Source: Saprospiraceae bacterium (GTDB taxonomy: Bacteria > Bacteroidota > Bacteroidia > Chitinophagales > Saprospiraceae). From it: a stretch of 64,000 bases of DNA. Shown here in pieces: positions 1 through 64,000 of this stretch (the stretch's first letter is position 1; each line of letters starts with the position of its first letter). The DNA lies in the NCBI GenBank assembly GCA_020627705.1, contig JAHDGJ010000004.1, positions 124,001 to 188,000 on the forward strand. The letters are read 5' to 3'. Below the pieces are notes generated by a model. That model ran no database searches. It had not been told where the DNA came from and worked only from the letters and a program-made list of their open reading frames with translations. Made by a program: the position numbers and the translations under genes.

Positions 1-1333
1 TCCTGCGTTTCATTTTAAAATTTAATGAAGCCCCTAAATGCCAGTTTTGATAAAATCGTGTAGAATTAAATCCAGAAAACTGGGAGGTATATTGAAAGGA
101 TTGATTCTCGACGCCCACAGTAATATCTGATCCTACAGAATTTACAGAGGCATCAATTTGATTAGAATCCGAAATTCCTAAAGCATAACCTACACTACCA
201 GTAAAACTTATTCTGTTTTTGAGAAGAAATACTCGGTTTACCATTCTAAGCGTAATCAAGCTAGCTCCAACACCATAGCTTCCAGTATAATTGTTTTCAA
301 CACTCCATTTGAGCAGGTTCGTGTATTTACTGTACGACAATTCAAAAGCAGTATTCTTTAACCATTGGTATCCAGCGGTAACTTTAAAAAAGCCCTCTAA
401 ATAAATTGACTCGGCCAAGGTAGAAACTGAAACGTAAGGATCGAAAAAACCATAGTTTATATCGTGTTTTGCGCTAATATCTAGCCCGACATAAAAATGC
501 GAAGCATACTTTTCTACTGGCAGCACCAGGTCTATAGGGGACAATGCTCTTTGGGTAGAAAAATCCAAGGCACTAATCTTTAAGCCTTGTACCCCTGGAA
601 CTTTTTCAAGCACATCTCTTTGCTCTAGCGCATCGTCGACAATCAATGGCGCCTCATCCAATTTTAATTTGAATCCGTCCACCTGGTTTAACTCCTCTTC
701 ATCTTTCTTATTTAGCAACCCTTCAAGCTCATTCTGTTCTTGTAGAGCCAACTCTTTAGATCCAACATTTAAGCCTATACTTTTTGCTGCATTTGCGTCA
801 TCACCCAATAAGAAATTGTCTTGACTTTCGTCAGTGGTAATGTTCTCTAGAAAATTATTACGAACTAACTTTTCATTCGATTCTTTATTCAACGACTTCA
901 GCTCCGATACAGACCATTTTCGGTTTTGCTGCACTTCATTAGTATTTGGCCACGTATTAGGCCTTGTGTTTTTTTGTTGTACTAACTTCTTGTTATTCAC
1001 TAGACTTGTGCTTGGCTGCGTTTCCTTTTGTGTTACTTTTTGTTCTGGGTTTTGGATTTGTGTTTGAGATTGTCTTAGGCCTTGATTAGAGGTCATAGAC
1101 TTATTATCCAAGTGGTCTGGTGTCCTTAAAATCCAATACCCACAAGCCAAACCAATGATAAACATCGACAAGACTAGAAAATTAACGTGCTTATACCATG
1201 CATTTTTAGGTTTAGAATCTGAGAGACTTTTCTTAAATCCTTCAAAGGCCTTCGGATCAAAATCAACCTCGTATTTTTCGAAGGATTTTTTAAACGCCTT
1301 TTCGGACTGGAGTATTTTGTTTTCCTTATCCAT
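1..1333 (-). CDS. Single-pass membrane protein with outer-membrane-like beta domain, partial (C-terminus off the left edge)
   Basis: The minus-strand frame is open from the ATG at 1333 to the window edge, about 444 codons with no stop. Residues 1-47 are charged and probably cytoplasmic. Residues about 50-70 form one hydrophobic segment (core FLVLSMFIIGLACGYWIL). A long Q/N/K-rich linker follows. From about residue 265 the protein alternates aromatic and polar residues like a small outer-membrane barrel. The ATG overlaps the end of the sigma-factor gene by 8 nt, so the two are translationally coupled and the protein could act as its anti-sigma partner, although no canonical anti-sigma motif is seen. 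The function is unknown. The frame is certain; the barrel assignment is by pattern only. Confidence 0.75.
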   Translation of the reverse strand, partial: MDKENKILQSEKAFKKSFEKYEVDFDPKAFEGFKKSLSDSKPKNAWYKHVNFLVLSMFIIGLACGYWILRTPDHLDNKSMTSNQGLRQSQTQIQNPEQKVTQKETQPSTSLVNNKKLVQQKNTRPNTWPNTNEVQQNRKWSVSELKSLNKESNEKLVRNNFLENITTDESQDNFLLGDDANAAKSIGLNVGSKELALQEQNELEGLLNKKDEEELNQVDGFKLKLDEAPLIVDDALEQRDVLEKVPGVQGLKISALDFSTQRALSPIDLVLPVEKYASHFYVGLDISAKHDINYGFFDPYVSVSTLAESIYLEGFFKVTAGYQWLKNTAFELSYSKYTNLLKWSVENNYTGSYGVGASLITLRMVNRVFLLKNRISFTGSVGYALGISDSNQIDASVNSVGSDITVGVENQSFQYTSQFSGFNSTRFYQNWHLGASLNFKMKRR

Positions 1334-1889
1334 AGTGTTCTTTAATTAAATCCATCAATAATTTTCTTGCATTGGCAACATGCCATTTGGACGTCCCCTT
1401 AGAGATTCCTAATTTCTCTGCTATTTCATCATGCTTTAATTCTTCCATTACAAACAAATTAAAAACCGTTCGAGTGGAATCAGGTAATTTTTGAAATAAC
1501 AGTAATATTTCTTCAACCTGAAGATTTGAAAGTGCTTGGTTATAAGTCTTTTCGTCAATCTCAAGTATTTCTACCGTCTGTACACCTTCTTTTACATATT
1601 TACGACAATGATCGATTGCTGTACGCTGTACAATAGTTCTGACCCATCCTCCAAAATTTTGACTTTTATAGTTTGAAATAGAATTAATCACTTTTAAAAA
1701 AGCGGTATTGATAATCTCATTGGCGTCTTCCCTTGACTTAGAATACCTTAATGCCGTAGGCATCATTTGACCATAAAACTCTTTATAAAAAGCTTCTTGT
1801 GCTCTGCGGTCCGAATTTTTTAACCCTTCTACAAGCGAATCATATTCCGCATGTACATTAGTTTTTTCAACTACTTTTAATTGGGTCAT
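1326..1889 (-). CDS. ECF-type RNA polymerase sigma factor
   Basis: About 187 residues. Region 2 is visible in the segment with LRYSKSREDANEIINTAFLK and GGWVRTIVQRTAIDHCR. Region 4 is visible in LPDSTRTVFNLFVMEELKHD followed by the helix-turn-helix EIAEKLGISKGTSKWHVANA. The frame extends upstream to a TTG at 1946, but the ATG at 1889 gives the usual length and is preferred. It lies between an outer-membrane protein gene (63 nt upstream of this ATG) and a membrane protein gene that overlaps its stop, so all three are probably one operon. The length and two-domain layout are normal for ECF factors. Its regulon cannot be read from the sequence. Confidence 0.9.
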   Translation of the reverse strand: MTQLKVVEKTNVHAEYDSLVEGLKNSDRRAQEAFYKEFYGQMMPTALRYSKSREDANEIINTAFLKVINSISNYKSQNFGGWVRTIVQRTAIDHCRKYVKEGVQTVEILEIDEKTYNQALSNLQVEEILLLFQKLPDSTRTVFNLFVMEELKHDEIAEKLGISKGTSKWHVANARKLLMDLIKEHYG

Positions 1890-1952
1890 CAGTCTTAAAT
1901 CTGATCTTAAATTTCGTGCTTTTATATGAGATGTATACCCCGTCAACTTACT

Positions 1953-2720
1953 CTATTTCAATTTATATTTAAAGTTTAAGCTTACGATATGAGCACTTGC
2001 ATTGTTAATGACTTGTGCATCGCCCGTCATTTGATCAATTTGATAATCAATGTAAGCCACATTGTAATCAATAAATCCCTGCAAACGCCGCACATCCAAG
2101 CCTACAGAGAATTTCTTACTAATCCTGTAATCTATGCCAAGACCAACTTCCGCCAAAGGAAGCGTGCCCGAATGTAATTCTACAATGTTGGTGTCTATGA
2201 TTACTTCTTGTCCTTCCGAATTTGTAAACATACTTTTGCCACCAGGGTTTCCAGCGCCATCATAATCCAAGCCTACAAAAAAACCTGCACTTGCTTTTAC
2301 TTTGAATTTGTTTTGCAAAAAGTGTTGCTGCCCAACAAACCTGACTCCTACAGTGCTCATTTTTTTCAGATGCGTTGTAGTCTTGGAACCGTCTTGTCCC
2401 GTGTTTCTCGAAATCTGTGTTGGATTTAATTGATAGGCCAATTCTATTGCAAAATTAGAGCTCACTCCAAATCCAATTTCTGCGTTAAATCCATTAGACC
2501 AAATGGATGAAGCACTAATGAAATCGTCCGTTGTCGCTCTATTTATGTCCTTATATCTCATGAATCCTAGACCAAAATAAATTTTGTCGTATTGATCCTG
2601 AAGGATTTCTTTTTTGCCTCCAAAAAGCTTTGAAGAACTTGATTGAGCAGAACCAATGGTGAAACTTCCTGCCATTAAGCAAAAAACAAGAATTAAATTT
2701 TGAAGAACTGATGATTTCAT
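1953..2720 (-). CDS. Outer membrane beta-barrel protein
   Basis: 255 residues with a signal peptide (hydrophobic core LILVFCLMAGSFTIGSA, cleavage near SAQ) followed by alternating beta-strand sequence typical of 8-strand-type outer membrane proteins (for example GFNAEIGFGVSSNFAIELAY and a C-terminal strand ending VSLNFKYKLK). It is the first gene of the presumed operon with the sigma factor, whose coding region starts just downstream. This is a common arrangement in Bacteroidota for envelope-responsive loci. No specific ligand or enzyme motif is recognised. Confidence 0.75.
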   Translation of the reverse strand: MKSSVLQNLILVFCLMAGSFTIGSAQSSSSKLFGGKKEILQDQYDKIYFGLGFMRYKDINRATTDDFISASSIWSNGFNAEIGFGVSSNFAIELAYQLNPTQISRNTGQDGSKTTTHLKKMSTVGVRFVGQQHFLQNKFKVKASAGFFVGLDYDGAGNPGGKSMFTNSEGQEVIIDTNIVELHSGTLPLAEVGLGIDYRISKKFSVGLDVRRLQGFIDYNVAYIDYQIDQMTGDAQVINNASAHIVSLNFKYKLK

Positions 2721-2806
2721 AAAAAATATCGTCGATTCGTTGATTTATAAGGTCTATCGTAAAAGTGACAAAAAAGGTTGGGGGATAAATAACTTTTTTT
2801 TCATTT

Positions 2807-2814
2807 TATCTTTA
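2807..2814 (+). promoter_or_regulatory. Possible -7 box of the SRPBCC gene
   Basis: TATCTTTA fits the Bacteroidota TAnnTTTG -7 consensus except at the last base, and lies 14 nt before the ATG at 2829. No clear -33 element is seen. Confidence 0.35.
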
Positions 2815-2828
2815 GCACAAAGGCACTT

Positions 2829-3266
2829 ATGAAATTTACATGTACCGTTGACATTGATCTTCCTCGTGAACACGTCATCAAAACCTTCAATAACCCACAT
2901 AATATGCGGCACTGGCAGGATGGGTTTGTCTCTTTCGAACATTTGAGCGAAGGAGATCCCAAACCTGGCTCAAAAGCAAAGATAGTTTACAATAATAATG
3001 GAAAGGAAATGGTACTTATCGAGAGCCTTGAAGTCTATGATCTTCCTCGTGAAATGACTGCTGTTTACGAACATGAAATGATGGACAATAGAATGCAAAA
3101 TCTTTTTCAAGAAATCCACGCCAATCAGACAAGGTGGACCGCTAATATTCATTATTTCAGAATGAAAGGATTCATGAAGATTGTGGCTTGGCTGTTTCCC
3201 TCTATGTTTAAAAAACAAGTCCAAAAATGGATGGACCAGTTTAAGGTATTTGCCGAAAAGCAATAA
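2829..3266 (+). CDS. SRPBCC (START-like) family protein
   Basis: 145 residues with the layout of polyketide-cyclase/START-like proteins. An N-terminal strand (KFTCTVDIDLPREHVIKTF) is followed by N-x-x-x-M-x-x-W-Q-D-G, then beta strands and a long C-terminal amphipathic helix ending at VQKWMDQFKVFAEKQ. Such proteins form a cavity for small hydrophobic ligands. No catalytic residues can be assigned. It is a single-gene unit on the plus strand, divergent from the OMP-sigma operon and followed by a bidirectional terminator. Confidence 0.8.
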   Translation: MKFTCTVDIDLPREHVIKTFNNPHNMRHWQDGFVSFEHLSEGDPKPGSKAKIVYNNNGKEMVLIESLEVYDLPREMTAVYEHEMMDNRMQNLFQEIHANQTRWTANIHYFRMKGFMKIVAWLFPSMFKKQVQKWMDQFKVFAEKQ

Positions 3267-3298
3267 AAAAGCCCCTTGACAAATCAAGAGGCTCTTTT
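3267..3298. terminator. Bidirectional rho-independent terminator
   Basis: A 10-bp stem (3270-3279 with 3284-3293, one G-T pair) and a 4-nt loop are flanked by an A run on the left and a T run on the right. It sits between the convergent SRPBCC gene and the small gene at 3316-3564 and can serve both. Confidence 0.85.
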
Positions 3299-3315
3299 AT
3301 GTTGTAGTCGGCATA

Positions 3316-3564
3316 TCAAATAATTGAGGCCGGTAATTTTTCGTGATTTAATTTCTCGAAGTCTCCTTCTTGGAATTTTTTGCCATCCCAAGTTCCCAAC
3401 CACTCGCATTTACCCTTTTGAGTTTGCAAATAATTTTTATAGGCTTGAATAGCTTTTTTCTTTTCCATTCTTTTAATGGTTATGGTATTCATATATCCTT
3501 TGTTGACATTGAAATACCAAACACCTTTTTGAAAATCAAACTTCTTTGTACTTCTTCTTGACAT
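3316..3564 (-). CDS. Small conserved hypothetical protein
   Basis: 82 residues, basic (many K/R), with no signal peptide or membrane segment. The pattern WYFNVNKGYMNTITIKRMEK followed by a helix KKAIQAYKNYLQ and CEWLGTWDGKKF suggests a small compact alpha/beta protein. It has its own ATG and shares the terminator with the gene on the other strand. I do not recognise the family. Confidence 0.6.
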   Translation of the reverse strand: MSRRSTKKFDFQKGVWYFNVNKGYMNTITIKRMEKKKAIQAYKNYLQTQKGKCEWLGTWDGKKFQEGDFEKLNHEKLPASII

Positions 3565-3815
3565 ATTCTCGGTTTATATTAAACAAATACGAAATCCCCA
3601 CCAGTGGCGCCCTTTTGCAAAAAGCAAAATATTCAAAACGATTTAGTAAAAGGGGAATTCTAACATTGACATAAAGAGAACGCAAAAATCAACATTTTAG
3701 TTTGAAAATGCCCGTTTTTTAGAGGTTTTAGGGCCAAAAACTTCAAATTCATTCAGAAAAGAACGTAAAACTACCGCATAATGGTTATAAATTGCATTAT
3801 AATAATTTTGCATCT
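3565..3815. other. Intergenic region
   Basis: About 250 nt between divergent genes. Apart from the -7-like box at 3803-3810, I see only AT-rich DNA without long repeats or an open frame. Confidence 0.5.
3803..3810 (+). promoter_or_regulatory. -7 promoter box of the thioesterase gene
   Basis: TAATTTTG is an exact TAnnTTTG match. Only 5 nt separate it from the ATG at 3816, so the transcript would be leaderless or nearly so. No convincing -33 TTTG was seen. Confidence 0.4.
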
Positions 3816-4346
3816 ATGAATATTAAGAGTTGTAATGATACCAAAACAACAATGACAGAGTTGGTTCTACCTAACGATACCAATGTTTTAGGGAATCTAT
3901 TCGGAGGAAGATTGATGCAATGGATGGATATTGTGGGTGCCATTTGTGCCTCAAAACATGCCGAAGCTCAAACTGTAACAGCCAGTGTGGACAACATTTC
4001 TTTTGACAGTCCAATCAAACTTGGAGATGTTGTAACCTTAGAAGCTCAGGTGAGCCGGGCTTGGAACAGTTCTATGGAAGTGTATATAGAAGTACATACC
4101 AACCGCATAACTGGGCAAGAAAAAGTAAAATCCAACCATGCGTACATAACTTTTGTGGCTATAGATATCGAAACGGGTAAGCCTCTTCCTGTGGCCAAAA
4201 TAAAACCAGAAACCAAAGAAGAAATACAACGCTATGAATCTGCGAATCGACGAAAAGAGATTCGACTCATTTTAGGCAAACGTCTCAAACCAAAGGATGC
4301 AAAAGAAGTTATTGATTTCTTTGCCGAATTTGCTGAGGAAGAGTAA
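3816..4346 (+). CDS. Acyl-CoA thioesterase, hotdog fold
   Basis: 176 residues from the ATG at 3816; a TTG at 3792 in the same frame is less likely. The hotdog signature is clear: an N-terminal strand MTELVLPNDTNVLGNLFGG, the hotdog helix RLMQWMDIVGAICASKHA, then TASVDNISFDSPIKLGDVV and a strand ending NHAYITFVAID. This is the YciA/BACH-type arrangement, and such enzymes hydrolyse acyl-CoA to fatty acid and CoA. The Asp in QWMD and the N-x-F-G-G segment are the expected active-site region. The C-terminal extra helix (residues about 135-176) is charged. Substrate chain length cannot be told. Confidence 0.9.
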   Translation: MNIKSCNDTKTTMTELVLPNDTNVLGNLFGGRLMQWMDIVGAICASKHAEAQTVTASVDNISFDSPIKLGDVVTLEAQVSRAWNSSMEVYIEVHTNRITGQEKVKSNHAYITFVAIDIETGKPLPVAKIKPETKEEIQRYESANRRKEIRLILGKRLKPKDAKEVIDFFAEFAEEE

Positions 4347-4351
4347 TGATT

Positions 4352-6037
4352 CTAATTGAAAATACCATTTATAATACCTAAGGTGATGAGATAAGTAGGA
4401 CTTACGCCAGCCTTTCCTAGCGCTCCAGAAGAAAGCGTGCCTCCGGTTTCCAATGGATTATCCGATGCATAATATGCATAACGTATTTCGACTTTTTCAC
4501 TGATGCTCTTTCTGATTTGCGAAGCGGCCTGAATGGCTTTCTGATAATGCGCCCCTTCCATTTCTAATCCTACACACTTCCATGACGACCTTAAAAAATA
4601 TCTCAAAATATCCCGATTCTGCAAAGAGGTGCCCAACACTGTGATCATTGGCCCTTCAAAAACCTTTAAGTTATGCGATTTGAAAATGTCTCTATCCATG
4701 GCATTTCGGAAAGGATAGTTGTCAGCAGTCCCTTCAAAAATATGTGCATTCGGAATCATAATGTCTCCTTTTACCCCTTCCAATATCCCAGCTTTCCCCA
4801 TAATGTTGACTGACTGAATGTTAAATTTGACCTTAGAATCATTTAAATCCAAAGGCTTTAAAAGCTCGTCCATGCACTCATAGGCTTGCTCTCCAAAAGC
4901 ATAATCCATGACCACCAAAATCTGCGCTTTATTTTCTTCGTTAGAAAGTTCAAAACCAAGCTCTTTGGGCAAATTGGATTGTGACATCTGACTACAATCA
5001 AAAACCTGAACCCCTAAATTGCTTCCACTTTCGTCCTCAATTTGATACATACCATGCTCCAGGGCAAATTGTGTCACCTTATCCCTTAGACTGGTATTGC
5101 TGCCGATGGCCAATTCTTCGGCTACATCCAACAAAGATTCAATAGGTAGGTCTTCGTGCAACGCAGCTTTAGCATAAAAGCTATTCATCACACTGTGCAA
5201 ATTGGAACTGATTATATGTATTGGCCTTTCGGCGAAATTATTATCGTATAAAAAACGCTTTAGTTTCTCGGCCCATCTGCCTCCATATTCGTGATGACCC
5301 ACAATCTCTCGCAACGATGAAGAAAAACTGATTTCTCTCTTTCGTTCGCCCCTATATTCGTCGATACTATATTTCCCCAACCAATACACTATATGAAACA
5401 AAGAGTTTACTCCTTTGGTCCCATCAAATTTTATGCACGCCTTTTTGGTTTCATCAAAAGTCCGTCCTATCAAAGTACTGAGATAACTATATCCCCGCTC
5501 GAAATCAAACTGCTTGTCTTTGTTTCGCTTGACTATTTCTTTTAATCGCCTCCACTCCAATGTTTCTTCTCCTTTTAGATCTAAAGCATTGTTTCTAATT
5601 TTTTCGGATTCGATGTACATAAAAGTCAGATGCGTCAAAACATCATAGATATCCGATCTCCCTCGCGTCATTTCTATATAAAACTGTTCAGCATCAATCC
5701 TAAAACAATTCCTCCTTCGTTTGGATGGAATGATCGCTTCAAAGGACTTTTGAAATCCTTCTTTAGAAACCAATTTAATGTATTTGCATTCTTCAATCCC
5801 TTTGGGCAAGCGTTGAAAAATATAATTTAGCCCATCAAGTTCTACCCTTTCTGGGTCAGTAAGATCTCCATATATTTCGGGCTTAAGTTGCATCATAGCC
5901 TTAATGACTGCTTCTCCAGAAGCACCAAGAGGTTTATATGATCCACGAATGAAGAGATGACGCATGGCGATATACAACCGTTGAAGGGCTGATCTGCTTA
6001 GCTGGGCTCGGGTAGATTTGTTACTATACGATGGCAT
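4352..6037 (-). CDS. Conserved Bacteroidota protein of unknown function with nucleoside-phosphorylase-like C-terminus
   Basis: 561 residues, no signal peptide, soluble. The N-terminal two thirds is mostly helical with the segment HHEYGGRWAEKLKRFLYDNN. The C-terminal third contains NIMGKAGILEGVKGDIMIPN, then ITVLGTSLQNRDILRYFL, then VGLEMEGAHY. The last resembles the M-E-G motif of purine-nucleoside phosphorylases and MTA/SAH nucleosidases, where the Glu binds the ribose. From memory it may belong to DUF6909; this was not checked. It converges with the thioesterase gene, with 5 nt between the stops. Its substrate is unknown. Confidence 0.65.
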   Translation of the reverse strand: MPSYSNKSTRAQLSRSALQRLYIAMRHLFIRGSYKPLGASGEAVIKAMMQLKPEIYGDLTDPERVELDGLNYIFQRLPKGIEECKYIKLVSKEGFQKSFEAIIPSKRRRNCFRIDAEQFYIEMTRGRSDIYDVLTHLTFMYIESEKIRNNALDLKGEETLEWRRLKEIVKRNKDKQFDFERGYSYLSTLIGRTFDETKKACIKFDGTKGVNSLFHIVYWLGKYSIDEYRGERKREISFSSSLREIVGHHEYGGRWAEKLKRFLYDNNFAERPIHIISSNLHSVMNSFYAKAALHEDLPIESLLDVAEELAIGSNTSLRDKVTQFALEHGMYQIEDESGSNLGVQVFDCSQMSQSNLPKELGFELSNEENKAQILVVMDYAFGEQAYECMDELLKPLDLNDSKVKFNIQSVNIMGKAGILEGVKGDIMIPNAHIFEGTADNYPFRNAMDRDIFKSHNLKVFEGPMITVLGTSLQNRDILRYFLRSSWKCVGLEMEGAHYQKAIQAASQIRKSISEKVEIRYAYYASDNPLETGGTLSSGALGKAGVSPTYLITLGIINGIFN

Positions 6038-6110
6038 TCACATATTATAAATTAGTATAATATGACAAAATTCATACCGTTTTTTAGACTTTTGAAGTAT
6101 CGCTCTTAAA

Positions 6111-6749
6111 TCACTCTTTCGGGCTTCTGCCAAGACCTATGCTATAGCAAAATGAGAATTGCACATAAGTAAATCGTGTGGTCGATCTGCCCAAAAATTC
6201 TCCATTCATATCGGTAAAATTTAGATCGTACAAAGGAGTGAGGCTATAATTATAGCTCAGCTCATAACGAATTTGATTGTTGCTGAACCCTAGGCCAATT
6301 TTAGGTGTAAAAAAATGTCTGGTATCCAAAAAGAAAAAACTCTCTGCTGCAACATAATTATACTCCAAGGCATAATCATAAGCCATCCCTGCCACAAAAT
6401 CAAAAGGTCCTTTAATTTGGTTTCTCCATTCCAGTGGAACATGTAAATAGGTGCCTTTTTCAAAATAACCATTTTCACCACGCGCACCTATTTGATTGAG
6501 CCCAATGCCCAATGAAAAAGAACTTTGTGTTGAACTTTGATATCTTCCTTTCACAAAAAGGCCAAAAGTGACCATTGGATTTAATCGAGCCTCTGAAAAA
6601 GGTGAATTACCTTCTGAAAAATACTCCGAATAAAATGAGGTATTTGTTACCAGCCCAAGATCAAGATGCATCTTTTTTTGTCCATGTGCATGATTTATGA
6701 AACAACTCATGATCGAAGCTAAAACTATAAGTTTTGAATAATGTAACAT
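6111..6749 (-). CDS. Outer membrane beta-barrel protein
   Basis: 212 residues from the ATG at 6749; a TTG at 6770 extends the frame, but the signal peptide begins cleanly at MLHYSKLIVLASIMSCFINH and ends near HAHGQ. The mature part is alternating beta sequence with Gly/aromatic strands (SSFSLGIGLNQIGARG, NQIRYELSYNYSLTPLYDL) and a C-terminal strand VQFSFCYSIGLG, as in porT-like or OmpW-size barrels. A TAGATTTG box lies 40 nt upstream. It is a single gene divergent from lysS. No specific function can be assigned. Confidence 0.75.
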   Translation of the reverse strand: MLHYSKLIVLASIMSCFINHAHGQKKMHLDLGLVTNTSFYSEYFSEGNSPFSEARLNPMVTFGLFVKGRYQSSTQSSFSLGIGLNQIGARGENGYFEKGTYLHVPLEWRNQIKGPFDFVAGMAYDYALEYNYVAAESFFFLDTRHFFTPKIGLGFSNNQIRYELSYNYSLTPLYDLNFTDMNGEFLGRSTTRFTYVQFSFCYSIGLGRSPKE

Positions 6750-6789
6750 GGAATCTCTATTAATGGCCAAGTTATACCAATTTATGATT

Positions 6790-6797
6790 CAAATCTA
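6790..6797 (-). promoter_or_regulatory. -7 promoter box of the outer membrane protein gene
   Basis: On the minus strand the sequence reads TAGATTTG, an exact TAnnTTTG match, 40 nt before the ATG at 6749. Confidence 0.4.
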
Positions 6798-6851
6798 AGG
6801 AAGTGATGTTTCTAAGCTTACTACACCAGCCACTTTTAAAAACATAATAAC

Positions 6852-6859
6852 TAATTTTG
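6852..6859 (+). promoter_or_regulatory. -7 promoter box of lysS
   Basis: TAATTTTG matches TAnnTTTG exactly and lies 21 nt before the lysS ATG at 6881. Confidence 0.45.
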
Positions 6860-6880
6860 TGCCCAGAAGAAAATATACTA

Positions 6881-8404
6881 ATGTCAGAACATTTAAGTGA
6901 GCAAGAATTAATACGGAGAGAGAATCTTCAAAAAATCACAGAACTAGGATTTAATGCCTACCCTAGTGAACTATACCCAGTGACACACTACTCCACAGAC
7001 ATTAAAGAAACCTTTGTAGAAGGGAGTGAAGATTTTAGATCGGTTTGTCTTGCCGGCAGATTTATGTCAAGAAGAGTCATGGGTAAAGCCTCATTCGCTG
7101 AATTACAAGATTCTAAGGGAAGAATTCAGCTCTATGTTTCAAGAGATGAAATTTGCCCAGAAGAAAATAAGGACCTCTACAATAAAGTGTTTAAAAAACT
7201 TTTGGATCTCGGAGATTTTATTGGTGTAAAAGGGTATGTATTCAAAACCCAAGTTGGGGAAACCAGTATCCATGTTACTGAACTCACCATATTAAGTAAA
7301 TCTTTAAAACCACTTCCTGTAGTTAAAACAGATGCTGACGGTAAAGTATATGATTCGTTTAGTGATCCAGAGTTAAGATATCGTCAGCGTTATGTTGACT
7401 TGGTTGTTAATCCACATGTCAAAAAAGCGTTTGAGCAACGTACAGTGATGTACAAATCCATACGCGAATATTTGGATGCTAAAGGATACATGGAAGTAGA
7501 AACTCCAATCTTACAACCTTTGTATGGAGGAGCTGCGGCCAGACCTTTTACTACCCATCACAACACCTTAGATATGAAATTATATTTAAGGATTGCAAAT
7601 GAATTGTACCTCAAGCGATTAATTGTAGGAGGGTTTGATGGTGTGTACGAATTTTCTAAAGATTTTAGAAATGAAGGTATGAGTAGATTCCATAATCCAG
7701 AGTTTACGCAAGTAGAACTTTATGTTGCTTACAAAGACTACGAATGGATGATGAACTTGGTTGAAGAGATGGTCGAAAAAATATGCCTAGACATCCATGG
7801 GACAACAAAAATAACCGTTGGTAAAAATGAGATTGATTTTAAGCGTCCATGGAAAAGGTATTCGATGTTTGAAGCAATCGAACATTTTACAGGTATAGAT
7901 ATTTCGGAGCAAGACGAAGAAACTATGCGTAAAACAGCCAAAGAGATGCATGTCGAAGTAGATGACTCTATGGGCCGAGGAAAACTCATTGATGAGATTT
8001 TTGGCGAAAAATGTGAAGGTCAATTAATCCAACCTACTTTCATAACAGACTACCCTGTGGAGCTTAGTCCGCTTGCAAAAAAACACAGAAGCAAGGAAGG
8101 ATTGACCGAACGATTTGAAGCTGTTTGTAATGGCAAAGAAATCCTAAATGCATTTTCAGAATTAAATGATCCAATAGATCAAAGAAAAAGATTTGAAGAT
8201 CAATTAGAATTAGGAAAACGTGGGGATGAAGATGCCATGGTATTGGACGAAGATTTCTTGAGGGCTTTAGAATATGGAATGCCTCCAACGGCTGGATTGG
8301 GCATCGGGATGGATCGCTTGGCAATGATCATGACCAACAGTAATTCGATACAAGATGTTTTGTTCTTTCCGCAAATGAAACCAGAAGGTGGAGCTGCTGA
8401 ATAA
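6881..8404 (+). CDS. lysS: Lysine--tRNA ligase, class II
   Basis: 507 residues, the normal length. It has an N-terminal OB-fold anticodon-binding domain (about 50-160: VCLAGRFMSRRVMGKASFAE) and a class II catalytic core. Motif 2 reads FRNEGMSRFHNPEFTQVE and motif 3 reads GLGIGMDRLAMIM near the C-terminus. It charges tRNA-Lys with lysine in the cytoplasm using ATP. The frame could start at a TTG at 6857, but the ATG at 6881 (MSEHLSEQELIRRE) gives the canonical N-terminus. The stop overlaps the following acyltransferase frame by 17 nt, so the two are probably cotranscribed. Confidence 0.97.
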   Translation: MSEHLSEQELIRRENLQKITELGFNAYPSELYPVTHYSTDIKETFVEGSEDFRSVCLAGRFMSRRVMGKASFAELQDSKGRIQLYVSRDEICPEENKDLYNKVFKKLLDLGDFIGVKGYVFKTQVGETSIHVTELTILSKSLKPLPVVKTDADGKVYDSFSDPELRYRQRYVDLVVNPHVKKAFEQRTVMYKSIREYLDAKGYMEVETPILQPLYGGAAARPFTTHHNTLDMKLYLRIANELYLKRLIVGGFDGVYEFSKDFRNEGMSRFHNPEFTQVELYVAYKDYEWMMNLVEEMVEKICLDIHGTTKITVGKNEIDFKRPWKRYSMFEAIEHFTGIDISEQDEETMRKTAKEMHVEVDDSMGRGKLIDEIFGEKCEGQLIQPTFITDYPVELSPLAKKHRSKEGLTERFEAVCNGKEILNAFSELNDPIDQRKRFEDQLELGKRGDEDAMVLDEDFLRALEYGMPPTAGLGIGMDRLAMIMTNSNSIQDVLFFPQMKPEGGAAE

Positions 8405-9152
8405 AATATTTGGCTACCCTCTTGCTTTGTTTCGAGGGATTTTGGGAATAATCGTCATGGCAGTGTTTATACTTAGCTATGTCATTACGTTGATTTTCTC
8501 TGCGCATACCGATAAACGCGCTTTTCGACTTCGACGAAACTATTTAAGGGTGATATTTTTCCTCTTCAATGTCAGGATAGAGATTAGAGGAAAGCCTTTA
8601 CAAGAAACGGCTTTGTATGTCAGTAATCATCGGACTTTTTTTGATCCCGCTGCGACCTGTGCCTATTTAGAGGCTTTCGTTATAGCCAAGGCAGAAATAG
8701 CAGATTACCCGCTTATCAATAAAGGCGCCGAATTAACTGGAGTCATTTGGGTAAAAAGAGAAAGTCTAATCAGTCGTAAAAACACAAGAGAAACCATGGT
8801 CGAATCTTTAAAAGCTGGCCGAAATATCTTGGTCTATCCGGAAGGCACAACCAACAATCAGCAAAAAGTCTTGCCATTCAAAAAAGGTACGTTCAAAGAA
8901 ATGGCAAATTTAAACATGCCTGTTGTTCCTTTGGTTTGCGAATATCGCGATCCCGTAGATTTTTGGAAAGGAGGAAGTTTGGTGAGCCAATTTTTCAAGC
9001 AGTTCTCCAAATGGTCAACTAGCATTAAGCTTTATTTTGGACCAAAGCTTTTGAGCTCAGATGGAGAAGCTTTGAGAATGCAAAGCGAAGATTGGATTAA
9101 TGTCACACTTCAAGAAATGTATCCCGGTTGGTCTAAGGCATTCTCTGTTTAA
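8388..9152 (+). CDS. 1-acyl-sn-glycerol-3-phosphate acyltransferase family protein (PlsC-like)
   Basis: 254 residues. An N-terminal membrane anchor (residues about 8-36) is followed by the acyltransferase motifs NHRTFFDP (H-x4-D, catalytic His/Asp) and VYPEGTTN (P-E-G-T). Enzymes of this family acylate lysophosphatidate or related lipids at the inner membrane. No ATG is available before the anchor: the first ATG in frame would delete half of it. The GTG at 8388, overlapping lysS by 17 nt, is therefore the best start. The 3' end overlaps the stop of the fragment on the other strand by 4 nt. Confidence 0.85.
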   Translation: MELLNKIFGYPLALFRGILGIIVMAVFILSYVITLIFSAHTDKRAFRLRRNYLRVIFFLFNVRIEIRGKPLQETALYVSNHRTFFDPAATCAYLEAFVIAKAEIADYPLINKGAELTGVIWVKRESLISRKNTRETMVESLKAGRNILVYPEGTTNNQQKVLPFKKGTFKEMANLNMPVVPLVCEYRDPVDFWKGGSLVSQFFKQFSKWSTSIKLYFGPKLLSSDGEALRMQSEDWINVTLQEMYPGWSKAFSV

Positions 9153-9403
9153 TTCATCAATTGGATATCAGGATAAAAGGCCGCTAAGGCAAACCAGAAT
9201 CCCATAAATTGATCAACCTTATTTAATTTCTCCCCTGACAAAGGCCCTGCAAAAACATTCCCATCTGCATCAAACCTATTCCCGGTATCATCGATGGCAA
9301 TACCTGGCGGTTGATCTAGATTAAAACTGACATTAGAAAGATTCAAATTTATTGGACCACCTAAAATCGTTAAAACTAAGGCTAAATCAATTACAGTTAT
9401 TAT
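9149..9403 (-). pseudogene. Remnant of a DUF3179-type protein (C-terminal part only)
   Basis: The frame is open for 84 codons but has no ATG before the conserved part. The translation contains DDTGNRFDADGNVFAGPLSG, then EKLNKVDQFMGFWFALAAFYPDI. This resembles the C-terminal end of DUF3179 proteins (ETG-W-x-x-x-G-x-A-x-x-GPL-x-G-x-x-L ... FWFAWAAFxPDT). The N-terminal several hundred residues are absent, and the upstream DNA is an unrelated lipoprotein gene in another frame that it overlaps by 17 nt. I infer a decayed gene. The family match is from memory, and a short functional ORF starting at TTG 9346 cannot be excluded. Confidence 0.5.
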
Positions 9404-9920
9404 CTAATAATGAAAACTCTATAGGAAAGGCACTTGTCTTATTTACATAAATGTTATGCCAGTAAAGCTCTTCATCTATTTTATAAAATACTTTATAAAA
9501 ACCATCAGAAAGTTCTTCCCCATTAATTGCTATTTGAGATTGAAAATCTTCAATCTCAGTGGTAATCAAAGACAGATTTCCTATGTCTTCTTCATCGTAG
9601 GATAAAGATTGGGAAGAAGACACAATGTCTTGACTAATGGAGTCTCGAAAACAATCTCCTTCTATAATCCATAGCTTCTCCAAACTCTTATCAACCGAAA
9701 ACAGAAAAAAGGTTCCATCGTTTGGATTAGGAAACAAGCGAACATCAGCATCTTTTTGATTCGGTTCTCGCCACACTCCGATAGCCTGCCCACTAAAATC
9801 AAAGAGTTTTAAACCCGTGACGGCATCTGTGCTGGCATAATCCTTAGATGGGGTTATTTCAGGGTCACAGGATATGCTAAAAATCACACATACAAACAAA
9901 ACCATTAAGAATCTGACCAT
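9387..9920 (-). CDS. Hypothetical lipoprotein
   Basis: 177 residues. The N-terminus MVRFLMVLFVCVIFSISCDP is a type II signal peptide with Cys18 as the lipobox cysteine, followed by D-P-E. The mature part is mostly beta with an NPNDGTFFLFS segment reminiscent of T9SS-associated or cell-surface domains, and a WHNIYVNK strand near the end. I do not recognise the family. Start ATG at 9920. No obvious promoter box was found. Confidence 0.6.
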   Translation of the reverse strand: MVRFLMVLFVCVIFSISCDPEITPSKDYASTDAVTGLKLFDFSGQAIGVWREPNQKDADVRLFPNPNDGTFFLFSVDKSLEKLWIIEGDCFRDSISQDIVSSSQSLSYDEEDIGNLSLITTEIEDFQSQIAINGEELSDGFYKVFYKIDEELYWHNIYVNKTSAFPIEFSLLDNNCN

Positions 9921-10072
9921 ATCATAGTTTTAGCTATTAAAATAACGCATAAATACAACCTCTATTGCTAGCTTTCAATAATGTATGAGCAGTTATTCAA
10001 GACAGATTAAAGATGTCCACATGACTCGTCCACTTCTTTTTTTATATCGAATTATTTAATTTGCCAGACGGG

Positions 10073-10633
10073 ATGTGGTTTAAACTAAAATATAGCGAGC
10101 ATAGTGATAATTCTTTACTGGAGAATTATAAAAACGATGGATCTCAAGAATGGGTGGCTCAGCTGTTTTCGCGATACCTCGAATTGATTTATGGTACTTG
10201 CTTGAAGTATTTTAAAGATTCTACAAAAAGCGAAGACGCTTGTATGGAAATTTATGAGAAGTGTCTAGTCAAGTTAAAAACACATGAGGTGAATAACTTC
10301 AAATCATGGTTGTATGTACTCACAAAAAATCATTGCTTGGAAATACTTCGAAAAGAAGGTAAGGCTTTACAAAAAAGTAGGGAGTGGGAAATTATGCAAA
10401 AGAGTGAATTATTTCATCCTAAAGAAGAATCACATATCGAACAATTGGAAGAAAAACTGAAAGAATGTATTGAAACACTAAATGCGCATCAAAAGGACTG
10501 CATTCGTTTATTCTATCTAGAGAAAGCCAGTTACGATATGATTGCTCAGAAACTGAAACTTGATTGGAACAAAGTGCGTTCGTATATACAGAATGGGCGT
10601 CGTAACTTAAAAACATGCTTGGAAGCTAAATGA
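10073..10633 (+). CDS. ECF-type RNA polymerase sigma factor
   Basis: 186 residues from the ATG at 10073 (a TTG at 10061 is less likely). The region 2 segment LIYGTCLKYFKDSTKSEDAC and FKSWLYVLTKNHCLEILRK are clear. Region 4 is ECIETLNAHQKDCIRLFYLE with a helix-turn-helix around YDMIAQKLKLDWNKVRSYIQ. The stop overlaps the start of the next gene as ATGA, so the pair is translationally coupled, as is usual for a sigma factor and its membrane regulator. Confidence 0.9.
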   Translation: MWFKLKYSEHSDNSLLENYKNDGSQEWVAQLFSRYLELIYGTCLKYFKDSTKSEDACMEIYEKCLVKLKTHEVNNFKSWLYVLTKNHCLEILRKEGKALQKSREWEIMQKSELFHPKEESHIEQLEEKLKECIETLNAHQKDCIRLFYLEKASYDMIAQKLKLDWNKVRSYIQNGRRNLKTCLEAK

Positions 10634-11979
10634 GAAGCCAAGAAAGAAATATTACTGAATTGTTGAGAAAATATGCTGATGGCAGCATAAGTTCAACGGA
10701 ACGCCATTGGTTAGAAAAACAGGCATTGGATGATCCCTTTCTTTTCGATGCTTTAGAAGGGCTTCATTTGGAAAAGCAAACAAATCAGGAGAGAATCAAT
10801 ACAATCTACGATCGGATTTTATCAAAGCACAAATCTAAACGACCTTATATACAATGGATGTCAATCGCTGCTGGTCTCATATTAGTAGCGACGATGAGCT
10901 TTTTGCTAAGGCCTCAAAATAATGAAAGTTCGAACAGTGCAGTTTTTGTACAACAACAAAAAACAGAGCGCCAAAAAGATTTTGAGCCTTTAGCCTCATT
11001 GCCAGAAAGCGACCAGGTTAAATCACCTATTGAGCTGCCTGCCAATGAAGGGGCTCAAGTGAACGAAAAAATAGCACAGAGAGAAACCAAACAAAAAATA
11101 GACGATGCTTTGATCACTTCTTCTTCTGATGATATTGCCGTTATAAAAAACAGTCCATCGAATAGCGCTTCTGACAAAAAAGAAACATCCCGTGATCAAT
11201 CCAAAGAGCCCTACATTTTAGATGGTGTAAGGTTAAAACAGGAAATTGAGCAATTTGACAGCCCAACATCTAATGATTTAGACTCGCCTCCCTCAGCATT
11301 AGAGCAAAAGGAAGAAATGGTAATCACTGAAGAACAAAAGGAGGAAAATGAAATAAAAATTAGCGGTTATAAGAAAGCCAAAATAATGGAATCAGATGAA
11401 GTTATTCCAACGGGTGTACTACAATCAAACGCAATGCCGACCTGGGCTTTTAATGGAAAGGTGATAGATAAGGAAGGACTGCCATTGATAGGTGTGTCCA
11501 TTTATGCTCAAAACTCCAATAAATCTGCAGTATCTGATTTAGATGGAAACTTTTCTATTCCTTTAATGGGTGGAAGCGATCAACTTGTTTTGAGCTATAC
11601 CGGATATGCCAACGAAGTTTATGACATTAGTTTCAGACAAACCGATACAACCTTGGAGATGAACGAAGAATCCGTGGTAGATGAAGTGGTGGTCACCGGT
11701 GCGTATGTACCTCAAAGAAACATATTCCCAGAAAGCGGTTATGAAAAATTGATAGCCTACCTAAAAGCTGCAAATGCGTCCACTCCAAGTTGTGCGAGCA
11801 TTGAACAGACGTTTGAACTGAGAATTGACAACGAAGGCAAACTGCTTGAGGTAACACCCAAATCGACCAATCCATCGGATTGTGCCAATCGAATAAGCGA
11901 CCAACTAAAACAATACAATACCAAGTGGATCAGAGTTTCTCAACAAAACTTGATCTACGACTTTACCATAAGATATTAA
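10630..11979 (+). CDS. Anti-sigma-like membrane protein with carboxypeptidase-regulatory-like and TonB-C-like domains
   Basis: 449 residues. Residues 1-70 are soluble and helical with the pattern LLRKYADGSISSTERHWLEK, typical of the cytoplasmic end of Bacteroidota anti-sigma-type proteins. Residues about 76-92 form a single transmembrane segment (MSIAAGLILVATMSFLL). Residues 95-270 are a low-complexity K/E/S/Q linker. Residues about 275-350 are a CarboxypepD_reg-like beta domain (FNGKVIDKEGLPLIGVSIYA, then SDLDGNFSIPL) ending at DEVVVTGAY, like the start of SusC proteins. The C-terminal 90 residues resemble a TonB C-terminal fold (FELRIDNEGKLLEVTPKSTN). The mix suggests a trans-envelope sensor, but ligands are unknown. 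The stop abuts the convergent sucD stop with no gap. Confidence 0.7.
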   Translation: MRSQERNITELLRKYADGSISSTERHWLEKQALDDPFLFDALEGLHLEKQTNQERINTIYDRILSKHKSKRPYIQWMSIAAGLILVATMSFLLRPQNNESSNSAVFVQQQKTERQKDFEPLASLPESDQVKSPIELPANEGAQVNEKIAQRETKQKIDDALITSSSDDIAVIKNSPSNSASDKKETSRDQSKEPYILDGVRLKQEIEQFDSPTSNDLDSPPSALEQKEEMVITEEQKEENEIKISGYKKAKIMESDEVIPTGVLQSNAMPTWAFNGKVIDKEGLPLIGVSIYAQNSNKSAVSDLDGNFSIPLMGGSDQLVLSYTGYANEVYDISFRQTDTTLEMNEESVVDEVVVTGAYVPQRNIFPESGYEKLIAYLKAANASTPSCASIEQTFELRIDNEGKLLEVTPKSTNPSDCANRISDQLKQYNTKWIRVSQQNLIYDFTIRY

Positions 11980-12858
11980 CTACCCTTCTAAGATAGACTT
12001 TAAAGTTGATCCAATTTCTGCTGGAGATTCAACCACATGAATTCCATGCTCACGCATAATTCTCATTTTGGCTTCTGCGGTATCATCTTCCCCACCAATG
12101 ATGGCTCCTGCATGGCCCATCGTTCTTCCTTTAGGCGCTGTTTTACCCGCAATAAATCCTACGACTGGTTTTTTATTTCCTGTTTCAGAAATGTATTTGG
12201 CAGCTAAGGCTTCATAATTTCCTCCGATCTCTCCAATCATTACAATTGCTTCAGTTTCAGGGTCATTCATGAATAATTCGACTGCTTCTTTTGTAGGCGT
12301 TCCGATGATTGGATCTCCTCCAATGCCAATAGCCGTGGAAATGCCCAAACCAGCCTTTACCACTTGGTCTGCTGCCTCATAGGTCAAGGTACCAGACTTG
12401 GATACAATACCAACCTTGCCCGCTTTAAATACAAAACCTGGCATTATGCCAACTTTTGCTTCACCTGGAGTTATAACTCCTGGACAATTAGGACCGACCA
12501 ATGTTGTGCCTTCAAAATTATTGAGGTACGCTCTAACCTTAACCATGTCTTGGACCGGGATACCCTCCGTAATACAGATGATTACTTTAATTCCTGCTTC
12601 TGCGGACTCCATGATAGCATCTCCTGCAAATTTTGGAGGAACGAATATAATGCTGGTATCAGCATTAACTTTTTTAACAGCTTCGGCAACTGTATTAAAA
12701 ACAGGCTTTCCCAAATGTTCTTGCCCCCCTTTTCCAGGAGTTACTCCTCCAACTATATTGGTGCCGTATTCGATCATCTGACCAGCATGGAAACTGCCTT
12801 CCTTACCGGTAAATCCTTGTACTATTATGTTTGAATCTTTGTTAACGAGAACGCTCAT
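11980..12858 (-). CDS. sucD: Succinyl-CoA synthetase subunit alpha
   Basis: 292 residues, the usual length. An N-terminal CoA-binding Rossmann domain ([20 protein letters not shown]) is followed by the ligase domain with the phosphohistidine segment [13 protein letters not shown]. It forms the TCA-cycle enzyme that makes succinate and ATP or GTP from succinyl-CoA together with SucC, which is not in this window. The ATG lies inside the end of the FtsB/DivIC-like gene (17 nt overlap), indicating cotranscription. Its stop is immediately adjacent to the stop of the convergent gene. Confidence 0.97.
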
Positions 12859-13177
12859 GTATTTTCTTTTGTGGCTCTATGATAAATATATCTTCATTCG
12901 AAGCCCCAAAATTATACTTCTCTCTGGCTAATTTCTCAATATTATTAGCTAAATCTTTATGTTCTTGCTTAACTACTTGCAATTTGTCCCTATAATGTGA
13001 AATTTTCGCCTCCATTTCATCTAAAGTCTGACTCATTTTGTGCTGACTTCGAAGATTACTATGATCAAAAAAACTTATCCAAACGACAAATGCTAGGAAG
13101 GTCAAAACAAATTTGTTTAGAACCCAAGACGTTTGAAAAACTCTGGCTTTACTTTTTCCAGATTTGGTAGAAGACAT
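12842..13177 (-). CDS. FtsB/DivIC-like septum formation protein
   Basis: 111 residues. A short basic N-terminus, one transmembrane segment (about 22-38, [15 protein letters not shown]) and a coiled coil (about 48-90, [20 protein letters not shown] and on) make the FtsB/DivIC layout. Family members join the divisome and bridge FtsL and FtsQ. The [19 protein letters not shown] segment matches the conserved A-R-E-x-Y-x-x-x-x-x-x-E-x-x-x-x motif. It overlaps sucD by 17 nt. A TATCTTTA box (13197-13204, minus strand) may be its promoter. Confidence 0.8.
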
Positions 13178-13338
13178 ATTATAAAAAATTGTAATATAAA
13201 GATAGCTAAAATATTGCTAATCCTATACGAACCTATGTCAAACCAGGCCATTATTACTAAATGTGCGAAGGTTAAAAACAAACAGTACTGTAAAACTCGC
13301 CTAAACTAAAGACCATCGAATAAGTATCCCTAAATGGA

Positions 13339-15739
<2,401 letters not shown>

Positions 15740-15760
15740 TAAGATTATTTATATATGACG

Positions 15761-15768
15761 CAAAGATA
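15761..15768 (-). promoter_or_regulatory. -7 promoter box of the carA-eno operon
   Basis: On the minus strand this reads TATCTTTG followed by C, an exact TAnnTTTG match. It lies between the rplQ terminator and the carA ATG (22 nt downstream). Confidence 0.6.
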
Positions 15769-15788
15769 ATAATCTATTAAAAACAAAG

Positions 15789-15818
15789 AAGGCGTTATCG
15801 ATGAATCGACAACGCCTT
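15789..15818 (-). terminator. Terminator of the ribosomal-protein cluster (after rplQ)
   Basis: A 12-bp stem with one mismatch (15789-15800 with 15807-15818) and a 6-nt loop, followed on the minus strand by a T-rich stretch. It lies 21 nt after the rplQ stop. Confidence 0.85.
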
Positions 15819-15839
15819 TTCTAATTAATTTCTTTATTC

Positions 15840-16370
15840 CTATTGCTCTTCAGAAGCACCCGAGTCTTCAGAAGCAACTGCCTCCTTCACCTCTGCAACT
15901 TCTTCTGAAGCTACCGCCGCTGCCGAAGCCGCTGCTGCTTTTTTCGCTCCTCCTCTTCTTCTTCTTGTTTTCTTCTTACCGGATCCTGAACCTTCCTGGC
16001 CATTATACACAGTGTTGAAATCAACAAACTCTATCATGGCCATTTCAGCACCATCACCTTGTCTAAATCCAGTTTTGATAATTCTTAAATATCCACCTGG
16101 TCGGTTAGCAACTTTAGGAGCAATCACGTCAAAAATATCTTTAATAGCCTGCTTATTTTGCAGATAACTAAAAACCACTCTTCTGCTGTGACTTGTATTT
16201 GTTTTACCTTTTGTCACCAATGGCTCAACAAATTTTCTCAAAGCCTTAGCCTTAGCCAAGGTAGTATTGATTCTTTTGTGTTCAACAAGAGAAATAGATA
16301 AGTTTCTCAAAAGCGCCTCTCTGTGGCCTTTTTTTCTTCCTAAGTGGTTGAATTTCTTTCCGTGTCTCAT
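15840..16370 (-). CDS. rplQ: 50S ribosomal protein L17
   Basis: 176 residues. The conserved L17 core ([20 protein letters not shown], then [20 protein letters not shown]) occupies the first 115 residues. A C-terminal extension follows, first basic ([13 protein letters not shown]) and then Ala/Glu-rich, about 50 residues beyond the E. coli protein. Such tails are seen in Bacteroidota L17. It is the last gene of the cluster, 80 nt after rpoA. Confidence 0.97.
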
Positions 16371-16450
16371 TTTTAATTTATTTGCTTCGTATCACCAGAG
16401 TTCGATTCACTATTGAAGATCTTCCAGTATATACAATTATTTTATTAGGT

Positions 16451-17449
16451 CTAGTCTTCCTCTAACTTGTACTTAGAGAGGTCCATGCCGAATGTTAATC
16501 CTTTTTGTACCAACAACTCTTCAATCTCTACCAACGACTTCTTACCAAAGTTTCTGAATTTCAATAATTCATGGGTATCATATTTAACCATTTCTCCTAA
16601 GCTGTTAATTTTAGCAGCCTTCAAACAGTTGTATGCTCTTACAGATAGATCAAGGTCTTCAAGAGAAGTCTTTAATAACTTTCTCATGTGTAGGATGTGC
16701 TCATCAACAATGTTGTCTTCTCTTCCCGCAGCGTCATCAAAAGTGATGTTCTCGTCCGTAATCAACATCAAGTGCTGGATAAGAATTCTTGAGGCTTCTT
16801 TAACTGCCTCTTCCGGATGAATCGTACCATCAGTTTGTACATCAATGGTTAATTTTTCGTAATCCGTTTTTTGACCAACTCTAGTATTTTCAACACTATA
16901 CGCTACTTTTTTGATCGGCGTATAAATCGCATCTATTGGAATTACTCCAATACTCGCATCTTTTGGTTTGTTTTCATCAGAAGGAACATATCCTCTTCCG
17001 CTAGTTACGGTAAGCTCTACTTCCAATGTAACCGTTGAATCAAAGTGACAGATCACTAAATCAGGATTCATCACTTTATACACATTAGTATGCGATTCTA
17101 TATCTCCGGCAATGAATGTATCCTTTCCAGAAATGGTAATATATACCTTTTCTTCAGCAGATGTATCTTCTGGCATGAGAGGCTTTAATCTTACCTGCTT
17201 TAGGTTAAGAATAATATCTACCACATCCTCCACTACACCTTTAATCGTCGAAAATTCGTGGTCTACACCTGCTATTCTAATCGCAGAAATTGCATGACCT
17301 TCCAAAGAAGAAAGTAATACTCTTCTTAATGAATTTCCAATGGTTTGCCCAAAACCTGGTTCAAGAGGTTTGAATTCGAATGTTCCTTCAAAATCGTTTG
17401 CCTTTTGTAAAAGGATTTTATTGGGTTTCTGAAAATTTAGGATACTCAT
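16451..17449 (-). CDS. rpoA: DNA-directed RNA polymerase subunit alpha
   Basis: 332 residues. The N-terminal dimerization domain (LEPGFGQTIGNSLRRVLLSS) and the C-terminal domain with the helix-hairpin-helix region (LSVRAYNCLKAAKINSLGEM, LLKFRNFGKKSLVEIEELL) are both present. It nucleates core polymerase assembly and contacts upstream promoter DNA and activators. It lies between rpsD and rplQ as in most bacteria. Confidence 0.98.
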   Translation of the reverse strand: MSILNFQKPNKILLQKANDFEGTFEFKPLEPGFGQTIGNSLRRVLLSSLEGHAISAIRIAGVDHEFSTIKGVVEDVVDIILNLKQVRLKPLMPEDTSAEEKVYITISGKDTFIAGDIESHTNVYKVMNPDLVICHFDSTVTLEVELTVTSGRGYVPSDENKPKDASIGVIPIDAIYTPIKKVAYSVENTRVGQKTDYEKLTIDVQTDGTIHPEEAVKEASRILIQHLMLITDENITFDDAAGREDNIVDEHILHMRKLLKTSLEDLDLSVRAYNCLKAAKINSLGEMVKYDTHELLKFRNFGKKSLVEIEELLVQKGLTFGMDLSKYKLEED

Positions 17450-17508
17450 TAATGATATATTTTAGAAAAATATTGACCGAAGCCAATGACAATAAATCTA
17501 TTTTAAAA

Positions 17509-18120
17509 TTATTTGGAGTACAATTCCACAATCAACTGCTCGTTGATCTTCTCTGGAATGTCTTCTCTATTTGGGTATTCTAAGAAGCTGCCTTCTTGTC
17601 TTTCAGGATTCCACTGTAACCAGCCCCAACTACCTACAGCGGATTTGTTGGAAATGGAATCAGTAATTACCTCAAGATTTTTAGATTTCCCTCTTACAGA
17701 TACTACATCTCCAGGTCTCAACATCATAGAAGGAATATTAGAAACGATTCCGTTCACTACGATATGCTTGTGAGATACCAATTGACGCGCCGCTCTTCGA
17801 GTAGGAGCAATCCCAAGTCTAAAAACAGTATTGTCCAATCGAGCTTCTAAAAACTGCAAAAGCACTTCACCTGTAACTCCACCTTTTGAACTTGCTTTAA
17901 CAAACAAGTTTCTAAACTGGCGCTCAAGTACTCCATAAGTATACTTTGCTTTTTGCTTTTCCATCAACTGCAATTTATAATCAGATGCAGCTTTTCTCCT
18001 CCTGTTGTTGCCGTGTTGACCTGGAGGGTATTTTCTTTTATCAAATGCCTTATCGAATCCGAATAATGATTCTCCGAATGCTCTTGATTTTTTCGTTCTT
18101 GGTCCTGTATATCTTGCCAT
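17509..18120 (-). CDS. rpsD: 30S ribosomal protein S4
   Basis: 203 residues with the S4 N-terminal domain and the S4 RNA-binding domain ([32 protein letters not shown]). The N-terminus ([20 protein letters not shown]) lacks the zinc-binding cysteines found in some S4 proteins. It is a primary 16S rRNA binder and, in other bacteria, the autoregulator of the alpha operon. Confidence 0.98.
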
Positions 18121-18142
18121 TTAAACTACGATGTTTGGGAGA

Positions 18143-18523
18143 TTAAACTCTTCTTTTCTTAGGAGGTCTACAACCGTTGTGAGGAATTGGTGTTACATCT
18201 TTGATTCTACTTACCTTAATGCCCGCACCATCTATAGCTCGAATAGCAGCTTCTCTACCACCACCCGGTCCTTTAACGTAAACTTCTACAGTTCTTAGCC
18301 CTGCTTCGTGTGCTTTTGTCGCTGCATCACCAGCGGCAATTTGAGCAGCATATGGAGTATTTTTCTTGGATCCTCTAAAACCGGATTTACCCGCAGAGCC
18401 CCAAGAAATAACTTGTCCTTTTTTGTTGGTTAAGGAGATAATGATGTTGTTGAAGCTTGCTTTGATATAAGCATAACCTTCTGGTTGCACAACTACTTTT
18501 CCTTTTTTCTTTGCTTTTGCCAT
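18143..18523 (-). CDS. rpsK: 30S ribosomal protein S11
   Basis: 126 residues with the S11 core ([53 protein letters not shown]) and the conserved C-terminus [13 protein letters not shown]-like, here [15 protein letters not shown]. It is part of the platform of the small subunit and follows rpsM by 5 nt. Confidence 0.98.
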
Positions 18524-18528
18524 GATTA

Positions 18529-18906
18529 CTATTTAGTAGCCTTTTTCTTGTTCGCAACAGTTTTCTTTCTTCCTTTTCTTGTTCGCGCATTGTTTTTGGT
18601 TCCTTGTCCTCGGACAGGCAATCCTTTTCTATGTCGAATCCCTCTATAAGATCCAATATCCATTAATCGCTTAATGTTTGTTTGAATTTCAGATCTTAAT
18701 TCTCCTTCTACTTTATAATCGTTCTGCAACATCTTCGCTATAAAACGAATGTTGTCGTCAGTCCATTCTGATACCTTGGTGTTGTGATCAATACCCGCTT
18801 GATCTAATATTTCTCCAGCTCTACTTCTACCTATGCCATAGATATAAGTCAAACCGATAACACCACGTTTATTCTTTGGTAAGTCGTTTCCAGCTAATCG
18901 TGCCAT
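18529..18906 (-). CDS. rpsM: 30S ribosomal protein S13
   Basis: 125 residues. The N-terminal helix-two-turn-helix ([33 protein letters not shown]) and the basic tail ([20 protein letters not shown]) are typical. It lies in the head of the 30S subunit and contacts the P-site tRNA. Its ATG lies 3 nt after the rpmJ stop. Confidence 0.98.
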
Positions 18907-18909
18907 GAA

Positions 18910-19026
18910 TTATCCTTGTCTTTGTTTGAACCTAGGGTTCTTTTTGTTAATAACATAAAGCTTCCCCTTTCTTCTCACGATCTTACAGTCTACAGATCTC
19001 TTTTTTATGGAGGCTCTTACTTTCAT
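18910..19026 (-). CDS. rpmJ: 50S ribosomal protein L36
   Basis: A 38-residue frame between infA and rpsM reads [20 protein letters not shown] and ends [12 protein letters not shown], which is L36. It is short enough to be missed by length cut-offs. Position and sequence agree with the conserved infA-rpmJ-rpsM order. Only one Cys remains, so it looks like the non-zinc form. Confidence 0.97.
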
Positions 19027-19047
19027 TTCTCTAAATTTTATTGTTTA

Positions 19048-19266
19048 CTACTTGTATCTGTACGTGATTCTCCCACGAGTTAAATCGTAAGGAGACATTT
19101 CTACAGCTACTTTATCACCAGGAAGTATTCGAATGTAGTTCATTCTCATCTTTCCAGAGATCGTAGCAACGATCAAATGACCATTTTCTAGGGTAACTCT
19201 GAACATTGCGTTCGATAGAGCTTCCTTGATAATGCCGTCTTGTTTAATTAATTCTTGCTTAGCCAT
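19048..19266 (-). CDS. infA: Translation initiation factor IF-1
   Basis: 72 residues from the ATG at 19266. A TTG two codons upstream also keeps the frame open, but [17 protein letters not shown] is the usual start. The S1-like OB fold ([40 protein letters not shown]) is complete. It binds the A site of the 30S subunit during initiation. It lies between map and rpmJ. Confidence 0.97.
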
Positions 19267-19287
19267 ACTCAAATGGAGTGCAAATAT

Positions 19288-20097
19288 CTATCTTTTTAAG
19301 GAAATATTCACCAAATGTGAATTATTTTTTACAATGTCCCAAACACCTTCGTGATTCGACAAAATATCCGCTTTTTCTTTACCCACTGCAATCGTATGTT
19401 CAAAATGAGCAGATGGTTTTCGATCCCTAGTTATGATAGTCCATCCGTCATCAGATTGCCGCACTGCTCTACCTCCTAAATTTATCATTGGCTCAATCGC
19501 TATAACCAATCCTTCTTTTAACAAGGGGCCTCTTCCTCTACTACCATAATTTGGTACCTCTGGGGATTCATGCAAATTTTTACCAATTCCATGGCCTACC
19601 AATTCTCGCACCACACCATAACCATGTACCTTCTCAGTGTATTGCTGAATAGCATATCCTATATCACCAAGTCGATTTCCAATAAGGGCTTGATCAATTC
19701 CTTTGTACAAAGATTCGTTCGTCACAGAAAGAAGATCACAGGCATCTTTGTTTGCTCCCTTTAGAGCATAGGTAAAAGCGGAATCTCCAAAAAATTCATT
19801 CATGTATACTCCGCAATCAACACTGATGATATCGCCATCTCTAAATTCCCTATCCGTTGGAATACCATGCACCACTCCTTCATTAGGTGAAATACATAGT
19901 GTCGCTGGGAACCCTCTATATCCCTTGAATCCTGGTTTACCTCCATGATCAAGAATAACTTCTTCAGCAGCTTTATCAATATCTTTCCCAGTTATCCCGG
20001 GCCTCAACATCGTAGCAACTACTTCATGAGCTTTACATACCAATAGGCACGACTCGCGAATTAGCTCTATTTCCTCTTTTGTTTTGTAGTAAATCAT
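19288..20097 (-). CDS. map: Methionine aminopeptidase, type I
   Basis: 269 residues. It removes the initiator Met from nascent proteins. The pita-bread fold metal ligands are visible in ISVDCGVYMNEFFGDSAFTY (two Asp), in GHGIGKNLHESPEVPNYG (His) and in LVIAIEPMINLGG (Glu), with a further Glu in FEHTIAV. There is no N-terminal zinc-finger extension. It lies 5 nt after secY and 21 nt before infA. Confidence 0.97.
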   Translation of the reverse strand: MIYYKTKEEIELIRESCLLVCKAHEVVATMLRPGITGKDIDKAAEEVILDHGGKPGFKGYRGFPATLCISPNEGVVHGIPTDREFRDGDIISVDCGVYMNEFFGDSAFTYALKGANKDACDLLSVTNESLYKGIDQALIGNRLGDIGYAIQQYTEKVHGYGVVRELVGHGIGKNLHESPEVPNYGSRGRGPLLKEGLVIAIEPMINLGGRAVRQSDDGWTIITRDRKPSAHFEHTIAVGKEKADILSNHEGVWDIVKNNSHLVNISLKR

Positions 20098-20102
20098 GCG
20101 GC

Positions 20103-21458
20103 TTACATGCCAGCACCAATAGGTTGCATTCCACTTTTCCCTTTGAGCCTTCCAGATTTTACTAATCCGTCATACTTTCTCATAAGGAGGTAGCTTTCCA
20201 CTTGCTGCAGAAAATCGAGAACAACTCCAACCAAGATCAACAATGAAGTACCACCGAAAAACAGTGCGAAACCATCATTAACGTTGAACTGTGCCACTAT
20301 TGCTGGGAATATCGAGATAAATCCTAGGAATATTGAACCAGGTAATGTTACTCTTGTAGTTAGAGAATCTATATAATCTTGCGTTTGCTTTCCAGGTTTA
20401 ACACCAGGAATGAATGCATTTTGTCTTTTTAAATATTCTGAGTATTGCTGCGGATTAACTAGAAGTGCCGTATACACATAAGTAAAAATCACAACCAAGA
20501 AAAAGAATATAATATTGTATGGTACAGACTTCCAATTATTAAGGGCCATCAATATGGAACTGTTTGCCGCATCATTACCAGCCATCCAACTACCTAAAGT
20601 ACTTGGTAAGAACATAATCGCCTGAGCGAAAATAATTGGCATAACTCCTGCCGCATTTACCTTTAAAGGAATATAATCTCGAGCACCTGCTAAAGGTATA
20701 CTTCCTCCACTTCTTCCTACCATTCTTTTGGCAAACTGTAGAGGAATCTTTCTGATTCCCTGTACAACAAGAACACAAGCCAAAACTGTAATGAAAAACG
20801 CAGCAAGCTCAATAACAATTACGAATAAACCACCAGGTGCATTCCATCTACTCGCTATTTCACTGGCGAATGATCTTGGAAGTGTTGCGATAATTCCTAT
20901 CATGATCAATAAAGAAATACCATTTCCAATCCCTCTATCAGTTATCTTTTCACCCAACCACATCGCAAGCATCGTACCCGTCGATAGAATAATCATATTA
21001 CTAAACCAAAATACTCCATTCGAAATACCATCATAAACTGCTCCTTGCCCAGTAATTAGGGTCAAGTAAGCCCCACCCTGAACTAGGGTAATAAGAACGG
21101 TAAGAAATCTTGTAATTTGGGTAATTTTTTTTCTACCTGATTCCCCTTCCTTCTGTTGTAATTTTTGGAAATAAGGGACAGCAAATCCCAAAAGCTGAAT
21201 AATGATAGATGCCGTAATGTATGGCATAATACCAAGTGCAAAAACTGAGGCAGTCGAAAAAGCACCACCCGTAAAGGTATTAATCAATCCAAGAAGGTCA
21301 TTGTTAGATCCTAAACTAGCCAAAGAACCTGGAACAACTCCCGGCAATACAACATAACTACCAAATCTAAAAAGGGCTAAGATTGCTAATGTAAATAAAA
21401 GCCTATCTCTAAGCTCTGCAATGCTCCAAATATTCTTTAACGTTTCAATGAATTTCAT
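20103..21458 (-). CDS. secY: Preprotein translocase subunit SecY
   Basis: 451 residues with ten hydrophobic segments, beginning with LLFTLAILALFRFGSYVVLP. The conserved SecY features include IMPYITASIIIQLL and the cytoplasmic loop around KRMVGRSGGSIPLAGARDYI. It forms the protein-conducting channel of the inner membrane with SecE and SecG. It lies in the standard place between rplO and map; no adk gene intervenes. Confidence 0.98.
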   Translation of the reverse strand: MKFIETLKNIWSIAELRDRLLFTLAILALFRFGSYVVLPGVVPGSLASLGSNNDLLGLINTFTGGAFSTASVFALGIMPYITASIIIQLLGFAVPYFQKLQQKEGESGRKKITQITRFLTVLITLVQGGAYLTLITGQGAVYDGISNGVFWFSNMIILSTGTMLAMWLGEKITDRGIGNGISLLIMIGIIATLPRSFASEIASRWNAPGGLFVIVIELAAFFITVLACVLVVQGIRKIPLQFAKRMVGRSGGSIPLAGARDYIPLKVNAAGVMPIIFAQAIMFLPSTLGSWMAGNDAANSSILMALNNWKSVPYNIIFFFLVVIFTYVYTALLVNPQQYSEYLKRQNAFIPGVKPGKQTQDYIDSLTTRVTLPGSIFLGFISIFPAIVAQFNVNDGFALFFGGTSLLILVGVVLDFLQQVESYLLMRKYDGLVKSGRLKGKSGMQPIGAGM

Positions 21459-21475
21459 CTCGGATAAATAATGGG

Positions 21476-21922
21476 TTAAACTATTGTTACGGTTCCTCCT
21501 TTTGCTTCAATCTTTTCTTTAGCTGAAGCAGATATAGCATCTACCGTTACACTTACTTTTTTACTTAAATCTCCGTTTCCTAAAATTTTAACCTTGTCCG
21601 TTTTCTTTATAATTCTTTTCTCATAAAGCGCAGCAGTCGAAATTTCTGATAAACCATATTTATCACTAATTTCTGCCAAGCTTGAAACATTGAATGTAAC
21701 AAACTCCACTCTATTTGGATTTTTGAAACCTCGCTTAGGAAGTCTCATTTGAAGTGGCATTTGTCCCCCTTCAAAATTTCTCTTTTTGCTCCACCCAGAT
21801 CTGGATTTCGCTCCTTTATGTCCTCTAGTTGATGTACCACCTTTTCCTGATCCTTGACCTCTACCAACTCTTGTTGAACTCTTTACTGAACCTTTTGCAG
21901 GTTTTAAATTATGCAATTCCAT
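21476..21922 (-). CDS. rplO: 50S ribosomal protein L15
   Basis: 148 residues. The Gly/Arg-rich N-terminal extension (GRGQGSGKGGTSTRGHKGAK) and the globular C-terminal domain (VKILGNGDLSKKVSVTVDAI) are typical. It follows rpmD by 2 nt. Confidence 0.98.
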   Translation of the reverse strand: MELHNLKPAKGSVKSSTRVGRGQGSGKGGTSTRGHKGAKSRSGWSKKRNFEGGQMPLQMRLPKRGFKNPNRVEFVTFNVSSLAEISDKYGLSEISTAALYEKRIIKKTDKVKILGNGDLSKKVSVTVDAISASAKEKIEAKGGTVTIV

Positions 21923-21924
21923 TT

Positions 21925-22104
21925 TTAAGCGTCTTCTACAGTTACTAAATGAGAAACCTTTCTAACCATCCCCAAAATTTGAGGTGTAGCTTCTTTGACC
22001 ACAGACTGGTTGGTTTTTCTTAAACCAAGAGCGAATAACGTTGCTTTTTGACGTTTCGGTCTGTCGATTTTACTTTTAACCTGTGTAATTTTTATTTTTC
22101 CCAT
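21925..22104 (-). CDS. rpmD: 50S ribosomal protein L30
   Basis: A 59-residue frame between rpsE and rplO reads [20 protein letters not shown], then [20 protein letters not shown] and on to SHLVTVEDA. This is bacterial L30 by sequence and position. It is easily missed because of its length. Confidence 0.97.
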
Positions 22105-22120
22105 TTCTTATCCTAGCTTT

Positions 22121-22639
22121 TTATCCTTCGAATAATTCTTTGATACCAATTCCTCTTTGTCTTGCTACTTCGTAAGGACTTCTAAGTTTAAGCAATGCAT
22201 CAATGGTAGCTTTTACCACATTATGCGGGTTAGAAGAACCCTGTGATTTAGCCAATACATTTTGAATACCTGCTATTTCTAATACTGCTCTCATCGGACC
22301 TCCAGCAATTACCCCGGTACCCTCTGATGCAGGTTTAATTAATACTTTTCCAGCACCGTATTTACCCAATTGCTCGTGTGGTATAGTCCCTTTGAGCAAA
22401 GGAAATTTGTGCATATTTTTCTTAGCGTCATCGACAGCTTTAGCAATAGACTGTTGAACGTCTCTTGCTTTACCCATACCATGTCCTACTGATCCTTTTC
22501 CATCTCCAACAACAACTAAGGCAGAAAAACTAAAAGTTCTACCCCCTTTGTTCACTTTAGTAACCCTGTTTAAGTTTACTAATTTTTCTTTTAATTCAAC
22601 GTCCTGAGTCGCTTTAACTCTGTCTTGTCTTTTTGCCAT
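22121..22639 (-). CDS. rpsE: 30S ribosomal protein S5
   Basis: 172 residues. The N-terminal dsRNA-binding-like domain ([20 protein letters not shown]-like segment) and the C-terminal domain ([39 protein letters not shown]) are complete. S5 supports translational fidelity near the mRNA entry site. It lies in the spc part of the cluster. Confidence 0.98.
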
Positions 22640-22649
22640 TGTCTATGAT

Positions 22650-22988
22650 TTAGAATTGAAGACCAGCCTCTCTAGCTGCATCTGCCAATGCTTTAATTCT
22701 TCCGTGATATAAATAACCCCCTCTGTCAAAAACAACAGAGTCAATATTTTGACCTTTTGCTTTCTCTGCAAGCGCCTTGCCTACTGCAGCAGCTTGCTCC
22801 ACCTTGTTGCCTTTTAAGCCAACAGAGCTCGCACTAGCTAAAGTGGATCCAGTGAGATCATCGATTAATTGACCGTAGATTTCTTTATTACTTCTGAATA
22901 CAGAAAATCTTGGTTTATCATTGGTACCAGAAATTTTTCTTCTGATTCCCAAATGGATTTTTTTACGTCTTTTTGCTTTACTAAACAT
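22650..22988 (-). CDS. rplR: 50S ribosomal protein L18
   Basis: 112 residues. L18/5S rRNA-binding fold: [20 protein letters not shown] and the C-terminal [28 protein letters not shown] region. It binds 5S rRNA with L5. Position between rplF and rpsE is conserved. Confidence 0.98.
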
Positions 22989-22999
22989 CTTATTTAGAT

Positions 23000-23551
23000 T
23001 TAACCAGCTGTTTTACCTTGTTTTCTTCTTAGCTCTTCACCCTTGAACTTAATACCCTTTCCTTTGTATGGCTCAGGTTTTCTAAAGGCTCTAATTTTGG
23101 CAGCTATTTGACCAATTAATTGCTTGTCAATACTTTCCAAGACAACCATAGGATTTGAACCTTTTTCTGACACCGTTGTCACTTTTACCTCTGCAGGAAC
23201 TGCAAACATAATCGGGTGAGAATATCCCAGCGTCAATTCTAAAAGTTGTCCAGTGTTGTTTGCTCTATATCCAACACCCACTAGTTCTAATTCTTTTTTA
23301 TATCCTTCCGATACACCAACCACCATATTGTTAATAAGTGATCTATACAAACCATGCATGGCTTTGTGTCTTTTTTGTTCGGTAGGTCTTTCAACAGTCA
23401 ATTCTCCTTCTTCAATATTCAATTTCAAATCTGGATCTATCTGTTGCGTCAATTCCCCTTTAGGACCTTTAACCGTCACTAGATTGGATGCACTTATATC
23501 AATGCTAATTCCACTTGGAATTGAAATTGGAGCTTTACCTATTCTTGACAT
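23000..23551 (-). CDS. rplF: 50S ribosomal protein L6
   Basis: 183 residues with the two repeated L6 domains: [36 protein letters not shown], and the C-terminal [20 protein letters not shown]. It lies near the factor-binding site of the large subunit. It follows rpsH by 21 nt. Confidence 0.98.
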
Positions 23552-23572
23552 GTTTTTATACTATCTTATTGA

Positions 23573-23977
23573 TTAATATACGTAGCACATAACTTCACCA
23601 CCTACATTTTGTTTTCTTGCCTGCTTATCAGTCATCAAACCTTTAGATGTAGAAACGATTGCGATACCTAATCCATTTATAATTCTAGGCAATTCATTAA
23701 CTGGAGAGTACTTTCTCAAACCTGGTTTACTAATTCTGCCCATTTTTCTTATTGTAGGAATACCTGTTTTCTTATCGTATTTTAATGCGATACTGATAAT
23801 CCCTTGCTTACCTGCTTCCTTATCGAATTTGTATTTTGAGATATAACCCTGCTCATACAATATTTCGGTAATTTTCTTCTTGGTGTTAGACATCGGAATC
23901 TCTACTACTCTATGTCTTGCCTGTTGGGCATTTCTTATCCGAGTCAAGTAATCTGCTATAGAATCTGTTACTGCCAT
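23573..23977 (-). CDS. rpsH: 30S ribosomal protein S8
   Basis: 134 residues. The S8 domains (DSIADYLTRIRNAQQARHRV, KPGLRKYSPVNELPRIINGL, GIAIVSTSKGLMTDKQARKQ) are complete. In other bacteria S8 autoregulates the spc operon, but I see no identifiable operator here. Confidence 0.98.
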   Translation of the reverse strand: MAVTDSIADYLTRIRNAQQARHRVVEIPMSNTKKKITEILYEQGYISKYKFDKEAGKQGIISIALKYDKKTGIPTIRKMGRISKPGLRKYSPVNELPRIINGLGIAIVSTSKGLMTDKQARKQNVGGEVMCYVY

Positions 23978-23992
23978 TTTTTCTTTGTTATA

Positions 23993-24262
23993 TTACCAAC
24001 TAGCTTTGGTTACACCTGGAATTTTTCCAGCAAGCGCCATCTGTCTAAATGTTACTCTGTTAATTCCAAATTTTCTCATATACCCTTTAGGTCTTCCCGT
24101 AAGTTTGCATCTGTTATGCAATCTTACTTTTGAAGAATTTTTAGGAAGCTTGTCTAACTCTTCCCAATTTCCTTCTTCTTTTAATTTTTTTCTGAGCTCC
24201 GCATACTTCTTAACCAATCGCTCTCTTTTGTGCTCTCTTGCTATTATTGCTTTACGTGCCAT
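23993..24262 (-). CDS. rpsN: 30S ribosomal protein S14 (zinc-free type)
   Basis: 89 residues, the long form. It lacks the C-x-x-C pairs of zinc-binding S14 and ends with the conserved [22 protein letters not shown] segment, preceded by [20 protein letters not shown]. It lies between rplE and rpsH. Confidence 0.98.
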
Positions 24263-24269
24263 GATGCAA

Positions 24270-24827
24270 TTATTTATTTTGATTTTTAAACGGCATACCC
24301 ATCTCTTTTAAGAGAGCTAGACATTCCAAATCTGTTTTTGCGGTAGTTACAAACGTAATGTCCATACCACCAATATCTTTTACTTGATCTATATCAATTT
24401 CTGGAAATATGATTTGCTCAGTTATGCCCATCGTATAATTACCACGACCATCAAAGCTTTTATCACTGATTCCTCTGAAATCTCGTACCCTAGGTAAGGC
24501 AACAGCGATTAGTCTTTCCATAAATTCGTACATTCTGTTACCTCTTAAGGTTACTCTTGCACCAATTGGCATCTCTTCTCTTAGCTTAAAGTTAGAGATT
24601 GACTTTTTTGCTTTTGTAGGTACCGCTTTTTGACCCGCAATTACTGTCAGTTCTTCCAAAGCATTTTCTACAAGCTTCTTGTCTTGAGTAGCTTTACCCA
24701 CACCTTTATTGATGCAGATCTTTAAAATCTTAGGTATTTGCATTGAACTTTTAAATTCAAACTGTTCCTGTAATTTAGGAACTACCTCTTCATAATATTT
24801 CGTTCTAAGCGACGGCGTGTAACTCAT
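24270..24827 (-). CDS. rplE: 50S ribosomal protein L5
   Basis: 185 residues. Conserved L5 segments include [40 protein letters not shown] and [20 protein letters not shown]. It binds 5S rRNA. Its ATG overlaps the rplX stop by 1 nt (TAATG), so the two are coupled. Confidence 0.98.
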
Positions 24828-25159
24828 TAGCTGATGATTTCACCTGATTTTTTAGAATATCTAACATTTTTCCCATCCACCTTTTTTCTTCCAATTCTAG
24901 AAGCATCCCCAGATTTAGGATCTACTAGCATTACGTTAGAAGCATGAATAGGTGCATTTATCTCATTTATACCACCTGGTTCATCTGGAGTTGGCTTGGT
25001 GTGCTTTTTTCTCAAATTCACACCTTCCACGATTACCCTATTTTTATTAGGGAAAACTTCCATGACCTTACCTTCTGTGCCTTTATAGGATCCACTGATT
25101 ACTTTAACCATGTCTCCTTTTTTTACATGTAATTTCGGCTGAAATCTATGTTTTGTCAT
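24827..25159 (-). CDS. rplX: 50S ribosomal protein L24
   Basis: 110 residues with an N-terminal KOW motif ([40 protein letters not shown]). L24 initiates large-subunit assembly. It lies between rplN and rplE. Confidence 0.98.
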
Positions 25160-25169
25160 TGTTTTAATC

Positions 25170-25535
25170 TTAAAGTACCTCTGGGGCTAATGAAATAATT
25201 CTCATATACTCTTTATCCCTCAATTCTCTTGCTACCGGTCCAAAAATACGTGTACCTCTAGGCTCTTCTGATTCGGTAAGAAGCACTACTGCATTGTCAT
25301 CAAAACGAATATAGCTGCCATCATTTCTTCTGATTTCTTTTTTCGTTCTAACTACTACAGCTTTTGAAACAGTACCCTTTTTCAACCCACCAGGAGCTGC
25401 TTGTTTTACTGTACATACTATTTGGTCTCCTACAGAAGCATATCTTCTTTTGGAACCTCCTAATACACGGATACAAAGAACCTCCTTGGCTCCACTATTA
25501 TCCGCTACATTTAATCTGGATTCTTGTTGAATCAT
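25170..25535 (-). CDS. rplN: 50S ribosomal protein L14
   Basis: 121 residues, the standard length. [20 protein letters not shown], then [20 protein letters not shown] and [24 protein letters not shown] form the L14 five-stranded barrel. It lies 20 nt after rpsQ. Confidence 0.98.
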
Positions 25536-25555
25536 TGCCTAATCTTTTTAACTAG

Positions 25556-25822
25556 TTACTTAGCTTTTTCTATAACCTCTATCAATCTCCAAGTCTTCTT
25601 TTTACTTAGAGGTCGTGTTTCTGTAATTCGTACAACATCTCCTTCGTTGCATTCATTCTTTTCATCATGAGCAAAGAATTTCTTGGATTTCTTTACGAAT
25701 TTTCCATAAATCGGGTGCATCAGCTTTCGCTCCACCAAAACAGTGATGGTTTTATCCATTTTATTACTGGACACAACTCCAATTCGCTGTTTACGAAGAT
25801 TTTTGGTTGTAGCTTCAGACAT
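25556..25822 (-). CDS. rpsQ: 30S ribosomal protein S17
   Basis: 88 residues, OB fold. [20 protein letters not shown] and the C-terminal [20 protein letters not shown] are diagnostic of S17. It follows rpmC by 3 nt. Confidence 0.98.
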
Positions 25823-25825
25823 AGT

Positions 25826-26086
25826 TTATTTATTTCTTCTTCTGTTTCTAATTTTTGAACGCTTCGCTAGTTGCTCCTCAGTCATTGCTGCCATCTCTCT
25901 TCGACGCACTTCAGTATTCAATCTTGCGATGTCTCTTCTAATCTCTTTGATCGTCTGTGGATTTTCCAATCCTTTTACTGCATGATCAAATTTTAGTTTA
26001 GTGTACTGAACCTCAGTTTCTCTTAATTCATTAAGCAAATCTGCATCAGTAAACTCTTGTAGCTCGATATATTTTTTAGTAGCCAT
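25826..26086 (-). CDS. rpmC: 50S ribosomal protein L29, C-terminally extended
   Basis: 86 residues, about 20 more than usual. The two-helix L29 core (LQEFTDADLLNELRETEVQY, IKEIRRDIARLNTEVRRREM) is followed by a basic tail ending RSKIRNRRRNK. It lies near the peptide exit tunnel. Order rplP-rpmC-rpsQ is conserved. Confidence 0.96.
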   Translation of the reverse strand: MATKKYIELQEFTDADLLNELRETEVQYTKLKFDHAVKGLENPQTIKEIRRDIARLNTEVRRREMAAMTEEQLAKRSKIRNRRRNK

Positions 26087-26088
26087 AA

Positions 26089-26508
26089 TTATTCTACGTA
26101 ATCTCTTCTAACAACAGTTTTAGTTTTCATTGGCAATTTTTGGGCCGCCAATCTCAAGCCCTCTTTAGCGATTTCGTAAGGAACTCCATCCATTTCGAAT
26201 AAAATTCTCCCCGGTTTTACAACCGCTACGTAATGAGACAACGCCCCTTTACCCTTACCCATCCTTACTTCGGCTGGCTTTGAGGTAATTGGTTTGTCCG
26301 GAAAAATTCTAATCCAAACCTTACCTTGTCTTTGCATGTACCTAGTCATTGCAATCCTCGCTGCTTCGATCTGTCTATTTGTGATCCAACCAGCTTCCAA
26401 AGTTTTCAATCCAAAAGAGCCAAATGCAACGGTACTCCCTCGATGGGCAAGACCTCTATTTCGGCCCTTTTGCATTTTTCTATATTTCGTTCTTTTCGGT
26501 TGTAACAT
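26089..26508 (-). CDS. rplP: 50S ribosomal protein L16
   Basis: 139 residues. [20 protein letters not shown] and the conserved [20 protein letters not shown] and [20 protein letters not shown] segments identify L16. An upstream -7-like box at 26546-26553 suggests a promoter of its own within the cluster, after rpsC. Confidence 0.98.
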
Positions 26509-26523
26509 GCTATTTTTTTAAGT

Positions 26524-26553
26524 TTCCCCTTGGAAAAAAGTTCGGCAAAGGTA
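26524..26553 (-). promoter_or_regulatory. Internal promoter box and leader hairpin before rplP
   Basis: On the minus strand 26553-26546 reads TACCTTTG followed by C, an exact TAnnTTTG match, 38 nt before the rplP ATG. A 5-bp stem with a 4-nt loop (TTTCC/GGAAA, around 26524-26537) follows it in the leader. Confidence 0.5.
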
Positions 26554-26568
26554 CTAATTATTTAATTA

Positions 26569-27321
26569 CTAATTTCTTCTGTTGCCTCCTCGGCCACCTC
26601 TATTATCACGGTTTCCTCCTCGGTTATCTCTTCCTCTTCCACCTCCTCGGCCGCCTCGTTTGTTGTCTACACCAACATTTGGTGATAAATCTCTTTTTCC
26701 TAAAACTTCCCCTTTACAAATCCATACTTTAATTCCAATCTTACCATATACTGTAAGTGCTTCAGTTAAGGCATAGTCTATATCACTCCTGAAAGTATGA
26801 AGAGGAGTTCTTCCTTCTTTATATTCTTCGGATCGAGCCATCTCTGCTCCATTCAATCTTCCACTAATTCTAACTTTGATTCCATCTGCTCCCGCTCTCA
26901 TTGATGACTGAATAGACATCTTGATTGCTCTTCTATAATTCATTCTACCCTCAATCTGTCTTGCAATACCGTCTCCAACGATTGCAGCATCTAATTCAGG
27001 CTTTCTAATTTCTACGATGTTGATTTGCACATCTTGCTTCGTAAGTTTTTTCAACTCTTCACGAATTCTGTCTACCTCAGATCCACCTTTACCAATAATA
27101 ATACCTGGTCTAGAAGTGTGGATTGTTACGGTAATTCTTTTCAGCGTACGCTCAATGATGATACGTGCTATTCCACCTTTGTTTACTCTGGCATATAAAT
27201 AGGTTCGGATTTTTTCGTCCTCCACTAATTTTTTAGCAAAATCTTTACCACCGTACCAGTTGGATTCCCAACCTCTGATGATGCCTAATCTGTTACCTAT
27301 TGGATTTGTCTTTTGACCCAT
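26569..27321 (-). CDS. rpsC: 30S ribosomal protein S3 with RGG-rich tail
   Basis: 250 residues. The N-terminal KH domain ([19 protein letters not shown]) and the C-terminal domain ([37 protein letters not shown]) are normal. The last 34 residues are an unusual run of Arg-Gly-Gly and Asn repeats (from VGVDNKRGG to GGNRRN), basic and disordered, resembling RNA-binding RGG boxes. S3 lines the mRNA entry tunnel and its C-terminus is exposed. The tail could bind RNA; this is inference. Confidence 0.97.
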
Positions 27322-27333
27322 TTTTAGCCTTTA

Positions 27334-27717
27334 TTATTCTTCTGTTTTATCTGATTCTTGTTCTTCAATCGGAACTTTATTTTCTACAATAAACGTGACA
27401 TGACTTTGTCTCTTTCTGATTCGGTGTGCTCTACCATGAGGAGCTGGTCTAAATCTTTTTAAAGATGTACCACTATCCACGAAAGCTGTTTTTAGAAACA
27501 GATCATAATCATCAGCGCTAAATGCCATGTCGTTTTTGTTTTCCCAATTGGCAATTGCAGATAACAATAATTTTTCCGTCCAAGTGGCTGCCTCTCTTTT
27601 GTTGAATTTCAACATGTTTAAAGCGATATCCACTCTTTTCCCTCTAATCATATCTACCACTTGTCGCATCTTTCGAGCCGACATTGGTACATTTTTAAGT
27701 TTTGCGGTTGCTTCCAT
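27334..27717 (-). CDS. rplV: 50S ribosomal protein L22
   Basis: 127 residues. L22 fold: LKNVPMSARKMRQVVDMIRG, and the extended hairpin region ending FRPAPHGRAHRIRKRQSHVT. Its hairpin reaches the exit tunnel. It lies between rpsS and rpsC. Confidence 0.98.
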   Translation of the reverse strand: MEATAKLKNVPMSARKMRQVVDMIRGKRVDIALNMLKFNKREAATWTEKLLLSAIANWENKNDMAFSADDYDLFLKTAFVDSGTSLKRFRPAPHGRAHRIRKRQSHVTFIVENKVPIEEQESDKTEE

Positions 27718-27737
27718 TTTTAACTTTTTAAAAGTTA

Positions 27738-28001
27738 TTATCTATTTCCAGTGTGACCTTTGAATGTTCGCGTTGGAGAAAATTCACCAAGCTTATGTCC
27801 AACCATGTTTTCAGTAACAAAAACTGGAATAAAAGTTTTTCCGTTGTGCACTGCTATGGTTTGGCCAACCATATCAGGAATGATCATTGATGATCTTGCC
27901 CAAGTCTTTATTACTGACTTTTTATTACTCTCTTTCGCAGCATACACTTTTTTAAGTAAGCTGTGAGAAACGTATGGTCCTTTTTTTATTGATCTAGCCA
28001 T
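27738..28001 (-). CDS. rpsS: 30S ribosomal protein S19
   Basis: 87 residues. [20 protein letters not shown] and the C-terminal [20 protein letters not shown] are characteristic. It lies in the 30S head next to S13. The order rplB-rpsS-rplV is conserved. Confidence 0.98.
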
Positions 28002-28006
28002 AACTT

Positions 28007-28831
28007 TTATTTTTTCCGTCTAGAGATGATTAATCTGTTAGACTTTTTCTTTGGATTTCTTGTTTTTTGACCTTTTGCCATCACACCAGTACGTGATCTT
28101 GGGTGACCCCCTGATGCACGACCTTCACCACCACCCATTGGGTGATCAACTGGGTTCATCGCCACCCCTCTAACTCTTGGTCTTCTACCCAACCATCTTT
28201 TGGCACCAGCCTTACCTAGGACCTTAAGTCCATGATCAGGATTAGAGGTGGTACCTATAACTGCTTTACAGGTTAACAAAATTCTTCTCACCTCACTTGA
28301 AGGAAGCTTTACAATAGCATACTTCCCTTCTCTTCCCATCAATACTCCATAAGTCCCAGCACTTCTTGCCAAAGCTCCACCTTTCCCTGGAGTCATTTCT
28401 ATATTGTGAATAGAAGAACCCAAAGGAATCTTACTTAAATACATCGCATGCCCCACATCAGGAGTTGCAGTGTCACCTGACATTACTTTATCTCCAACCT
28501 TTAACTTATCAGGAGCAACGATATATCGCTTTTCTCCATCCGTATACTCAACCAAAGCAATAAACGCTGATCTGTTTGGATCATATTCTATGGTCTTCAC
28601 TTCAGCAGACATGCCGTCTTTGTTCCTTAAGAAATCGATGACACGGTATCTTCTTTTATGTCCACCTCCTCTATTTCTCACAGTCATTTTACCAGAGTTG
28701 TTTCTACCTCCAGTTCTGTGGAGTTTCTTCAACAATGTCTTTTCTGCCTTCACATTGGAAAGACCAGAATAGTCAACTGTTACTTTTTGTCTGAGACCAG
28801 GTGTAACTGGTTTATATTTCTTTAATGCCAT
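28007..28831 (-). CDS. rplB: 50S ribosomal protein L2
   Basis: 274 residues, standard. The N-terminal RNA-binding domain and the C-terminal segment [20 protein letters not shown] containing the conserved His near the peptidyl-transferase centre are present. It ends with a basic tail ([20 protein letters not shown]). Confidence 0.98.
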
Positions 28832-28840
28832 TTTTAATGA

Positions 28841-29137
28841 TTATAGATCACCGAAGAAATCAATGGTTTCTCCTTCGTTTAATGTAATAATTGCCTTCTT
28901 GTAAGAGCTAGTTCTGCCTTTAATCAAGCCAGATCTAGTATTTCTATTTTTAGACTTTGGTGCCACAATCATTGTATTGACCGCACTTACGCCTACACTG
29001 AACTCCTTTTCAATCGCCTTTTTAATCTCAATTTTGTTCGCTTTTTTGTTAACGACAAAACTGTACTGCGTCAAATTATCAGAAAGCATTTCGCTTTTCT
29101 CAGAGATAATTGGCTTTATTAAAATTTGTTTGTTCAT
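28841..29137 (-). CDS. rplW: 50S ribosomal protein L23
   Basis: 98 residues. The core IKPIISEKSEMLSDNLTQYS and FVVNKKANKIEIKKAIEKEF identify L23. It is the docking site at the exit tunnel for trigger factor and SRP. It lies 24 nt after rplD. Confidence 0.98.
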   Translation of the reverse strand: MNKQILIKPIISEKSEMLSDNLTQYSFVVNKKANKIEIKKAIEKEFSVGVSAVNTMIVAPKSKNRNTRSGLIKGRTSSYKKAIITLNEGETIDFFGDL

Positions 29138-29161
29138 TTCTATTTCTTTTAGCTGCTGCGA

Positions 29162-29791
29162 TTATTTAGATTGAAAGCTTTCTGCAATTTTACCAATCGC
29201 ACTTTCAGATACCAATAATGTTTTAGCCTTCATGATTTCATAGGTGTTCAACTCACTAGCTGAAACCACCCCAGATTTTGCTATGTTGCGCGCAGATAAG
29301 TGTAAATTCTTATCATAATCTCCAGTCACAATCAATGATCTTCCGTCCAACTCTAGATTCTTGAGAACCTTGTTAAATTCTTTTGTTGCAGGAGCATCAA
29401 ATGTAAAATCCTCAATAATTTTCAAAGATCCATTTTGAGCTTTCAAGGACAAAGCGCTTTTTCGTGCTAACCTTTTCACCTTCTTATTGACTCCTACATT
29501 GTATTTTCTTGGCCTTGGTCCAAAAATTCTACCTCCACCTCTAAACAAAGGATTTTTCAATGATCCAGCTCTTGCTGTACCTGTCCCTTTTTGCTTTTTG
29601 ATTTTTTTGGTCGAACCTTTGATCTCACCTCTTTCTTTTGCCTTGTGCGTACCTTGTCTTTGGTTTGCTAAATATTGCTTAACAGCCAAGTATAGTACAT
29701 GCTCATTTGGCTCAATGCCAAATATTTCATCTGGAAGATCTACTTTCTTTCCAGCTGACTTACCGTTTATTCCTAATACGTCTACTTTCAT
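29162..29791 (-). CDS. rplD: 50S ribosomal protein L4
   Basis: 209 residues. The exit-tunnel loop (KKQKGTGTARAGSLKNPLFR, GGGRIFGPRPRKYNVGVNKK) and the C-terminal Rossmann-like domain are complete. In gammaproteobacteria L4 autoregulates the S10 operon. Whether that holds here is unknown, but a hairpin lies before rplC. Confidence 0.98.
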   Translation of the reverse strand: MKVDVLGINGKSAGKKVDLPDEIFGIEPNEHVLYLAVKQYLANQRQGTHKAKERGEIKGSTKKIKKQKGTGTARAGSLKNPLFRGGGRIFGPRPRKYNVGVNKKVKRLARKSALSLKAQNGSLKIIEDFTFDAPATKEFNKVLKNLELDGRSLIVTGDYDKNLHLSARNIAKSGVVSASELNTYEIMKAKTLLVSESAIGKIAESFQSK

Positions 29792-29793
29792 TT

Positions 29794-30417
29794 CTAAGCT
29801 CTTTCAATGATTACAAATGAACCTTTATGACCAGGAATTGCACCTTTAATGAGCAATAGGTTTTTCTCCGCAAGGATTTTAACCACCTGAAGGTTTTTAA
29901 TTTTATTTCTTTTGCCACCAGTTCTTCCAGCCATTCGCATACCTTTCATAACTTTTGCAGGATACGATGCGGCACCAATAGAACCAGGAGCTCTTAGTCT
30001 GTTATGCTGACCATGTGTTGCGTCTCCAACCCCTCTAAATCCATGTCTCTTTACAACCCCTTGAAATCCTTTACCTTTTGAAGTACCCACAGCGTGGACT
30101 TTATCTCCTTCAGTAAAAACATCAGAAATAGCAATTTCTTCGCCCTGAGTTTTTTGAATTTCAAAATCTCTAAATTCAACCAACTTTCTTTTAGGCGTGG
30201 TGTTCGCTTTTGCGAAATGGCCCATCATTTGTTGGCTGGTGTTTTTTTCTTTTGCCTCTCCGTAACCCAATTGTAAAGCGAAATAACCATCGGTTTCTTC
30301 TGTTTTTACCTGAGTAATTACATTAGGCAAGGCTTCAACTACGGTACAAGAAATATTCTTACCAGCTTCCGTATGGATGCTCGTCATGCCTATTTTCTTA
30401 CCAATTAATCCTTCCAT
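29794..30417 (-). CDS. rplC: 50S ribosomal protein L3
   Basis: 207 residues. [20 protein letters not shown], then the conserved [33 protein letters not shown] and [11 protein letters not shown] segments of L3, which reaches the peptidyl-transferase centre. It starts 103 nt after the rpsJ stop, a longer gap than elsewhere in the S10 group. Confidence 0.98.
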
Positions 30418-30452
30418 ATCTTCTTTTTGTCAAAGACATTAGCTTGAAAGCG

Positions 30453-30483
30453 GTCCCCAGTATCCAAAATCGGACTTAGGGAC
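30453..30483 (-). promoter_or_regulatory. Possible structured leader element between rpsJ and rplC
   Basis: The 103-nt gap holds a hairpin with an outer 5-bp stem (GTCCC/GGGAC), an internal loop, and an inner TCC/GGA stem. It is not followed by a T run on either strand, so it is more likely an mRNA structure or processing site than a terminator. Regulatory function is not shown. Confidence 0.3.
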
Positions 30484-30520
30484 ATATCATCTTTTAATTA
30501 TTAAATTTCGCTTACGCGAA

Positions 30521-30829
30521 TTATGTCAACTTAACTTGGATGTCTACTCCACTTGGAAGCTCAAGTTTAGACAATGCGTCTACCGTCTTAGGGGTAGGCG
30601 TAAATATCTCGATGAGCCTCTTATGCGTTCTTAACTGAAACTGCTCCCGAGATTTCTTATTTACGTGCGGTGAACGCAATACTGTAAATACTTCTTTCTC
30701 AGTAGGCAGCGGAATCGGCCCTGATATTACAGCGCCACTCTGTCTTACCGTTTTCACTATTTTTTCAGTAGACTTATCTACTAAATTGTGATCGTAAGAT
30801 CTGAGCTTGATTCTAATTTTCTGATTCAT
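30521..30829 (-). CDS. rpsJ: 30S ribosomal protein S10
   Basis: 102 residues. [20 protein letters not shown] and the conserved [28 protein letters not shown] region identify S10 (NusE), which also takes part in transcription antitermination. A TATCTTTGC box lies 40 nt upstream of the start, so the S10 group may have its own transcript. Confidence 0.98.
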
Positions 30830-30869
30830 ATCCTCTGTTAAAAAATATATTCTTCTTTCTAAAGAGCCG

Positions 30870-30877
30870 CAAAGATA
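30870..30877 (-). promoter_or_regulatory. -7 promoter box before rpsJ
   Basis: On the minus strand it reads TATCTTTG followed by C, an exact TAnnTTTG match, in the 74-nt gap between fusA and rpsJ. It would start an S10-spc transcript independent of the str operon. Confidence 0.55.
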
Positions 30878-30903
30878 GCAACTTTTAGATGATTAACAAC
30901 TAA

Positions 30904-33036
30904 TTAAGCGGTAACCTCGCCTTTTACTTTTTCAATAACTTCTTTTGCAACACCTTTAGGCGCCGGCGCAAAGTGAGAAAACTCCATAGTAGAACTAGCT
31001 CTACCTGATGTAATCGTTCTCAATTGCGTAACATAACCAAACATTTCTGCCAATGGAACTTCTGCAGTAATTGATACTGCCCCACCAGATTTTTGCTCTT
31101 GTCCTTTAGGCATTCCTCTTCTTCTGTTTAAATCACCTATCACAGAACCAGTGTATTCATCTGGCGTTACCACCTCTAACTTCATCATTGGCTCTAGCAA
31201 TACTGGACTACATTTTGAAGCCGCCGCTCTAAATCCTTCTTTTGCCGCTAATTCGAAGGCAATTGGCTTAGAATCCACCGCGTGTGTAGCTCCATCATAC
31301 AATCTCACCTTCATACTATCAATGCCATAACCAGCAAGCACCCCATTGTCCATCATCATCTTAAATCCTTTGATCACAGATGGAATAAATTCTTTCGGTA
31401 CAGAACCTCCAAAAATATCGTTTTTAAACTGAAGCTTTTCTTTTCCGCTTTTAAATTCATCCGAATCCAAAAACTCTTGATCCGCAGGCCCCAACTCGAA
31501 TTGAATTTGGGCAAAAAGACCAGATCCACCTGATTGCTTCTTTAATCGCTCCGTGTGATCAACCATTGAGGTTAATGCTTCTTTATATGTTACTTGTGGA
31601 GCACCTTGGTCGCACTCTACTTTAAACTCTCTTTTTAATCTGTCGATGATGATTTCTAGGTGAAGCTCACCCATACCGCTGATCACAGTTTGGTTGGTAT
31701 CCTCATCATATCTCACCTTGAATGTTGGATCTTCTTCAGCCAATTTAGCCAAAGCCATACCCAATTTATCAATATCCTTTTGTGTTTTTGGCTCGATGGC
31801 AACTCCAATCACAGGATCAGGGAAAACCATAGATTCTAATACAATAGGATGGTCTAAATCACTAAGTGTATCACCTGTTTTGATGTCCTTAAAACCAACA
31901 CCTGCGGCAATATCTCCAGCCTCTACTCTTTCAATAGGATTTTGCTTATTGGAGTGCATCTGGTATAACCTAGATATACGCTCTTTGTTGCCTGATCTTG
32001 TATTCAATATATATGAACCGGCATCTAAAGCCCCAGAATAAACTCTAAAGAAACAAAGTCTACCTACGTAAGGATCTGTTGCAATTTTGAAGGCCAAGGC
32101 AGCAAACGGCTCCTCTGTAGAAGGCTTTCTCGACACTTCTTCTTCCGTCTTTGGATTAGTACCCGTTACATCTTCAACATCCAAAGGCGAAGGCAAAAAC
32201 GCACATACCGCATCCAATACCGCTTGAACTCCTTTGTTTTTAAATGCTGAACCACACATCATTGGAACAAACTTGTTATCCAATACAGCACCTCTTACTG
32301 CATTTATCATTTCTTCTTCTGTGATCGTTGAAGGATCATCAAAGAATTTTTCCATTAATGTGTCATCGTATTCCGCAACCGCCTCCAACAATTTCTCTCT
32401 CCATTCTGCCACAGTGTCAACTAAATCTTCAGGAACTGGGATTTCTTCATAGGTCATCCCCATGTCGTGCTCATTCCACACAATGGCTTTACCAGTAATC
32501 AAATCAACCACACCTTTGAAGGTCTCCTCAGCTCCGATTGGAACTTGAAGAGGAATCGACTCTGATCCTAATTTTTCTTTTACATCATTGACCACTTCAA
32601 AGAAGTTGGCACCTGATCTATCCATCTTATTTACAAAACCAATCCTAGGTACATTATAGTTATCAGCTAATCTCCAGTTAGTCTCAGACTGAGGCTCAAC
32701 ACCAGAAACTGCACAAAATAAAAATACCAAACCATCAAGAACCCTTAATGATCTGTTTACCTCAACAGTAAAATCCACGTGACCTGGAGTATCAATAATG
32801 TTCATCGGAAATTTTTGACCTTTCCAATTCCATTCTGTTTTGGTCGCAGCTGAAGTAATTGTAATACCTCTCTCTTGCTCCTGCTCCATCCAGTCCATAG
32901 TAGCGGCACCATCATGCACCTCTCCAATTTTGTGACTCATACCCGTGTAATATAATACACGTTCAGTAGTCGTAGTCTTCCCTGCATCAATGTGCGCAGC
33001 GATACCAATATTTCTCGTAAATTTTAAATCCGCCAT
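30904..33036 (-). CDS. fusA: Elongation factor G
   Basis: 710 residues, full length. The GTPase motifs are clear: [20 protein letters not shown] (P-loop), [19 protein letters not shown] (G3) and [16 protein letters not shown] (G4). Domains II-V follow, with the translocation domain IV near [20 protein letters not shown]. It drives ribosomal translocation with GTP. It lies between rpsG and rpsJ with no tuf gene after it. Confidence 0.98.
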
Positions 33037-33081
33037 CGGTGGTTTGTTTAAAATGTTTTAATTCCTGTTATTTATTAATTC

Positions 33082-33549
33082 TTAAACTCTAAAGTGTGCG
33101 AAAGCCCTGTTTGACTCTGCCATTTTGTGCGTGTCTTCCTTTTTCTTAACAGCAGCTCCTTCTCCTTTACTCGCCGCAATAATTTCTGCTGCTAATTTTT
33201 CGGCCATTCCTTTACCTGAACGCAATTTTGAATACTTAATCAACCATTTCATCCCTAAAGAAACCTTTCTAGCAGCTCTTAATTCCACTGGAATTTGGAA
33301 AGTAGCCCCACCAATTCTTTTTGATCTCACTTCTACTTGAGGAGTAATGTTTGCCAACGCCTTTTTCCATGTGTCATGTGGATCTTCTTCTCCCTTTGAC
33401 TTCATGATTTCTACTGCATCATAGAATATGTTGAATGCCGTAGACTTTTTACCATCTAGCATTAGGTTGTTTACAAACTGAGTAACCACAACATCATTGA
33501 ATTGTGGATCTGGCTGAATGATTCTTTTTTTAGGTTTTCTTTTCCTCAT
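33082..33549 (-). CDS. rpsG: 30S ribosomal protein S7
   Basis: 155 residues. [20 protein letters not shown], then [20 protein letters not shown] and the C-terminal [19 protein letters not shown] identify S7, the primary organiser of the 30S head. It lies 22 nt after rpsL. Confidence 0.98.
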
Positions 33550-33571
33550 GATCGATTAACGATTAGATGAT

Positions 33572-33946
33572 TTATTTTTTAGGAGCTTTCGTTCCATATT
33601 TTGATCTAGATTGAAGTCTATCAGTTACACCAGCTGTATCCAATGCTCCTCTTACGATAGTGTATCGCACACCAGGTAAATCCTTAACTCTTCCTCCTCT
33701 AATTAGTACAATCGAGTGCTCTTGCAGATTGTGGCCTTCCCCTGGGATATAACAAATAACCTCTAGCCCATTGGTTAACCTAACTTTGGCAACTTTACGA
33801 AGTGCTGAGTTTGGTTTCTTTGGCGTGGTAGTATACACTCTGGTGCACACCCCTCTTTTCTGAGGAGATGAATCCAAAGCTCGTGATTTGCTCTTTTGAA
33901 CAATTTTCTTTCTACCTTTTCTTACTAGTTGGTTTATAGTAGGCAT
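33572..33946 (-). CDS. rpsL: 30S ribosomal protein S12
   Basis: 124 residues. [20 protein letters not shown] and the decoding-site segment [20 protein letters not shown] plus [15 protein letters not shown] are typical. Both loops contain the Lys residues usual in streptomycin-sensitive strains (KPNSALRK, and HNLQEHS in place of the second). It is the first gene of the ribosomal cluster. Confidence 0.98.
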
Positions 33947-33996
33947 ATTACTTTTCTACATTTATTATAGTTACTCTAGGACATAAAAATCCTACC

Positions 33997-34022
33997 CTTC
34001 CGAAAAAGGAAGTGCAAAGGTA
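33997..34022 (-). promoter_or_regulatory. Promoter box and leader hairpin of the rpsL-led cluster
   Basis: On the minus strand 34022-34015 reads TACCTTTG followed by C, an exact TAnnTTTG match. A 5-bp stem (CTTCC/GGAAG, 33997-34012) comes right after it, and about 70 nt separate the box from the rpsL ATG. Confidence 0.6.
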
Positions 34023-34159
34023 TACTTTATTAGTGGATAAATCTATATGTATTGGCAGATTTTTTTTGAAACCTTTGTTCTAACATATTAGATCCAAAAC
34101 ACCTTTTAGCATTCGGTATATTGTCGCCTTCATTCGGTCATCCAGTAAATAAAAATCCA

Positions 34160-34407
34160 TTGAACACTAAGCTCTTGCTAGCCCTAGTAACGATTTGCCT
34201 TTGTTTCAATTCTTGCACTAACAATTCGAACACTCAAAGTAAAAAGAAAGACGACAGAGGGAAGTCTATTACGAAAGACTCCCCTTATTTTCATCTCAAG
34301 TATATTGCGGATGAAATCAGGTCGGAATCAAAAAACTCACCGAACTGGGGCTTTTCGAATGGCAAGATGAGTATCAGGAGAACCTAATCAAGATGAACTG
34401 GTTTTAA
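34160..34407 (+). pseudogene. Small lipoprotein gene, probably frameshifted
   Basis: From a TTG at 34160 the frame reads MNTKLLLALVTICLCFNSC (TTG as Met), a convincing lipoprotein signal peptide, followed by K/D-rich sequence and YFHLKYIADEI. It then ends in unconvincing residues at 34387. A second frame, shifted by one base, continues from about 34315 with KKLTELGLFEWQDEYQENLI to a stop at 34407. Joining the two gives a protein of about 80 residues. Either a real indel or a sequencing error near 34310-34325 would explain it. There is no ATG start. The family is not recognised. Confidence 0.4.
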
Positions 34408-34444
34408 TTGAATAGAACTATATTCATTCTTTAATGCTAGAAAA

Positions 34445-34915
34445 ATGTCATTACCAATAAAGATTTTGTTTTGTATTGTAATATGTGTAGCCCTAGGATC
34501 TCTTTCTGGAGTTGTAGCCGGAAATACAACGGGAATCTGGTATCAAGCTTTAAATAAACCTTGGTTCCAACCGCCCTCATGGGTTTTCGCTCCAGCGTGG
34601 ACTTTATTATATACAATGATCGGCGCAGCCTATGGTTTGATATGGCATCATCACGAAGAATTTAAAAATGCTGGAAAGGCAATAAGCCTTTTTGTTATTC
34701 AATTGGTCTTGAATTTGCTCTGGACACCTATATTTTTTAGAATGGAAAATCCAATCCTAGCGCTGGTGGTAATTGCCGTGCTTTGGATATTTATTGTTTG
34801 GACGATACGAGCTTTCAGCTTGCATTCCAAACGGGCTGCTTACCTATTAATCCCTTACCTTCTCTGGGTGACTTTTGCCACGGTATTAAACGGGAGTATT
34901 GTTTTGTTGAATTAG
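34445..34915 (+). CDS. tspO: TspO/MBR family protein
   Basis: 156 residues with five transmembrane segments, the TspO fold. Conserved positions include WYQALNKPWFQPPSWVFAPA WTLLYTMIGAAYG and the LNLLWTPIFF helix with Trp/Pro. TspO proteins bind tetrapyrroles and related ligands in the membrane. It is a single plus-strand gene convergent with the PL6 lyase gene, 29 nt apart. Confidence 0.93.
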   Translation: MSLPIKILFCIVICVALGSLSGVVAGNTTGIWYQALNKPWFQPPSWVFAPAWTLLYTMIGAAYGLIWHHHEEFKNAGKAISLFVIQLVLNLLWTPIFFRMENPILALVVIAVLWIFIVWTIRAFSLHSKRAAYLLIPYLLWVTFATVLNGSIVLLN

Positions 34916-34944
34916 CAAAATGTGGAGCGAAAAAGAAATCGCAA

Positions 34945-36876
34945 CTATTTTTTCAAAATCTTTTGACTGAACTCATGAGTAATCTCTCCCTTTGAGTCGA
35001 GGCACTGTAAGTTTAAGAAATAAGTTCCAGGTAAAATTTCTTCTAAATCTATTTCTAAACTGCCATCTGAGGAGCTATATGCCTTGGAATGTGCTACCCT
35101 TCCATCTGATGAAATCAAATCAATCAGAACTCTTCGAACTGAAGTTGGCAAGCCCCTTATTTGCAACGAATTAAACGTTGGATTAGGGAATAGATACATA
35201 GCCTCTAAAGAATTTTCTTCATTACTCAATACACCAGGATCTTGATAGACAATTATACTGAGAGACTGATTTACGGCTTCTACAGTTATAAGACCTGATC
35301 GACTGACAATTTCTTCATTGGGCTCTACAGTGATCACAAGTTGATCATCCCCAGTGCCCATTAAAAGATCTATTGATATCCAGTCCTCGTTGCTTTGCAC
35401 TGTCCATTCAAGATTACTCGATATCTTAACCACCCGTGTATCTCCTTCTTTGACTATATATAATTGGCTTGCATTTGCTGTCAAATAATCAACAAGATTG
35501 TCAAACAAATATGACGGACCAGTATTCATCTCCGTCGCATGTGGTTGTACATCAACTGATGAGGAAAATTCAGAAGCTCCAATTGCTTTTTCATTACTTC
35601 CCAAAGGTCTTGGTATTTTCATGAGGTCTAAGGATATCTCATGATCATAATCCATACCTGGATATAGAGGGATTGCAGGAAAACCTCCAGCTGACATTTC
35701 AATTACAGGGCTGTTTTCATCAGGCTGAAAAAATCCATCTGCGTTTTCTACGATAAGTGGATCAATTTCTGATATTCCTGTTGTTGGCAAGTCGATGCCG
35801 AGTGGGCCAAACGAATAGTTGTTTATAAAGTTCTCGTTTCCTGTTTCCTCACTCATTAATTCATCCATTGGGTTTGCAAAAACGTTGTTTGCAATAAACA
35901 CATTGGTTGGTGGATAGTCTCCCACCCCTCCAAGTCTTAACTCCTTAGAATTTATAACGGTATTATGATAGATGTGTACGCTATCTAAAGGATCTACGGG
36001 GTCATTCATTAACCAAATGGCTCTGCCATCTAAGCCTTCAAAATAATTGTTAAAAATGAAATGATGGGAGCCTTCTCTAATTCGAATTCCTCCCCTATTG
36101 TTAATAAAAAAATTGCCATAAACCATACCCTCATCGCCATGCCGTAAGACAAGTTCGGACAAAGGGTTGTTTTCAAAGGTGTTGTATCGATATACGTTTT
36201 GTCTTGCCTTATGCGAGATTATTTCACCATCCCCGTTACACCTAGTAAAATAACAATACTCAACCAAAGTGCGGCTATCAAGATGCCCTTGCGTACTAAC
36301 TCCAATGCGTATGGGTTCTATACCCATATCCGCTCCAATTCCATCAAAATTTTTAAACGAACAACGCTGGATTTTATGATATCCAGGTTCGTTATCTACT
36401 AAAATGGAAAGTATATTTTTATCATCAAGGTTTAAGCGGTTTTCAAAATTACATTGCCTAATTGTGGTTCTTTTAGAATCTTCATCAATCACTAAATACT
36501 TAAAGCACGTATAGTTTTGAATATTTATTTGAGCAATCAGGACATCACTTCCATATACCCTGAGAACATCCAAATTAGCAATGGCGCCGCCTATGTACTG
36601 AAAACCTGAAAAAGTAATATTACTGGCATTAATCACCGACCTTGAAGCGCCAGAAAATAAAACGGTTCCATGTGGCAGAGCTGTAATTATAAGTCCGTCT
36701 TTATCAATATCCATGCGGGTATCCATATATGTCCCAGGTGCCCAAACAATACTATCTCCGTAACTGGCAGCTTCTTGGGCAGCATCGAACTCTCCCTTCG
36801 AAGAAACATCAAAACGTGCCTGACCACAAAGCGGAATACTAAAAAACAACGGCAATAAAAGCGACAGTAGTTTCAT
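34945..36876 (-). CDS. Alginate lyase, polysaccharide lyase family 6 (PL6), secreted by T9SS
   Basis: 643 residues. Signal peptide 1-19 (MKLLSLLLPLFFSIPLCGQ). Residues about 25-400 form the right-handed beta-helix of PL6. Expected catalytic and calcium residues are visible: GDGEIISHK with Glu218 and Lys223, and LVLRHGDEG with Arg245. Residues about 440-555 include a BACON-like beta domain (VKISSNLEWTVQSNEDWISI). The last 75 residues are a T9SS sorting domain (MYLFPNPTFNSLQIRGLP and a C-terminal KKILKK-like basic end). PL6 enzymes cleave alginate by beta-elimination. It probably shares a transcript with the PL7 gene, 94 nt upstream. Confidence 0.9.
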   Translation of the reverse strand: MKLLSLLLPLFFSIPLCGQARFDVSSKGEFDAAQEAASYGDSIVWAPGTYMDTRMDIDKDGLIITALPHGTVLFSGASRSVINASNITFSGFQYIGGAIANLDVLRVYGSDVLIAQINIQNYTCFKYLVIDEDSKRTTIRQCNFENRLNLDDKNILSILVDNEPGYHKIQRCSFKNFDGIGADMGIEPIRIGVSTQGHLDSRTLVEYCYFTRCNGDGEIISHKARQNVYRYNTFENNPLSELVLRHGDEGMVYGNFFINNRGGIRIREGSHHFIFNNYFEGLDGRAIWLMNDPVDPLDSVHIYHNTVINSKELRLGGVGDYPPTNVFIANNVFANPMDELMSEETGNENFINNYSFGPLGIDLPTTGISEIDPLIVENADGFFQPDENSPVIEMSAGGFPAIPLYPGMDYDHEISLDLMKIPRPLGSNEKAIGASEFSSSVDVQPHATEMNTGPSYLFDNLVDYLTANASQLYIVKEGDTRVVKISSNLEWTVQSNEDWISIDLLMGTGDDQLVITVEPNEEIVSRSGLITVEAVNQSLSIIVYQDPGVLSNEENSLEAMYLFPNPTFNSLQIRGLPTSVRRVLIDLISSDGRVAHSKAYSSSDGSLEIDLEEILPGTYFLNLQCLDSKGEITHEFSQKILKK

Positions 36877-36970
36877 CGGATTAGCATAATCTTAAAAAAT
36901 TAAACAGTAACTACGATGTTATCGACAAACGAATCATCATATCTATTTACCCTGAATCACATGTATATGA

Positions 36971-39793
36971 TTAATGCTTTATCAACTTTCGTGAAAGTTG
37001 TTTATTCTTATTTTCTAATCGGACCAAAAACATTCCTGAATGTAGACTGCTTACATCAATGGTACGTGTATTATCAATCAAACCATGTAATACCATTCTT
37101 CCAGATTGGTCAAAAATAGAAACCCTATCAAATGGTTCGTCGCCTTTGATTTGAATAATGGAAGTGGCCGGATTTGGAGACAGAATTAAATTACCAAGAT
37201 CTACATCATTTACATTTGAAAAAATCTGCTCTCCTTCCCCAAATACTTTAAACTCCGTTAGACTTACCCATTGACCATCATAGACTTCTGCGCCCGAAAC
37301 TGTTATTCTTACAAACCTAGCTTCAATGCTGTCTAAATCATTGACAATTGGCGCTAAGGCAGTACCAGGTATTTTATTAATGGATCGATCAACAATAGTA
37401 GTGAAAGGTCCATCCTTTTCCATAGCGCCTTCGATTATGAATTTATAGGCACGGTCCTCATAACACGTTACTTCCGTCTGAGTAATCTTAATAAAGCCTA
37501 ACAAATCTATCGTTGCTGATTGAGGAAATTCATTTACTGACCACCTAGAAACAGGATCATCATCGACTAAATTATCTGGAACATTAGGACCATCAGGAGT
37601 TCCAGTTCCTTGCGCCGGCCCTCCTAATGCCCAGTTGGTCTCATTAGAAGGAGTAAGAACTTTTATTTCTTTTGAATCCACAAAATCGCCATCAATCGTA
37701 GTCACAGTAACAAGCACTACACCTTCGGATACTGCATTTAAAACGCCACTATTTGATACTGTGGCAATGTTGGTGTCCGAGGATTGAAATACTACATTTT
37801 GATTTGTCGCATCGAACGGAGTTATGATAGCTTCTAACTGGATATTAGAGGCCTCAACTGCCAATGGCCCACCCAAATCGACCAACTCCACAACGGTAAC
37901 TAAAACAGGAACCTGCACTGTAATTTTGGTGCTCAGCGAAGTCTTTGATCCTCCTTCATTATCCGTTGCTTTTGCAGTTAAGGTATATTCTCCCTCCTGG
38001 ACTCCAGGCCAGGTAAAACTATACGGTGCTGTGGTATCTTCTCCTAATTTATTTATACCGCCTTCAAAAAATTCGACCTTCGCAACAGAACCATCAGAAT
38101 CAATCGCATCAACCTCAATTGTAATATCGCTACCTGGTAAAAAATTATCTCCATTGGCTGGAGAAGATATTTCGACGGAAGGAAAATAATTTTGTGGCGA
38201 TCCATCTTGTTCGAAAAGCTCATCAAAATGCGCCGTGGCTTCCCCACTATCTTGGAGATAAACTCCTGCTTTCCAATAGCTGGGCCATATCCAGTATGAA
38301 ACATCCATGTTTACCTTTTCCTCCCCTTCAAAATCAATAATCATATTACCATCAACTAATCGTATGTCGCAATTAAAATAGCCTCCAGGGTCTTCACCTA
38401 GATCGACATGCATGGTATTGGAACCACCATCATCAGTTTTAATAGCCGCCCAAATATGATTTATTGGGTCTTTGGTCTTATGTTTATAAATTCTCAACAA
38501 GGGTTTATTTGGTCCAGGCCCAGCATTAGCATCATCATGAATTTGCATAACTGTTACCTGATCACAAGATTGTTCTACAATATCTAATCTTCCATGCAAT
38601 GATCTATTTGCATCGTTCAAATTCCAATTTACCTCATTGCGCAATTCTGTCCTTCTACTATCTCCAGATTGATTAAATCGCACTTTATCACCATCTACAA
38701 CATAGAAATATTGCGGATGCGTATATCCTTGATTTAATACATCTTTTGCAGCTAATGTTGAACTGGTTGGTGCTTGAAGTTTACAGTCCGCTAGAAAGGG
38801 TTGAAATCTTGGAATATCAGATGGTGCAATATACTCGGTTGGAGGGGTCGGCGCAAAGTGCTCGACATCTAAGGCATAAAAAGAAACCTGTGCGTATTCT
38901 CCCGGATCACCTGCATTGTTTTGATTATAATTTCCTGCCTTGAAATACATCCAGTCGTTTGCAAAACCACTGTCGGTCATATCTATTTCTTCTACTACAT
39001 CTGGCTTCCCATCTCTCGAAATAGTTACTGTGAGTGTATTCCCAATAACTTTTATTTCGTAACTAAATCTTTCTCCTAAGGCAATACCATCTTCAGGATC
39101 AGGAGCACCATCATCTCTACTACCTATCATGTTGTACCATTGTTCAGGGCCTGTGGTCGGCTCATGGGCAAAATATATGGATCCTTTTGTGTTTGTTGGT
39201 AGTTTGCGATAATACAATCTGATAGGTTCGTCATCCGATGCATGGATTTGTCCAACAATTGTTCTTCCAACTTTTCGAAATTCATCTGAAGTCAAAGACA
39301 CGTGGTCAACAGATACCGTCGCCGTCATAATGCCATCAACACCACCAGCTGCTTCTTGATTTTCCATGGTGGATGAAGAAAACACCCAATTGTTTTTATT
39401 GATGCCCTGAGTGCTAATGCTGTTATCCCCTCTGCGAATCATTTCTCTAAGCTCAGATCTTGGATAGGTACTTCCTGAGGTAGTACTTCCGTTGTTTGGA
39501 CACCAAAAAACCATGGCGCCACTTACTGGGTCAGTATAGAAATCTGTATCGTTGGAGTACCCACTTGTCAATGCATCTTCATCTCTTTCGGTACCGTTTG
39601 GTCGCTGTAATTTCCAATAGGAAAGATCAAAATTTTCTCCAGGAGGAAGATTAGGGTCTAAATCTTGTGAACTAACTGGAGTACCTAATGCATGTATAAA
39701 AAACAAAAGCACAAGGCATCGAAAGGAAGATGGCAAATGCGTGAATACAGTTAGATTTAACTTTTGTAAAGACAAACGAAAGGACAGATTCAT
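36971..39793 (-). CDS. Multidomain alginate lyase: two PL7-type domains, Ig-like, Big_2, F5/8-type C and T9SS tail
   Basis: 940 residues from the ATG at 39793; a TTG at 39826 also keeps the frame but puts extra residues before the signal peptide. Domain 1 (about 50-315) is PL7 with all motifs: PRSELREM (Arg112), VGQIH (Gln182, His184) and YFKAGNYNQN (Tyr289). Domain 2 (about 330-530) is a second PL7-type fold with RRTELRNEV, MQIHDD and YWKAGVYLQ (Tyr512). Then come an Ig-like domain (537-628), a Big_2 domain (635-712), an F5/8-type C (CBM32-like) domain (718-852) and a T9SS sorting domain (868-940). It is predicted to be secreted and to degrade alginate. An operator-like palindrome lies 56 nt upstream. 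Confidence 0.88.
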   Translation of the reverse strand: MNLSFRLSLQKLNLTVFTHLPSSFRCLVLLFFIHALGTPVSSQDLDPNLPPGENFDLSYWKLQRPNGTERDEDALTSGYSNDTDFYTDPVSGAMVFWCPNNGSTTSGSTYPRSELREMIRRGDNSISTQGINKNNWVFSSSTMENQEAAGGVDGIMTATVSVDHVSLTSDEFRKVGRTIVGQIHASDDEPIRLYYRKLPTNTKGSIYFAHEPTTGPEQWYNMIGSRDDGAPDPEDGIALGERFSYEIKVIGNTLTVTISRDGKPDVVEEIDMTDSGFANDWMYFKAGNYNQNNAGDPGEYAQVSFYALDVEHFAPTPPTEYIAPSDIPRFQPFLADCKLQAPTSSTLAAKDVLNQGYTHPQYFYVVDGDKVRFNQSGDSRRTELRNEVNWNLNDANRSLHGRLDIVEQSCDQVTVMQIHDDANAGPGPNKPLLRIYKHKTKDPINHIWAAIKTDDGGSNTMHVDLGEDPGGYFNCDIRLVDGNMIIDFEGEEKVNMDVSYWIWPSYWKAGVYLQDSGEATAHFDELFEQDGSPQNYFPSVEISSPANGDNFLPGSDITIEVDAIDSDGSVAKVEFFEGGINKLGEDTTAPYSFTWPGVQEGEYTLTAKATDNEGGSKTSLSTKITVQVPVLVTVVELVDLGGPLAVEASNIQLEAIITPFDATNQNVVFQSSDTNIATVSNSGVLNAVSEGVVLVTVTTIDGDFVDSKEIKVLTPSNETNWALGGPAQGTGTPDGPNVPDNLVDDDPVSRWSVNEFPQSATIDLLGFIKITQTEVTCYEDRAYKFIIEGAMEKDGPFTTIVDRSINKIPGTALAPIVNDLDSIEARFVRITVSGAEVYDGQWVSLTEFKVFGEGEQIFSNVNDVDLGNLILSPNPATSIIQIKGDEPFDRVSIFDQSGRMVLHGLIDNTRTIDVSSLHSGMFLVRLENKNKQLSRKLIKH

Positions 39794-39848
39794 AACTAGA
39801 TATTTTAATAGAGGCTTTATAATCAAGTTCCTCTTTTCTCTTTTTAAA

Positions 39849-39862
39849 ATTGGTTAACCAAT
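39849..39862. promoter_or_regulatory. Candidate operator, single site, before the PL7 gene
   Basis: ATTGGTTAACCAAT is a perfect 14-bp palindrome and matches the shared WTTGGTNNACCAAW motif of the locus. It lies 56 nt before the PL7 start. Confidence 0.7.
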
Positions 39863-39989
39863 TTCTGAAAATTACAAAATTTAATAGTGAATTACCTCTT
39901 TCTAACCAACAAATCAGGTATTTCAAAAGACATTCTTAAACTAAATAATAAGTGACTACTTCTCGTTTAGCCTTTGCCTTGAAAATAAA

Positions 39990-40020
39990 GAGAGTCTTCC
40001 ATTTAACACGGAAGACTCTC
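39990..40020 (-). terminator. Terminator after susD (first pair)
   Basis: A perfect 11-bp stem (39990-40000 with 40010-40020) and a 9-nt loop, 28 nt after the susD stop, separate susCD from the PL7-PL6 unit. Confidence 0.85.
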
Positions 40021-40047
40021 TTGAAATTTTATCCATTTTTGGCTCAA

Positions 40048-41598
40048 CTAGTACCCTGGGTTTTGAGTCAAATTAGGGTTGTTTGTTATTTCTAAAGGCG
40101 GTATTGGAAGTAAATAGTCTCTAGAAGGGTCAAAATTTTGTGTACCTAAAAGCTCCGTTTCAAAACCTCCAGGACCGAAAACTTCATCCCCCATTTGTCT
40201 TCTAACAATATCATACCATCTCTTATGTTCGAAGGCAAGCTCTAGTCTTCTTTCTTCCAACACATCCGCTACTGTGGCTCCAGAAATGTTTGCTGGAGAA
40301 GCACTAGGCGCACCTGAACCATCTCCATTTCTCGCTCTTTCTCTAATCATGTTTATGTATTGATCCGCTTCAGAGGTTAATCCAAGCTCAGCAGCTGCCT
40401 CTGCGGCAATAAGAAGAACCTCAGCGTAACGCATCAATTGGTAATTAGAATGTGAATCTCTTCCACTGGTATTTTCTTGTGGCAGATCCCCTGCCATAGC
40501 AGTATACTTGGAAATATGTGGTCTGTTTGCATTTCTACCATCTAGGCTCGAAAAATTTTGATACGTAACCACATTGCCATTATTATCTATGGCTTCTGCA
40601 TCAAAATTTACAGATTTTCTGTAATCACCATCATCCCAGTTTTCATATACCGCTAATGCCGGAACCATTACGGACCAACCGCCTGAAGGATAATACGTAG
40701 CTTGTCCAAAAAATCCGGTAAATGCAGCGAGATAATCTCTTGATTCATCGTTAATATTGGTACCAACAAAGTCTATCACCCAAATCGGTTCTAAGGAAAA
40801 ATCAGTGTTTTCCGCATGGAAAATATTACGATAATCTGGATCTAAAGCCAAATTATACATACCTGCCTTATTGATGATATCTGTGGCCTCATTGTATGCC
40901 ATTTGGTATTCACCTCTAGTAAGATATAGACTCGCAAGGAAAGCACTTGGAGCAGCTTTACCTGGAAGAGCACGATTATTTCTTGAATCAGGCAACCACT
41001 GTTTGGCATATTCGAAATCTGCAATAATACTATCATAAATTGCGTCTACCGGAGTTCTTGCTGCAATTGATGCATCAGCAGTTGAGGTAGTTTCATCCAA
41101 AAAAGGAACATCTCCAAATAGCCTTACCAAATGATAATATGACCATCCTCTAATAAATCTTGCTCTTGCAGCTATCTCTTCTTTTACACCAGCATCTTGA
41201 TCTTCAAGAACTTCCAGCTCACGGAGGGCCTCATTAGCTCCACGTATGACCTGATAGAATCTAGGCCAAAAACTTCTTTCTGGGTTAGAAGGATTAAGAA
41301 TGAGCGGGTTGGAGGCTGATACGGTAAACTGATCATGCTCAATTCGCTCAGCTGCCGTTCCTGGATTACCGATATCTACCATATCCGAACGCAATAAAAG
41401 CGTTAAACCTAATCCTCTTGAATGCAATGCTCGAGCGTCCAATTGCCCGTATGCCCCACTAATTGTGGTTTCTACAGTTTCTAAATCAAGTGTCCTTTCA
41501 TCAGGATCTAATTGGCTTTTCGCTTCTTCTTCTAAATCAGAACAACCAACAACAGAAAAAGCAAATAGTAACGTAAATAAATATTTAAACATTTTCAT
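40048..41598 (-). CDS. susD: SusD-like substrate-binding lipoprotein (first pair)
   Basis: 516 residues. Lipoprotein signal with Cys19 followed by S-D-L-E-E-E, an acidic surface-export-type signal. The SusD/RagB fold is seen in the helical N-terminal half (RFIRGWSYYHLVRLFGDVPF) and the C-terminal segment LEERRLELAFEHKRWYDIVR and LLPIPPLEITNNPNLTQNPG typical of the family end. It binds glycans at the cell surface and caps the SusC barrel. It is 20 nt after susC, in one operon. The substrate is inferred to be alginate oligosaccharides from context. Confidence 0.95.
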   Translation of the reverse strand: MKMFKYLFTLLFAFSVVGCSDLEEEAKSQLDPDERTLDLETVETTISGAYGQLDARALHSRGLGLTLLLRSDMVDIGNPGTAAERIEHDQFTVSASNPLILNPSNPERSFWPRFYQVIRGANEALRELEVLEDQDAGVKEEIAARARFIRGWSYYHLVRLFGDVPFLDETTSTADASIAARTPVDAIYDSIIADFEYAKQWLPDSRNNRALPGKAAPSAFLASLYLTRGEYQMAYNEATDIINKAGMYNLALDPDYRNIFHAENTDFSLEPIWVIDFVGTNINDESRDYLAAFTGFFGQATYYPSGGWSVMVPALAVYENWDDGDYRKSVNFDAEAIDNNGNVVTYQNFSSLDGRNANRPHISKYTAMAGDLPQENTSGRDSHSNYQLMRYAEVLLIAAEAAAELGLTSEADQYINMIRERARNGDGSGAPSASPANISGATVADVLEERRLELAFEHKRWYDIVRRQMGDEVFGPGGFETELLGTQNFDPSRDYLLPIPPLEITNNPNLTQNPGY

Positions 41599-41618
41599 AG
41601 TTAAATCTTTTTAGTGGT

Positions 41619-44600
41619 TTAGAATTTAAGGTTTAGTCCAACAGTGATCGAACTTAGATTAGGGTAATTCCCATAATCGTGGCCAATAATAACATTATCA
41701 TCTCCTCTGCTTTCACCACCGCTACCAAAATAACTTACTTCAGGATCCAAGCCAGAATAATTGGTAAAGGTTAGCATATTTTGGGCGCTTAAAGAAACTC
41801 TTGCGGATCCAAGCCCCGCTTTTTGAAGCAAGGATGTAGGCAAGGTGTAACCCACCGCTACATTTTTAAGCCGCACATAACTTCCATCTTCGACAAAACG
41901 TGAAGAACGTTCTCTTCCACGAATAGCTGCTCTTGGAATATCCGTATTGGTATTTTGTGGTGTCCAAGAATTCAAGACATCAGTTAATCCATTACTATCT
42001 CCATTATATAATTGAACAGCGGTTAAATTGTATATATCACCACCAACTGCTCCTTGAAAAAAGATATTCAAATCAAAACTTTTGTATGAAAAAGTATTTG
42101 TAACACCAAAGGTGAAATCAGGATTTGGATCACCAATAATTTGTCTATCATTATCATCAATCAATACGTTAAAATTCCCTTCCTCATCTGCCACTTCAGC
42201 AAACAAAGGTTCGCCCGGAATAGCATTGCCGTCTGCATCAAATGATCTTGCTTCTAAAGCAGTTCCAGCTGGAATTGGACCACCTTGATACACTCCTTGG
42301 TAATCTAAACCCCAGAAGAGGCCTATAGGTTCACCTTCACGTAAAATGTACGTATTGCCCCCAGCGAAATACCCAGGAGCTCCACTACCTAGTAGTTCTG
42401 AACCAGACGACAATTCTACCACTTCACTTCTGTTTCTCGCAAAATTTAGGTTCGTCGTCCATCTAAAATCATTTCTATTCATATTGTTTGAAGTCAAGGA
42501 CAATTCGAACCCTTTATTATTTATAGAACCAACATTTCTGAGGACATCTAAATCAGTGGTACCTAAATAAAAATTTGAAGCTCTATCTAGCGCCAATAAA
42601 TCTTCGGTATCTATATTATAAACATCGGCACTAAATGAAATGCGGTTTTCAAATAAGCCAACATCTACCCCAACATTGGTTTGGATTGAAGTCTCCCACT
42701 TTAGGTCTGGGTTTGCCTCCCTTGCCAAATCAACACCAAATGCTCCACCAACTTCTGAAGGTGGCTGGACTCTGTAAGAAGCAAGAGATTCGTATGGACC
42801 AATAGCTTGGTTCCCAGTCAAACCATAACTTGCTCTTAACTTAAGATTTGATAAGCTTAAATTATCCACTAAAAAACTTTCGTTTGAAACTTTCCATCCG
42901 AAAGCAACAGATGGGAAAACCGCATATTTATTGTTAGCCGCGAAGTTGGATGCTCCATCTCTTCTAACAGTTGCGGTAAGCAGATATTTGTTTGCCCAAT
43001 CTAAATTTACTCTTCCAAATACTGATTCAATTTCTGACTCAGAAAATCGAGAATCAATGGAACGTTGATCAATTTCTCCTGCTTCTAAATTATACCATTC
43101 GAAAGCATCATTTAATAATCCTCGCGCGCCTGCTTCTAGGCCTTCGGTAGTACTTTTTTGATAGGAATGACCGGCTGTAGCTGTTAAGTTACCTTGACCT
43201 ATTTGAGTGGTATAAGTCAAGTAATTTTCATTGAGCAATCTTGTTCTTTTTACAGACTCTAAAAATGCACCTCCGGCCGAAAGGACAAATGTTTGTGGCT
43301 TGAAATATCCCTCTGTTCCGTTTTGAGTTCTGTAACCCAAGGTGGTTTTAAAATTAAGTCCCTCCACAATTTTTAAATCTGCATACATGTTGGTTCTTGC
43401 ATTATCCGTTTTTGTTTCGTTCCTGATTTGCGTAGCAACTGCCCATGGATTTTCTATATCATCACCTACAGTATTTTGAGAAAAATTACCGGCGTCATTA
43501 AATCTTCCAACATCCGGTGAAAATCTGAAAGCCAAAGCTACGACATCATCACCACCACCGTTGACCGAACCAATGGCATCTCTACCAGAGGATTGCGTAG
43601 ACACCCCATTTTGCTCACTACGACTGGCGATACTATTTAAGCCAATTTTTAGTCTATCATTTACTTTGGCATCTACATTTGCTAAAAACTGGATTTTATC
43701 AAAGTCCGAATTAACAACGATTCCTTCTTGAGTAAAGTAGGTTCCTGAGATATAATAATTTACATTTTCACTTCCTCCAGACACAGATAACTGATGGTTT
43801 TGTGTAGCACCAGCTCTATATATTTCGTCCTGCCAATCGGTGTTTTCCATGCCTTGGGCGTAAGGCGCATCTCCTGCATTAGCACGAATCATGTTTTGAT
43901 ATTGAGCAAATCCGGATGCGTCAAGAAGATCCAACCTATTTGTCGTTTGTTGCGAAGAATAACTTGAATTGAGTTCTACTACGGTTTTTCCTGACTTACC
44001 TTTTTTGGTAGTAATCAGTATCACCCCTCCTGATCCTCTTGATCCATAAATTGCAGTCGCCGAAGCATCTTTTAAAATCTCAATCGATTCAATATCGTTT
44101 TGTTGTGGAAATGAGGCCCCAACGAATCCGTCAACGACAACCAGTGGATCACTGCTTGCATTGAGTGAAGAGCTACCACGTACTCGAATAGAAATACCAG
44201 CTCCTGGCTCTCCTCCATTTTGGGTTTGAACAGCAACCCCTGCGGCACGCCCTTGAAGAGCTTGGCCTGCATTTAAAAGAGGAAAAGCTTGCAACTCTTC
44301 CGCTTTAACAGAAGAAACACTTCCTGTTACATCACTCTTTTTAACACTACCGTATCCTACAATGACTACTTCATCAATTACTTCGGCATCGACGGCCAAG
44401 TTTATATTGATGTTGTTTTGTCCATTAATAGGAATCGTTTGAGTTTTATACCCGATGTAAGAAATCTCTAAAACGTCACTTGGCGAGGCTTTTAAAACAA
44501 AGCTTCCATCAAAATCCGTGACGGTGCCTATTTCGGAACCTTGTACAGATACTGTTACCCCTATCAAGGGTTCTCCGGATTCATCCGAAACCATACCACT

Positions 44601-44708
44601 TATTACTTCCTGTGCACTTGCACTTAAGGAAGCCAAAAAGATAAACAGCACAATAAGCCCTGCCCCTTTTTGGGTTTTTCTTGAAAAAAAATTACTTACG
44701 TACTTCAT
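41619..44708 (-). CDS. susC: SusC-like TonB-dependent outer membrane transporter (first pair)
   Basis: 1029 residues. Signal peptide 1-33, then a CarboxypepD_reg-like domain (about 35-105), the TonB-box region DEVVIVGYG (112-120), the plug (about 121-235, with VDGFVGASFPQQNDIESIEI) and a barrel ending in VGLNLKF. It imports oligosaccharides with SusD. It is preceded by a 348-nt gap with one operator-like palindrome at 44927-44940. Its position beside PL6 and PL7 lyases points to alginate products. Confidence 0.95.
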   Translation of the reverse strand: MKYVSNFFSRKTQKGAGLIVLFIFLASLSASAQEVISGMVSDESGEPLIGVTVSVQGSEIGTVTDFDGSFVLKASPSDVLEISYIGYKTQTIPINGQNNININLAVDAEVIDEVVIVGYGSVKKSDVTGSVSSVKAEELQAFPLLNAGQALQGRAAGVAVQTQNGGEPGAGISIRVRGSSSLNASSDPLVVVDGFVGASFPQQNDIESIEILKDASATAIYGSRGSGGVILITTKKGKSGKTVVELNSSYSSQQTTNRLDLLDASGFAQYQNMIRANAGDAPYAQGMENTDWQDEIYRAGATQNHQLSVSGGSENVNYYISGTYFTQEGIVVNSDFDKIQFLANVDAKVNDRLKIGLNSIASRSEQNGVSTQSSGRDAIGSVNGGGDDVVALAFRFSPDVGRFNDAGNFSQNTVGDDIENPWAVATQIRNETKTDNARTNMYADLKIVEGLNFKTTLGYRTQNGTEGYFKPQTFVLSAGGAFLESVKRTRLLNENYLTYTTQIGQGNLTATAGHSYQKSTTEGLEAGARGLLNDAFEWYNLEAGEIDQRSIDSRFSESEIESVFGRVNLDWANKYLLTATVRRDGASNFAANNKYAVFPSVAFGWKVSNESFLVDNLSLSNLKLRASYGLTGNQAIGPYESLASYRVQPPSEVGGAFGVDLAREANPDLKWETSIQTNVGVDVGLFENRISFSADVYNIDTEDLLALDRASNFYLGTTDLDVLRNVGSINNKGFELSLTSNNMNRNDFRWTTNLNFARNRSEVVELSSGSELLGSGAPGYFAGGNTYILREGEPIGLFWGLDYQGVYQGGPIPAGTALEARSFDADGNAIPGEPLFAEVADEEGNFNVLIDDNDRQIIGDPNPDFTFGVTNTFSYKSFDLNIFFQGAVGGDIYNLTAVQLYNGDSNGLTDVLNSWTPQNTNTDIPRAAIRGRERSSRFVEDGSYVRLKNVAVGYTLPTSLLQKAGLGSARVSLSAQNMLTFTNYSGLDPEVSYFGSGGESRGDDNVIIGHDYGNYPNLSSITVGLNLKF

Positions 44709-45056
44709 TTAATTATAATAGTTTAATCCAATAGTTTTTTCATTTGACTTTTTCGATTCAGCGAAATAATCCAAGCATTAAAAATCATCTTGGCTTGGCA
44801 AAATGCATTTCACTTGTTTTCGCTGAATGCCTTAAACCAATTTGACGAGAAAGAATTCTTGAGCTTCTTGCCTTAGGCGCTTCCACCTAATTCGATGAAA
44901 TTTTGAAAAATATCATTTTACCTCAAATTGGTCAACCAAAATAAAGCAATACCGATATTTATTCGAATTATTTTTCAATATTTTATGATGTCGAAATATT
45001 ATTCCTAAAAACATTTTTATTCCAAATGATATATTCGAATAATGAGAAAAATGAAA
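44709..45056. other. Upstream region of the first susC gene
   Basis: 348 nt with no open frame of note. It holds the operator-like palindrome at 44927-44940 and AT-rich DNA. I could not identify a TAnnTTTG box on the minus strand. Confidence 0.6.
44927..44940. promoter_or_regulatory. Candidate operator, single site, before susC
   Basis: ATTGGTCAACCAAA matches WTTGGTNNACCAAW with both TTGGT/ACCAA half-sites intact. It is 219 nt before the susC start and 130 nt after the stop of the beta-helix gene on the same strand. Confidence 0.6.
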
Positions 45057-47246
45057 TTACAATTTGACTATTTTATCTTTAAAGAGGAGCTCTCCTTCAT
45101 TTCTGATATTGATTATGTAAATACCCTTTGTGTTGTTCCGAAAGTTAAAATCAAAGGCTATATCATCGAAGCTAAAAATTTCCACTTTTTGACCTTGCAA
45201 ATCAAAAATTTCTACATCGTACATTCCAGCGATTTTCATTTCAATTTTAATACTTCCATTCAGGGTAGGGTTAGGAAAAACGCGGATTACTGGGTTTTCG
45301 TCCTCTTCCATTTCCTCTTCCTCATCTGGCGGAGGCGGGTCACCGCCAAGGACGGCTAAACGAGTGAAATTTGTATTGCCTTCGTTGTCCGTAGCTATGG
45401 CCTGTAAATAATGCACTTCATGGCTAAGATTTCTTATGGTCTCGGTAAGTCCAGTAAAAATAAATGGGGCTGAATCAGCCGTAGCCAAAGGCTCCCCATT
45501 GATTAACAATTTTACATTACTAATATCACCATCTTCATCTGTAGCTTCTACTTCAATATCTCCACCTTGCCACTCGGACACATCAATTTGACTATTTGGT
45601 GTTCTGAAACTCACATTTGGTGGTTGACCTGTAAAACCACCCTCAGAAAAATCACCTAGCCCTTTCCAATTGGCGAGTAAATCATAAATATCACTTGACC
45701 GTTGCTCAGGTATTGTAATGTTCTCTACCGCATCAGGGCCCAGACGATCTTCTAACTGTTGCAAATAAAGACTTCTTGGTTGGACGTTGGTGCCCCAACT
45801 TTCCCAATACCCTTCTCCAGTTTGGTTTGAACCGATGCATCCGATCCCCCAATTCATTCCACCTTGTGGGCTATCCACTCTAAATTCGCCAGTATAGGAC
45901 GACAAATTCCAAAACATGGTTTGAGCACCAGCCCATCCATGACCAGTCCCAGCATTACCTCTGTTCCATACTCTTATAGAGCCTCCTCGAATATTATCAA
46001 AAAGAGTTCCTGTAGCCCATCTATGATGCGGTCCAATATCTGATTCGGCACTTGCCGCTAAACCATCCAAAAACACATTTGGACCCGTAACTCTTGAGCC
46101 TGTAACAAAATCATGACGACCGTCTATCGCAAAACACCGTTGAAATAAATTTCCAATGCCTTCTTGAATAGCAAAAGAATATCTTCTTCCTCCGGTTACT
46201 CGGGATTTTGGATCTATATAAGCACAATCTTGAACGGTTACAAAGTTGGCGTCGTCAATATCTACAGTACTGTATGCAAGAAACTGACCTGTCACTTGTT
46301 TTACCCAGCAATTTTCGGCATCACTTATTCTAACAGCTGTCCAAGCATGGGATTCGTCCGAATTGGCATCGTAAAAGGATTGTACTCTAAGGTTTTCAAT
46401 CCCGCAATGACTTATCCGTCTAGAGAAGTCTACTTTAGTAATAGTCCCTCCTCCAAAAACTTCTTCTATAACATCAACTATAGGGATATCGACTGTTATC
46501 TCATTTCCAGAAATCGCAGTAATTTGCCTTTCGTGATCGACTATATAACCCTGAGGTGTCCATCCCACGCAATCAATATCTCCTGCACACAAGGTTTCTT
46601 GATTCATTCCTAATTCATCGATCCAAAACTGATTTGGTGTTCTAGAAACCACAATTTTATCCCCAACAGAAAAATCTGAAGCATCCTCAATTTGAAATGA
46701 AAAAGCACCAACTGGGACATAATCTGTAGTTATTGCTTGTGTAGATTCTGGGTCCTTGGTTATACTTCCATCTCCTAGAATCGTAATAACATTGTGATCC
46801 GTTCGTGGGTTTGCGTGTAAAACGGTTCCATTTAGCCCTTGCCCTTCACCCCTTAAAACTACACCGGAAGCTCTTATCGCTAATAAGTTATTTAAACTGT
46901 AATGCCCTGCTTTGATTAGAACCACTCCTCTAAAGCCATTTTGATCTGGCTCCATTGCTTCAACTTGGGCTATGGCTTCTTGGATTCTTTGTCTATCATC
47001 TCCTTCCTCGGGGGTAACGATAGCTCGGATGGACAAATCATTTGGTAGCGCTACACCCCCACCCATATAACCAGCTTTAGAAAAATCGGGGATGGTGTTC
47101 ACAGCATTCGTTTGATTGGTCATCGCAAAGGGCACATATGTCAATTTGCCCTCGTCCATGTAAACCAACTCAGAATCGTTTTGCGCTGATGCGAAATAGA
47201 TTCCTAATAGTCCTATAAAGAGAAATGTCAATCTTTTGGTAAGCAT
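45057..47246 (-). CDS. Secreted right-handed beta-helix protein of unrecognised family, T9SS substrate
   Basis: 729 residues. Signal peptide 1-22 ending ASA/Q. Residues about 60-530 are a right-handed beta-helix: RQRIQEAIAQVEAMEPDQNG, FRGVVLIKAGHYSLNNLLAI, RASGVVLRGEGQGLNGTVLH, then repeats around SHCGIENLRVQSFYDANSDE and a loop with DIGPHHRWATGTLFDN. Residues about 560-645 are an Ig-like domain, and the last 75 residues are a T9SS sorting domain after a DEEEEMEEDE linker. Beta-helix proteins are often lyases or epimerases, but no known PL signature is certain here. It sits between two alginate gene groups, so a role in alginate processing is likely. Confidence 0.7.
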   Translation of the reverse strand: MLTKRLTFLFIGLLGIYFASAQNDSELVYMDEGKLTYVPFAMTNQTNAVNTIPDFSKAGYMGGGVALPNDLSIRAIVTPEEGDDRQRIQEAIAQVEAMEPDQNGFRGVVLIKAGHYSLNNLLAIRASGVVLRGEGQGLNGTVLHANPRTDHNVITILGDGSITKDPESTQAITTDYVPVGAFSFQIEDASDFSVGDKIVVSRTPNQFWIDELGMNQETLCAGDIDCVGWTPQGYIVDHERQITAISGNEITVDIPIVDVIEEVFGGGTITKVDFSRRISHCGIENLRVQSFYDANSDESHAWTAVRISDAENCWVKQVTGQFLAYSTVDIDDANFVTVQDCAYIDPKSRVTGGRRYSFAIQEGIGNLFQRCFAIDGRHDFVTGSRVTGPNVFLDGLAASAESDIGPHHRWATGTLFDNIRGGSIRVWNRGNAGTGHGWAGAQTMFWNLSSYTGEFRVDSPQGGMNWGIGCIGSNQTGEGYWESWGTNVQPRSLYLQQLEDRLGPDAVENITIPEQRSSDIYDLLANWKGLGDFSEGGFTGQPPNVSFRTPNSQIDVSEWQGGDIEVEATDEDGDISNVKLLINGEPLATADSAPFIFTGLTETIRNLSHEVHYLQAIATDNEGNTNFTRLAVLGGDPPPPDEEEEMEEDENPVIRVFPNPTLNGSIKIEMKIAGMYDVEIFDLQGQKVEIFSFDDIAFDFNFRNNTKGIYIINIRNEGELLFKDKIVKL

Positions 47247-47376
47247 AATTTTGAATATAACGATAGATCAGAACAGGGCCAGTTTCCTCTAATAAAGTCC
47301 AATAAACTCTTTGGATTGAATGCTAAAAAAAATTGCTCGTACAAGCATAAAGATCCAATGAATATGTTGTAAAATA

Positions 47377-47410
47377 AAAAGAGGAATGTCAAAATAGACA
47401 CTCCTCTTTT
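47377..47410 (-). terminator. Terminator after the PKD lipoprotein gene
   Basis: A 14-bp stem with one mismatch (47377-47390 with 47397-47410) and a 6-nt loop, flanked by A and T runs. It lies 52 nt after the stop at 47462. Confidence 0.85.
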
Positions 47411-47461
47411 AGTTCATGGAAATTACATTCCACTATTTTTCATTATCTATAAACTTTTTGT

Positions 47462-48514
47462 TTACTGATCTTCACCCACTGTAGCGTCTGAACTATTCAC
47501 ATGGTATGGTGAATCAAGGTTGACGTCCGGGTTTAAGTCATCACCTGCTACTCTTCCCTGGAAGTTATCTTCAAAAACAACTGTTTCCGTACCAGAATCT
47601 GAAGAATACAATACGATGTCATCTACATGATATACACCATCATTTACTGAAGAGTTTGAATTATACTTCCACTGGAAATTAGCCGCACCATCATTTGTAG
47701 CTTCTAAATGACCAGGCTCATCACCTGCACCACCGTTGGTAGTACTTACTGCGTCAGCAATTACAGTTTGTCCTCCAATCACAACAGTATACGAAGGCGT
47801 GTTTACAAAATCAGCAGACCAGCTAATTTCAACTGGTACCCAAGTATCTGCAACTCCTTCTGGGAAATTTGCAGCAGCTATGGTAGCATCAGAAGCACCT
47901 TCTCTAAATTCGTGTGGCGCATTGTCCTTAAGCCTTACTTCTACTATTGAAAAATCACCTGTAGTTGAAGAACCTGCAACGTTGATAAATCCATCTTTAA
48001 TATCCATATCAACTGGACCTTCAGCCACTCTATACATAAAAGTGATTCTTCCATTTTGAATGGAATCTACTGCTAATCTCAATTCGCCAGTATCATCATC
48101 CTTAGAATCTGTAATTACAGCGTATCTGTTTTTAGGCGCAGTAACTTCTATTGTTTCTGTTGCGGTACCCATTACACCATCAGAGGCTGTTACAGTCAAG
48201 GTAACGTCGTAAGTACCTTCAGCAGAAAACGTGTGGCTTGGACTTGCATCAGTTGAGCTGCCATCTCCACCAAAATCCCACGAAGAAGTAAAAGATGTAT
48301 TAGAAATACCGTTTACCACAGAGTTGTTTGTAAAACTATAAGTTAAAGAGTTGTCCGCATCAACTTGTGATGAAAAATTGGCAACAACAGTAGATGGATC
48401 TTCCATCATTTCGTCTGGCTCATCGTCACCACAAGAAGTAATCACTGCAAGTGATAAAAACAAGGACATCACGTAGAAGAAGTTCTTGTTTAAATTAGAG
48501 ATAAAAATTTTCAT
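47462..48514 (-). CDS. PKD-domain surface lipoprotein
   Basis: 350 residues. Lipoprotein signal with Cys28, then G-D-D-E-P-D-E, an acidic surface-export-type sequence. Residues about 40-128 form a PKD domain (SPSHTFSAEGTYDVTLTVTA). Residues 130-350 are a beta-rich segment (FMYRVAEGPVDMDIKDGFIN, HVDDIVLYSSDSG) like a laminin-G or carbohydrate-binding jelly roll. Such lipoproteins accompany SusCD pairs as extra glycan-binding proteins. It forms its own unit with a palindromic operator 117 nt upstream and a terminator downstream. Confidence 0.8.
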   Translation of the reverse strand: MKIFISNLNKNFFYVMSLFLSLAVITSCGDDEPDEMMEDPSTVVANFSSQVDADNSLTYSFTNNSVVNGISNTSFTSSWDFGGDGSSTDASPSHTFSAEGTYDVTLTVTASDGVMGTATETIEVTAPKNRYAVITDSKDDDTGELRLAVDSIQNGRITFMYRVAEGPVDMDIKDGFINVAGSSTTGDFSIVEVRLKDNAPHEFREGASDATIAAANFPEGVADTWVPVEISWSADFVNTPSYTVVIGGQTVIADAVSTTNGGAGDEPGHLEATNDGAANFQWKYNSNSSVNDGVYHVDDIVLYSSDSGTETVVFEDNFQGRVAGDDLNPDVNLDSPYHVNSSDATVGEDQ

Positions 48515-48909
48515 GTTTTTGTTTTTACTATTTTAAAAGATGCTTAAAAATTGCAATAAAATTGCGAAGCTGTTTACATGTGTAAAATGTCTTTTTTTGA
48601 ATGAATTGCGAAAATATCGCCACATCCAAGAATTGGTTTACCAATTTATGTCGAAGTAATTAAACCACCAAAGATTTTGGATCTTTTCTTATCAATGTGA
48701 GAATATTATATTGCCCCCAAAATGGTTATTGATGGTATTCTAAAAACCATTAAAAGCTTCTCTAAACTTGTGAGTCAAAAGCTATAGATTTACGAGACAA
48801 ATACGTGCACAGATTAGTACTTTTTAACAAGAAATACATTCTGAGACACAACGCATTTTGCGTAGTAAAAAAATAAGGCAAGGAGTATTTTAACCACATA
48901 CAACACTAT
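48515..48909. other. Intergenic region between the divergent PKD lipoprotein and GNAT genes
   Basis: 395 nt, AT-rich. It holds the operator-like palindrome at 48631-48646. I see no further gene, and no clear -7 box for either direction. Confidence 0.55.
48631..48646. promoter_or_regulatory. Candidate operator, single site, before the PKD lipoprotein gene
   Basis: AATTGGTTTACCAATT has TTGGT and ACCAA half-sites around a TT spacer and extends the palindrome to 16 bp. It is 117 nt before the PKD gene start. Confidence 0.65.
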
Positions 48910-49353
48910 ATGGAGATTAGAATAAGAAGAGCACAAAGGTCCGACCTATCCGAGGTAATCAGATTGGTCCGAGAGCTTGCGATCTACGAGAAGGCCGAGC
49001 ATGAAATGTGGTCCACCCTTGAACAATACGAACTTGCATTTGATGAAAAGCGCATAAGTTGTGATGTCGCAATGGTCGAAAATGAAATTGTAGGTTGCAC
49101 CGTTTATTACGATACTTTTTCAACCTGGAAAGGAAAAATGCTTTACTTGGAAGATTTTATTGTTTCTGAATCGTATCGAAAATATGGAATTGGTCAAAAA
49201 TTGTATGATGCTTTCATCGAAGAGGCAAAAAAACGAGACTGTAAACTTGTTCGATGGGAAGTATTAGACTGGAACGAACCGGCTTTGAGGTTTTATGAAA
49301 AACAAGGAGCTATCATTGAAAAAGATTGGTGGAAGGCAAAGGTGGTGTTTTAG
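48910..49353 (+). CDS. GNAT family N-acetyltransferase
   Basis: 147 residues. The GNAT fold with the acetyl-CoA-binding motif is visible as YLEDFIVSESYRKYGIGQKL (R-x-x-G-I-G), then the C-terminal strand RWEVLDWNEPALRFYEKQGA. Length and layout match small diamine or amino-acid acetyltransferases. The substrate is not known. It is a plus-strand gene inserted between two parts of the alginate locus and followed by the heptamer repeat. Confidence 0.9.
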   Translation: MEIRIRRAQRSDLSEVIRLVRELAIYEKAEHEMWSTLEQYELAFDEKRISCDVAMVENEIVGCTVYYDTFSTWKGKMLYLEDFIVSESYRKYGIGQKLYDAFIEEAKKRDCKLVRWEVLDWNEPALRFYEKQGAIIEKDWWKAKVVF

Positions 49354-49358
49354 CGGAA

Positions 49359-49421
49359 ATTCGTGATTCGTGATTCGTGATTCGTGATTCGGGGTTCGGG
49401 GTTCGGGGTTCGGGGTTCGGG
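49359..49421. repeat. Tandem heptamer repeat, nine units
   Basis: Nine consecutive 7-bp units: ATTCGTG x4, ATTCGGG x1, GTTCGGG x4, with no interruption. It lies in the 78-nt gap between the convergent GNAT and polyprenyl synthetase genes. The change from one unit type to the other through a single hybrid unit suggests stepwise slippage. Confidence 0.95.
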
Positions 49422-49431
49422 GAGTCTAGAA

Positions 49432-50397
49432 CTAATATTGGCGATCGAGCAAGAAATTTCCAAAATTTTTAAACTCGTTTTCAAATTTTCCTGATAATCC
49501 ACTCGCGGCAAGATGTGACCAAGCCAAGTCTAAATACGCTTGTTTTACTTGCTCGGAATATTCTTTAATAACCACCCTGTCGAAGATTTGGATAACCTTA
49601 GCTACTTTATCTTCTACATTCGAATCATATAACTCTTTGAATGCAACTTTTTCGTCACCTTCTAAAAGATCTAAAGTCTTGAGGTAGAGGTACGTCTTTT
49701 TGCATTGCAAAATATCTCCTCCTTTTTGTTTTCCTACTTTGGGATTATTTCCATAGGTATCTAGTACGTCATCTTGCATTTGAAAAGCAATCCCGATATT
49801 CTTTCCAAACTCGTACAAATGTTGCGCTTGATCTTGTGATGCTCTGCCTATTAGTGCTCCTATTTTTAACGCTCCAGCAAATAAAACGGCAGTTTTCAAT
49901 TCAATCATCTTGAGGTATTCTTGAATATCAACATCTTCCCTTGTTTCGAAATCAATGTCCAATTGCTGCCCTTCACAAACTTTGATAGCATTTTCATTGA
50001 TTACTTCCATAATTTGCTTGTATAATGGAGAGTCGTATTCTTTTATGCAATCATAAGACTTAATCAACATCACATCACCAGAGAGTATGGCTGCATTAAG
50101 CCCAAATTTTTTAAACACAGAATCCTTTCCTCTTCGCAATGGTGCATCATCCATCACATCATCATGCAGCAAAGTAAAATTGTGAAATAACTCAATCGCC
50201 TTTGCTGCAGGAAGCGCCATTTTAGTCTCCCCAGAAAAAGCTTCACATGCCATCATTACTACCAATGGACGCAGTCTTTTGCCCGCATTGGACATCGTAT
50301 ACTCTACCGGATCATAAAGATTTTTGAAGACTGGATTGTAAGAATCTTTAGTTAAGAACTCTTCGAATTCAGCTAGATATGTATTGAGTCTTTCCAT
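49432..50397 (-). CDS. Polyprenyl synthetase family protein
   Basis: 321 residues. Trans-isoprenyl diphosphate synthase motifs: the first Asp-rich motif in LLHDDVMDDAPLRRG and the second in FQMQDDVLDTYG, with GKRLRPLVVMMACEAF upstream. It elongates allylic diphosphates with IPP to make geranyl, farnesyl or longer polyprenyl diphosphates. Chain length cannot be told. A TACCTTTGC box stands 5 nt before the ATG, so the transcript would be nearly leaderless. Confidence 0.93.
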   Translation of the reverse strand: MERLNTYLAEFEEFLTKDSYNPVFKNLYDPVEYTMSNAGKRLRPLVVMMACEAFSGETKMALPAAKAIELFHNFTLLHDDVMDDAPLRRGKDSVFKKFGLNAAILSGDVMLIKSYDCIKEYDSPLYKQIMEVINENAIKVCEGQQLDIDFETREDVDIQEYLKMIELKTAVLFAGALKIGALIGRASQDQAQHLYEFGKNIGIAFQMQDDVLDTYGNNPKVGKQKGGDILQCKKTYLYLKTLDLLEGDEKVAFKELYDSNVEDKVAKVIQIFDRVVIKEYSEQVKQAYLDLAWSHLAASGLSGKFENEFKNFGNFLLDRQY

Positions 50398-50402
50398 TTC
50401 CG

Positions 50403-50410
50403 CAAAGGTA
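50403..50410 (-). promoter_or_regulatory. -7 promoter box of the polyprenyl synthetase gene
   Basis: On the minus strand it reads TACCTTTG followed by C, an exact TAnnTTTG match, 5 nt from the ATG at 50397. Confidence 0.5.
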
Positions 50411-50476
50411 AGAAATGGGATAAAGAATTTGACTTAAGAGCTCTAGGAGCTTAAATTATTCTTTTGAGGTAACTAT

Positions 50477-52513
50477 CTATTTGGGCGGTGTCCCAGGGCC
50501 TACTTTCGTGTCCCTAAACCAAACTTCTGTATAGCTGCCATTTTCATACTGTTTTGCTATATCACCACCATAGATTTCTGCTCCAGCACACCAAACCATA
50601 TTCTTTTCGGGGTCTTTCCCATTGGTTTGATTGTAAGCACCTTGTTTGAAATAATTAAGCTCTCCAGCATAAGCCTCTGGTCTTTCTGTTCCATCTTGAC
50701 CAATAGGTACAAAAGTTCTCCTTACTTGCTCTGGAATGTCTGACGCGTTGACATACTCAGAAGCAATAAGGTTCTTCGTAAATGTTCTCGTTTCGTGACC
50801 ATCAGATTTGAAGGTTAGATACATGATGCCTTTGTAAACATTAATCTCGTAACTAAATTCTTCGCCCAAAGCAATTCCATCCGTTGGTTCTTTTGGATAA
50901 TCTGTTTTGTTTTTACCAACAATAGACATATCGTGGCCCCAAATCGCAGTTGAAAAATCCCATCTACCTCCGTTATCATCTCCTGCTGTGTTAATTTCAT
51001 AATTCCAAAAAACAGATCCTTTTTCGTGGCCCGGAAATTTTTTATAAAAAATCTTTAGTGGTTCGTTTTCGTGACCTTCACCACTATGAATTTGACCTAC
51101 TACTGTAGAAAAAGAAGCCGCAACTCGTGCATCACCCGTTGTGGAAACATGCATCACCCGGCAGGTTGCAGAAAGCTTTCCTCCTTCTTCCGGAATCCAA
51201 TCTCTTTTCTCGTGTAGCTCCGTGCGTGTATTGCTAGAGTTTTTTGAAGTAACCCCTGCATTGGGCGTTTTATATGCAACCCATCTTCTCGTACCATCAA
51301 TCACGGTGTAGAAATAATCTTTGTTTTCGAAGTCGATCAAATTGTCTTCAGTGCTTCCATCACCGAGCATTATTTTAAACTTATCCAAGGTCGAAATAAC
51401 TTCACTAGGATAAACTGTTTTATTACTTAAACCATCGTTAGCAGCAAAATAACCTGCATTAGAAATAGCATCATCACTTATTTCAAAACTTACATCCTTA
51501 AACCACACTTCAGCATAATTTCCATCTGCATATTGCTTTGTCAAATCACCACCATGTGTTTCTGCACCAGAACACCATACCCGGTTAACGGCAGGATCTT
51601 TTCCATTAGTCTGATTATAAGAACCTAGTTTGAAAAATAACCCTTCTCCATCATAAGCCTTTTCTCGCTCCACCCCATCTTGACCAATCGGAAAAAACAA
51701 ATCTCTGACTTGTTGCGGCGCATCAGAGGCTTTGGCATATGCTGACTCAATTAAGTTTTTGCTAAACGTTTTTGTTTCATGGCCAGGACTCTTAAACGTC
51801 AAGTACATCATCCCTTCATTGATATCTACTTCGTAACTAAATTCTTCGCCCAACTTAATACCATCCTTTGGTTCTGAAGGAATTGAGTTTTTATCTGACG
51901 CTATTATTGAGAAATCATACCCCCAAATTGGATAGGAGAAATCCCATCGTCCTGAATTGTCATCTCCTTTGGTATTAATCTCGTAATTCCAAAAAACAGA
52001 TCCTTTCTCGTGGCCTGGAAATTTTTTGTAGAAAATCTTTAATGGCTCATTTTCATGTCCATCTGCACTATGTATTTGACCTACTACCACCGAATGTGTA
52101 GAAGCCACTGTCGGATCTCCTGTGGGTGACACATTCATAACCTTTAACGTGGCATTCATTTTTGCCTTCGTCATTGGGGACCACTTTTTCAATTGAGCTA
52201 ATTCTGTTCTGGTATTATTTGAGGTACCATGTGTGTTACCTGCGTTAGGTGTTTTGAACACAACCCATTCTTGGTCATTTTCTTTAGCTACGTAAAAAAA
52301 GTCTTTGTTGCTTAAATTGGTTGCTACACCAGCGTTGGTTCCATCTCCAAGTATGAGATTGAAATCTTTGAATATTGGTAATACCTCATTGGGAACTTTT
52401 CCTTCCGCAGCAGAATCAACAGTACCGTCTGATTTGCTTAAATCTTTACATGATTGAAAAAATAATACTCCAATGAGCAACATTACACCTACAGTAAATT
52501 TTGATTTAAACAT
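50477..52513 (-). CDS. Lipoprotein with two tandem PL7 alginate lyase domains
   Basis: 678 residues. Lipoprotein signal with Cys22 (LFFQSC), then K-D-L-S-K, without the acidic cluster of the locus's SusD proteins. Domain 1 (about 41-345) has NTRTEL (Arg102), VGQIH (Gln146, His148) and the YNQTN Tyr299. Domain 2 (about 370-670) has NTRTEL (Arg430), VGQIH (Gln474, His476) and Tyr627. The PL7 catalytic set (Arg, Gln, His, Tyr) is complete in both. The two domains are very similar, with near-identical stretches such as FYKKFPGHEKGSVFWNYEIN, so they arose by duplication. It is the last gene of the kdgF-MFS-SDR-kdgK-eda run, 60 nt after eda. A periplasmic role is inferred. Confidence 0.88.
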   Translation of the reverse strand: MFKSKFTVGVMLLIGVLFFQSCKDLSKSDGTVDSAAEGKVPNEVLPIFKDFNLILGDGTNAGVATNLSNKDFFYVAKENDQEWVVFKTPNAGNTHGTSNNTRTELAQLKKWSPMTKAKMNATLKVMNVSPTGDPTVASTHSVVVGQIHSADGHENEPLKIFYKKFPGHEKGSVFWNYEINTKGDDNSGRWDFSYPIWGYDFSIIASDKNSIPSEPKDGIKLGEEFSYEVDINEGMMYLTFKSPGHETKTFSKNLIESAYAKASDAPQQVRDLFFPIGQDGVEREKAYDGEGLFFKLGSYNQTNGKDPAVNRVWCSGAETHGGDLTKQYADGNYAEVWFKDVSFEISDDAISNAGYFAANDGLSNKTVYPSEVISTLDKFKIMLGDGSTEDNLIDFENKDYFYTVIDGTRRWVAYKTPNAGVTSKNSSNTRTELHEKRDWIPEEGGKLSATCRVMHVSTTGDARVAASFSTVVGQIHSGEGHENEPLKIFYKKFPGHEKGSVFWNYEINTAGDDNGGRWDFSTAIWGHDMSIVGKNKTDYPKEPTDGIALGEEFSYEINVYKGIMYLTFKSDGHETRTFTKNLIASEYVNASDIPEQVRRTFVPIGQDGTERPEAYAGELNYFKQGAYNQTNGKDPEKNMVWCAGAEIYGGDIAKQYENGSYTEVWFRDTKVGPGTPPK

Positions 52514-52573
52514 GACTCAGTTTGATTTAAATTTGAGTTTGCGCATCACAAACACTCAAAACAATTTGCACAA

Positions 52574-53233
52574 TTAAGCTCTCAAAGAGGCAATCAACTC
52601 CAATGCTTTTCGCACGTTTTGCGTGAGCTCTTCGAAATTTTTGTTCGAAATAATATCCTTCGTTATAAGCTTAGATCCCATTCCTACACAACAAGCTCCA
52701 GCATCAAACCAGGATTCTAAATTTTCCTTTTCAAGGGACACTCCACCGGTAGGCATAATCTTAGTCCAAGGTTGAGGCGCTCTCACCGATTTGATAAATT
52801 TGGGTCCATAAACACTTCCTGGAAACAATTTTACTATCTCACAACCCAATTCTTCAGCTTTGCCTATTTCTGTTAAGGTAGCACATCCCGGTGCCCATAG
52901 GATCTTTCGTCGATTGCAAACCACTGCAACATCTTCCCTCATCGATGGAGTTACAACAAAGTCAGCCCCACATTGTATAAATAAAGCAGCAGTAGCAGCA
53001 TCTGGAACAGATCCTACCCCAAGGGCCATGCCCTTTAGATCACTCTTGACGTATTTGCTCAACGCAGAAAATACTTCATGTGCAAAAACCCCTCGGTTGG
53101 TAAATTCGAGTAATCGAGCGCCTCCATCATAGCAGGCTTTGATTACATTTTTACATAGTTCTAAATCACTATTATAAAACAAAGGAACCAGTCCTTGTTT
53201 TTCCATTAGTCGTATAACTTCTACTCTTTCCAT
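52574..53233 (-). CDS. eda: 2-dehydro-3-deoxy-phosphogluconate (KDPG) aldolase
   Basis: 219 residues, class I aldolase. The Schiff-base Lys135 lies in CEIVKLFPGS, and Glu43 in LLEFTNRG is the expected acid/base residue. TPSMREDVAVVCNRR and MPTGGVSLEKENLESWFDAG fit the family. It splits KDPG into pyruvate and glyceraldehyde-3-phosphate, the last step of alginate uronate breakdown. It is 3 nt after kdgK, so the two are coupled. Confidence 0.95.
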   Translation of the reverse strand: MERVEVIRLMEKQGLVPLFYNSDLELCKNVIKACYDGGARLLEFTNRGVFAHEVFSALSKYVKSDLKGMALGVGSVPDAATAALFIQCGADFVVTPSMREDVAVVCNRRKILWAPGCATLTEIGKAEELGCEIVKLFPGSVYGPKFIKSVRAPQPWTKIMPTGGVSLEKENLESWFDAGACCVGMGSKLITKDIISNKNFEELTQNVRKALELIASLRA

Positions 53234-53236
53234 TTA

Positions 53237-54271
53237 TTATCTGGACACGCGTCCGCTTTTATCGCCTGACATTAGTTTTTCTACTTCTGCAACAGTTACC
53301 AAATTGGCATCTCCTTTAATGGTGTGCTTTAAGCAAGAAGCAGCAACCGCAAATTCTAAAGCCTTTTGATCATCTTCTAAAGCCAATAACCCATAAATAA
53401 GACCTGCCATAAAACTATCTCCTCCGCCAACACGATCCACTATGTGTGTAATGTCATACGACGGTGCTTCGTATAAATTAGAACCATCATACATTACTCC
53501 AGTCCAAGTATTATGCGAAGCTGAAATTGATCCTCTCAAGGTTGTAATAACCTTTTTTGCTCTTGGAAACATTTCCATTAACTGCTTTAAAACAGACAAA
53601 TATGCTTTGCCATCTACGGAGTCTCCATGAGTTACATCCACACCTTCTGGATGTAAACCAAAATGCTTTTCGGCATCCTCTTCATTTCCCAAAATGACGT
53701 CACAACCTTCAACCAATGCAGGCATCACTTCGTTAGGTTGTTTACCGTATTTCCAAAGTTTCTTGCGATAATTTAAGTCTGTAGAAACTGTAACTCCTAA
53801 TCTATTCGCCGCTTGGATAGCTTCCAAACAAGCATCAGCGGCTCCTTGCGACAATGCTGGAGTTATCCCAGTCCAATGAAACCAGTCCGCCCCCTGAAAC
53901 ACCTCTTCCCAATCAATCATACCAGCCTGAATACTATCCATGCCAGAATGAGCTCGGTCGTATACTACTTTACTTCCTCTGCTTACTGCACCAGTTTCTA
54001 AAAAATAGATTCCTAACCTTTCGCCGCCTCTTACTATTTGATCAGTATGTACCCCTCGTTTGCGCAATTCCATAATAGCGCATTCTCCGATATCATTAGC
54101 CGGAATTCTCGAAATAAATGAGGTATTCAAACCGTAGTTGGCAAGTGAAACAGCTACATTGCTTTCGCCACCTCCATAGACAACATCAAAAGAATATGTT
54201 TGTGAAAACCTTTTAAATCCAGGAGGGCTTAAACGAAGCATTATCTCTCCAAATGTTACAATCTTCTTCAT
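53237..54271 (-). CDS. kdgK: 2-dehydro-3-deoxygluconokinase (PfkB family)
   Basis: 344 residues. PfkB carbohydrate kinase with the N-terminal FDVVYGGGESNVAVSLANYG motif and the C-terminal RVGGGDSFMAGLIYG motif holding the catalytic Asp. The residues around RGGERLGIYFLETGAVSRG fit KdgK. It phosphorylates 2-keto-3-deoxygluconate (KDG) to KDPG. It lies between the SDR reductase and eda. Confidence 0.93.
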   Translation of the reverse strand: MKKIVTFGEIMLRLSPPGFKRFSQTYSFDVVYGGGESNVAVSLANYGLNTSFISRIPANDIGECAIMELRKRGVHTDQIVRGGERLGIYFLETGAVSRGSKVVYDRAHSGMDSIQAGMIDWEEVFQGADWFHWTGITPALSQGAADACLEAIQAANRLGVTVSTDLNYRKKLWKYGKQPNEVMPALVEGCDVILGNEEDAEKHFGLHPEGVDVTHGDSVDGKAYLSVLKQLMEMFPRAKKVITTLRGSISASHNTWTGVMYDGSNLYEAPSYDITHIVDRVGGGDSFMAGLIYGLLALEDDQKALEFAVAASCLKHTIKGDANLVTVAEVEKLMSGDKSGRVSR

Positions 54272-54291
54272 TGCTTATAACTTTCTCTTTT

Positions 54292-55050
54292 TTATATTCC
54301 TAATGCTTGACCTCCACCAACTTGAATTGTTTCAGCAGTTAAAAATGCTGCATCTTTACTTGCCAAGAATGATACTACCCCAGACACATCTTCTGGCTGA
54401 CCTAATCGACCAAGCATGATGTTCTTGGCCCATGATTGGAATACCTCAGGTTTGGTAGATTTAATCCCAATGTGGAAGTTAGTATCTATCGTACCCGGTG
54501 ATACTGCATTTACTCTGATACCGTACTCCGCTAAATCTTTTGCTAATGCTCTCGTAATCGTATGAACAGCAGCCTTAGAGGTACCATACATCCCTGCACC
54601 TGGGCCTCCTGCATTCCATCCTGCATTAGATGTATAGTTGATAATCGTAGGATTATCTCCTTTTTTTAGGAATGGGATTGCAGCTCTAGACGCGAAAAAC
54701 ACCGAATCTAAATTTAATGCCAACACATTTCTATAAAACTCAGTGGTCATCTCTTCAAATCTAGCTCTACCACCTAATCCACCTGCATTGTTAACAAGTA
54801 CATCAATTCGACCATACTTTTCACCAATTGCTTTTACATTAGCAGTTACTGCATCTTCTTGAGTAACGTCAAAGTGACAGAACTCAGCCTTGATACCTTC
54901 TGCTACTAATTCCGCAACTCTCTGTGGCCCTTCCTCTGCATTAATTCCGTTTACAACTACCGTAAACCCATCCTGACCTAATCTCTTTGCAACTGCCAAT
55001 CCGATTCCACTTGTCGCACCTGTTACTATAGCTATTTTTCCTACGTTCAT
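54292..55050 (-). CDS. SDR reductase, probably 4-deoxy-L-erythro-5-hexoseulose uronate (DEH) reductase
   Basis: 252 residues. Rossmann motif TGATSGIG (10-17), NNAG (87-90) and the catalytic Ser141, Tyr155 and Lys159 (MYGTSKAA). It would reduce DEH to KDG with NAD(P)H. The class is certain; the DEH substrate is inferred from the neighbours KdgF, KdgK and Eda and from known SDR DEH reductases in alginate loci. It lies 20 nt after kdgK's upstream neighbour, between MFS and kdgK. Confidence 0.85.
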   Translation of the reverse strand: MNVGKIAIVTGATSGIGLAVAKRLGQDGFTVVVNGINAEEGPQRVAELVAEGIKAEFCHFDVTQEDAVTANVKAIGEKYGRIDVLVNNAGGLGGRARFEEMTTEFYRNVLALNLDSVFFASRAAIPFLKKGDNPTIINYTSNAGWNAGGPGAGMYGTSKAAVHTITRALAKDLAEYGIRVNAVSPGTIDTNFHIGIKSTKPEVFQSWAKNIMLGRLGQPEDVSGVVSFLASKDAAFLTAETIQVGGGQALGI

Positions 55051-55117
55051 TTTATTCCTAATTTTTCTTGTTTATTAATTTCTGAAAGCGTTCTAAAAGG
55101 TTTATTTAATACTAAAA

Positions 55118-56749
55118 TTATGCTGGTTTTATTTTTTCGACTTTTGGTATTAATACCCATACAGCAAACAGGGCGATAGCTGCTAGTGCACCACCTATAA
55201 TAAACGCTGGTATATAATTACCTCCTTTAGTAATAAATGGTATGATGGCAGTCAGTGCTGCGCCGGCTAGTTTTGCCGCCGTTCCTGCAAATCCGGAAAG
55301 CGTACCTACTACTTTACCACCAAAGATATCACTAGGTATAGTTTGTACATTTCCAATCGCTGTTTGGAATCCAAATAACAATATTGCCATTATAATAATT
55401 GCAATTAAAGCAGAAATATTATTTGCTCTTTGAATTTCTTCTATTGAGCCTATGGCTGCTATTCCGACATCTGTAGGTTTGCCATATTTTGGTAACAGTT
55501 TTTCTTCAGCGGTTGCATCTTCATTTGGCTTTGGCCATTCAGCTTTAGAATACGCTTCAATAAAACTAGGATCAGCCTTTATTTCTGCCACTGATTTGCC
55601 AGCAACTCTGTCTACAAATTCTTGATTTTTGAACAGTTCTTTAAATGCTTTATCATTTGTAATTTTTTTGACTTGGGTATTAGCCATAGTTACTGTTGTA
55701 GATTCTTCTACATCAAATAGTGCTAAAACAGATGACTCTCCTGGAAATTTTAAAAGAACAAAACACGGAATCATAATGATACATCCCAAGGTGATTACCA
55801 TTTTTCGTGTTTTATCTACCGACCAACCGTTGCCAAGTTTTTTCCTAGCCAAAAGTCCACCATACCATGCTCCGAGCATAGCCCCAACGTAAGGAACCCA
55901 CGCTGAAAAAGCAATATCTCTCACATTCATTCCAAATACTTCATTTAAGTAAATAGGAATCCACCCTATGAACAGCCACCAAATCGGATCTAAGGCTGCA
56001 GAGGCAATAATCACTCCCCAACTTTCTTTATGACCTAGTAGTTTTTTGGTATCGGGATTATACTCTTCAACATTTGCGTCATCTGCATCCTGATTCTTCT
56101 GTCCTGTGAGTATATATTGTTTTTCTTCCTCTGTTATCCAAGGATGCTTCTTTGGATCTCCTTTTACAAAGTAAAACCAAGGCAATAGCCAGATAAATCC
56201 GAGTAAACTAACTACTATGAAAATAGATTGCCAGCCCATCACTACGGACAATAATCCAATAATCGGATATGCTACGATACCTCCAACTGCTGCACCTGAG
56301 TTAAATATACCTTGAGCAAATGCCCGTTCTTTTGTAGGAAACCATTCTGCATTTGCCTTAGCGGCTCCCGGCCAGTTACCTGCCTCTGCAACTCCTAGCA
56401 GTGCTCTAATGATAGAAAAACTTAAGACCCCTTGAGCTACAGCATGTAGCATCGTGGCTATTGACCATACACCTATTGATAGTGCAAAACCTATTCGAGT
56501 ACCAATCCAGTCAAAGATCTTTCCAAAGATCGTCTGTCCTGCGGCATAAGAAAGTATGAATACGGTCATGATCGAACCATATATAACCTTTGTATCATCT
56601 GCCGCCATGTCTGGAAATAAATCCTTCGCGATGTCCGGCCATAATGCTCCGAATGCTTGACGATCAATATAGTTGATAATTGCCGCCACTGCGACTAGAC
56701 CCACTACCCACCATCGAAGTCCTCCAACTTTTTTATTATTTACGGCCAT
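55118..56749 (-). CDS. MFS transporter (ACS/hexuronate type) with a large hydrophilic insertion
   Basis: 543 residues with 12 predicted transmembrane segments. The N-terminal half (INYIDRQAFGALWPDI, GNWPGAAKANAEWFPTKERA) matches the anion:cation symporter family that carries hexuronates. Residues about 336-443, a run of 105 mostly charged residues between TM9 and TM10, are absent in typical family members and by topology would face the periplasm. It probably imports unsaturated uronate or DEH. Its ATG overlaps the kdgF stop by 10 nt. Confidence 0.88.
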   Translation of the reverse strand: MAVNNKKVGGLRWWVVGLVAVAAIINYIDRQAFGALWPDIAKDLFPDMAADDTKVIYGSIMTVFILSYAAGQTIFGKIFDWIGTRIGFALSIGVWSIATMLHAVAQGVLSFSIIRALLGVAEAGNWPGAAKANAEWFPTKERAFAQGIFNSGAAVGGIVAYPIIGLLSVVMGWQSIFIVVSLLGFIWLLPWFYFVKGDPKKHPWITEEEKQYILTGQKNQDADDANVEEYNPDTKKLLGHKESWGVIIASAALDPIWWLFIGWIPIYLNEVFGMNVRDIAFSAWVPYVGAMLGAWYGGLLARKKLGNGWSVDKTRKMVITLGCIIMIPCFVLLKFPGESSVLALFDVEESTTVTMANTQVKKITNDKAFKELFKNQEFVDRVAGKSVAEIKADPSFIEAYSKAEWPKPNEDATAEEKLLPKYGKPTDVGIAAIGSIEEIQRANNISALIAIIIMAILLFGFQTAIGNVQTIPSDIFGGKVVGTLSGFAGTAAKLAGAALTAIIPFITKGGNYIPAFIIGGALAAIALFAVWVLIPKVEKIKPA

Positions 56750-57126
56750 GATTTTAAATCTAATTGTTCGTGACCTAAAAAGTCTTCTCTCGCTGGACTA
56801 AATACGTCGATAAGGATGCCCGGCTTTGTACATACACAACCATGCATTTCGTGCGGTGGTATGTAATAAGAATCCCCCTCTTTAATTATTCTCACATCAT
56901 CTCCAATGGTCATTTTAAATTCACCACTAGCAACATACGTAACTTGGGAATGGTAATGTTTGTGCATTTGCCCTACAGCACCTGTATCAAACTTTGCTTT
57001 TACAAGCATAATTTTTCCATCATATCCCATTACTTGTCTGGAAAGACCCTCAGCTACTGGCTCCCACGGTGTTTCTTCATCAATCCAATATTCTTTCGTT
57101 GCTTCTATGCCCTTATGTAAACTCAT
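56740..57126 (-). CDS. kdgF: KdgF-type cupin
   Basis: 128 residues. Single cupin fold with His55, His57, His59 and Gln61 in QMHKHYHSQVTYV, and His92 and His95 in YYIPPHEMHG, fitting the metal site of KdgF. KdgF speeds the linearisation of unsaturated 4,5-uronate monomers to DEH. It follows the regulator gene by 119 nt, and its stop overlaps the MFS start. Confidence 0.9.
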   Translation of the reverse strand: MSLHKGIEATKEYWIDEETPWEPVAEGLSRQVMGYDGKIMLVKAKFDTGAVGQMHKHYHSQVTYVASGEFKMTIGDDVRIIKEGDSYYIPPHEMHGCVCTKPGILIDVFSPAREDFLGHEQLDLKSWP

Positions 57127-57245
57127 TTAACTATTTTTTTAATCTATAATCGTTTTTTATCCTTTGTATGAGTCAATTAAAAAAGGCGCTATTCGCACCC
57201 CTTAAAACATAAAAAAAATGAAATGCCTCAATAGTAAGAAGGTCA

Positions 57246-57950
57246 TTAATTTTTATTGACCAAACTTATTTTTTGGATATCACTTAAATGTGAATCCATC
57301 GCCTGAATCGCTCCATCCGCATTTTTTTCAACAATCATTTTTAAAATCTCCCTATGCTCAGCGATTGTCTTTCGGTTATTGTTTTCGTCACAAACTTTGA
57401 GCTTAATAAAGCTTTTAACAATGTCCGGCGTTATAATCATCATGAGTGATTTCAACACCGAATTTTTGCCTGCTTCTGCAATCTTTATGTGAAACATTAA
57501 ATCTTCTTCCACCGCTTGATCTTCACTCCCCAATTTTTCTTCATATCGCTCGAGAGCCAATTCTAATTCTTTGATGTCTTCCTCTGTTCTATTTATTGCT
57601 GCCAAACGGCAAGCTTCTTTTTCGAGCAAAATTCTAGTCGCTACAAGAGAATTAAAATCCGAATTTTCAATTTTGAGTATATCTGTAATTAATCCCTCTA
57701 ACGCGGTGATACCAAGTCCCGAAACTACGGTACCGCTTTGAGGCAACACTTTTACAATACCATAAAAGCGCAATTTATTGATCGCCTCTCGCACTTGAGA
57801 TCGGCTTACACCGAAATGCTCCGCTAATTTCCTCTCTGGAGGAAGTTTTTCTCCAGGTTTTATTGTTCCACTTCCAATAAGTTCTCTAATTTGAGAAATT
57901 ATTAGGTCTACAGGATTCTCTATCTTGATTTTACTCAGGCTTTCTAACAT
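57246..57950 (-). CDS. GntR-family transcriptional regulator, FadR/FCD subfamily
   Basis: 234 residues from the ATG at 57950; a GTG two codons upstream is also in frame. The N-terminal winged helix-turn-helix (about 15-75) has the signature LPPERKLAEHFGVSRSQVRE. The C-terminal FCD domain carries the metal-ligand pattern D..FH (EEDLMFHIKIAEAG), H in TIAEHREIL and H in SHLSDI. FCD domains bind small carboxylates; uronate intermediates such as KDG are the natural candidates here. It heads the catabolic gene run and has two palindromes just upstream, suggesting autoregulation. Confidence 0.93.
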   Translation of the reverse strand: MLESLSKIKIENPVDLIISQIRELIGSGTIKPGEKLPPERKLAEHFGVSRSQVREAINKLRFYGIVKVLPQSGTVVSGLGITALEGLITDILKIENSDFNSLVATRILLEKEACRLAAINRTEEDIKELELALERYEEKLGSEDQAVEEDLMFHIKIAEAGKNSVLKSLMMIITPDIVKSFIKLKVCDENNNRKTIAEHREILKMIVEKNADGAIQAMDSHLSDIQKISLVNKN

Positions 57951-57961
57951 ATTCACTTATT

Positions 57962-57990
57962 ATTGGTTAACCATTGATTGGTTGACCAAT
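57962..57990. promoter_or_regulatory. Candidate operator pair before the FadR-family regulator
   Basis: Site A (57962-57975, ATTGGTTAACCATT, one mismatch in the second half-site) and site B (57977-57990, ATTGGTTGACCAAT) have centres 15 bp apart. They lie 12 nt upstream of the regulator start. The two-fold symmetry and FadR-type half-sites (TGGT/ACCA) fit binding by the adjacent GntR protein. Confidence 0.75.
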
Positions 57991-58347
57991 AATGATCCCC
58001 CTAATATAGTCATTGTAATGCATTATAATTAATATTATTCAAAAAATATAATTAACTAATATTCTTCATTTTATTTAATCAAACTCAATATATTTCATTG
58101 AACCATAACAATACAAAACTTAATTGGTTTTTAATTTAATACACTACGGTTACACGCCCTGTTGTTTCTATTTCAGAACAGTAGTTAAAACTAATTCTAA
58201 TTTTGTAATCATAAACCCCAGCGACTACCACTTGATTTTTATGCTTATGATTTCATCACATCCCATAGATGATTCTTTAAGTGGGATATCCTAATCAGAG
58301 AAATACAATGTCATCCGGCCCATGTAAGTAAACAGTCTACGGGAAAA

Positions 58348-58373
58348 AATAGAGCACCCAAAGGCGCTCTATT
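58348..58373 (-). terminator. Terminator after the second susD
   Basis: An 8-bp stem (58348-58355 with 58366-58373), 10-nt loop, A-rich on both flanks (T run on the minus strand). It lies 126 nt after the susD stop. Confidence 0.6.
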
Positions 58374-58498
58374 CTATGAAAAAACTAATTTTGGAGTAAA
58401 CTAAAACTCCATTTGATCCAATAATTACAATCAAAACTTGTGCAGCATTTAAAACTTAAAATTGTCAACACAAGTCCTTCTATAGGATTCAACGTTAT

Positions 58499-59800
58499 CT
58501 AATATCCAGCATTTTGGGTAATAACTCCACCACTTGATGTTACCTCAGATTCTGGCAATGGGAACACATGGTAATTTGCATCGATGGTCTCGCCCATTTC
58601 TGCATTTACAGTGCCTGTTCTTACTAGATCAAACCATCTGTGCCCTTCAAAAGCCAACTCAAGTCTTCTTTCGTTTTGTATGGCGGTTCTTAAATCTCCT
58701 TGTGAAGAAGCTCCTGTATCAGCCAAGCCAGCTCTCGCTCTAATCTTGTTCAATTCCGCTGCTGCTGCAGATGAATTACCATTTTCGTTTAGAGCCTCTG
58801 CGTACAGCAAGATTACATCAGCTAATCTTAACTCGATCCAATCGTGATCCGGACCACCATCTTGAGGAAATTTAGGTGAAAAACCATCAACTACATCAAT
58901 GGTAACATCTCTTCTCAAGTCCCCAGGACTTGCATCAAATGCTGCAACCAAATCGTCATCTAATGGCTTATCTGATTTACTATCTAATCCGCCTGACCAC
59001 TGCCAAAAATCAGAGAAACCATATTCGTCAACAATGGCACTTGAAACTTGCGTCGCGAAAATAATCTCCTGATTTAGGTCATTATTTACGCCAAAAACGT
59101 CAGCAAAATTTGATTGTAAAGCGATGCCAGCTCCAGAAGCTCCACTAACTACTGCTCCTAATAAAGGCTCAGCATTTGCGTAATCTCCCATTTGCATGTA
59201 CACTTTTCCTAGCATTCCTCTAGCCGCCATTTTGGATGCCTTACCTGATGAAGAAGTTTCATCATTTAACCTCGCCATAGCATCTTCTAGATCTGGAATA
59301 ATTACCGTGCTATACACTTCACTAGCCGAACTTCTTGTTAATATGGATCGATCAGTAAGGCTTGGTGCATCTGATAAATTTATTGTCGTATTTCCAAAGG
59401 CTCTAACCAATTTGAAATAAGATAGTGCTCTAAGAAATTTAGCCTCACCTATTTCTACATCGTCCTCAGAGTTTTCTATAACAATATTGCAACTCAAGAT
59501 ACATTTGTAAGCAGCAGTATAAAAAGGCCCAAAAAATTGTTCTTCCATTTGAAGTAATCCCGTGCCAAATTTGTCCCACTCATCATAAGGAGATTCGAAC
59601 ATAAACGCATTGTCTGATCTAAAATCTCCCATTACAGCCATCGGAGTTATCGTACCCAATTGGTAATAGTATGCGGCATTCAAAACACCTCCAAAATCTG
59701 TAAGTGAATCTGCACTTGCAATATTTGGTGGAGCTTGATCCAAATCCTCACATGCCGTCATGAAAAGGAACGCACCTAATATTATATATATGTATTTCAT
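58499..59800 (-). CDS. susD: SusD-like substrate-binding lipoprotein (second pair)
   Basis: 433 residues. Lipoprotein signal with Cys17, then E-D-L-D. The SusD fold is seen in AKFLRALSYFKLVRAFGNTT and the C-terminal NERRLELAFEGHRWFDLVRT and the family end VFPLPESEVTSSGGVITQNA. It is shorter than the first SusD (433 against 516), which suggests a smaller loop set. It is 12 nt after susC, in one operon. Confidence 0.95.
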   Translation of the reverse strand: MKYIYIILGAFLFMTACEDLDQAPPNIASADSLTDFGGVLNAAYYYQLGTITPMAVMGDFRSDNAFMFESPYDEWDKFGTGLLQMEEQFFGPFYTAAYKCILSCNIVIENSEDDVEIGEAKFLRALSYFKLVRAFGNTTINLSDAPSLTDRSILTRSSASEVYSTVIIPDLEDAMARLNDETSSSGKASKMAARGMLGKVYMQMGDYANAEPLLGAVVSGASGAGIALQSNFADVFGVNNDLNQEIIFATQVSSAIVDEYGFSDFWQWSGGLDSKSDKPLDDDLVAAFDASPGDLRRDVTIDVVDGFSPKFPQDGGPDHDWIELRLADVILLYAEALNENGNSSAAAAELNKIRARAGLADTGASSQGDLRTAIQNERRLELAFEGHRWFDLVRTGTVNAEMGETIDANYHVFPLPESEVTSSGGVITQNAGY

Positions 59801-59812
59801 GATTTTCTAATT

Positions 59813-62800
59813 TTAAAATTTAACATTAACACCAGCAGTGAAGCTTCTAACCACTGGGCTAGCACCAACCTGAAGACCATATGTTGTAGGTCCTAGGTAG
59901 CCACCGTTAGTAATTTCTACACCTTCAGGATTAAATGATGTGTAATCACTTCCCATTAGGTATAATAAATTGGTCGAAGCAACATAAACCCTTAGTGAAC
60001 CGAAACCTAATTTTTCAATTTGATCTTGTCCTAGCGTATACCCTATAGTTACATTCCTAAGAGCGAAATAAGATGCATCTTGAATCATGGCATCTGTTTC
60101 ATCTCTGTTCCGAGCATAAAACTGACCACTTGCATCAGCTTTGCCATCACCATCTGCATCAAATGAAGGTTTCAAGGCTCTACCCCACTGGGATCCGTAA
60201 TATAATGGATCTGCATTCCAAACTTCGCCACCTTGAGCTCCTTGGAATTGAAGTGAAATGTCAAAACTATTCACCATTAAATTGGTGTTAAAACCGTAGT
60301 AAAAATCTGGTGTGTTTGATCCGATTTTTACCAAATCACCACCATCTTCAACAGTCTTGGTTCTATCAATTATGCCATCGCCATTTTGGTCTACTACATA
60401 ACTATAACCACTTTCTTGACCTGGAAATTCGACTGGATTATTTAAATCTGCCAAATCAACGAAACCTGTAGTTTCTAATCCCCACATTTCTCCAATTTCT
60501 CCTCCAACATAGTTTCTCCAAAATGGGTGTCTACCAGATTGACCATATTCTGCCCATGGCAATTCTTCGACTTGACCCTCTTCTAAATCTTCGTCGTCAA
60601 TTCCTAAGTCAGTGATTTCTGTATTTACAGTAGAAAGATTAAATCCAACATTCCATTTCAGCCTGCTGTTGTTGATCAAGTTAGCCCCTAAATCAAGCTC
60701 CAATCCTGAACTCGTTACATCACCTGAGTTTAATATGATAGAAGTTGTTCCTGCCACCTCAGATACATTTTGACTGATCAAAATATCTTCGATGTCAGAT
60801 GTATAATAATCTACTCCTACTCTGAATCTGTTTTCCATAAAACCAAGGTTTACACCATAATTGGTTTCTGTATTGGTTTGCCATGTCAAATCTGCATTTT
60901 CTACATCATCAGGAATCAAGAATCCAGTTCCAAAAATTGTAGACTGAGGACTCAACAAACTCAATGAGCTGTATGCTCCTAAGAATGAGGTTGTACCTAG
61001 TGATCCTCTACTAAATCTTAATTTCAAATCAGACAATAAGCCATCGTTATTAAAGAAAGATTCGTTGTGAACATTCCAACCCAATGAGAAGGCTGGGAAT
61101 ACTTCAAATCTGTTGTTTTTACCAAATCTTGAGTCTCCATCTCTTCTCAAAGAGAATGAAGCGAGATATTTATTGTCGTAAGCATAGTTTACTCTACCAA
61201 AAACACTTCTTCGAGCAATCGTTTCATCTCTTTCTGATACAGCAATCCCTGCAGGGTCCAAAAGGGCAAAGTTTTGAGGTTGTCCAAAAGGTATATTTGT
61301 TGAGCTCAATGAAAGTCCTCTGTTATAGAAATTTTGGAATTCAAAACCCGCAACGAATCCTACATCGTGTTTATCCGCAACATAAGCATAGTTCAGTGTA
61401 GTCTCACTTAAAACAGAAGATCTTTTAAGATCCGTTTGATTCATAAAAGTTTGAGTGCTTCTAGCTCTTGAATCAAATTCTAACCCTCTCCAAGCATAAT
61501 CTCTAGTGTCTCTCATATCAGCACCTAGTACGGTACGAATATTTAAGCCTTCAGCCAACTCATATTGCAAGTAGGTACTAATGTTTCCAAACAACGTTTT
61601 TTGCCATCTGTCCGTATTGTCCAACTTGGTGGCAGGTCCTGCATCTCCAGACCCTCCAATTCCATTTCCGCTTCTTCCATAGTGCCAATCTTGAGCAGTA
61701 TCTCCTGGTTGTAAAGTATAAATACTCTGATTCCAAGGCGCAGAACTACCACCTCTATACCCGGAATCAAACCCTGATAGTCCTAGAGATTGAGCTTCTT
61801 GATCCAATCTTTGAACAAAATCAATGGACGCTTGCGTATGATAAATAGGATGTACGCTATATGCTCTTAGGAGATCTCTCATATCATGCCCAACAATATC
61901 TCTGTCACCGACAAAGCCATTGATGTTTAATCCTGCTTTTAATTTGTCAGTCAAATTCGCATTTAGATTTAATCTTGCGTTGTACCGCTCAAAAGCCTGC
62001 GTTCTAGCAACTCCTTGAGTGTTTAAGTAACCCAGAGAAGCAAAATATGTTACATCATCTGTTCCACCTGAAATACTCAAGTCGTGATTCATGCTATTAC
62101 CATTCTGAAAAAACCAGTCTTCGACAGCCATGACATCAGGTGAATTTCTAAAACCGTTAAGTCTGTAATTGAATATGTCCTGACCAGGAGTGGTAACATT
62201 GCCATCATCATCGGTAATGTCAAAAACAGAAAAGTCAACTGCACCTGCATCACGTAATTCTTCCATTCTATCTGCCATTTCTGACGCAGTTGGATTAATA
62301 TTATCCTGCACATACCTATGTGAGGTACTTACATATGCATTGTAATTGATTGTTGGTTTTCCAGATTTACCTTGCTTGGTCGTAATCAATATCACTCCAT
62401 TAGCTCCACGGGAACCATAAATAGCAGCAGAAGCAGCATCTTTTAGTACTTCCATGCTTTCTATATCGTTGGGGTTTACCGTAGCAATACTTCCAGATAT
62501 AGGAAATCCATCCACTACGATTAGTGGGTTTGAATCACCTGAAATTGAAGAAGCTGCTCTAATTTGAATTTTTGGATCTGCTCCTGGTGCACCATCTTGA
62601 TTTTGAATTAAAACTCCTGCCATTTTACCTGCCATCGCATCATCCACTCTATTGGCTTGAATTCCCGCCAGATTAGCTCCATCTACCTGAGCTATGGCCC
62701 CGGTATTGTGTGATTTTTTCCGTGTACCATATCCAACAATTAGGACTTCATCCAATGCTTCCGAATCTGCTAGCATCGTTAAATTGTAATTAGCTCCATC

Positions 62801-63073
62801 ACCAACAGTAATACGTTGATCGGAATACCCAAGGTAGCTTACCAAAAGTACATCACCTGGATTCGCTTTGATACTAAAGGTTCCATCAATGTCGGTTATG
62901 GTTCCAACATTAGTTCCTTCGACCTGGACGCTAGCCCCAATCAATGGGTTGTTATCTTTGTCGAGTAGTTTTCCGTTGACACTTTGAGCCATTAAGGACC
63001 CAAGGCATAAGAAAAACACAGACAATGTTAAGCTGGCTTTATGTAAAAGACAGCGTTTCATAGTTTGATACAT
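59813..63073 (-). CDS. susC: SusC-like TonB-dependent outer membrane transporter (second pair)
   Basis: 1086 residues. ATG at 63073; a second ATG four codons on (MKRCLLHKASLTLSVF) is an equally plausible start. Signal peptide to about residue 30, CarboxypepD_reg-like domain (about 32-105), TonB-box region DEVLIVGYG (108-116), plug and a barrel ending in FTAGVNVKF. It imports oligosaccharides with SusD. It sits 250 nt after a pair of operator palindromes, linking it to the alginate regulator. Confidence 0.95.
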   Translation of the reverse strand: MYQTMKRCLLHKASLTLSVFFLCLGSLMAQSVNGKLLDKDNNPLIGASVQVEGTNVGTITDIDGTFSIKANPGDVLLVSYLGYSDQRITVGDGANYNLTMLADSEALDEVLIVGYGTRKKSHNTGAIAQVDGANLAGIQANRVDDAMAGKMAGVLIQNQDGAPGADPKIQIRAASSISGDSNPLIVVDGFPISGSIATVNPNDIESMEVLKDAASAAIYGSRGANGVILITTKQGKSGKPTINYNAYVSTSHRYVQDNINPTASEMADRMEELRDAGAVDFSVFDITDDDGNVTTPGQDIFNYRLNGFRNSPDVMAVEDWFFQNGNSMNHDLSISGGTDDVTYFASLGYLNTQGVARTQAFERYNARLNLNANLTDKLKAGLNINGFVGDRDIVGHDMRDLLRAYSVHPIYHTQASIDFVQRLDQEAQSLGLSGFDSGYRGGSSAPWNQSIYTLQPGDTAQDWHYGRSGNGIGGSGDAGPATKLDNTDRWQKTLFGNISTYLQYELAEGLNIRTVLGADMRDTRDYAWRGLEFDSRARSTQTFMNQTDLKRSSVLSETTLNYAYVADKHDVGFVAGFEFQNFYNRGLSLSSTNIPFGQPQNFALLDPAGIAVSERDETIARRSVFGRVNYAYDNKYLASFSLRRDGDSRFGKNNRFEVFPAFSLGWNVHNESFFNNDGLLSDLKLRFSRGSLGTTSFLGAYSSLSLLSPQSTIFGTGFLIPDDVENADLTWQTNTETNYGVNLGFMENRFRVGVDYYTSDIEDILISQNVSEVAGTTSIILNSGDVTSSGLELDLGANLINNSRLKWNVGFNLSTVNTEITDLGIDDEDLEEGQVEELPWAEYGQSGRHPFWRNYVGGEIGEMWGLETTGFVDLADLNNPVEFPGQESGYSYVVDQNGDGIIDRTKTVEDGGDLVKIGSNTPDFYYGFNTNLMVNSFDISLQFQGAQGGEVWNADPLYYGSQWGRALKPSFDADGDGKADASGQFYARNRDETDAMIQDASYFALRNVTIGYTLGQDQIEKLGFGSLRVYVASTNLLYLMGSDYTSFNPEGVEITNGGYLGPTTYGLQVGASPVVRSFTAGVNVKF

Positions 63074-63499
63074 AATTTTCTAAATAGTTTTTCAATAGTT
63101 AATAATTATAAATAGAGCTCAAGCACCAATGCTTTCGCTTAATTTCTCCAAAAATTTAATAGCAATAATTGATTGAGTATTAATTCTATAACAGAGTGAG
63201 GTAAAGGTGAAATCTTCTAGAACAACGACATTTTGGTACAATACTCGATGAGTAATTCCACCCAAAGTTGAGCACCTCAAACCAGTTGTGGGAAGCAAAA
63301 ATCTATTCTCAGTCATAGTTTTTAACTTTGGTTAACCAAATATTGGTCAACCAATAATGGTATCGAATATAACGCTTGAATTCAAAAAATCGAATTTTTT
63401 AATCAAAGAAATCGTTGACGCATGAAATTTAATTCTGTAAATCCCACAGAACACCGGAAAAAACAAGGCTTATCTGCTAAATCAAGAAAGGCTGAAATA
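63074..63499. other. Intergenic region between the second susC gene and the NRAMP gene
   Basis: 426 nt. It holds the operator pair at 63327-63355, an AT-rich stretch and a small hairpin at 63433-63451 (TTCTGT/ACAGAA) near the NRAMP stop. A 65-codon frame at 63119-63316 looks non-coding. Confidence 0.6.
63327..63355. promoter_or_regulatory. Candidate operator pair before the second susC
   Basis: Site A (63327-63340, TTTGGTTAACCAAA, a perfect palindrome) and site B (63342-63355, ATTGGTCAACCAAT) have centres exactly 15 bp apart, as in the pair before the regulator gene. Confidence 0.75.
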
Positions 63500-64000
63500 C
63501 TACATCTCGAGTATTCCAAGGATTCCATTGTAAGAAACCACTAAGGAAAACATTAAGGCGACATACAAACTAACCTTAATCCATGGCCCGAAACTATGTT
63601 CTCTCATAAGCCCCTTATTGTGTATTAAAAACAATACACCAATTATTACAGCTGGTAATGCAAACACATTAAATACTTGCGACAATATCTGGATTTGAAT
63701 AGGATTGGCACCCAATGCAGGCCCAACTAAAGCGACACAAGAAGCCACAAGAGTTATTATTTTGAATTGTTTAGAACTGGTATCCAGTTTTCCCGATTGA
63801 TAATCTGCTAGCAATAGAGGTGCAATAAGCAAACAAGGAAATATCGAAGATAATCCTGCACTCAATGTTCCGAAGAAAAAAATAGTCACTGCAAATTTAC
63901 CTGCGATGGGCTCCAAAGTATTAGCCATATCCAATACTTGATCAACCGTTTTCTCTTGTGTAAAAAGTGCTCCGTGCGCCACAGCCATGATCGCTCCACT
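63500..64000 (-). CDS. NRAMP-family divalent metal transporter, partial (N-terminus off the right edge)
   Basis: The minus-strand frame is open from the edge to the stop at 63500, about 166 codons. It reads SGAIMAVAHGALF near the edge, then four to five hydrophobic segments (FAVTIFFFGTLSAGLSSIFP, ITLVASCVALVGPALG, VFALPAVIIGVLFLIH, VSLYVALMFSLVVSY). The pattern fits the C-terminal half of NRAMP/MntH-type Mn2+/Fe2+ transporters. The Met at 63988 is internal, not the start. Its link to the alginate genes is unclear. Confidence 0.75.
   Translation of the reverse strand, partial: SGAIMAVAHGALFTQEKTVDQVLDMANTLEPIAGKFAVTIFFFGTLSAGLSSIFPCLLIAPLLLADYQSGKLDTSSKQFKIITLVASCVALVGPALGANPIQIQILSQVFNVFALPAVIIGVLFLIHNKGLMREHSFGPWIKVSLYVALMFSLVVSYNGILGILEM

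Follow-up and report, generated by a model that had tools for sequence, protein, structure and literature searches.

A secreted beta-helix protein of an unnamed PL29-related family in a Saprospiraceae alginate locus, a candidate uronan lyase

Introduction

The alginate locus of a marine-type Saprospiraceae bacterium (contig JAHDGJ010000004.1) includes the gene of a secreted beta-helix protein, here called Q, and raises the question of what such a protein does among alginate lyases. The first-pass annotation, made from the letters of the DNA, had placed Q in an unrecognised family and offered three roles for it: lyase, epimerase or binding protein. The window analysed is the whole stretch of 64,000 nucleotides. 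Q is a real, conserved, secreted component of the Saprospiraceae-type alginate locus. Judged by sequence comparison, it belongs to an unnamed family that is related to PL29 and yet fails the available cut-offs of PL29.

The alginate locus

The features of Q and of its locus are listed in Table 1. We take PF08787 to be family PL7 and PF14592 to be family PL6, and the cupin is presumably KdgF-like. As had been claimed, Q lies between alginate gene groups, with PL6, PL7, SusD and SusC genes on one side and the PKD gene, a second PL7 gene and a uronate catabolism set on the other. The aldolase, kinase, SDR, transporter, cupin and GntR genes form this set; such genes have established roles in the alginate catabolic pathway, which are assigned here to the genes as predictions. 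The PKD-domain protein is a candidate surface glycan-binding protein. The locus looks like two blocks (34945-48514 and 50477-63073), which are adjacent in the window and in loci L059 and L066; L057, L063 and L068 are examples of fetched loci in which they are not.

Table 1. Features of protein Q and of the alginate locus in the window
Feature	Coordinates	Strand	Basis
Q, 729-aa secreted beta-helix protein	45057-47246	minus	ORF, ATG start
Q, signal-peptide-like N terminus, residues 1-21	47184..47246	minus	by eye from sequence
Q, beta-helix core, residues 24-535, PL29-related, closed by C-terminal helices	45642..47177	minus	AlphaFold2, profile and fold comparison
Q, ISHCGIENLR, residues 278-287	46386..46415	minus	alignment and sequence
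Q, GRHDF, residues 376-380 (R377, H378)	46107..46121	minus	alignment and sequence
Q, DIGPHHRWATG, residues 403-413 (H407, H408, R409)	46008..46040	minus	H407 pairing in two aligners
Q, GTGHGW, residues 433-438 (H436)	45933..45950	minus	alignment and sequence
Q, Big_7 Ig-like domain, residues 543-610	45417..45620	minus	Pfam
Q, T9SS type A sorting domain, residues 656-726	45069..45281	minus	Pfam and NCBIfam
PF14592 (PL6 type) with BACON and sub-cut-off T9SS tail	34945..36876	minus	profile search
PF08787 alginate lyase (PL7 type) with Big_7, F5/8 and T9SS domains	36971..39826	minus	Pfam
SusD-type glycan-binding lipoprotein	40048..41598	minus	Pfam
SusC-type TonB-dependent receptor	41619..44708	minus	Pfam
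PKD-domain protein (PF18911), lipoprotein-like start, directly upstream of Q	47462..48514	minus	Pfam
GNAT acetyltransferase, between the two alginate gene groups	48910-49353		profile search
Polyprenyl synthetase, between the two alginate gene groups	49432-50397		profile search
Second PF08787 alginate lyase (PL7 type)	50477..52513	minus	Pfam
KDPG/KHG aldolase	52574..53233	minus	PRK07114, 355 bits (cut-off 275)
PfkB sugar kinase, KDG-kinase-like	53237..54271	minus	Pfam and NCBIfam
SDR oxidoreductase, candidate DEH reductase	54292..55050	minus	Pfam
MFS transporter, uronate-type candidate	55118..56749	minus	NCBIfam matches below cut-off
Cupin, KdgF-like candidate	56740..57126	minus	profile search
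GntR-type regulator	57246..57956	minus	NCBIfam matches below cut-off
Second SusD (58499-59800) and SusC (59813-63073) pair	58499..63073	minus	profile search

Protein architecture and predicted fold

The tail of Q matches Por_Secre_tail (residues 656-726, 35.7 bits, cut-off 27) and TIGR04183, the T9SS type A sorting domain (36.9 bits, cut-off 23), which marks Q as T9SS cargo, and the Ig-like domain matches Big_7 (residues 543-610, 30.9 bits, cut-off 24.1). The core gave nothing above the curated Pfam or NCBIfam cut-offs. Its AlphaFold2 model (residues 24-535) has a mean pLDDT of 95.7; the homologue L119 from Thermosporothrix, also modelled, reached 95.8. The description of Q as a beta-helix with a T9SS tail and an Ig-like domain was thus borne out by the domain scores and by the model.

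The solved folds that match the core model are right-handed beta-helices, and alginate epimerases are among the highest-scoring ones. In VIA-align, which tested mainly residues 47-464 of the core, AlgE-type epimerases and an epimerase/lyase filled the top five rows for both models. For the core of Q these rows had Z of 27.5-28.3 (rmsd 2.0-2.9 over 265-267 residues), followed by the polygalacturonase 1bhe at 27.2; for the L119 model they had 28.2-28.5, followed by 7chu at 27.1 and 1bhe at 26.8. These rows are nearly tied with a polygalacturonase and a viral protein, and for the model of Q the epimerase ranking is only a hint, since by the rule of VIA-align rows up to 1 Z apart are tied. Foldseek placed phage depolymerases first (E 1.4e-11) and AlgE4 37th (E 9.5e-5), and a viral structure library gave phage and giant-virus beta-helices as no more than general fold matches. 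The absence of a fold family from these lists was not counted as exclusion.

Searched by sequence against the PDB, Q matched in its Ig and tail regions only, besides weak chance matches. The profile of its family matched the viral pectin-lyase-like protein 7chu (66 positions, E 1.4e-6), the other rows being at chance level.

Relationship to PL29 lyases

The BT3328 protein of Bacteroides thetaiotaomicron is the founding member of PL29. An excerpt of PMC9067506 describes it as an endo-lyase of the cell surface that cleaves CS, DS and HA by beta-elimination. Q matches the family of this lyase, NF058554, at 41 bits (E 7.6e-11, residues 45-319), below the cut-off of 1100, and DUF4955 (PF16315) at 20.6 bits (residues 481-503), below the gathering score of 25. 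Compared by hhalign, an alignment of 67 rows of the Q family (A3) and one of nine BT3328/PL29-type rows (A4), of which only L136 scores above the NF058554 cut-off, gave a probability of 100 and E 2.6e-40 over 436 columns with 21% identity. The two are collinear from the N-terminal DFSxAGY to the C-terminal PxSLYxxQLxxRLG. Compared with L136 alone, Q gave a weak match (best piece E 0.001). With another PL29-type protein, L138, as query, BLASTP retrieved many members of the family at roughly 25% identity across some 500 aa. Both types occur in one 21.5-kb stretch of Desertivirga arenae (L080), which contains a PL29-type ORF (2-1222; 403 aa align to L138 with 71% identity) and, at 9794-11518, a gene of the Q type.

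Q resembles BT3328 and PL29 in this collinearity, in its beta-helix-type core, in a histidine equivalent to H407 (9/9 PL29-type rows), in its surface location and in its SusC/SusD setting. It differs in its low identity (about 21%), in missing the NCBIfam and DUF4955 cut-offs, and in lying in an alginate locus, not in a GAG locus. The PL29-type L136 has a DUF4988 N terminus, whereas Q has Big_7 and a T9SS tail. The family was rightly called unrecognised insofar as its core passes no curated cut-off; Q is not without kin, because profile comparison clearly relates its core over the full length to lyases of the BT3328/PL29 type, and the weak NF058554 match, though below the cut-off, is a further sign of this. 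In the open-licence literature we found no description of the Q family, and likewise nothing on DUF4955. A PDB sequence search with L136 found no solved PL29 structure.

The neighbouring lyases share other traits with Q: Big_7 and a T9SS tail in the PL7-type neighbour, and a beta-helix (Beta_helix match) in the PL6-type one. Unlike them, Q matches neither PF14592 nor PF08787 at E <=0.1.

Conserved residues and candidate active site

Two polar motifs quoted in the first-pass annotation as possible active-site loops are present in Q, ISHCGIENLR from residue 278 and DIGPHHRWATG from residue 403, and they fared differently. In a joint MAFFT alignment, H407 of the second motif is histidine in 13/13 rows of the alginate clade and 55/55 other GPHHR-type rows (each of these groups containing one duplicate gene pair), in every row of two further groups (7/7 each) and in all nine PL29-type rows. 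The GPHHRWATG loop, a family signature, is strongly conserved and is the best candidate for the active site. The conservation of ISHCGIENLR lies mostly in its Gly and its Glu. The Glu, E284, is kept across all groups compared (9/9 PL29-type rows) and probably has a structural role as part of a beta-helix turn.

R377 is arginine in every row of the four HxRW-type groups, and H436 is histidine in 13/13, 54/55, 7/7 and 6/7 of their rows; neither is conserved in the PL29 rows of this alignment. H407 pairs with His 436 of A4 in both hhalign and MAFFT. H378 is paired by hhalign with the invariant His 409 of A4, whereas MAFFT pairs the neighbouring D379, so only the equivalence of H407 is firm, the two aligners differing by one residue at H378. 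The conservation suggests a site centred on H407. Counting of coils would place GRHDF opposite the coil of AlgE4 with R195 and H196, but no claim is built on this.

Proteins of the DUF6298 type (about 1050 aa, annotated only as DUF6298) have a core homologous to that of Q, 33-41% identical and with the same W, R and G positions. Q itself matches DUF6298 (PF19815) at 16.8 bits over profile positions 1-34 only, below the cut-off of 28.1. Unlike Q, these proteins have Ile at the position of H407 (His in 0/11 rows) and Ala at that of H436, have lost R377 in 11/11 rows and form a clade of their own. Their activity probably differs from that of Q, given the Ile and Ala in 11/11 rows. This sister clade (L010-L014, L016, L020, L021, L026, L031 and L036) keeps the fold, and a gut Bacteroides plasmid carries a gene of this type.

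Relatives and conserved gene order

In a sample of 395 genomes of the phylum, 88 had some match to Q (E <=1e-3), many of them to the Ig or tail regions only, and the matches to the core form a long list at 33-56% identity. Among 60 near-relative genomes, 42 had some match and five a core match, i.e. the genome of the window itself, G395, G405, G419 and G410. Q is present at about 68% identity over its full length in G395 and G405, of the same family, and at 34-38% in G419 and G410. Within the genus, one of the three other genomes searched has Q (G395); the remaining two are 73% and 64% complete.

Two peptide patterns, one of which covers GPHHR, were used to scan a genome collection. This yielded 228 stretches and 193 confirmed relatives, and the 80 best were retained as loci. 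The scan is silent on the number of relatives that lack the patterns, since these were required, and the loci include duplicate contigs (L056 = L035, L060 = L034 and L133 = L006). Nineteen of the 80 loci are of the Saprospiraceae type, with Q 63-73% identical (their labels include one Marinoscillum, one Bacteroidia bacterium and one Lewinella cohaerens, strain DSM 23179, whose locus is L068). The PKD gene lies directly upstream of Q in 15 of these 19, the other four stretches beginning at Q, and SusC lies directly downstream in 18, the remaining one ending at Q with its contig. Beyond SusC follow SusD (16 loci), PL7 (15) and PL6 (10); where a later gene is missing, the stretch or contig ends first, except in L058, whose last, cut-off ORF of 172 aa was unmatched. 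In L059 and L066 the aldolase, kinase, SDR, transporter and PL7 set adjoins the block of Q, as in the window. The full-length copies in two genomes and the gene order recurring elsewhere show that Q is more than a chance ORF.

A tree of 102 rows, built by a quick method with SH-aLRT support only, placed the PL29-type rows on one side of a fully supported branch, with long branches. The GPHHR-type proteins in it come from Bacteroidota and at least eight other named phyla. Two human-faecal records labelled 'Bacteriophage sp.' (MT837463.1 and MT835659.1), unannotated and of phage nature by that label, encode relatives at 31-33% identity.

Genomic context in the wider family

Fifty of the other 61 loci, representing 48 genomes, were taken to genome searches. 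Q matches were classed as GPHHR-type (>560 bits, 65 matches) or sister clade (330-560 bits, 32 matches), weaker ones being dropped. For PF05426, a cluster label that mixed these lyases with SASA esterases was replaced by HMM-based counts, restricted to matches above 200 bits (n=42), with all weaker ones (<=135.7 bits) dropped. Of these lyases, 20/42, in 16 genomes, lie within 25 kb of a GPHHR-type gene (0.61 expected from uniform random placement in the 48 genomes), and 2/42 within 25 kb of a sister-clade match (0.40 expected). For PL6-type genes and the Q family the count was 10/60, in seven genomes (0.88 expected), and for PL7-type genes outside the Saprospiraceae-type loci 0/17 (0.23 expected), both in the 48 genomes. 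All these expectations treat the genomes as independent, though kinship exists among them. One of the seven genomes with PL6-type genes near the family, a Spirochaetales MAG (L123), has two such genes in its fetched locus. The PF05426 neighbours do not single out alginate, because PL38, a family of the PF05426 type, can cut HA and CS, as stated in an extract of PMC13027841.

In a Caulobacterales MAG (L130) and in Pontixanthobacter (L134), Q-type genes lie among housekeeping genes, with PL6 and PL7 elsewhere in both genomes. In four Pontibacter loci (L097, L098, L107 and L108) the Q-type gene adjoins a bacterial sugar transferase cluster, like the lyases of exopolysaccharide clusters. These settings speak against a link of the whole family to uronans.

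The 13-row alginate clade forms, with L072, L073, L074 and L077, a well supported clade of 17 rows. These four rows, the nearest outside the alginate clade, all carry CBM96, a family founded on the alginate-binding module of a PL39 alginate lyase, in the part of PMC9971899 that describes it. Alginate binding is a property of this founding module and not necessarily of every member. In L131 (9818-12319) a CBM96 (Pfam) sits within the core, at about residues 170-200, instead of being appended, and L133, L006 and L007, of the Ignavibacteriota type like L131, have an extra stretch at the same place. In Chitinophaga japonensis (L081, 9902-13990) one protein joins the core to a complete GH95 enzyme.

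Proposed function

The most likely function of Q is that of a PL29-type lyase on alginate or on a companion uronan. The basis for this is the set of secretion signals, the fold prediction, the PL29 homology, the conserved residues and the locus context, and from these we infer the catalysis, the roles of the residues, the endo mode and the substrate. The PF05426 and PL6-type genes near the relatives, the CBM96 of the nearest outside rows and the alginate epimerases among the top folds speak for it as well. In its full form, held with modest confidence and a little better than even, the proposal is that Q leaves the cell by the T9SS and acts outside as an endo-lyase, in a subfamily related to PL29 that has no name yet, with a uronan, most likely alginate, as substrate. 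The groove of the beta-helix would bind this uronan, and successive coils would contribute R377/H378, H407/H408/R409 and H436, with Y356, to a metal-free site centred on histidine. There, the C6 carboxylate would be neutralised, the C5 proton abstracted and the 4-O bond broken by beta-elimination. Outside the cell, Q would work alongside the lyases of the PL7 and PL6 types, and the unsaturated oligosaccharides formed would be taken up through the SusC/SusD pair.

Against this reading stand the low identity to PL29, the missed cut-offs, the lack of a PL7 link outside the Saprospiraceae-type loci and the relatives among housekeeping, sugar transferase or GH genes. Against its alginate part, the known substrates of PL29 are glycosaminoglycans, not alginate. 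A lyase of the same mechanism may act on a different uronan that accompanies alginate, be it glucuronan-like, a fucan with GlcA or an acidic exopolysaccharide, and so open the path for PL7 and PL6. The wider family, with PF05426, GH88, GH29, GH31, GH2, GH95 and sulfatase genes nearby, agrees with this, as do the substrates of the PL29 relatives and the GH95 fusion. We nevertheless think it rather unlikely for Q, since the locus in the window has two PL7-type genes, one PL6-type gene and uronate catabolism, the listed GH genes are absent among the genes scanned there, and CBM96 is present in the nearest rows beyond the alginate clade.

Of the three roles first offered, we favour the lyase over an epimerase, and give pure binding the lowest likelihood. 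A mannuronan C5-epimerase or a bifunctional epimerase/lyase, turning M into G ahead of G-preferring lyases, is suggested by the AlgE-type enzymes and the epimerase/lyase (8ja4/8jaz) that head the structural comparison for two models (Z up to 28.5) and share with Q the beta-helix of the A-module, in fold only. Unlike the AlgE type, with its catalytic motif of Y149, D152 and H154 (DPHE), Q has neither a DPHE nor a DPHD string, and no RTX-type R-modules were seen in it by Pfam search. Profile comparison with AlgE4 aligned 51 columns of the N-terminal cap, without signal in the catalytic region, the Z scores differ by no more than about 1 from those of other beta-helices, and a degradative locus has no need of an epimerase. 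AlgE-like catalysis in Q was not supported, the strings being missing and the helix part not alignable by sequence. Despite the absent motif, an epimerase/lyase is kept as an improbable rival, because in AlgE7 one His/Tyr site of a beta-helix does both chemistries (PMC8824271).

Q could also be a non-catalytic surface binding or scaffold protein holding alginate for SusC/SusD, as it adjoins this pair and the PKD protein, and as adhesins with a beta-helix fold exist, PfbA being one among the fold matches. Against this, 75 rows of GPHHR-type proteins and paralogues, drawn from several phyla, keep the charged groove-type motifs nearly invariant, and relatives add separate CBMs to the core, which is usual for catalytic domains, so that this role is quite improbable. 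The scores of 1bhe would fit a beta-helix glycoside hydrolase, GH28-like, on a side chain or the main chain; the chance of it is very slim, with no Pfam GH domain on the core at E <=0.1 and sequence kinship to a lyase family.

Beyond the lyase proposal itself, it is conceivable that the GPHHR-type proteins are a separate lyase family. The Saprospiraceae branch would then be a new metal-free alginate lyase (or epimerase/lyase), using His and Arg shared with GAG lyases and not the sites of AlgE or PL7, and one beta-helix scaffold would be the common source of glycosaminoglycan and alginate cleavage. We put this forward tentatively, as possible rather than probable.

Implications

If the proposed function holds, the unnamed family, for which a single genome scan confirmed 193 relatives, would gain a predicted function, and the Saprospiraceae-type alginate system would gain a further surface enzyme with a named set of residues. 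In Verruconatronum alginivorum, two PL29-annotated proteins that rise on alginate are called chondroitinases, as given in a section of PMC13274419; the reading of Q may explain them, should they be of the GPHHR type. The range of PL29-type lyases, whose described substrates have been glycosaminoglycans of animals, would in that case widen to algal uronans.
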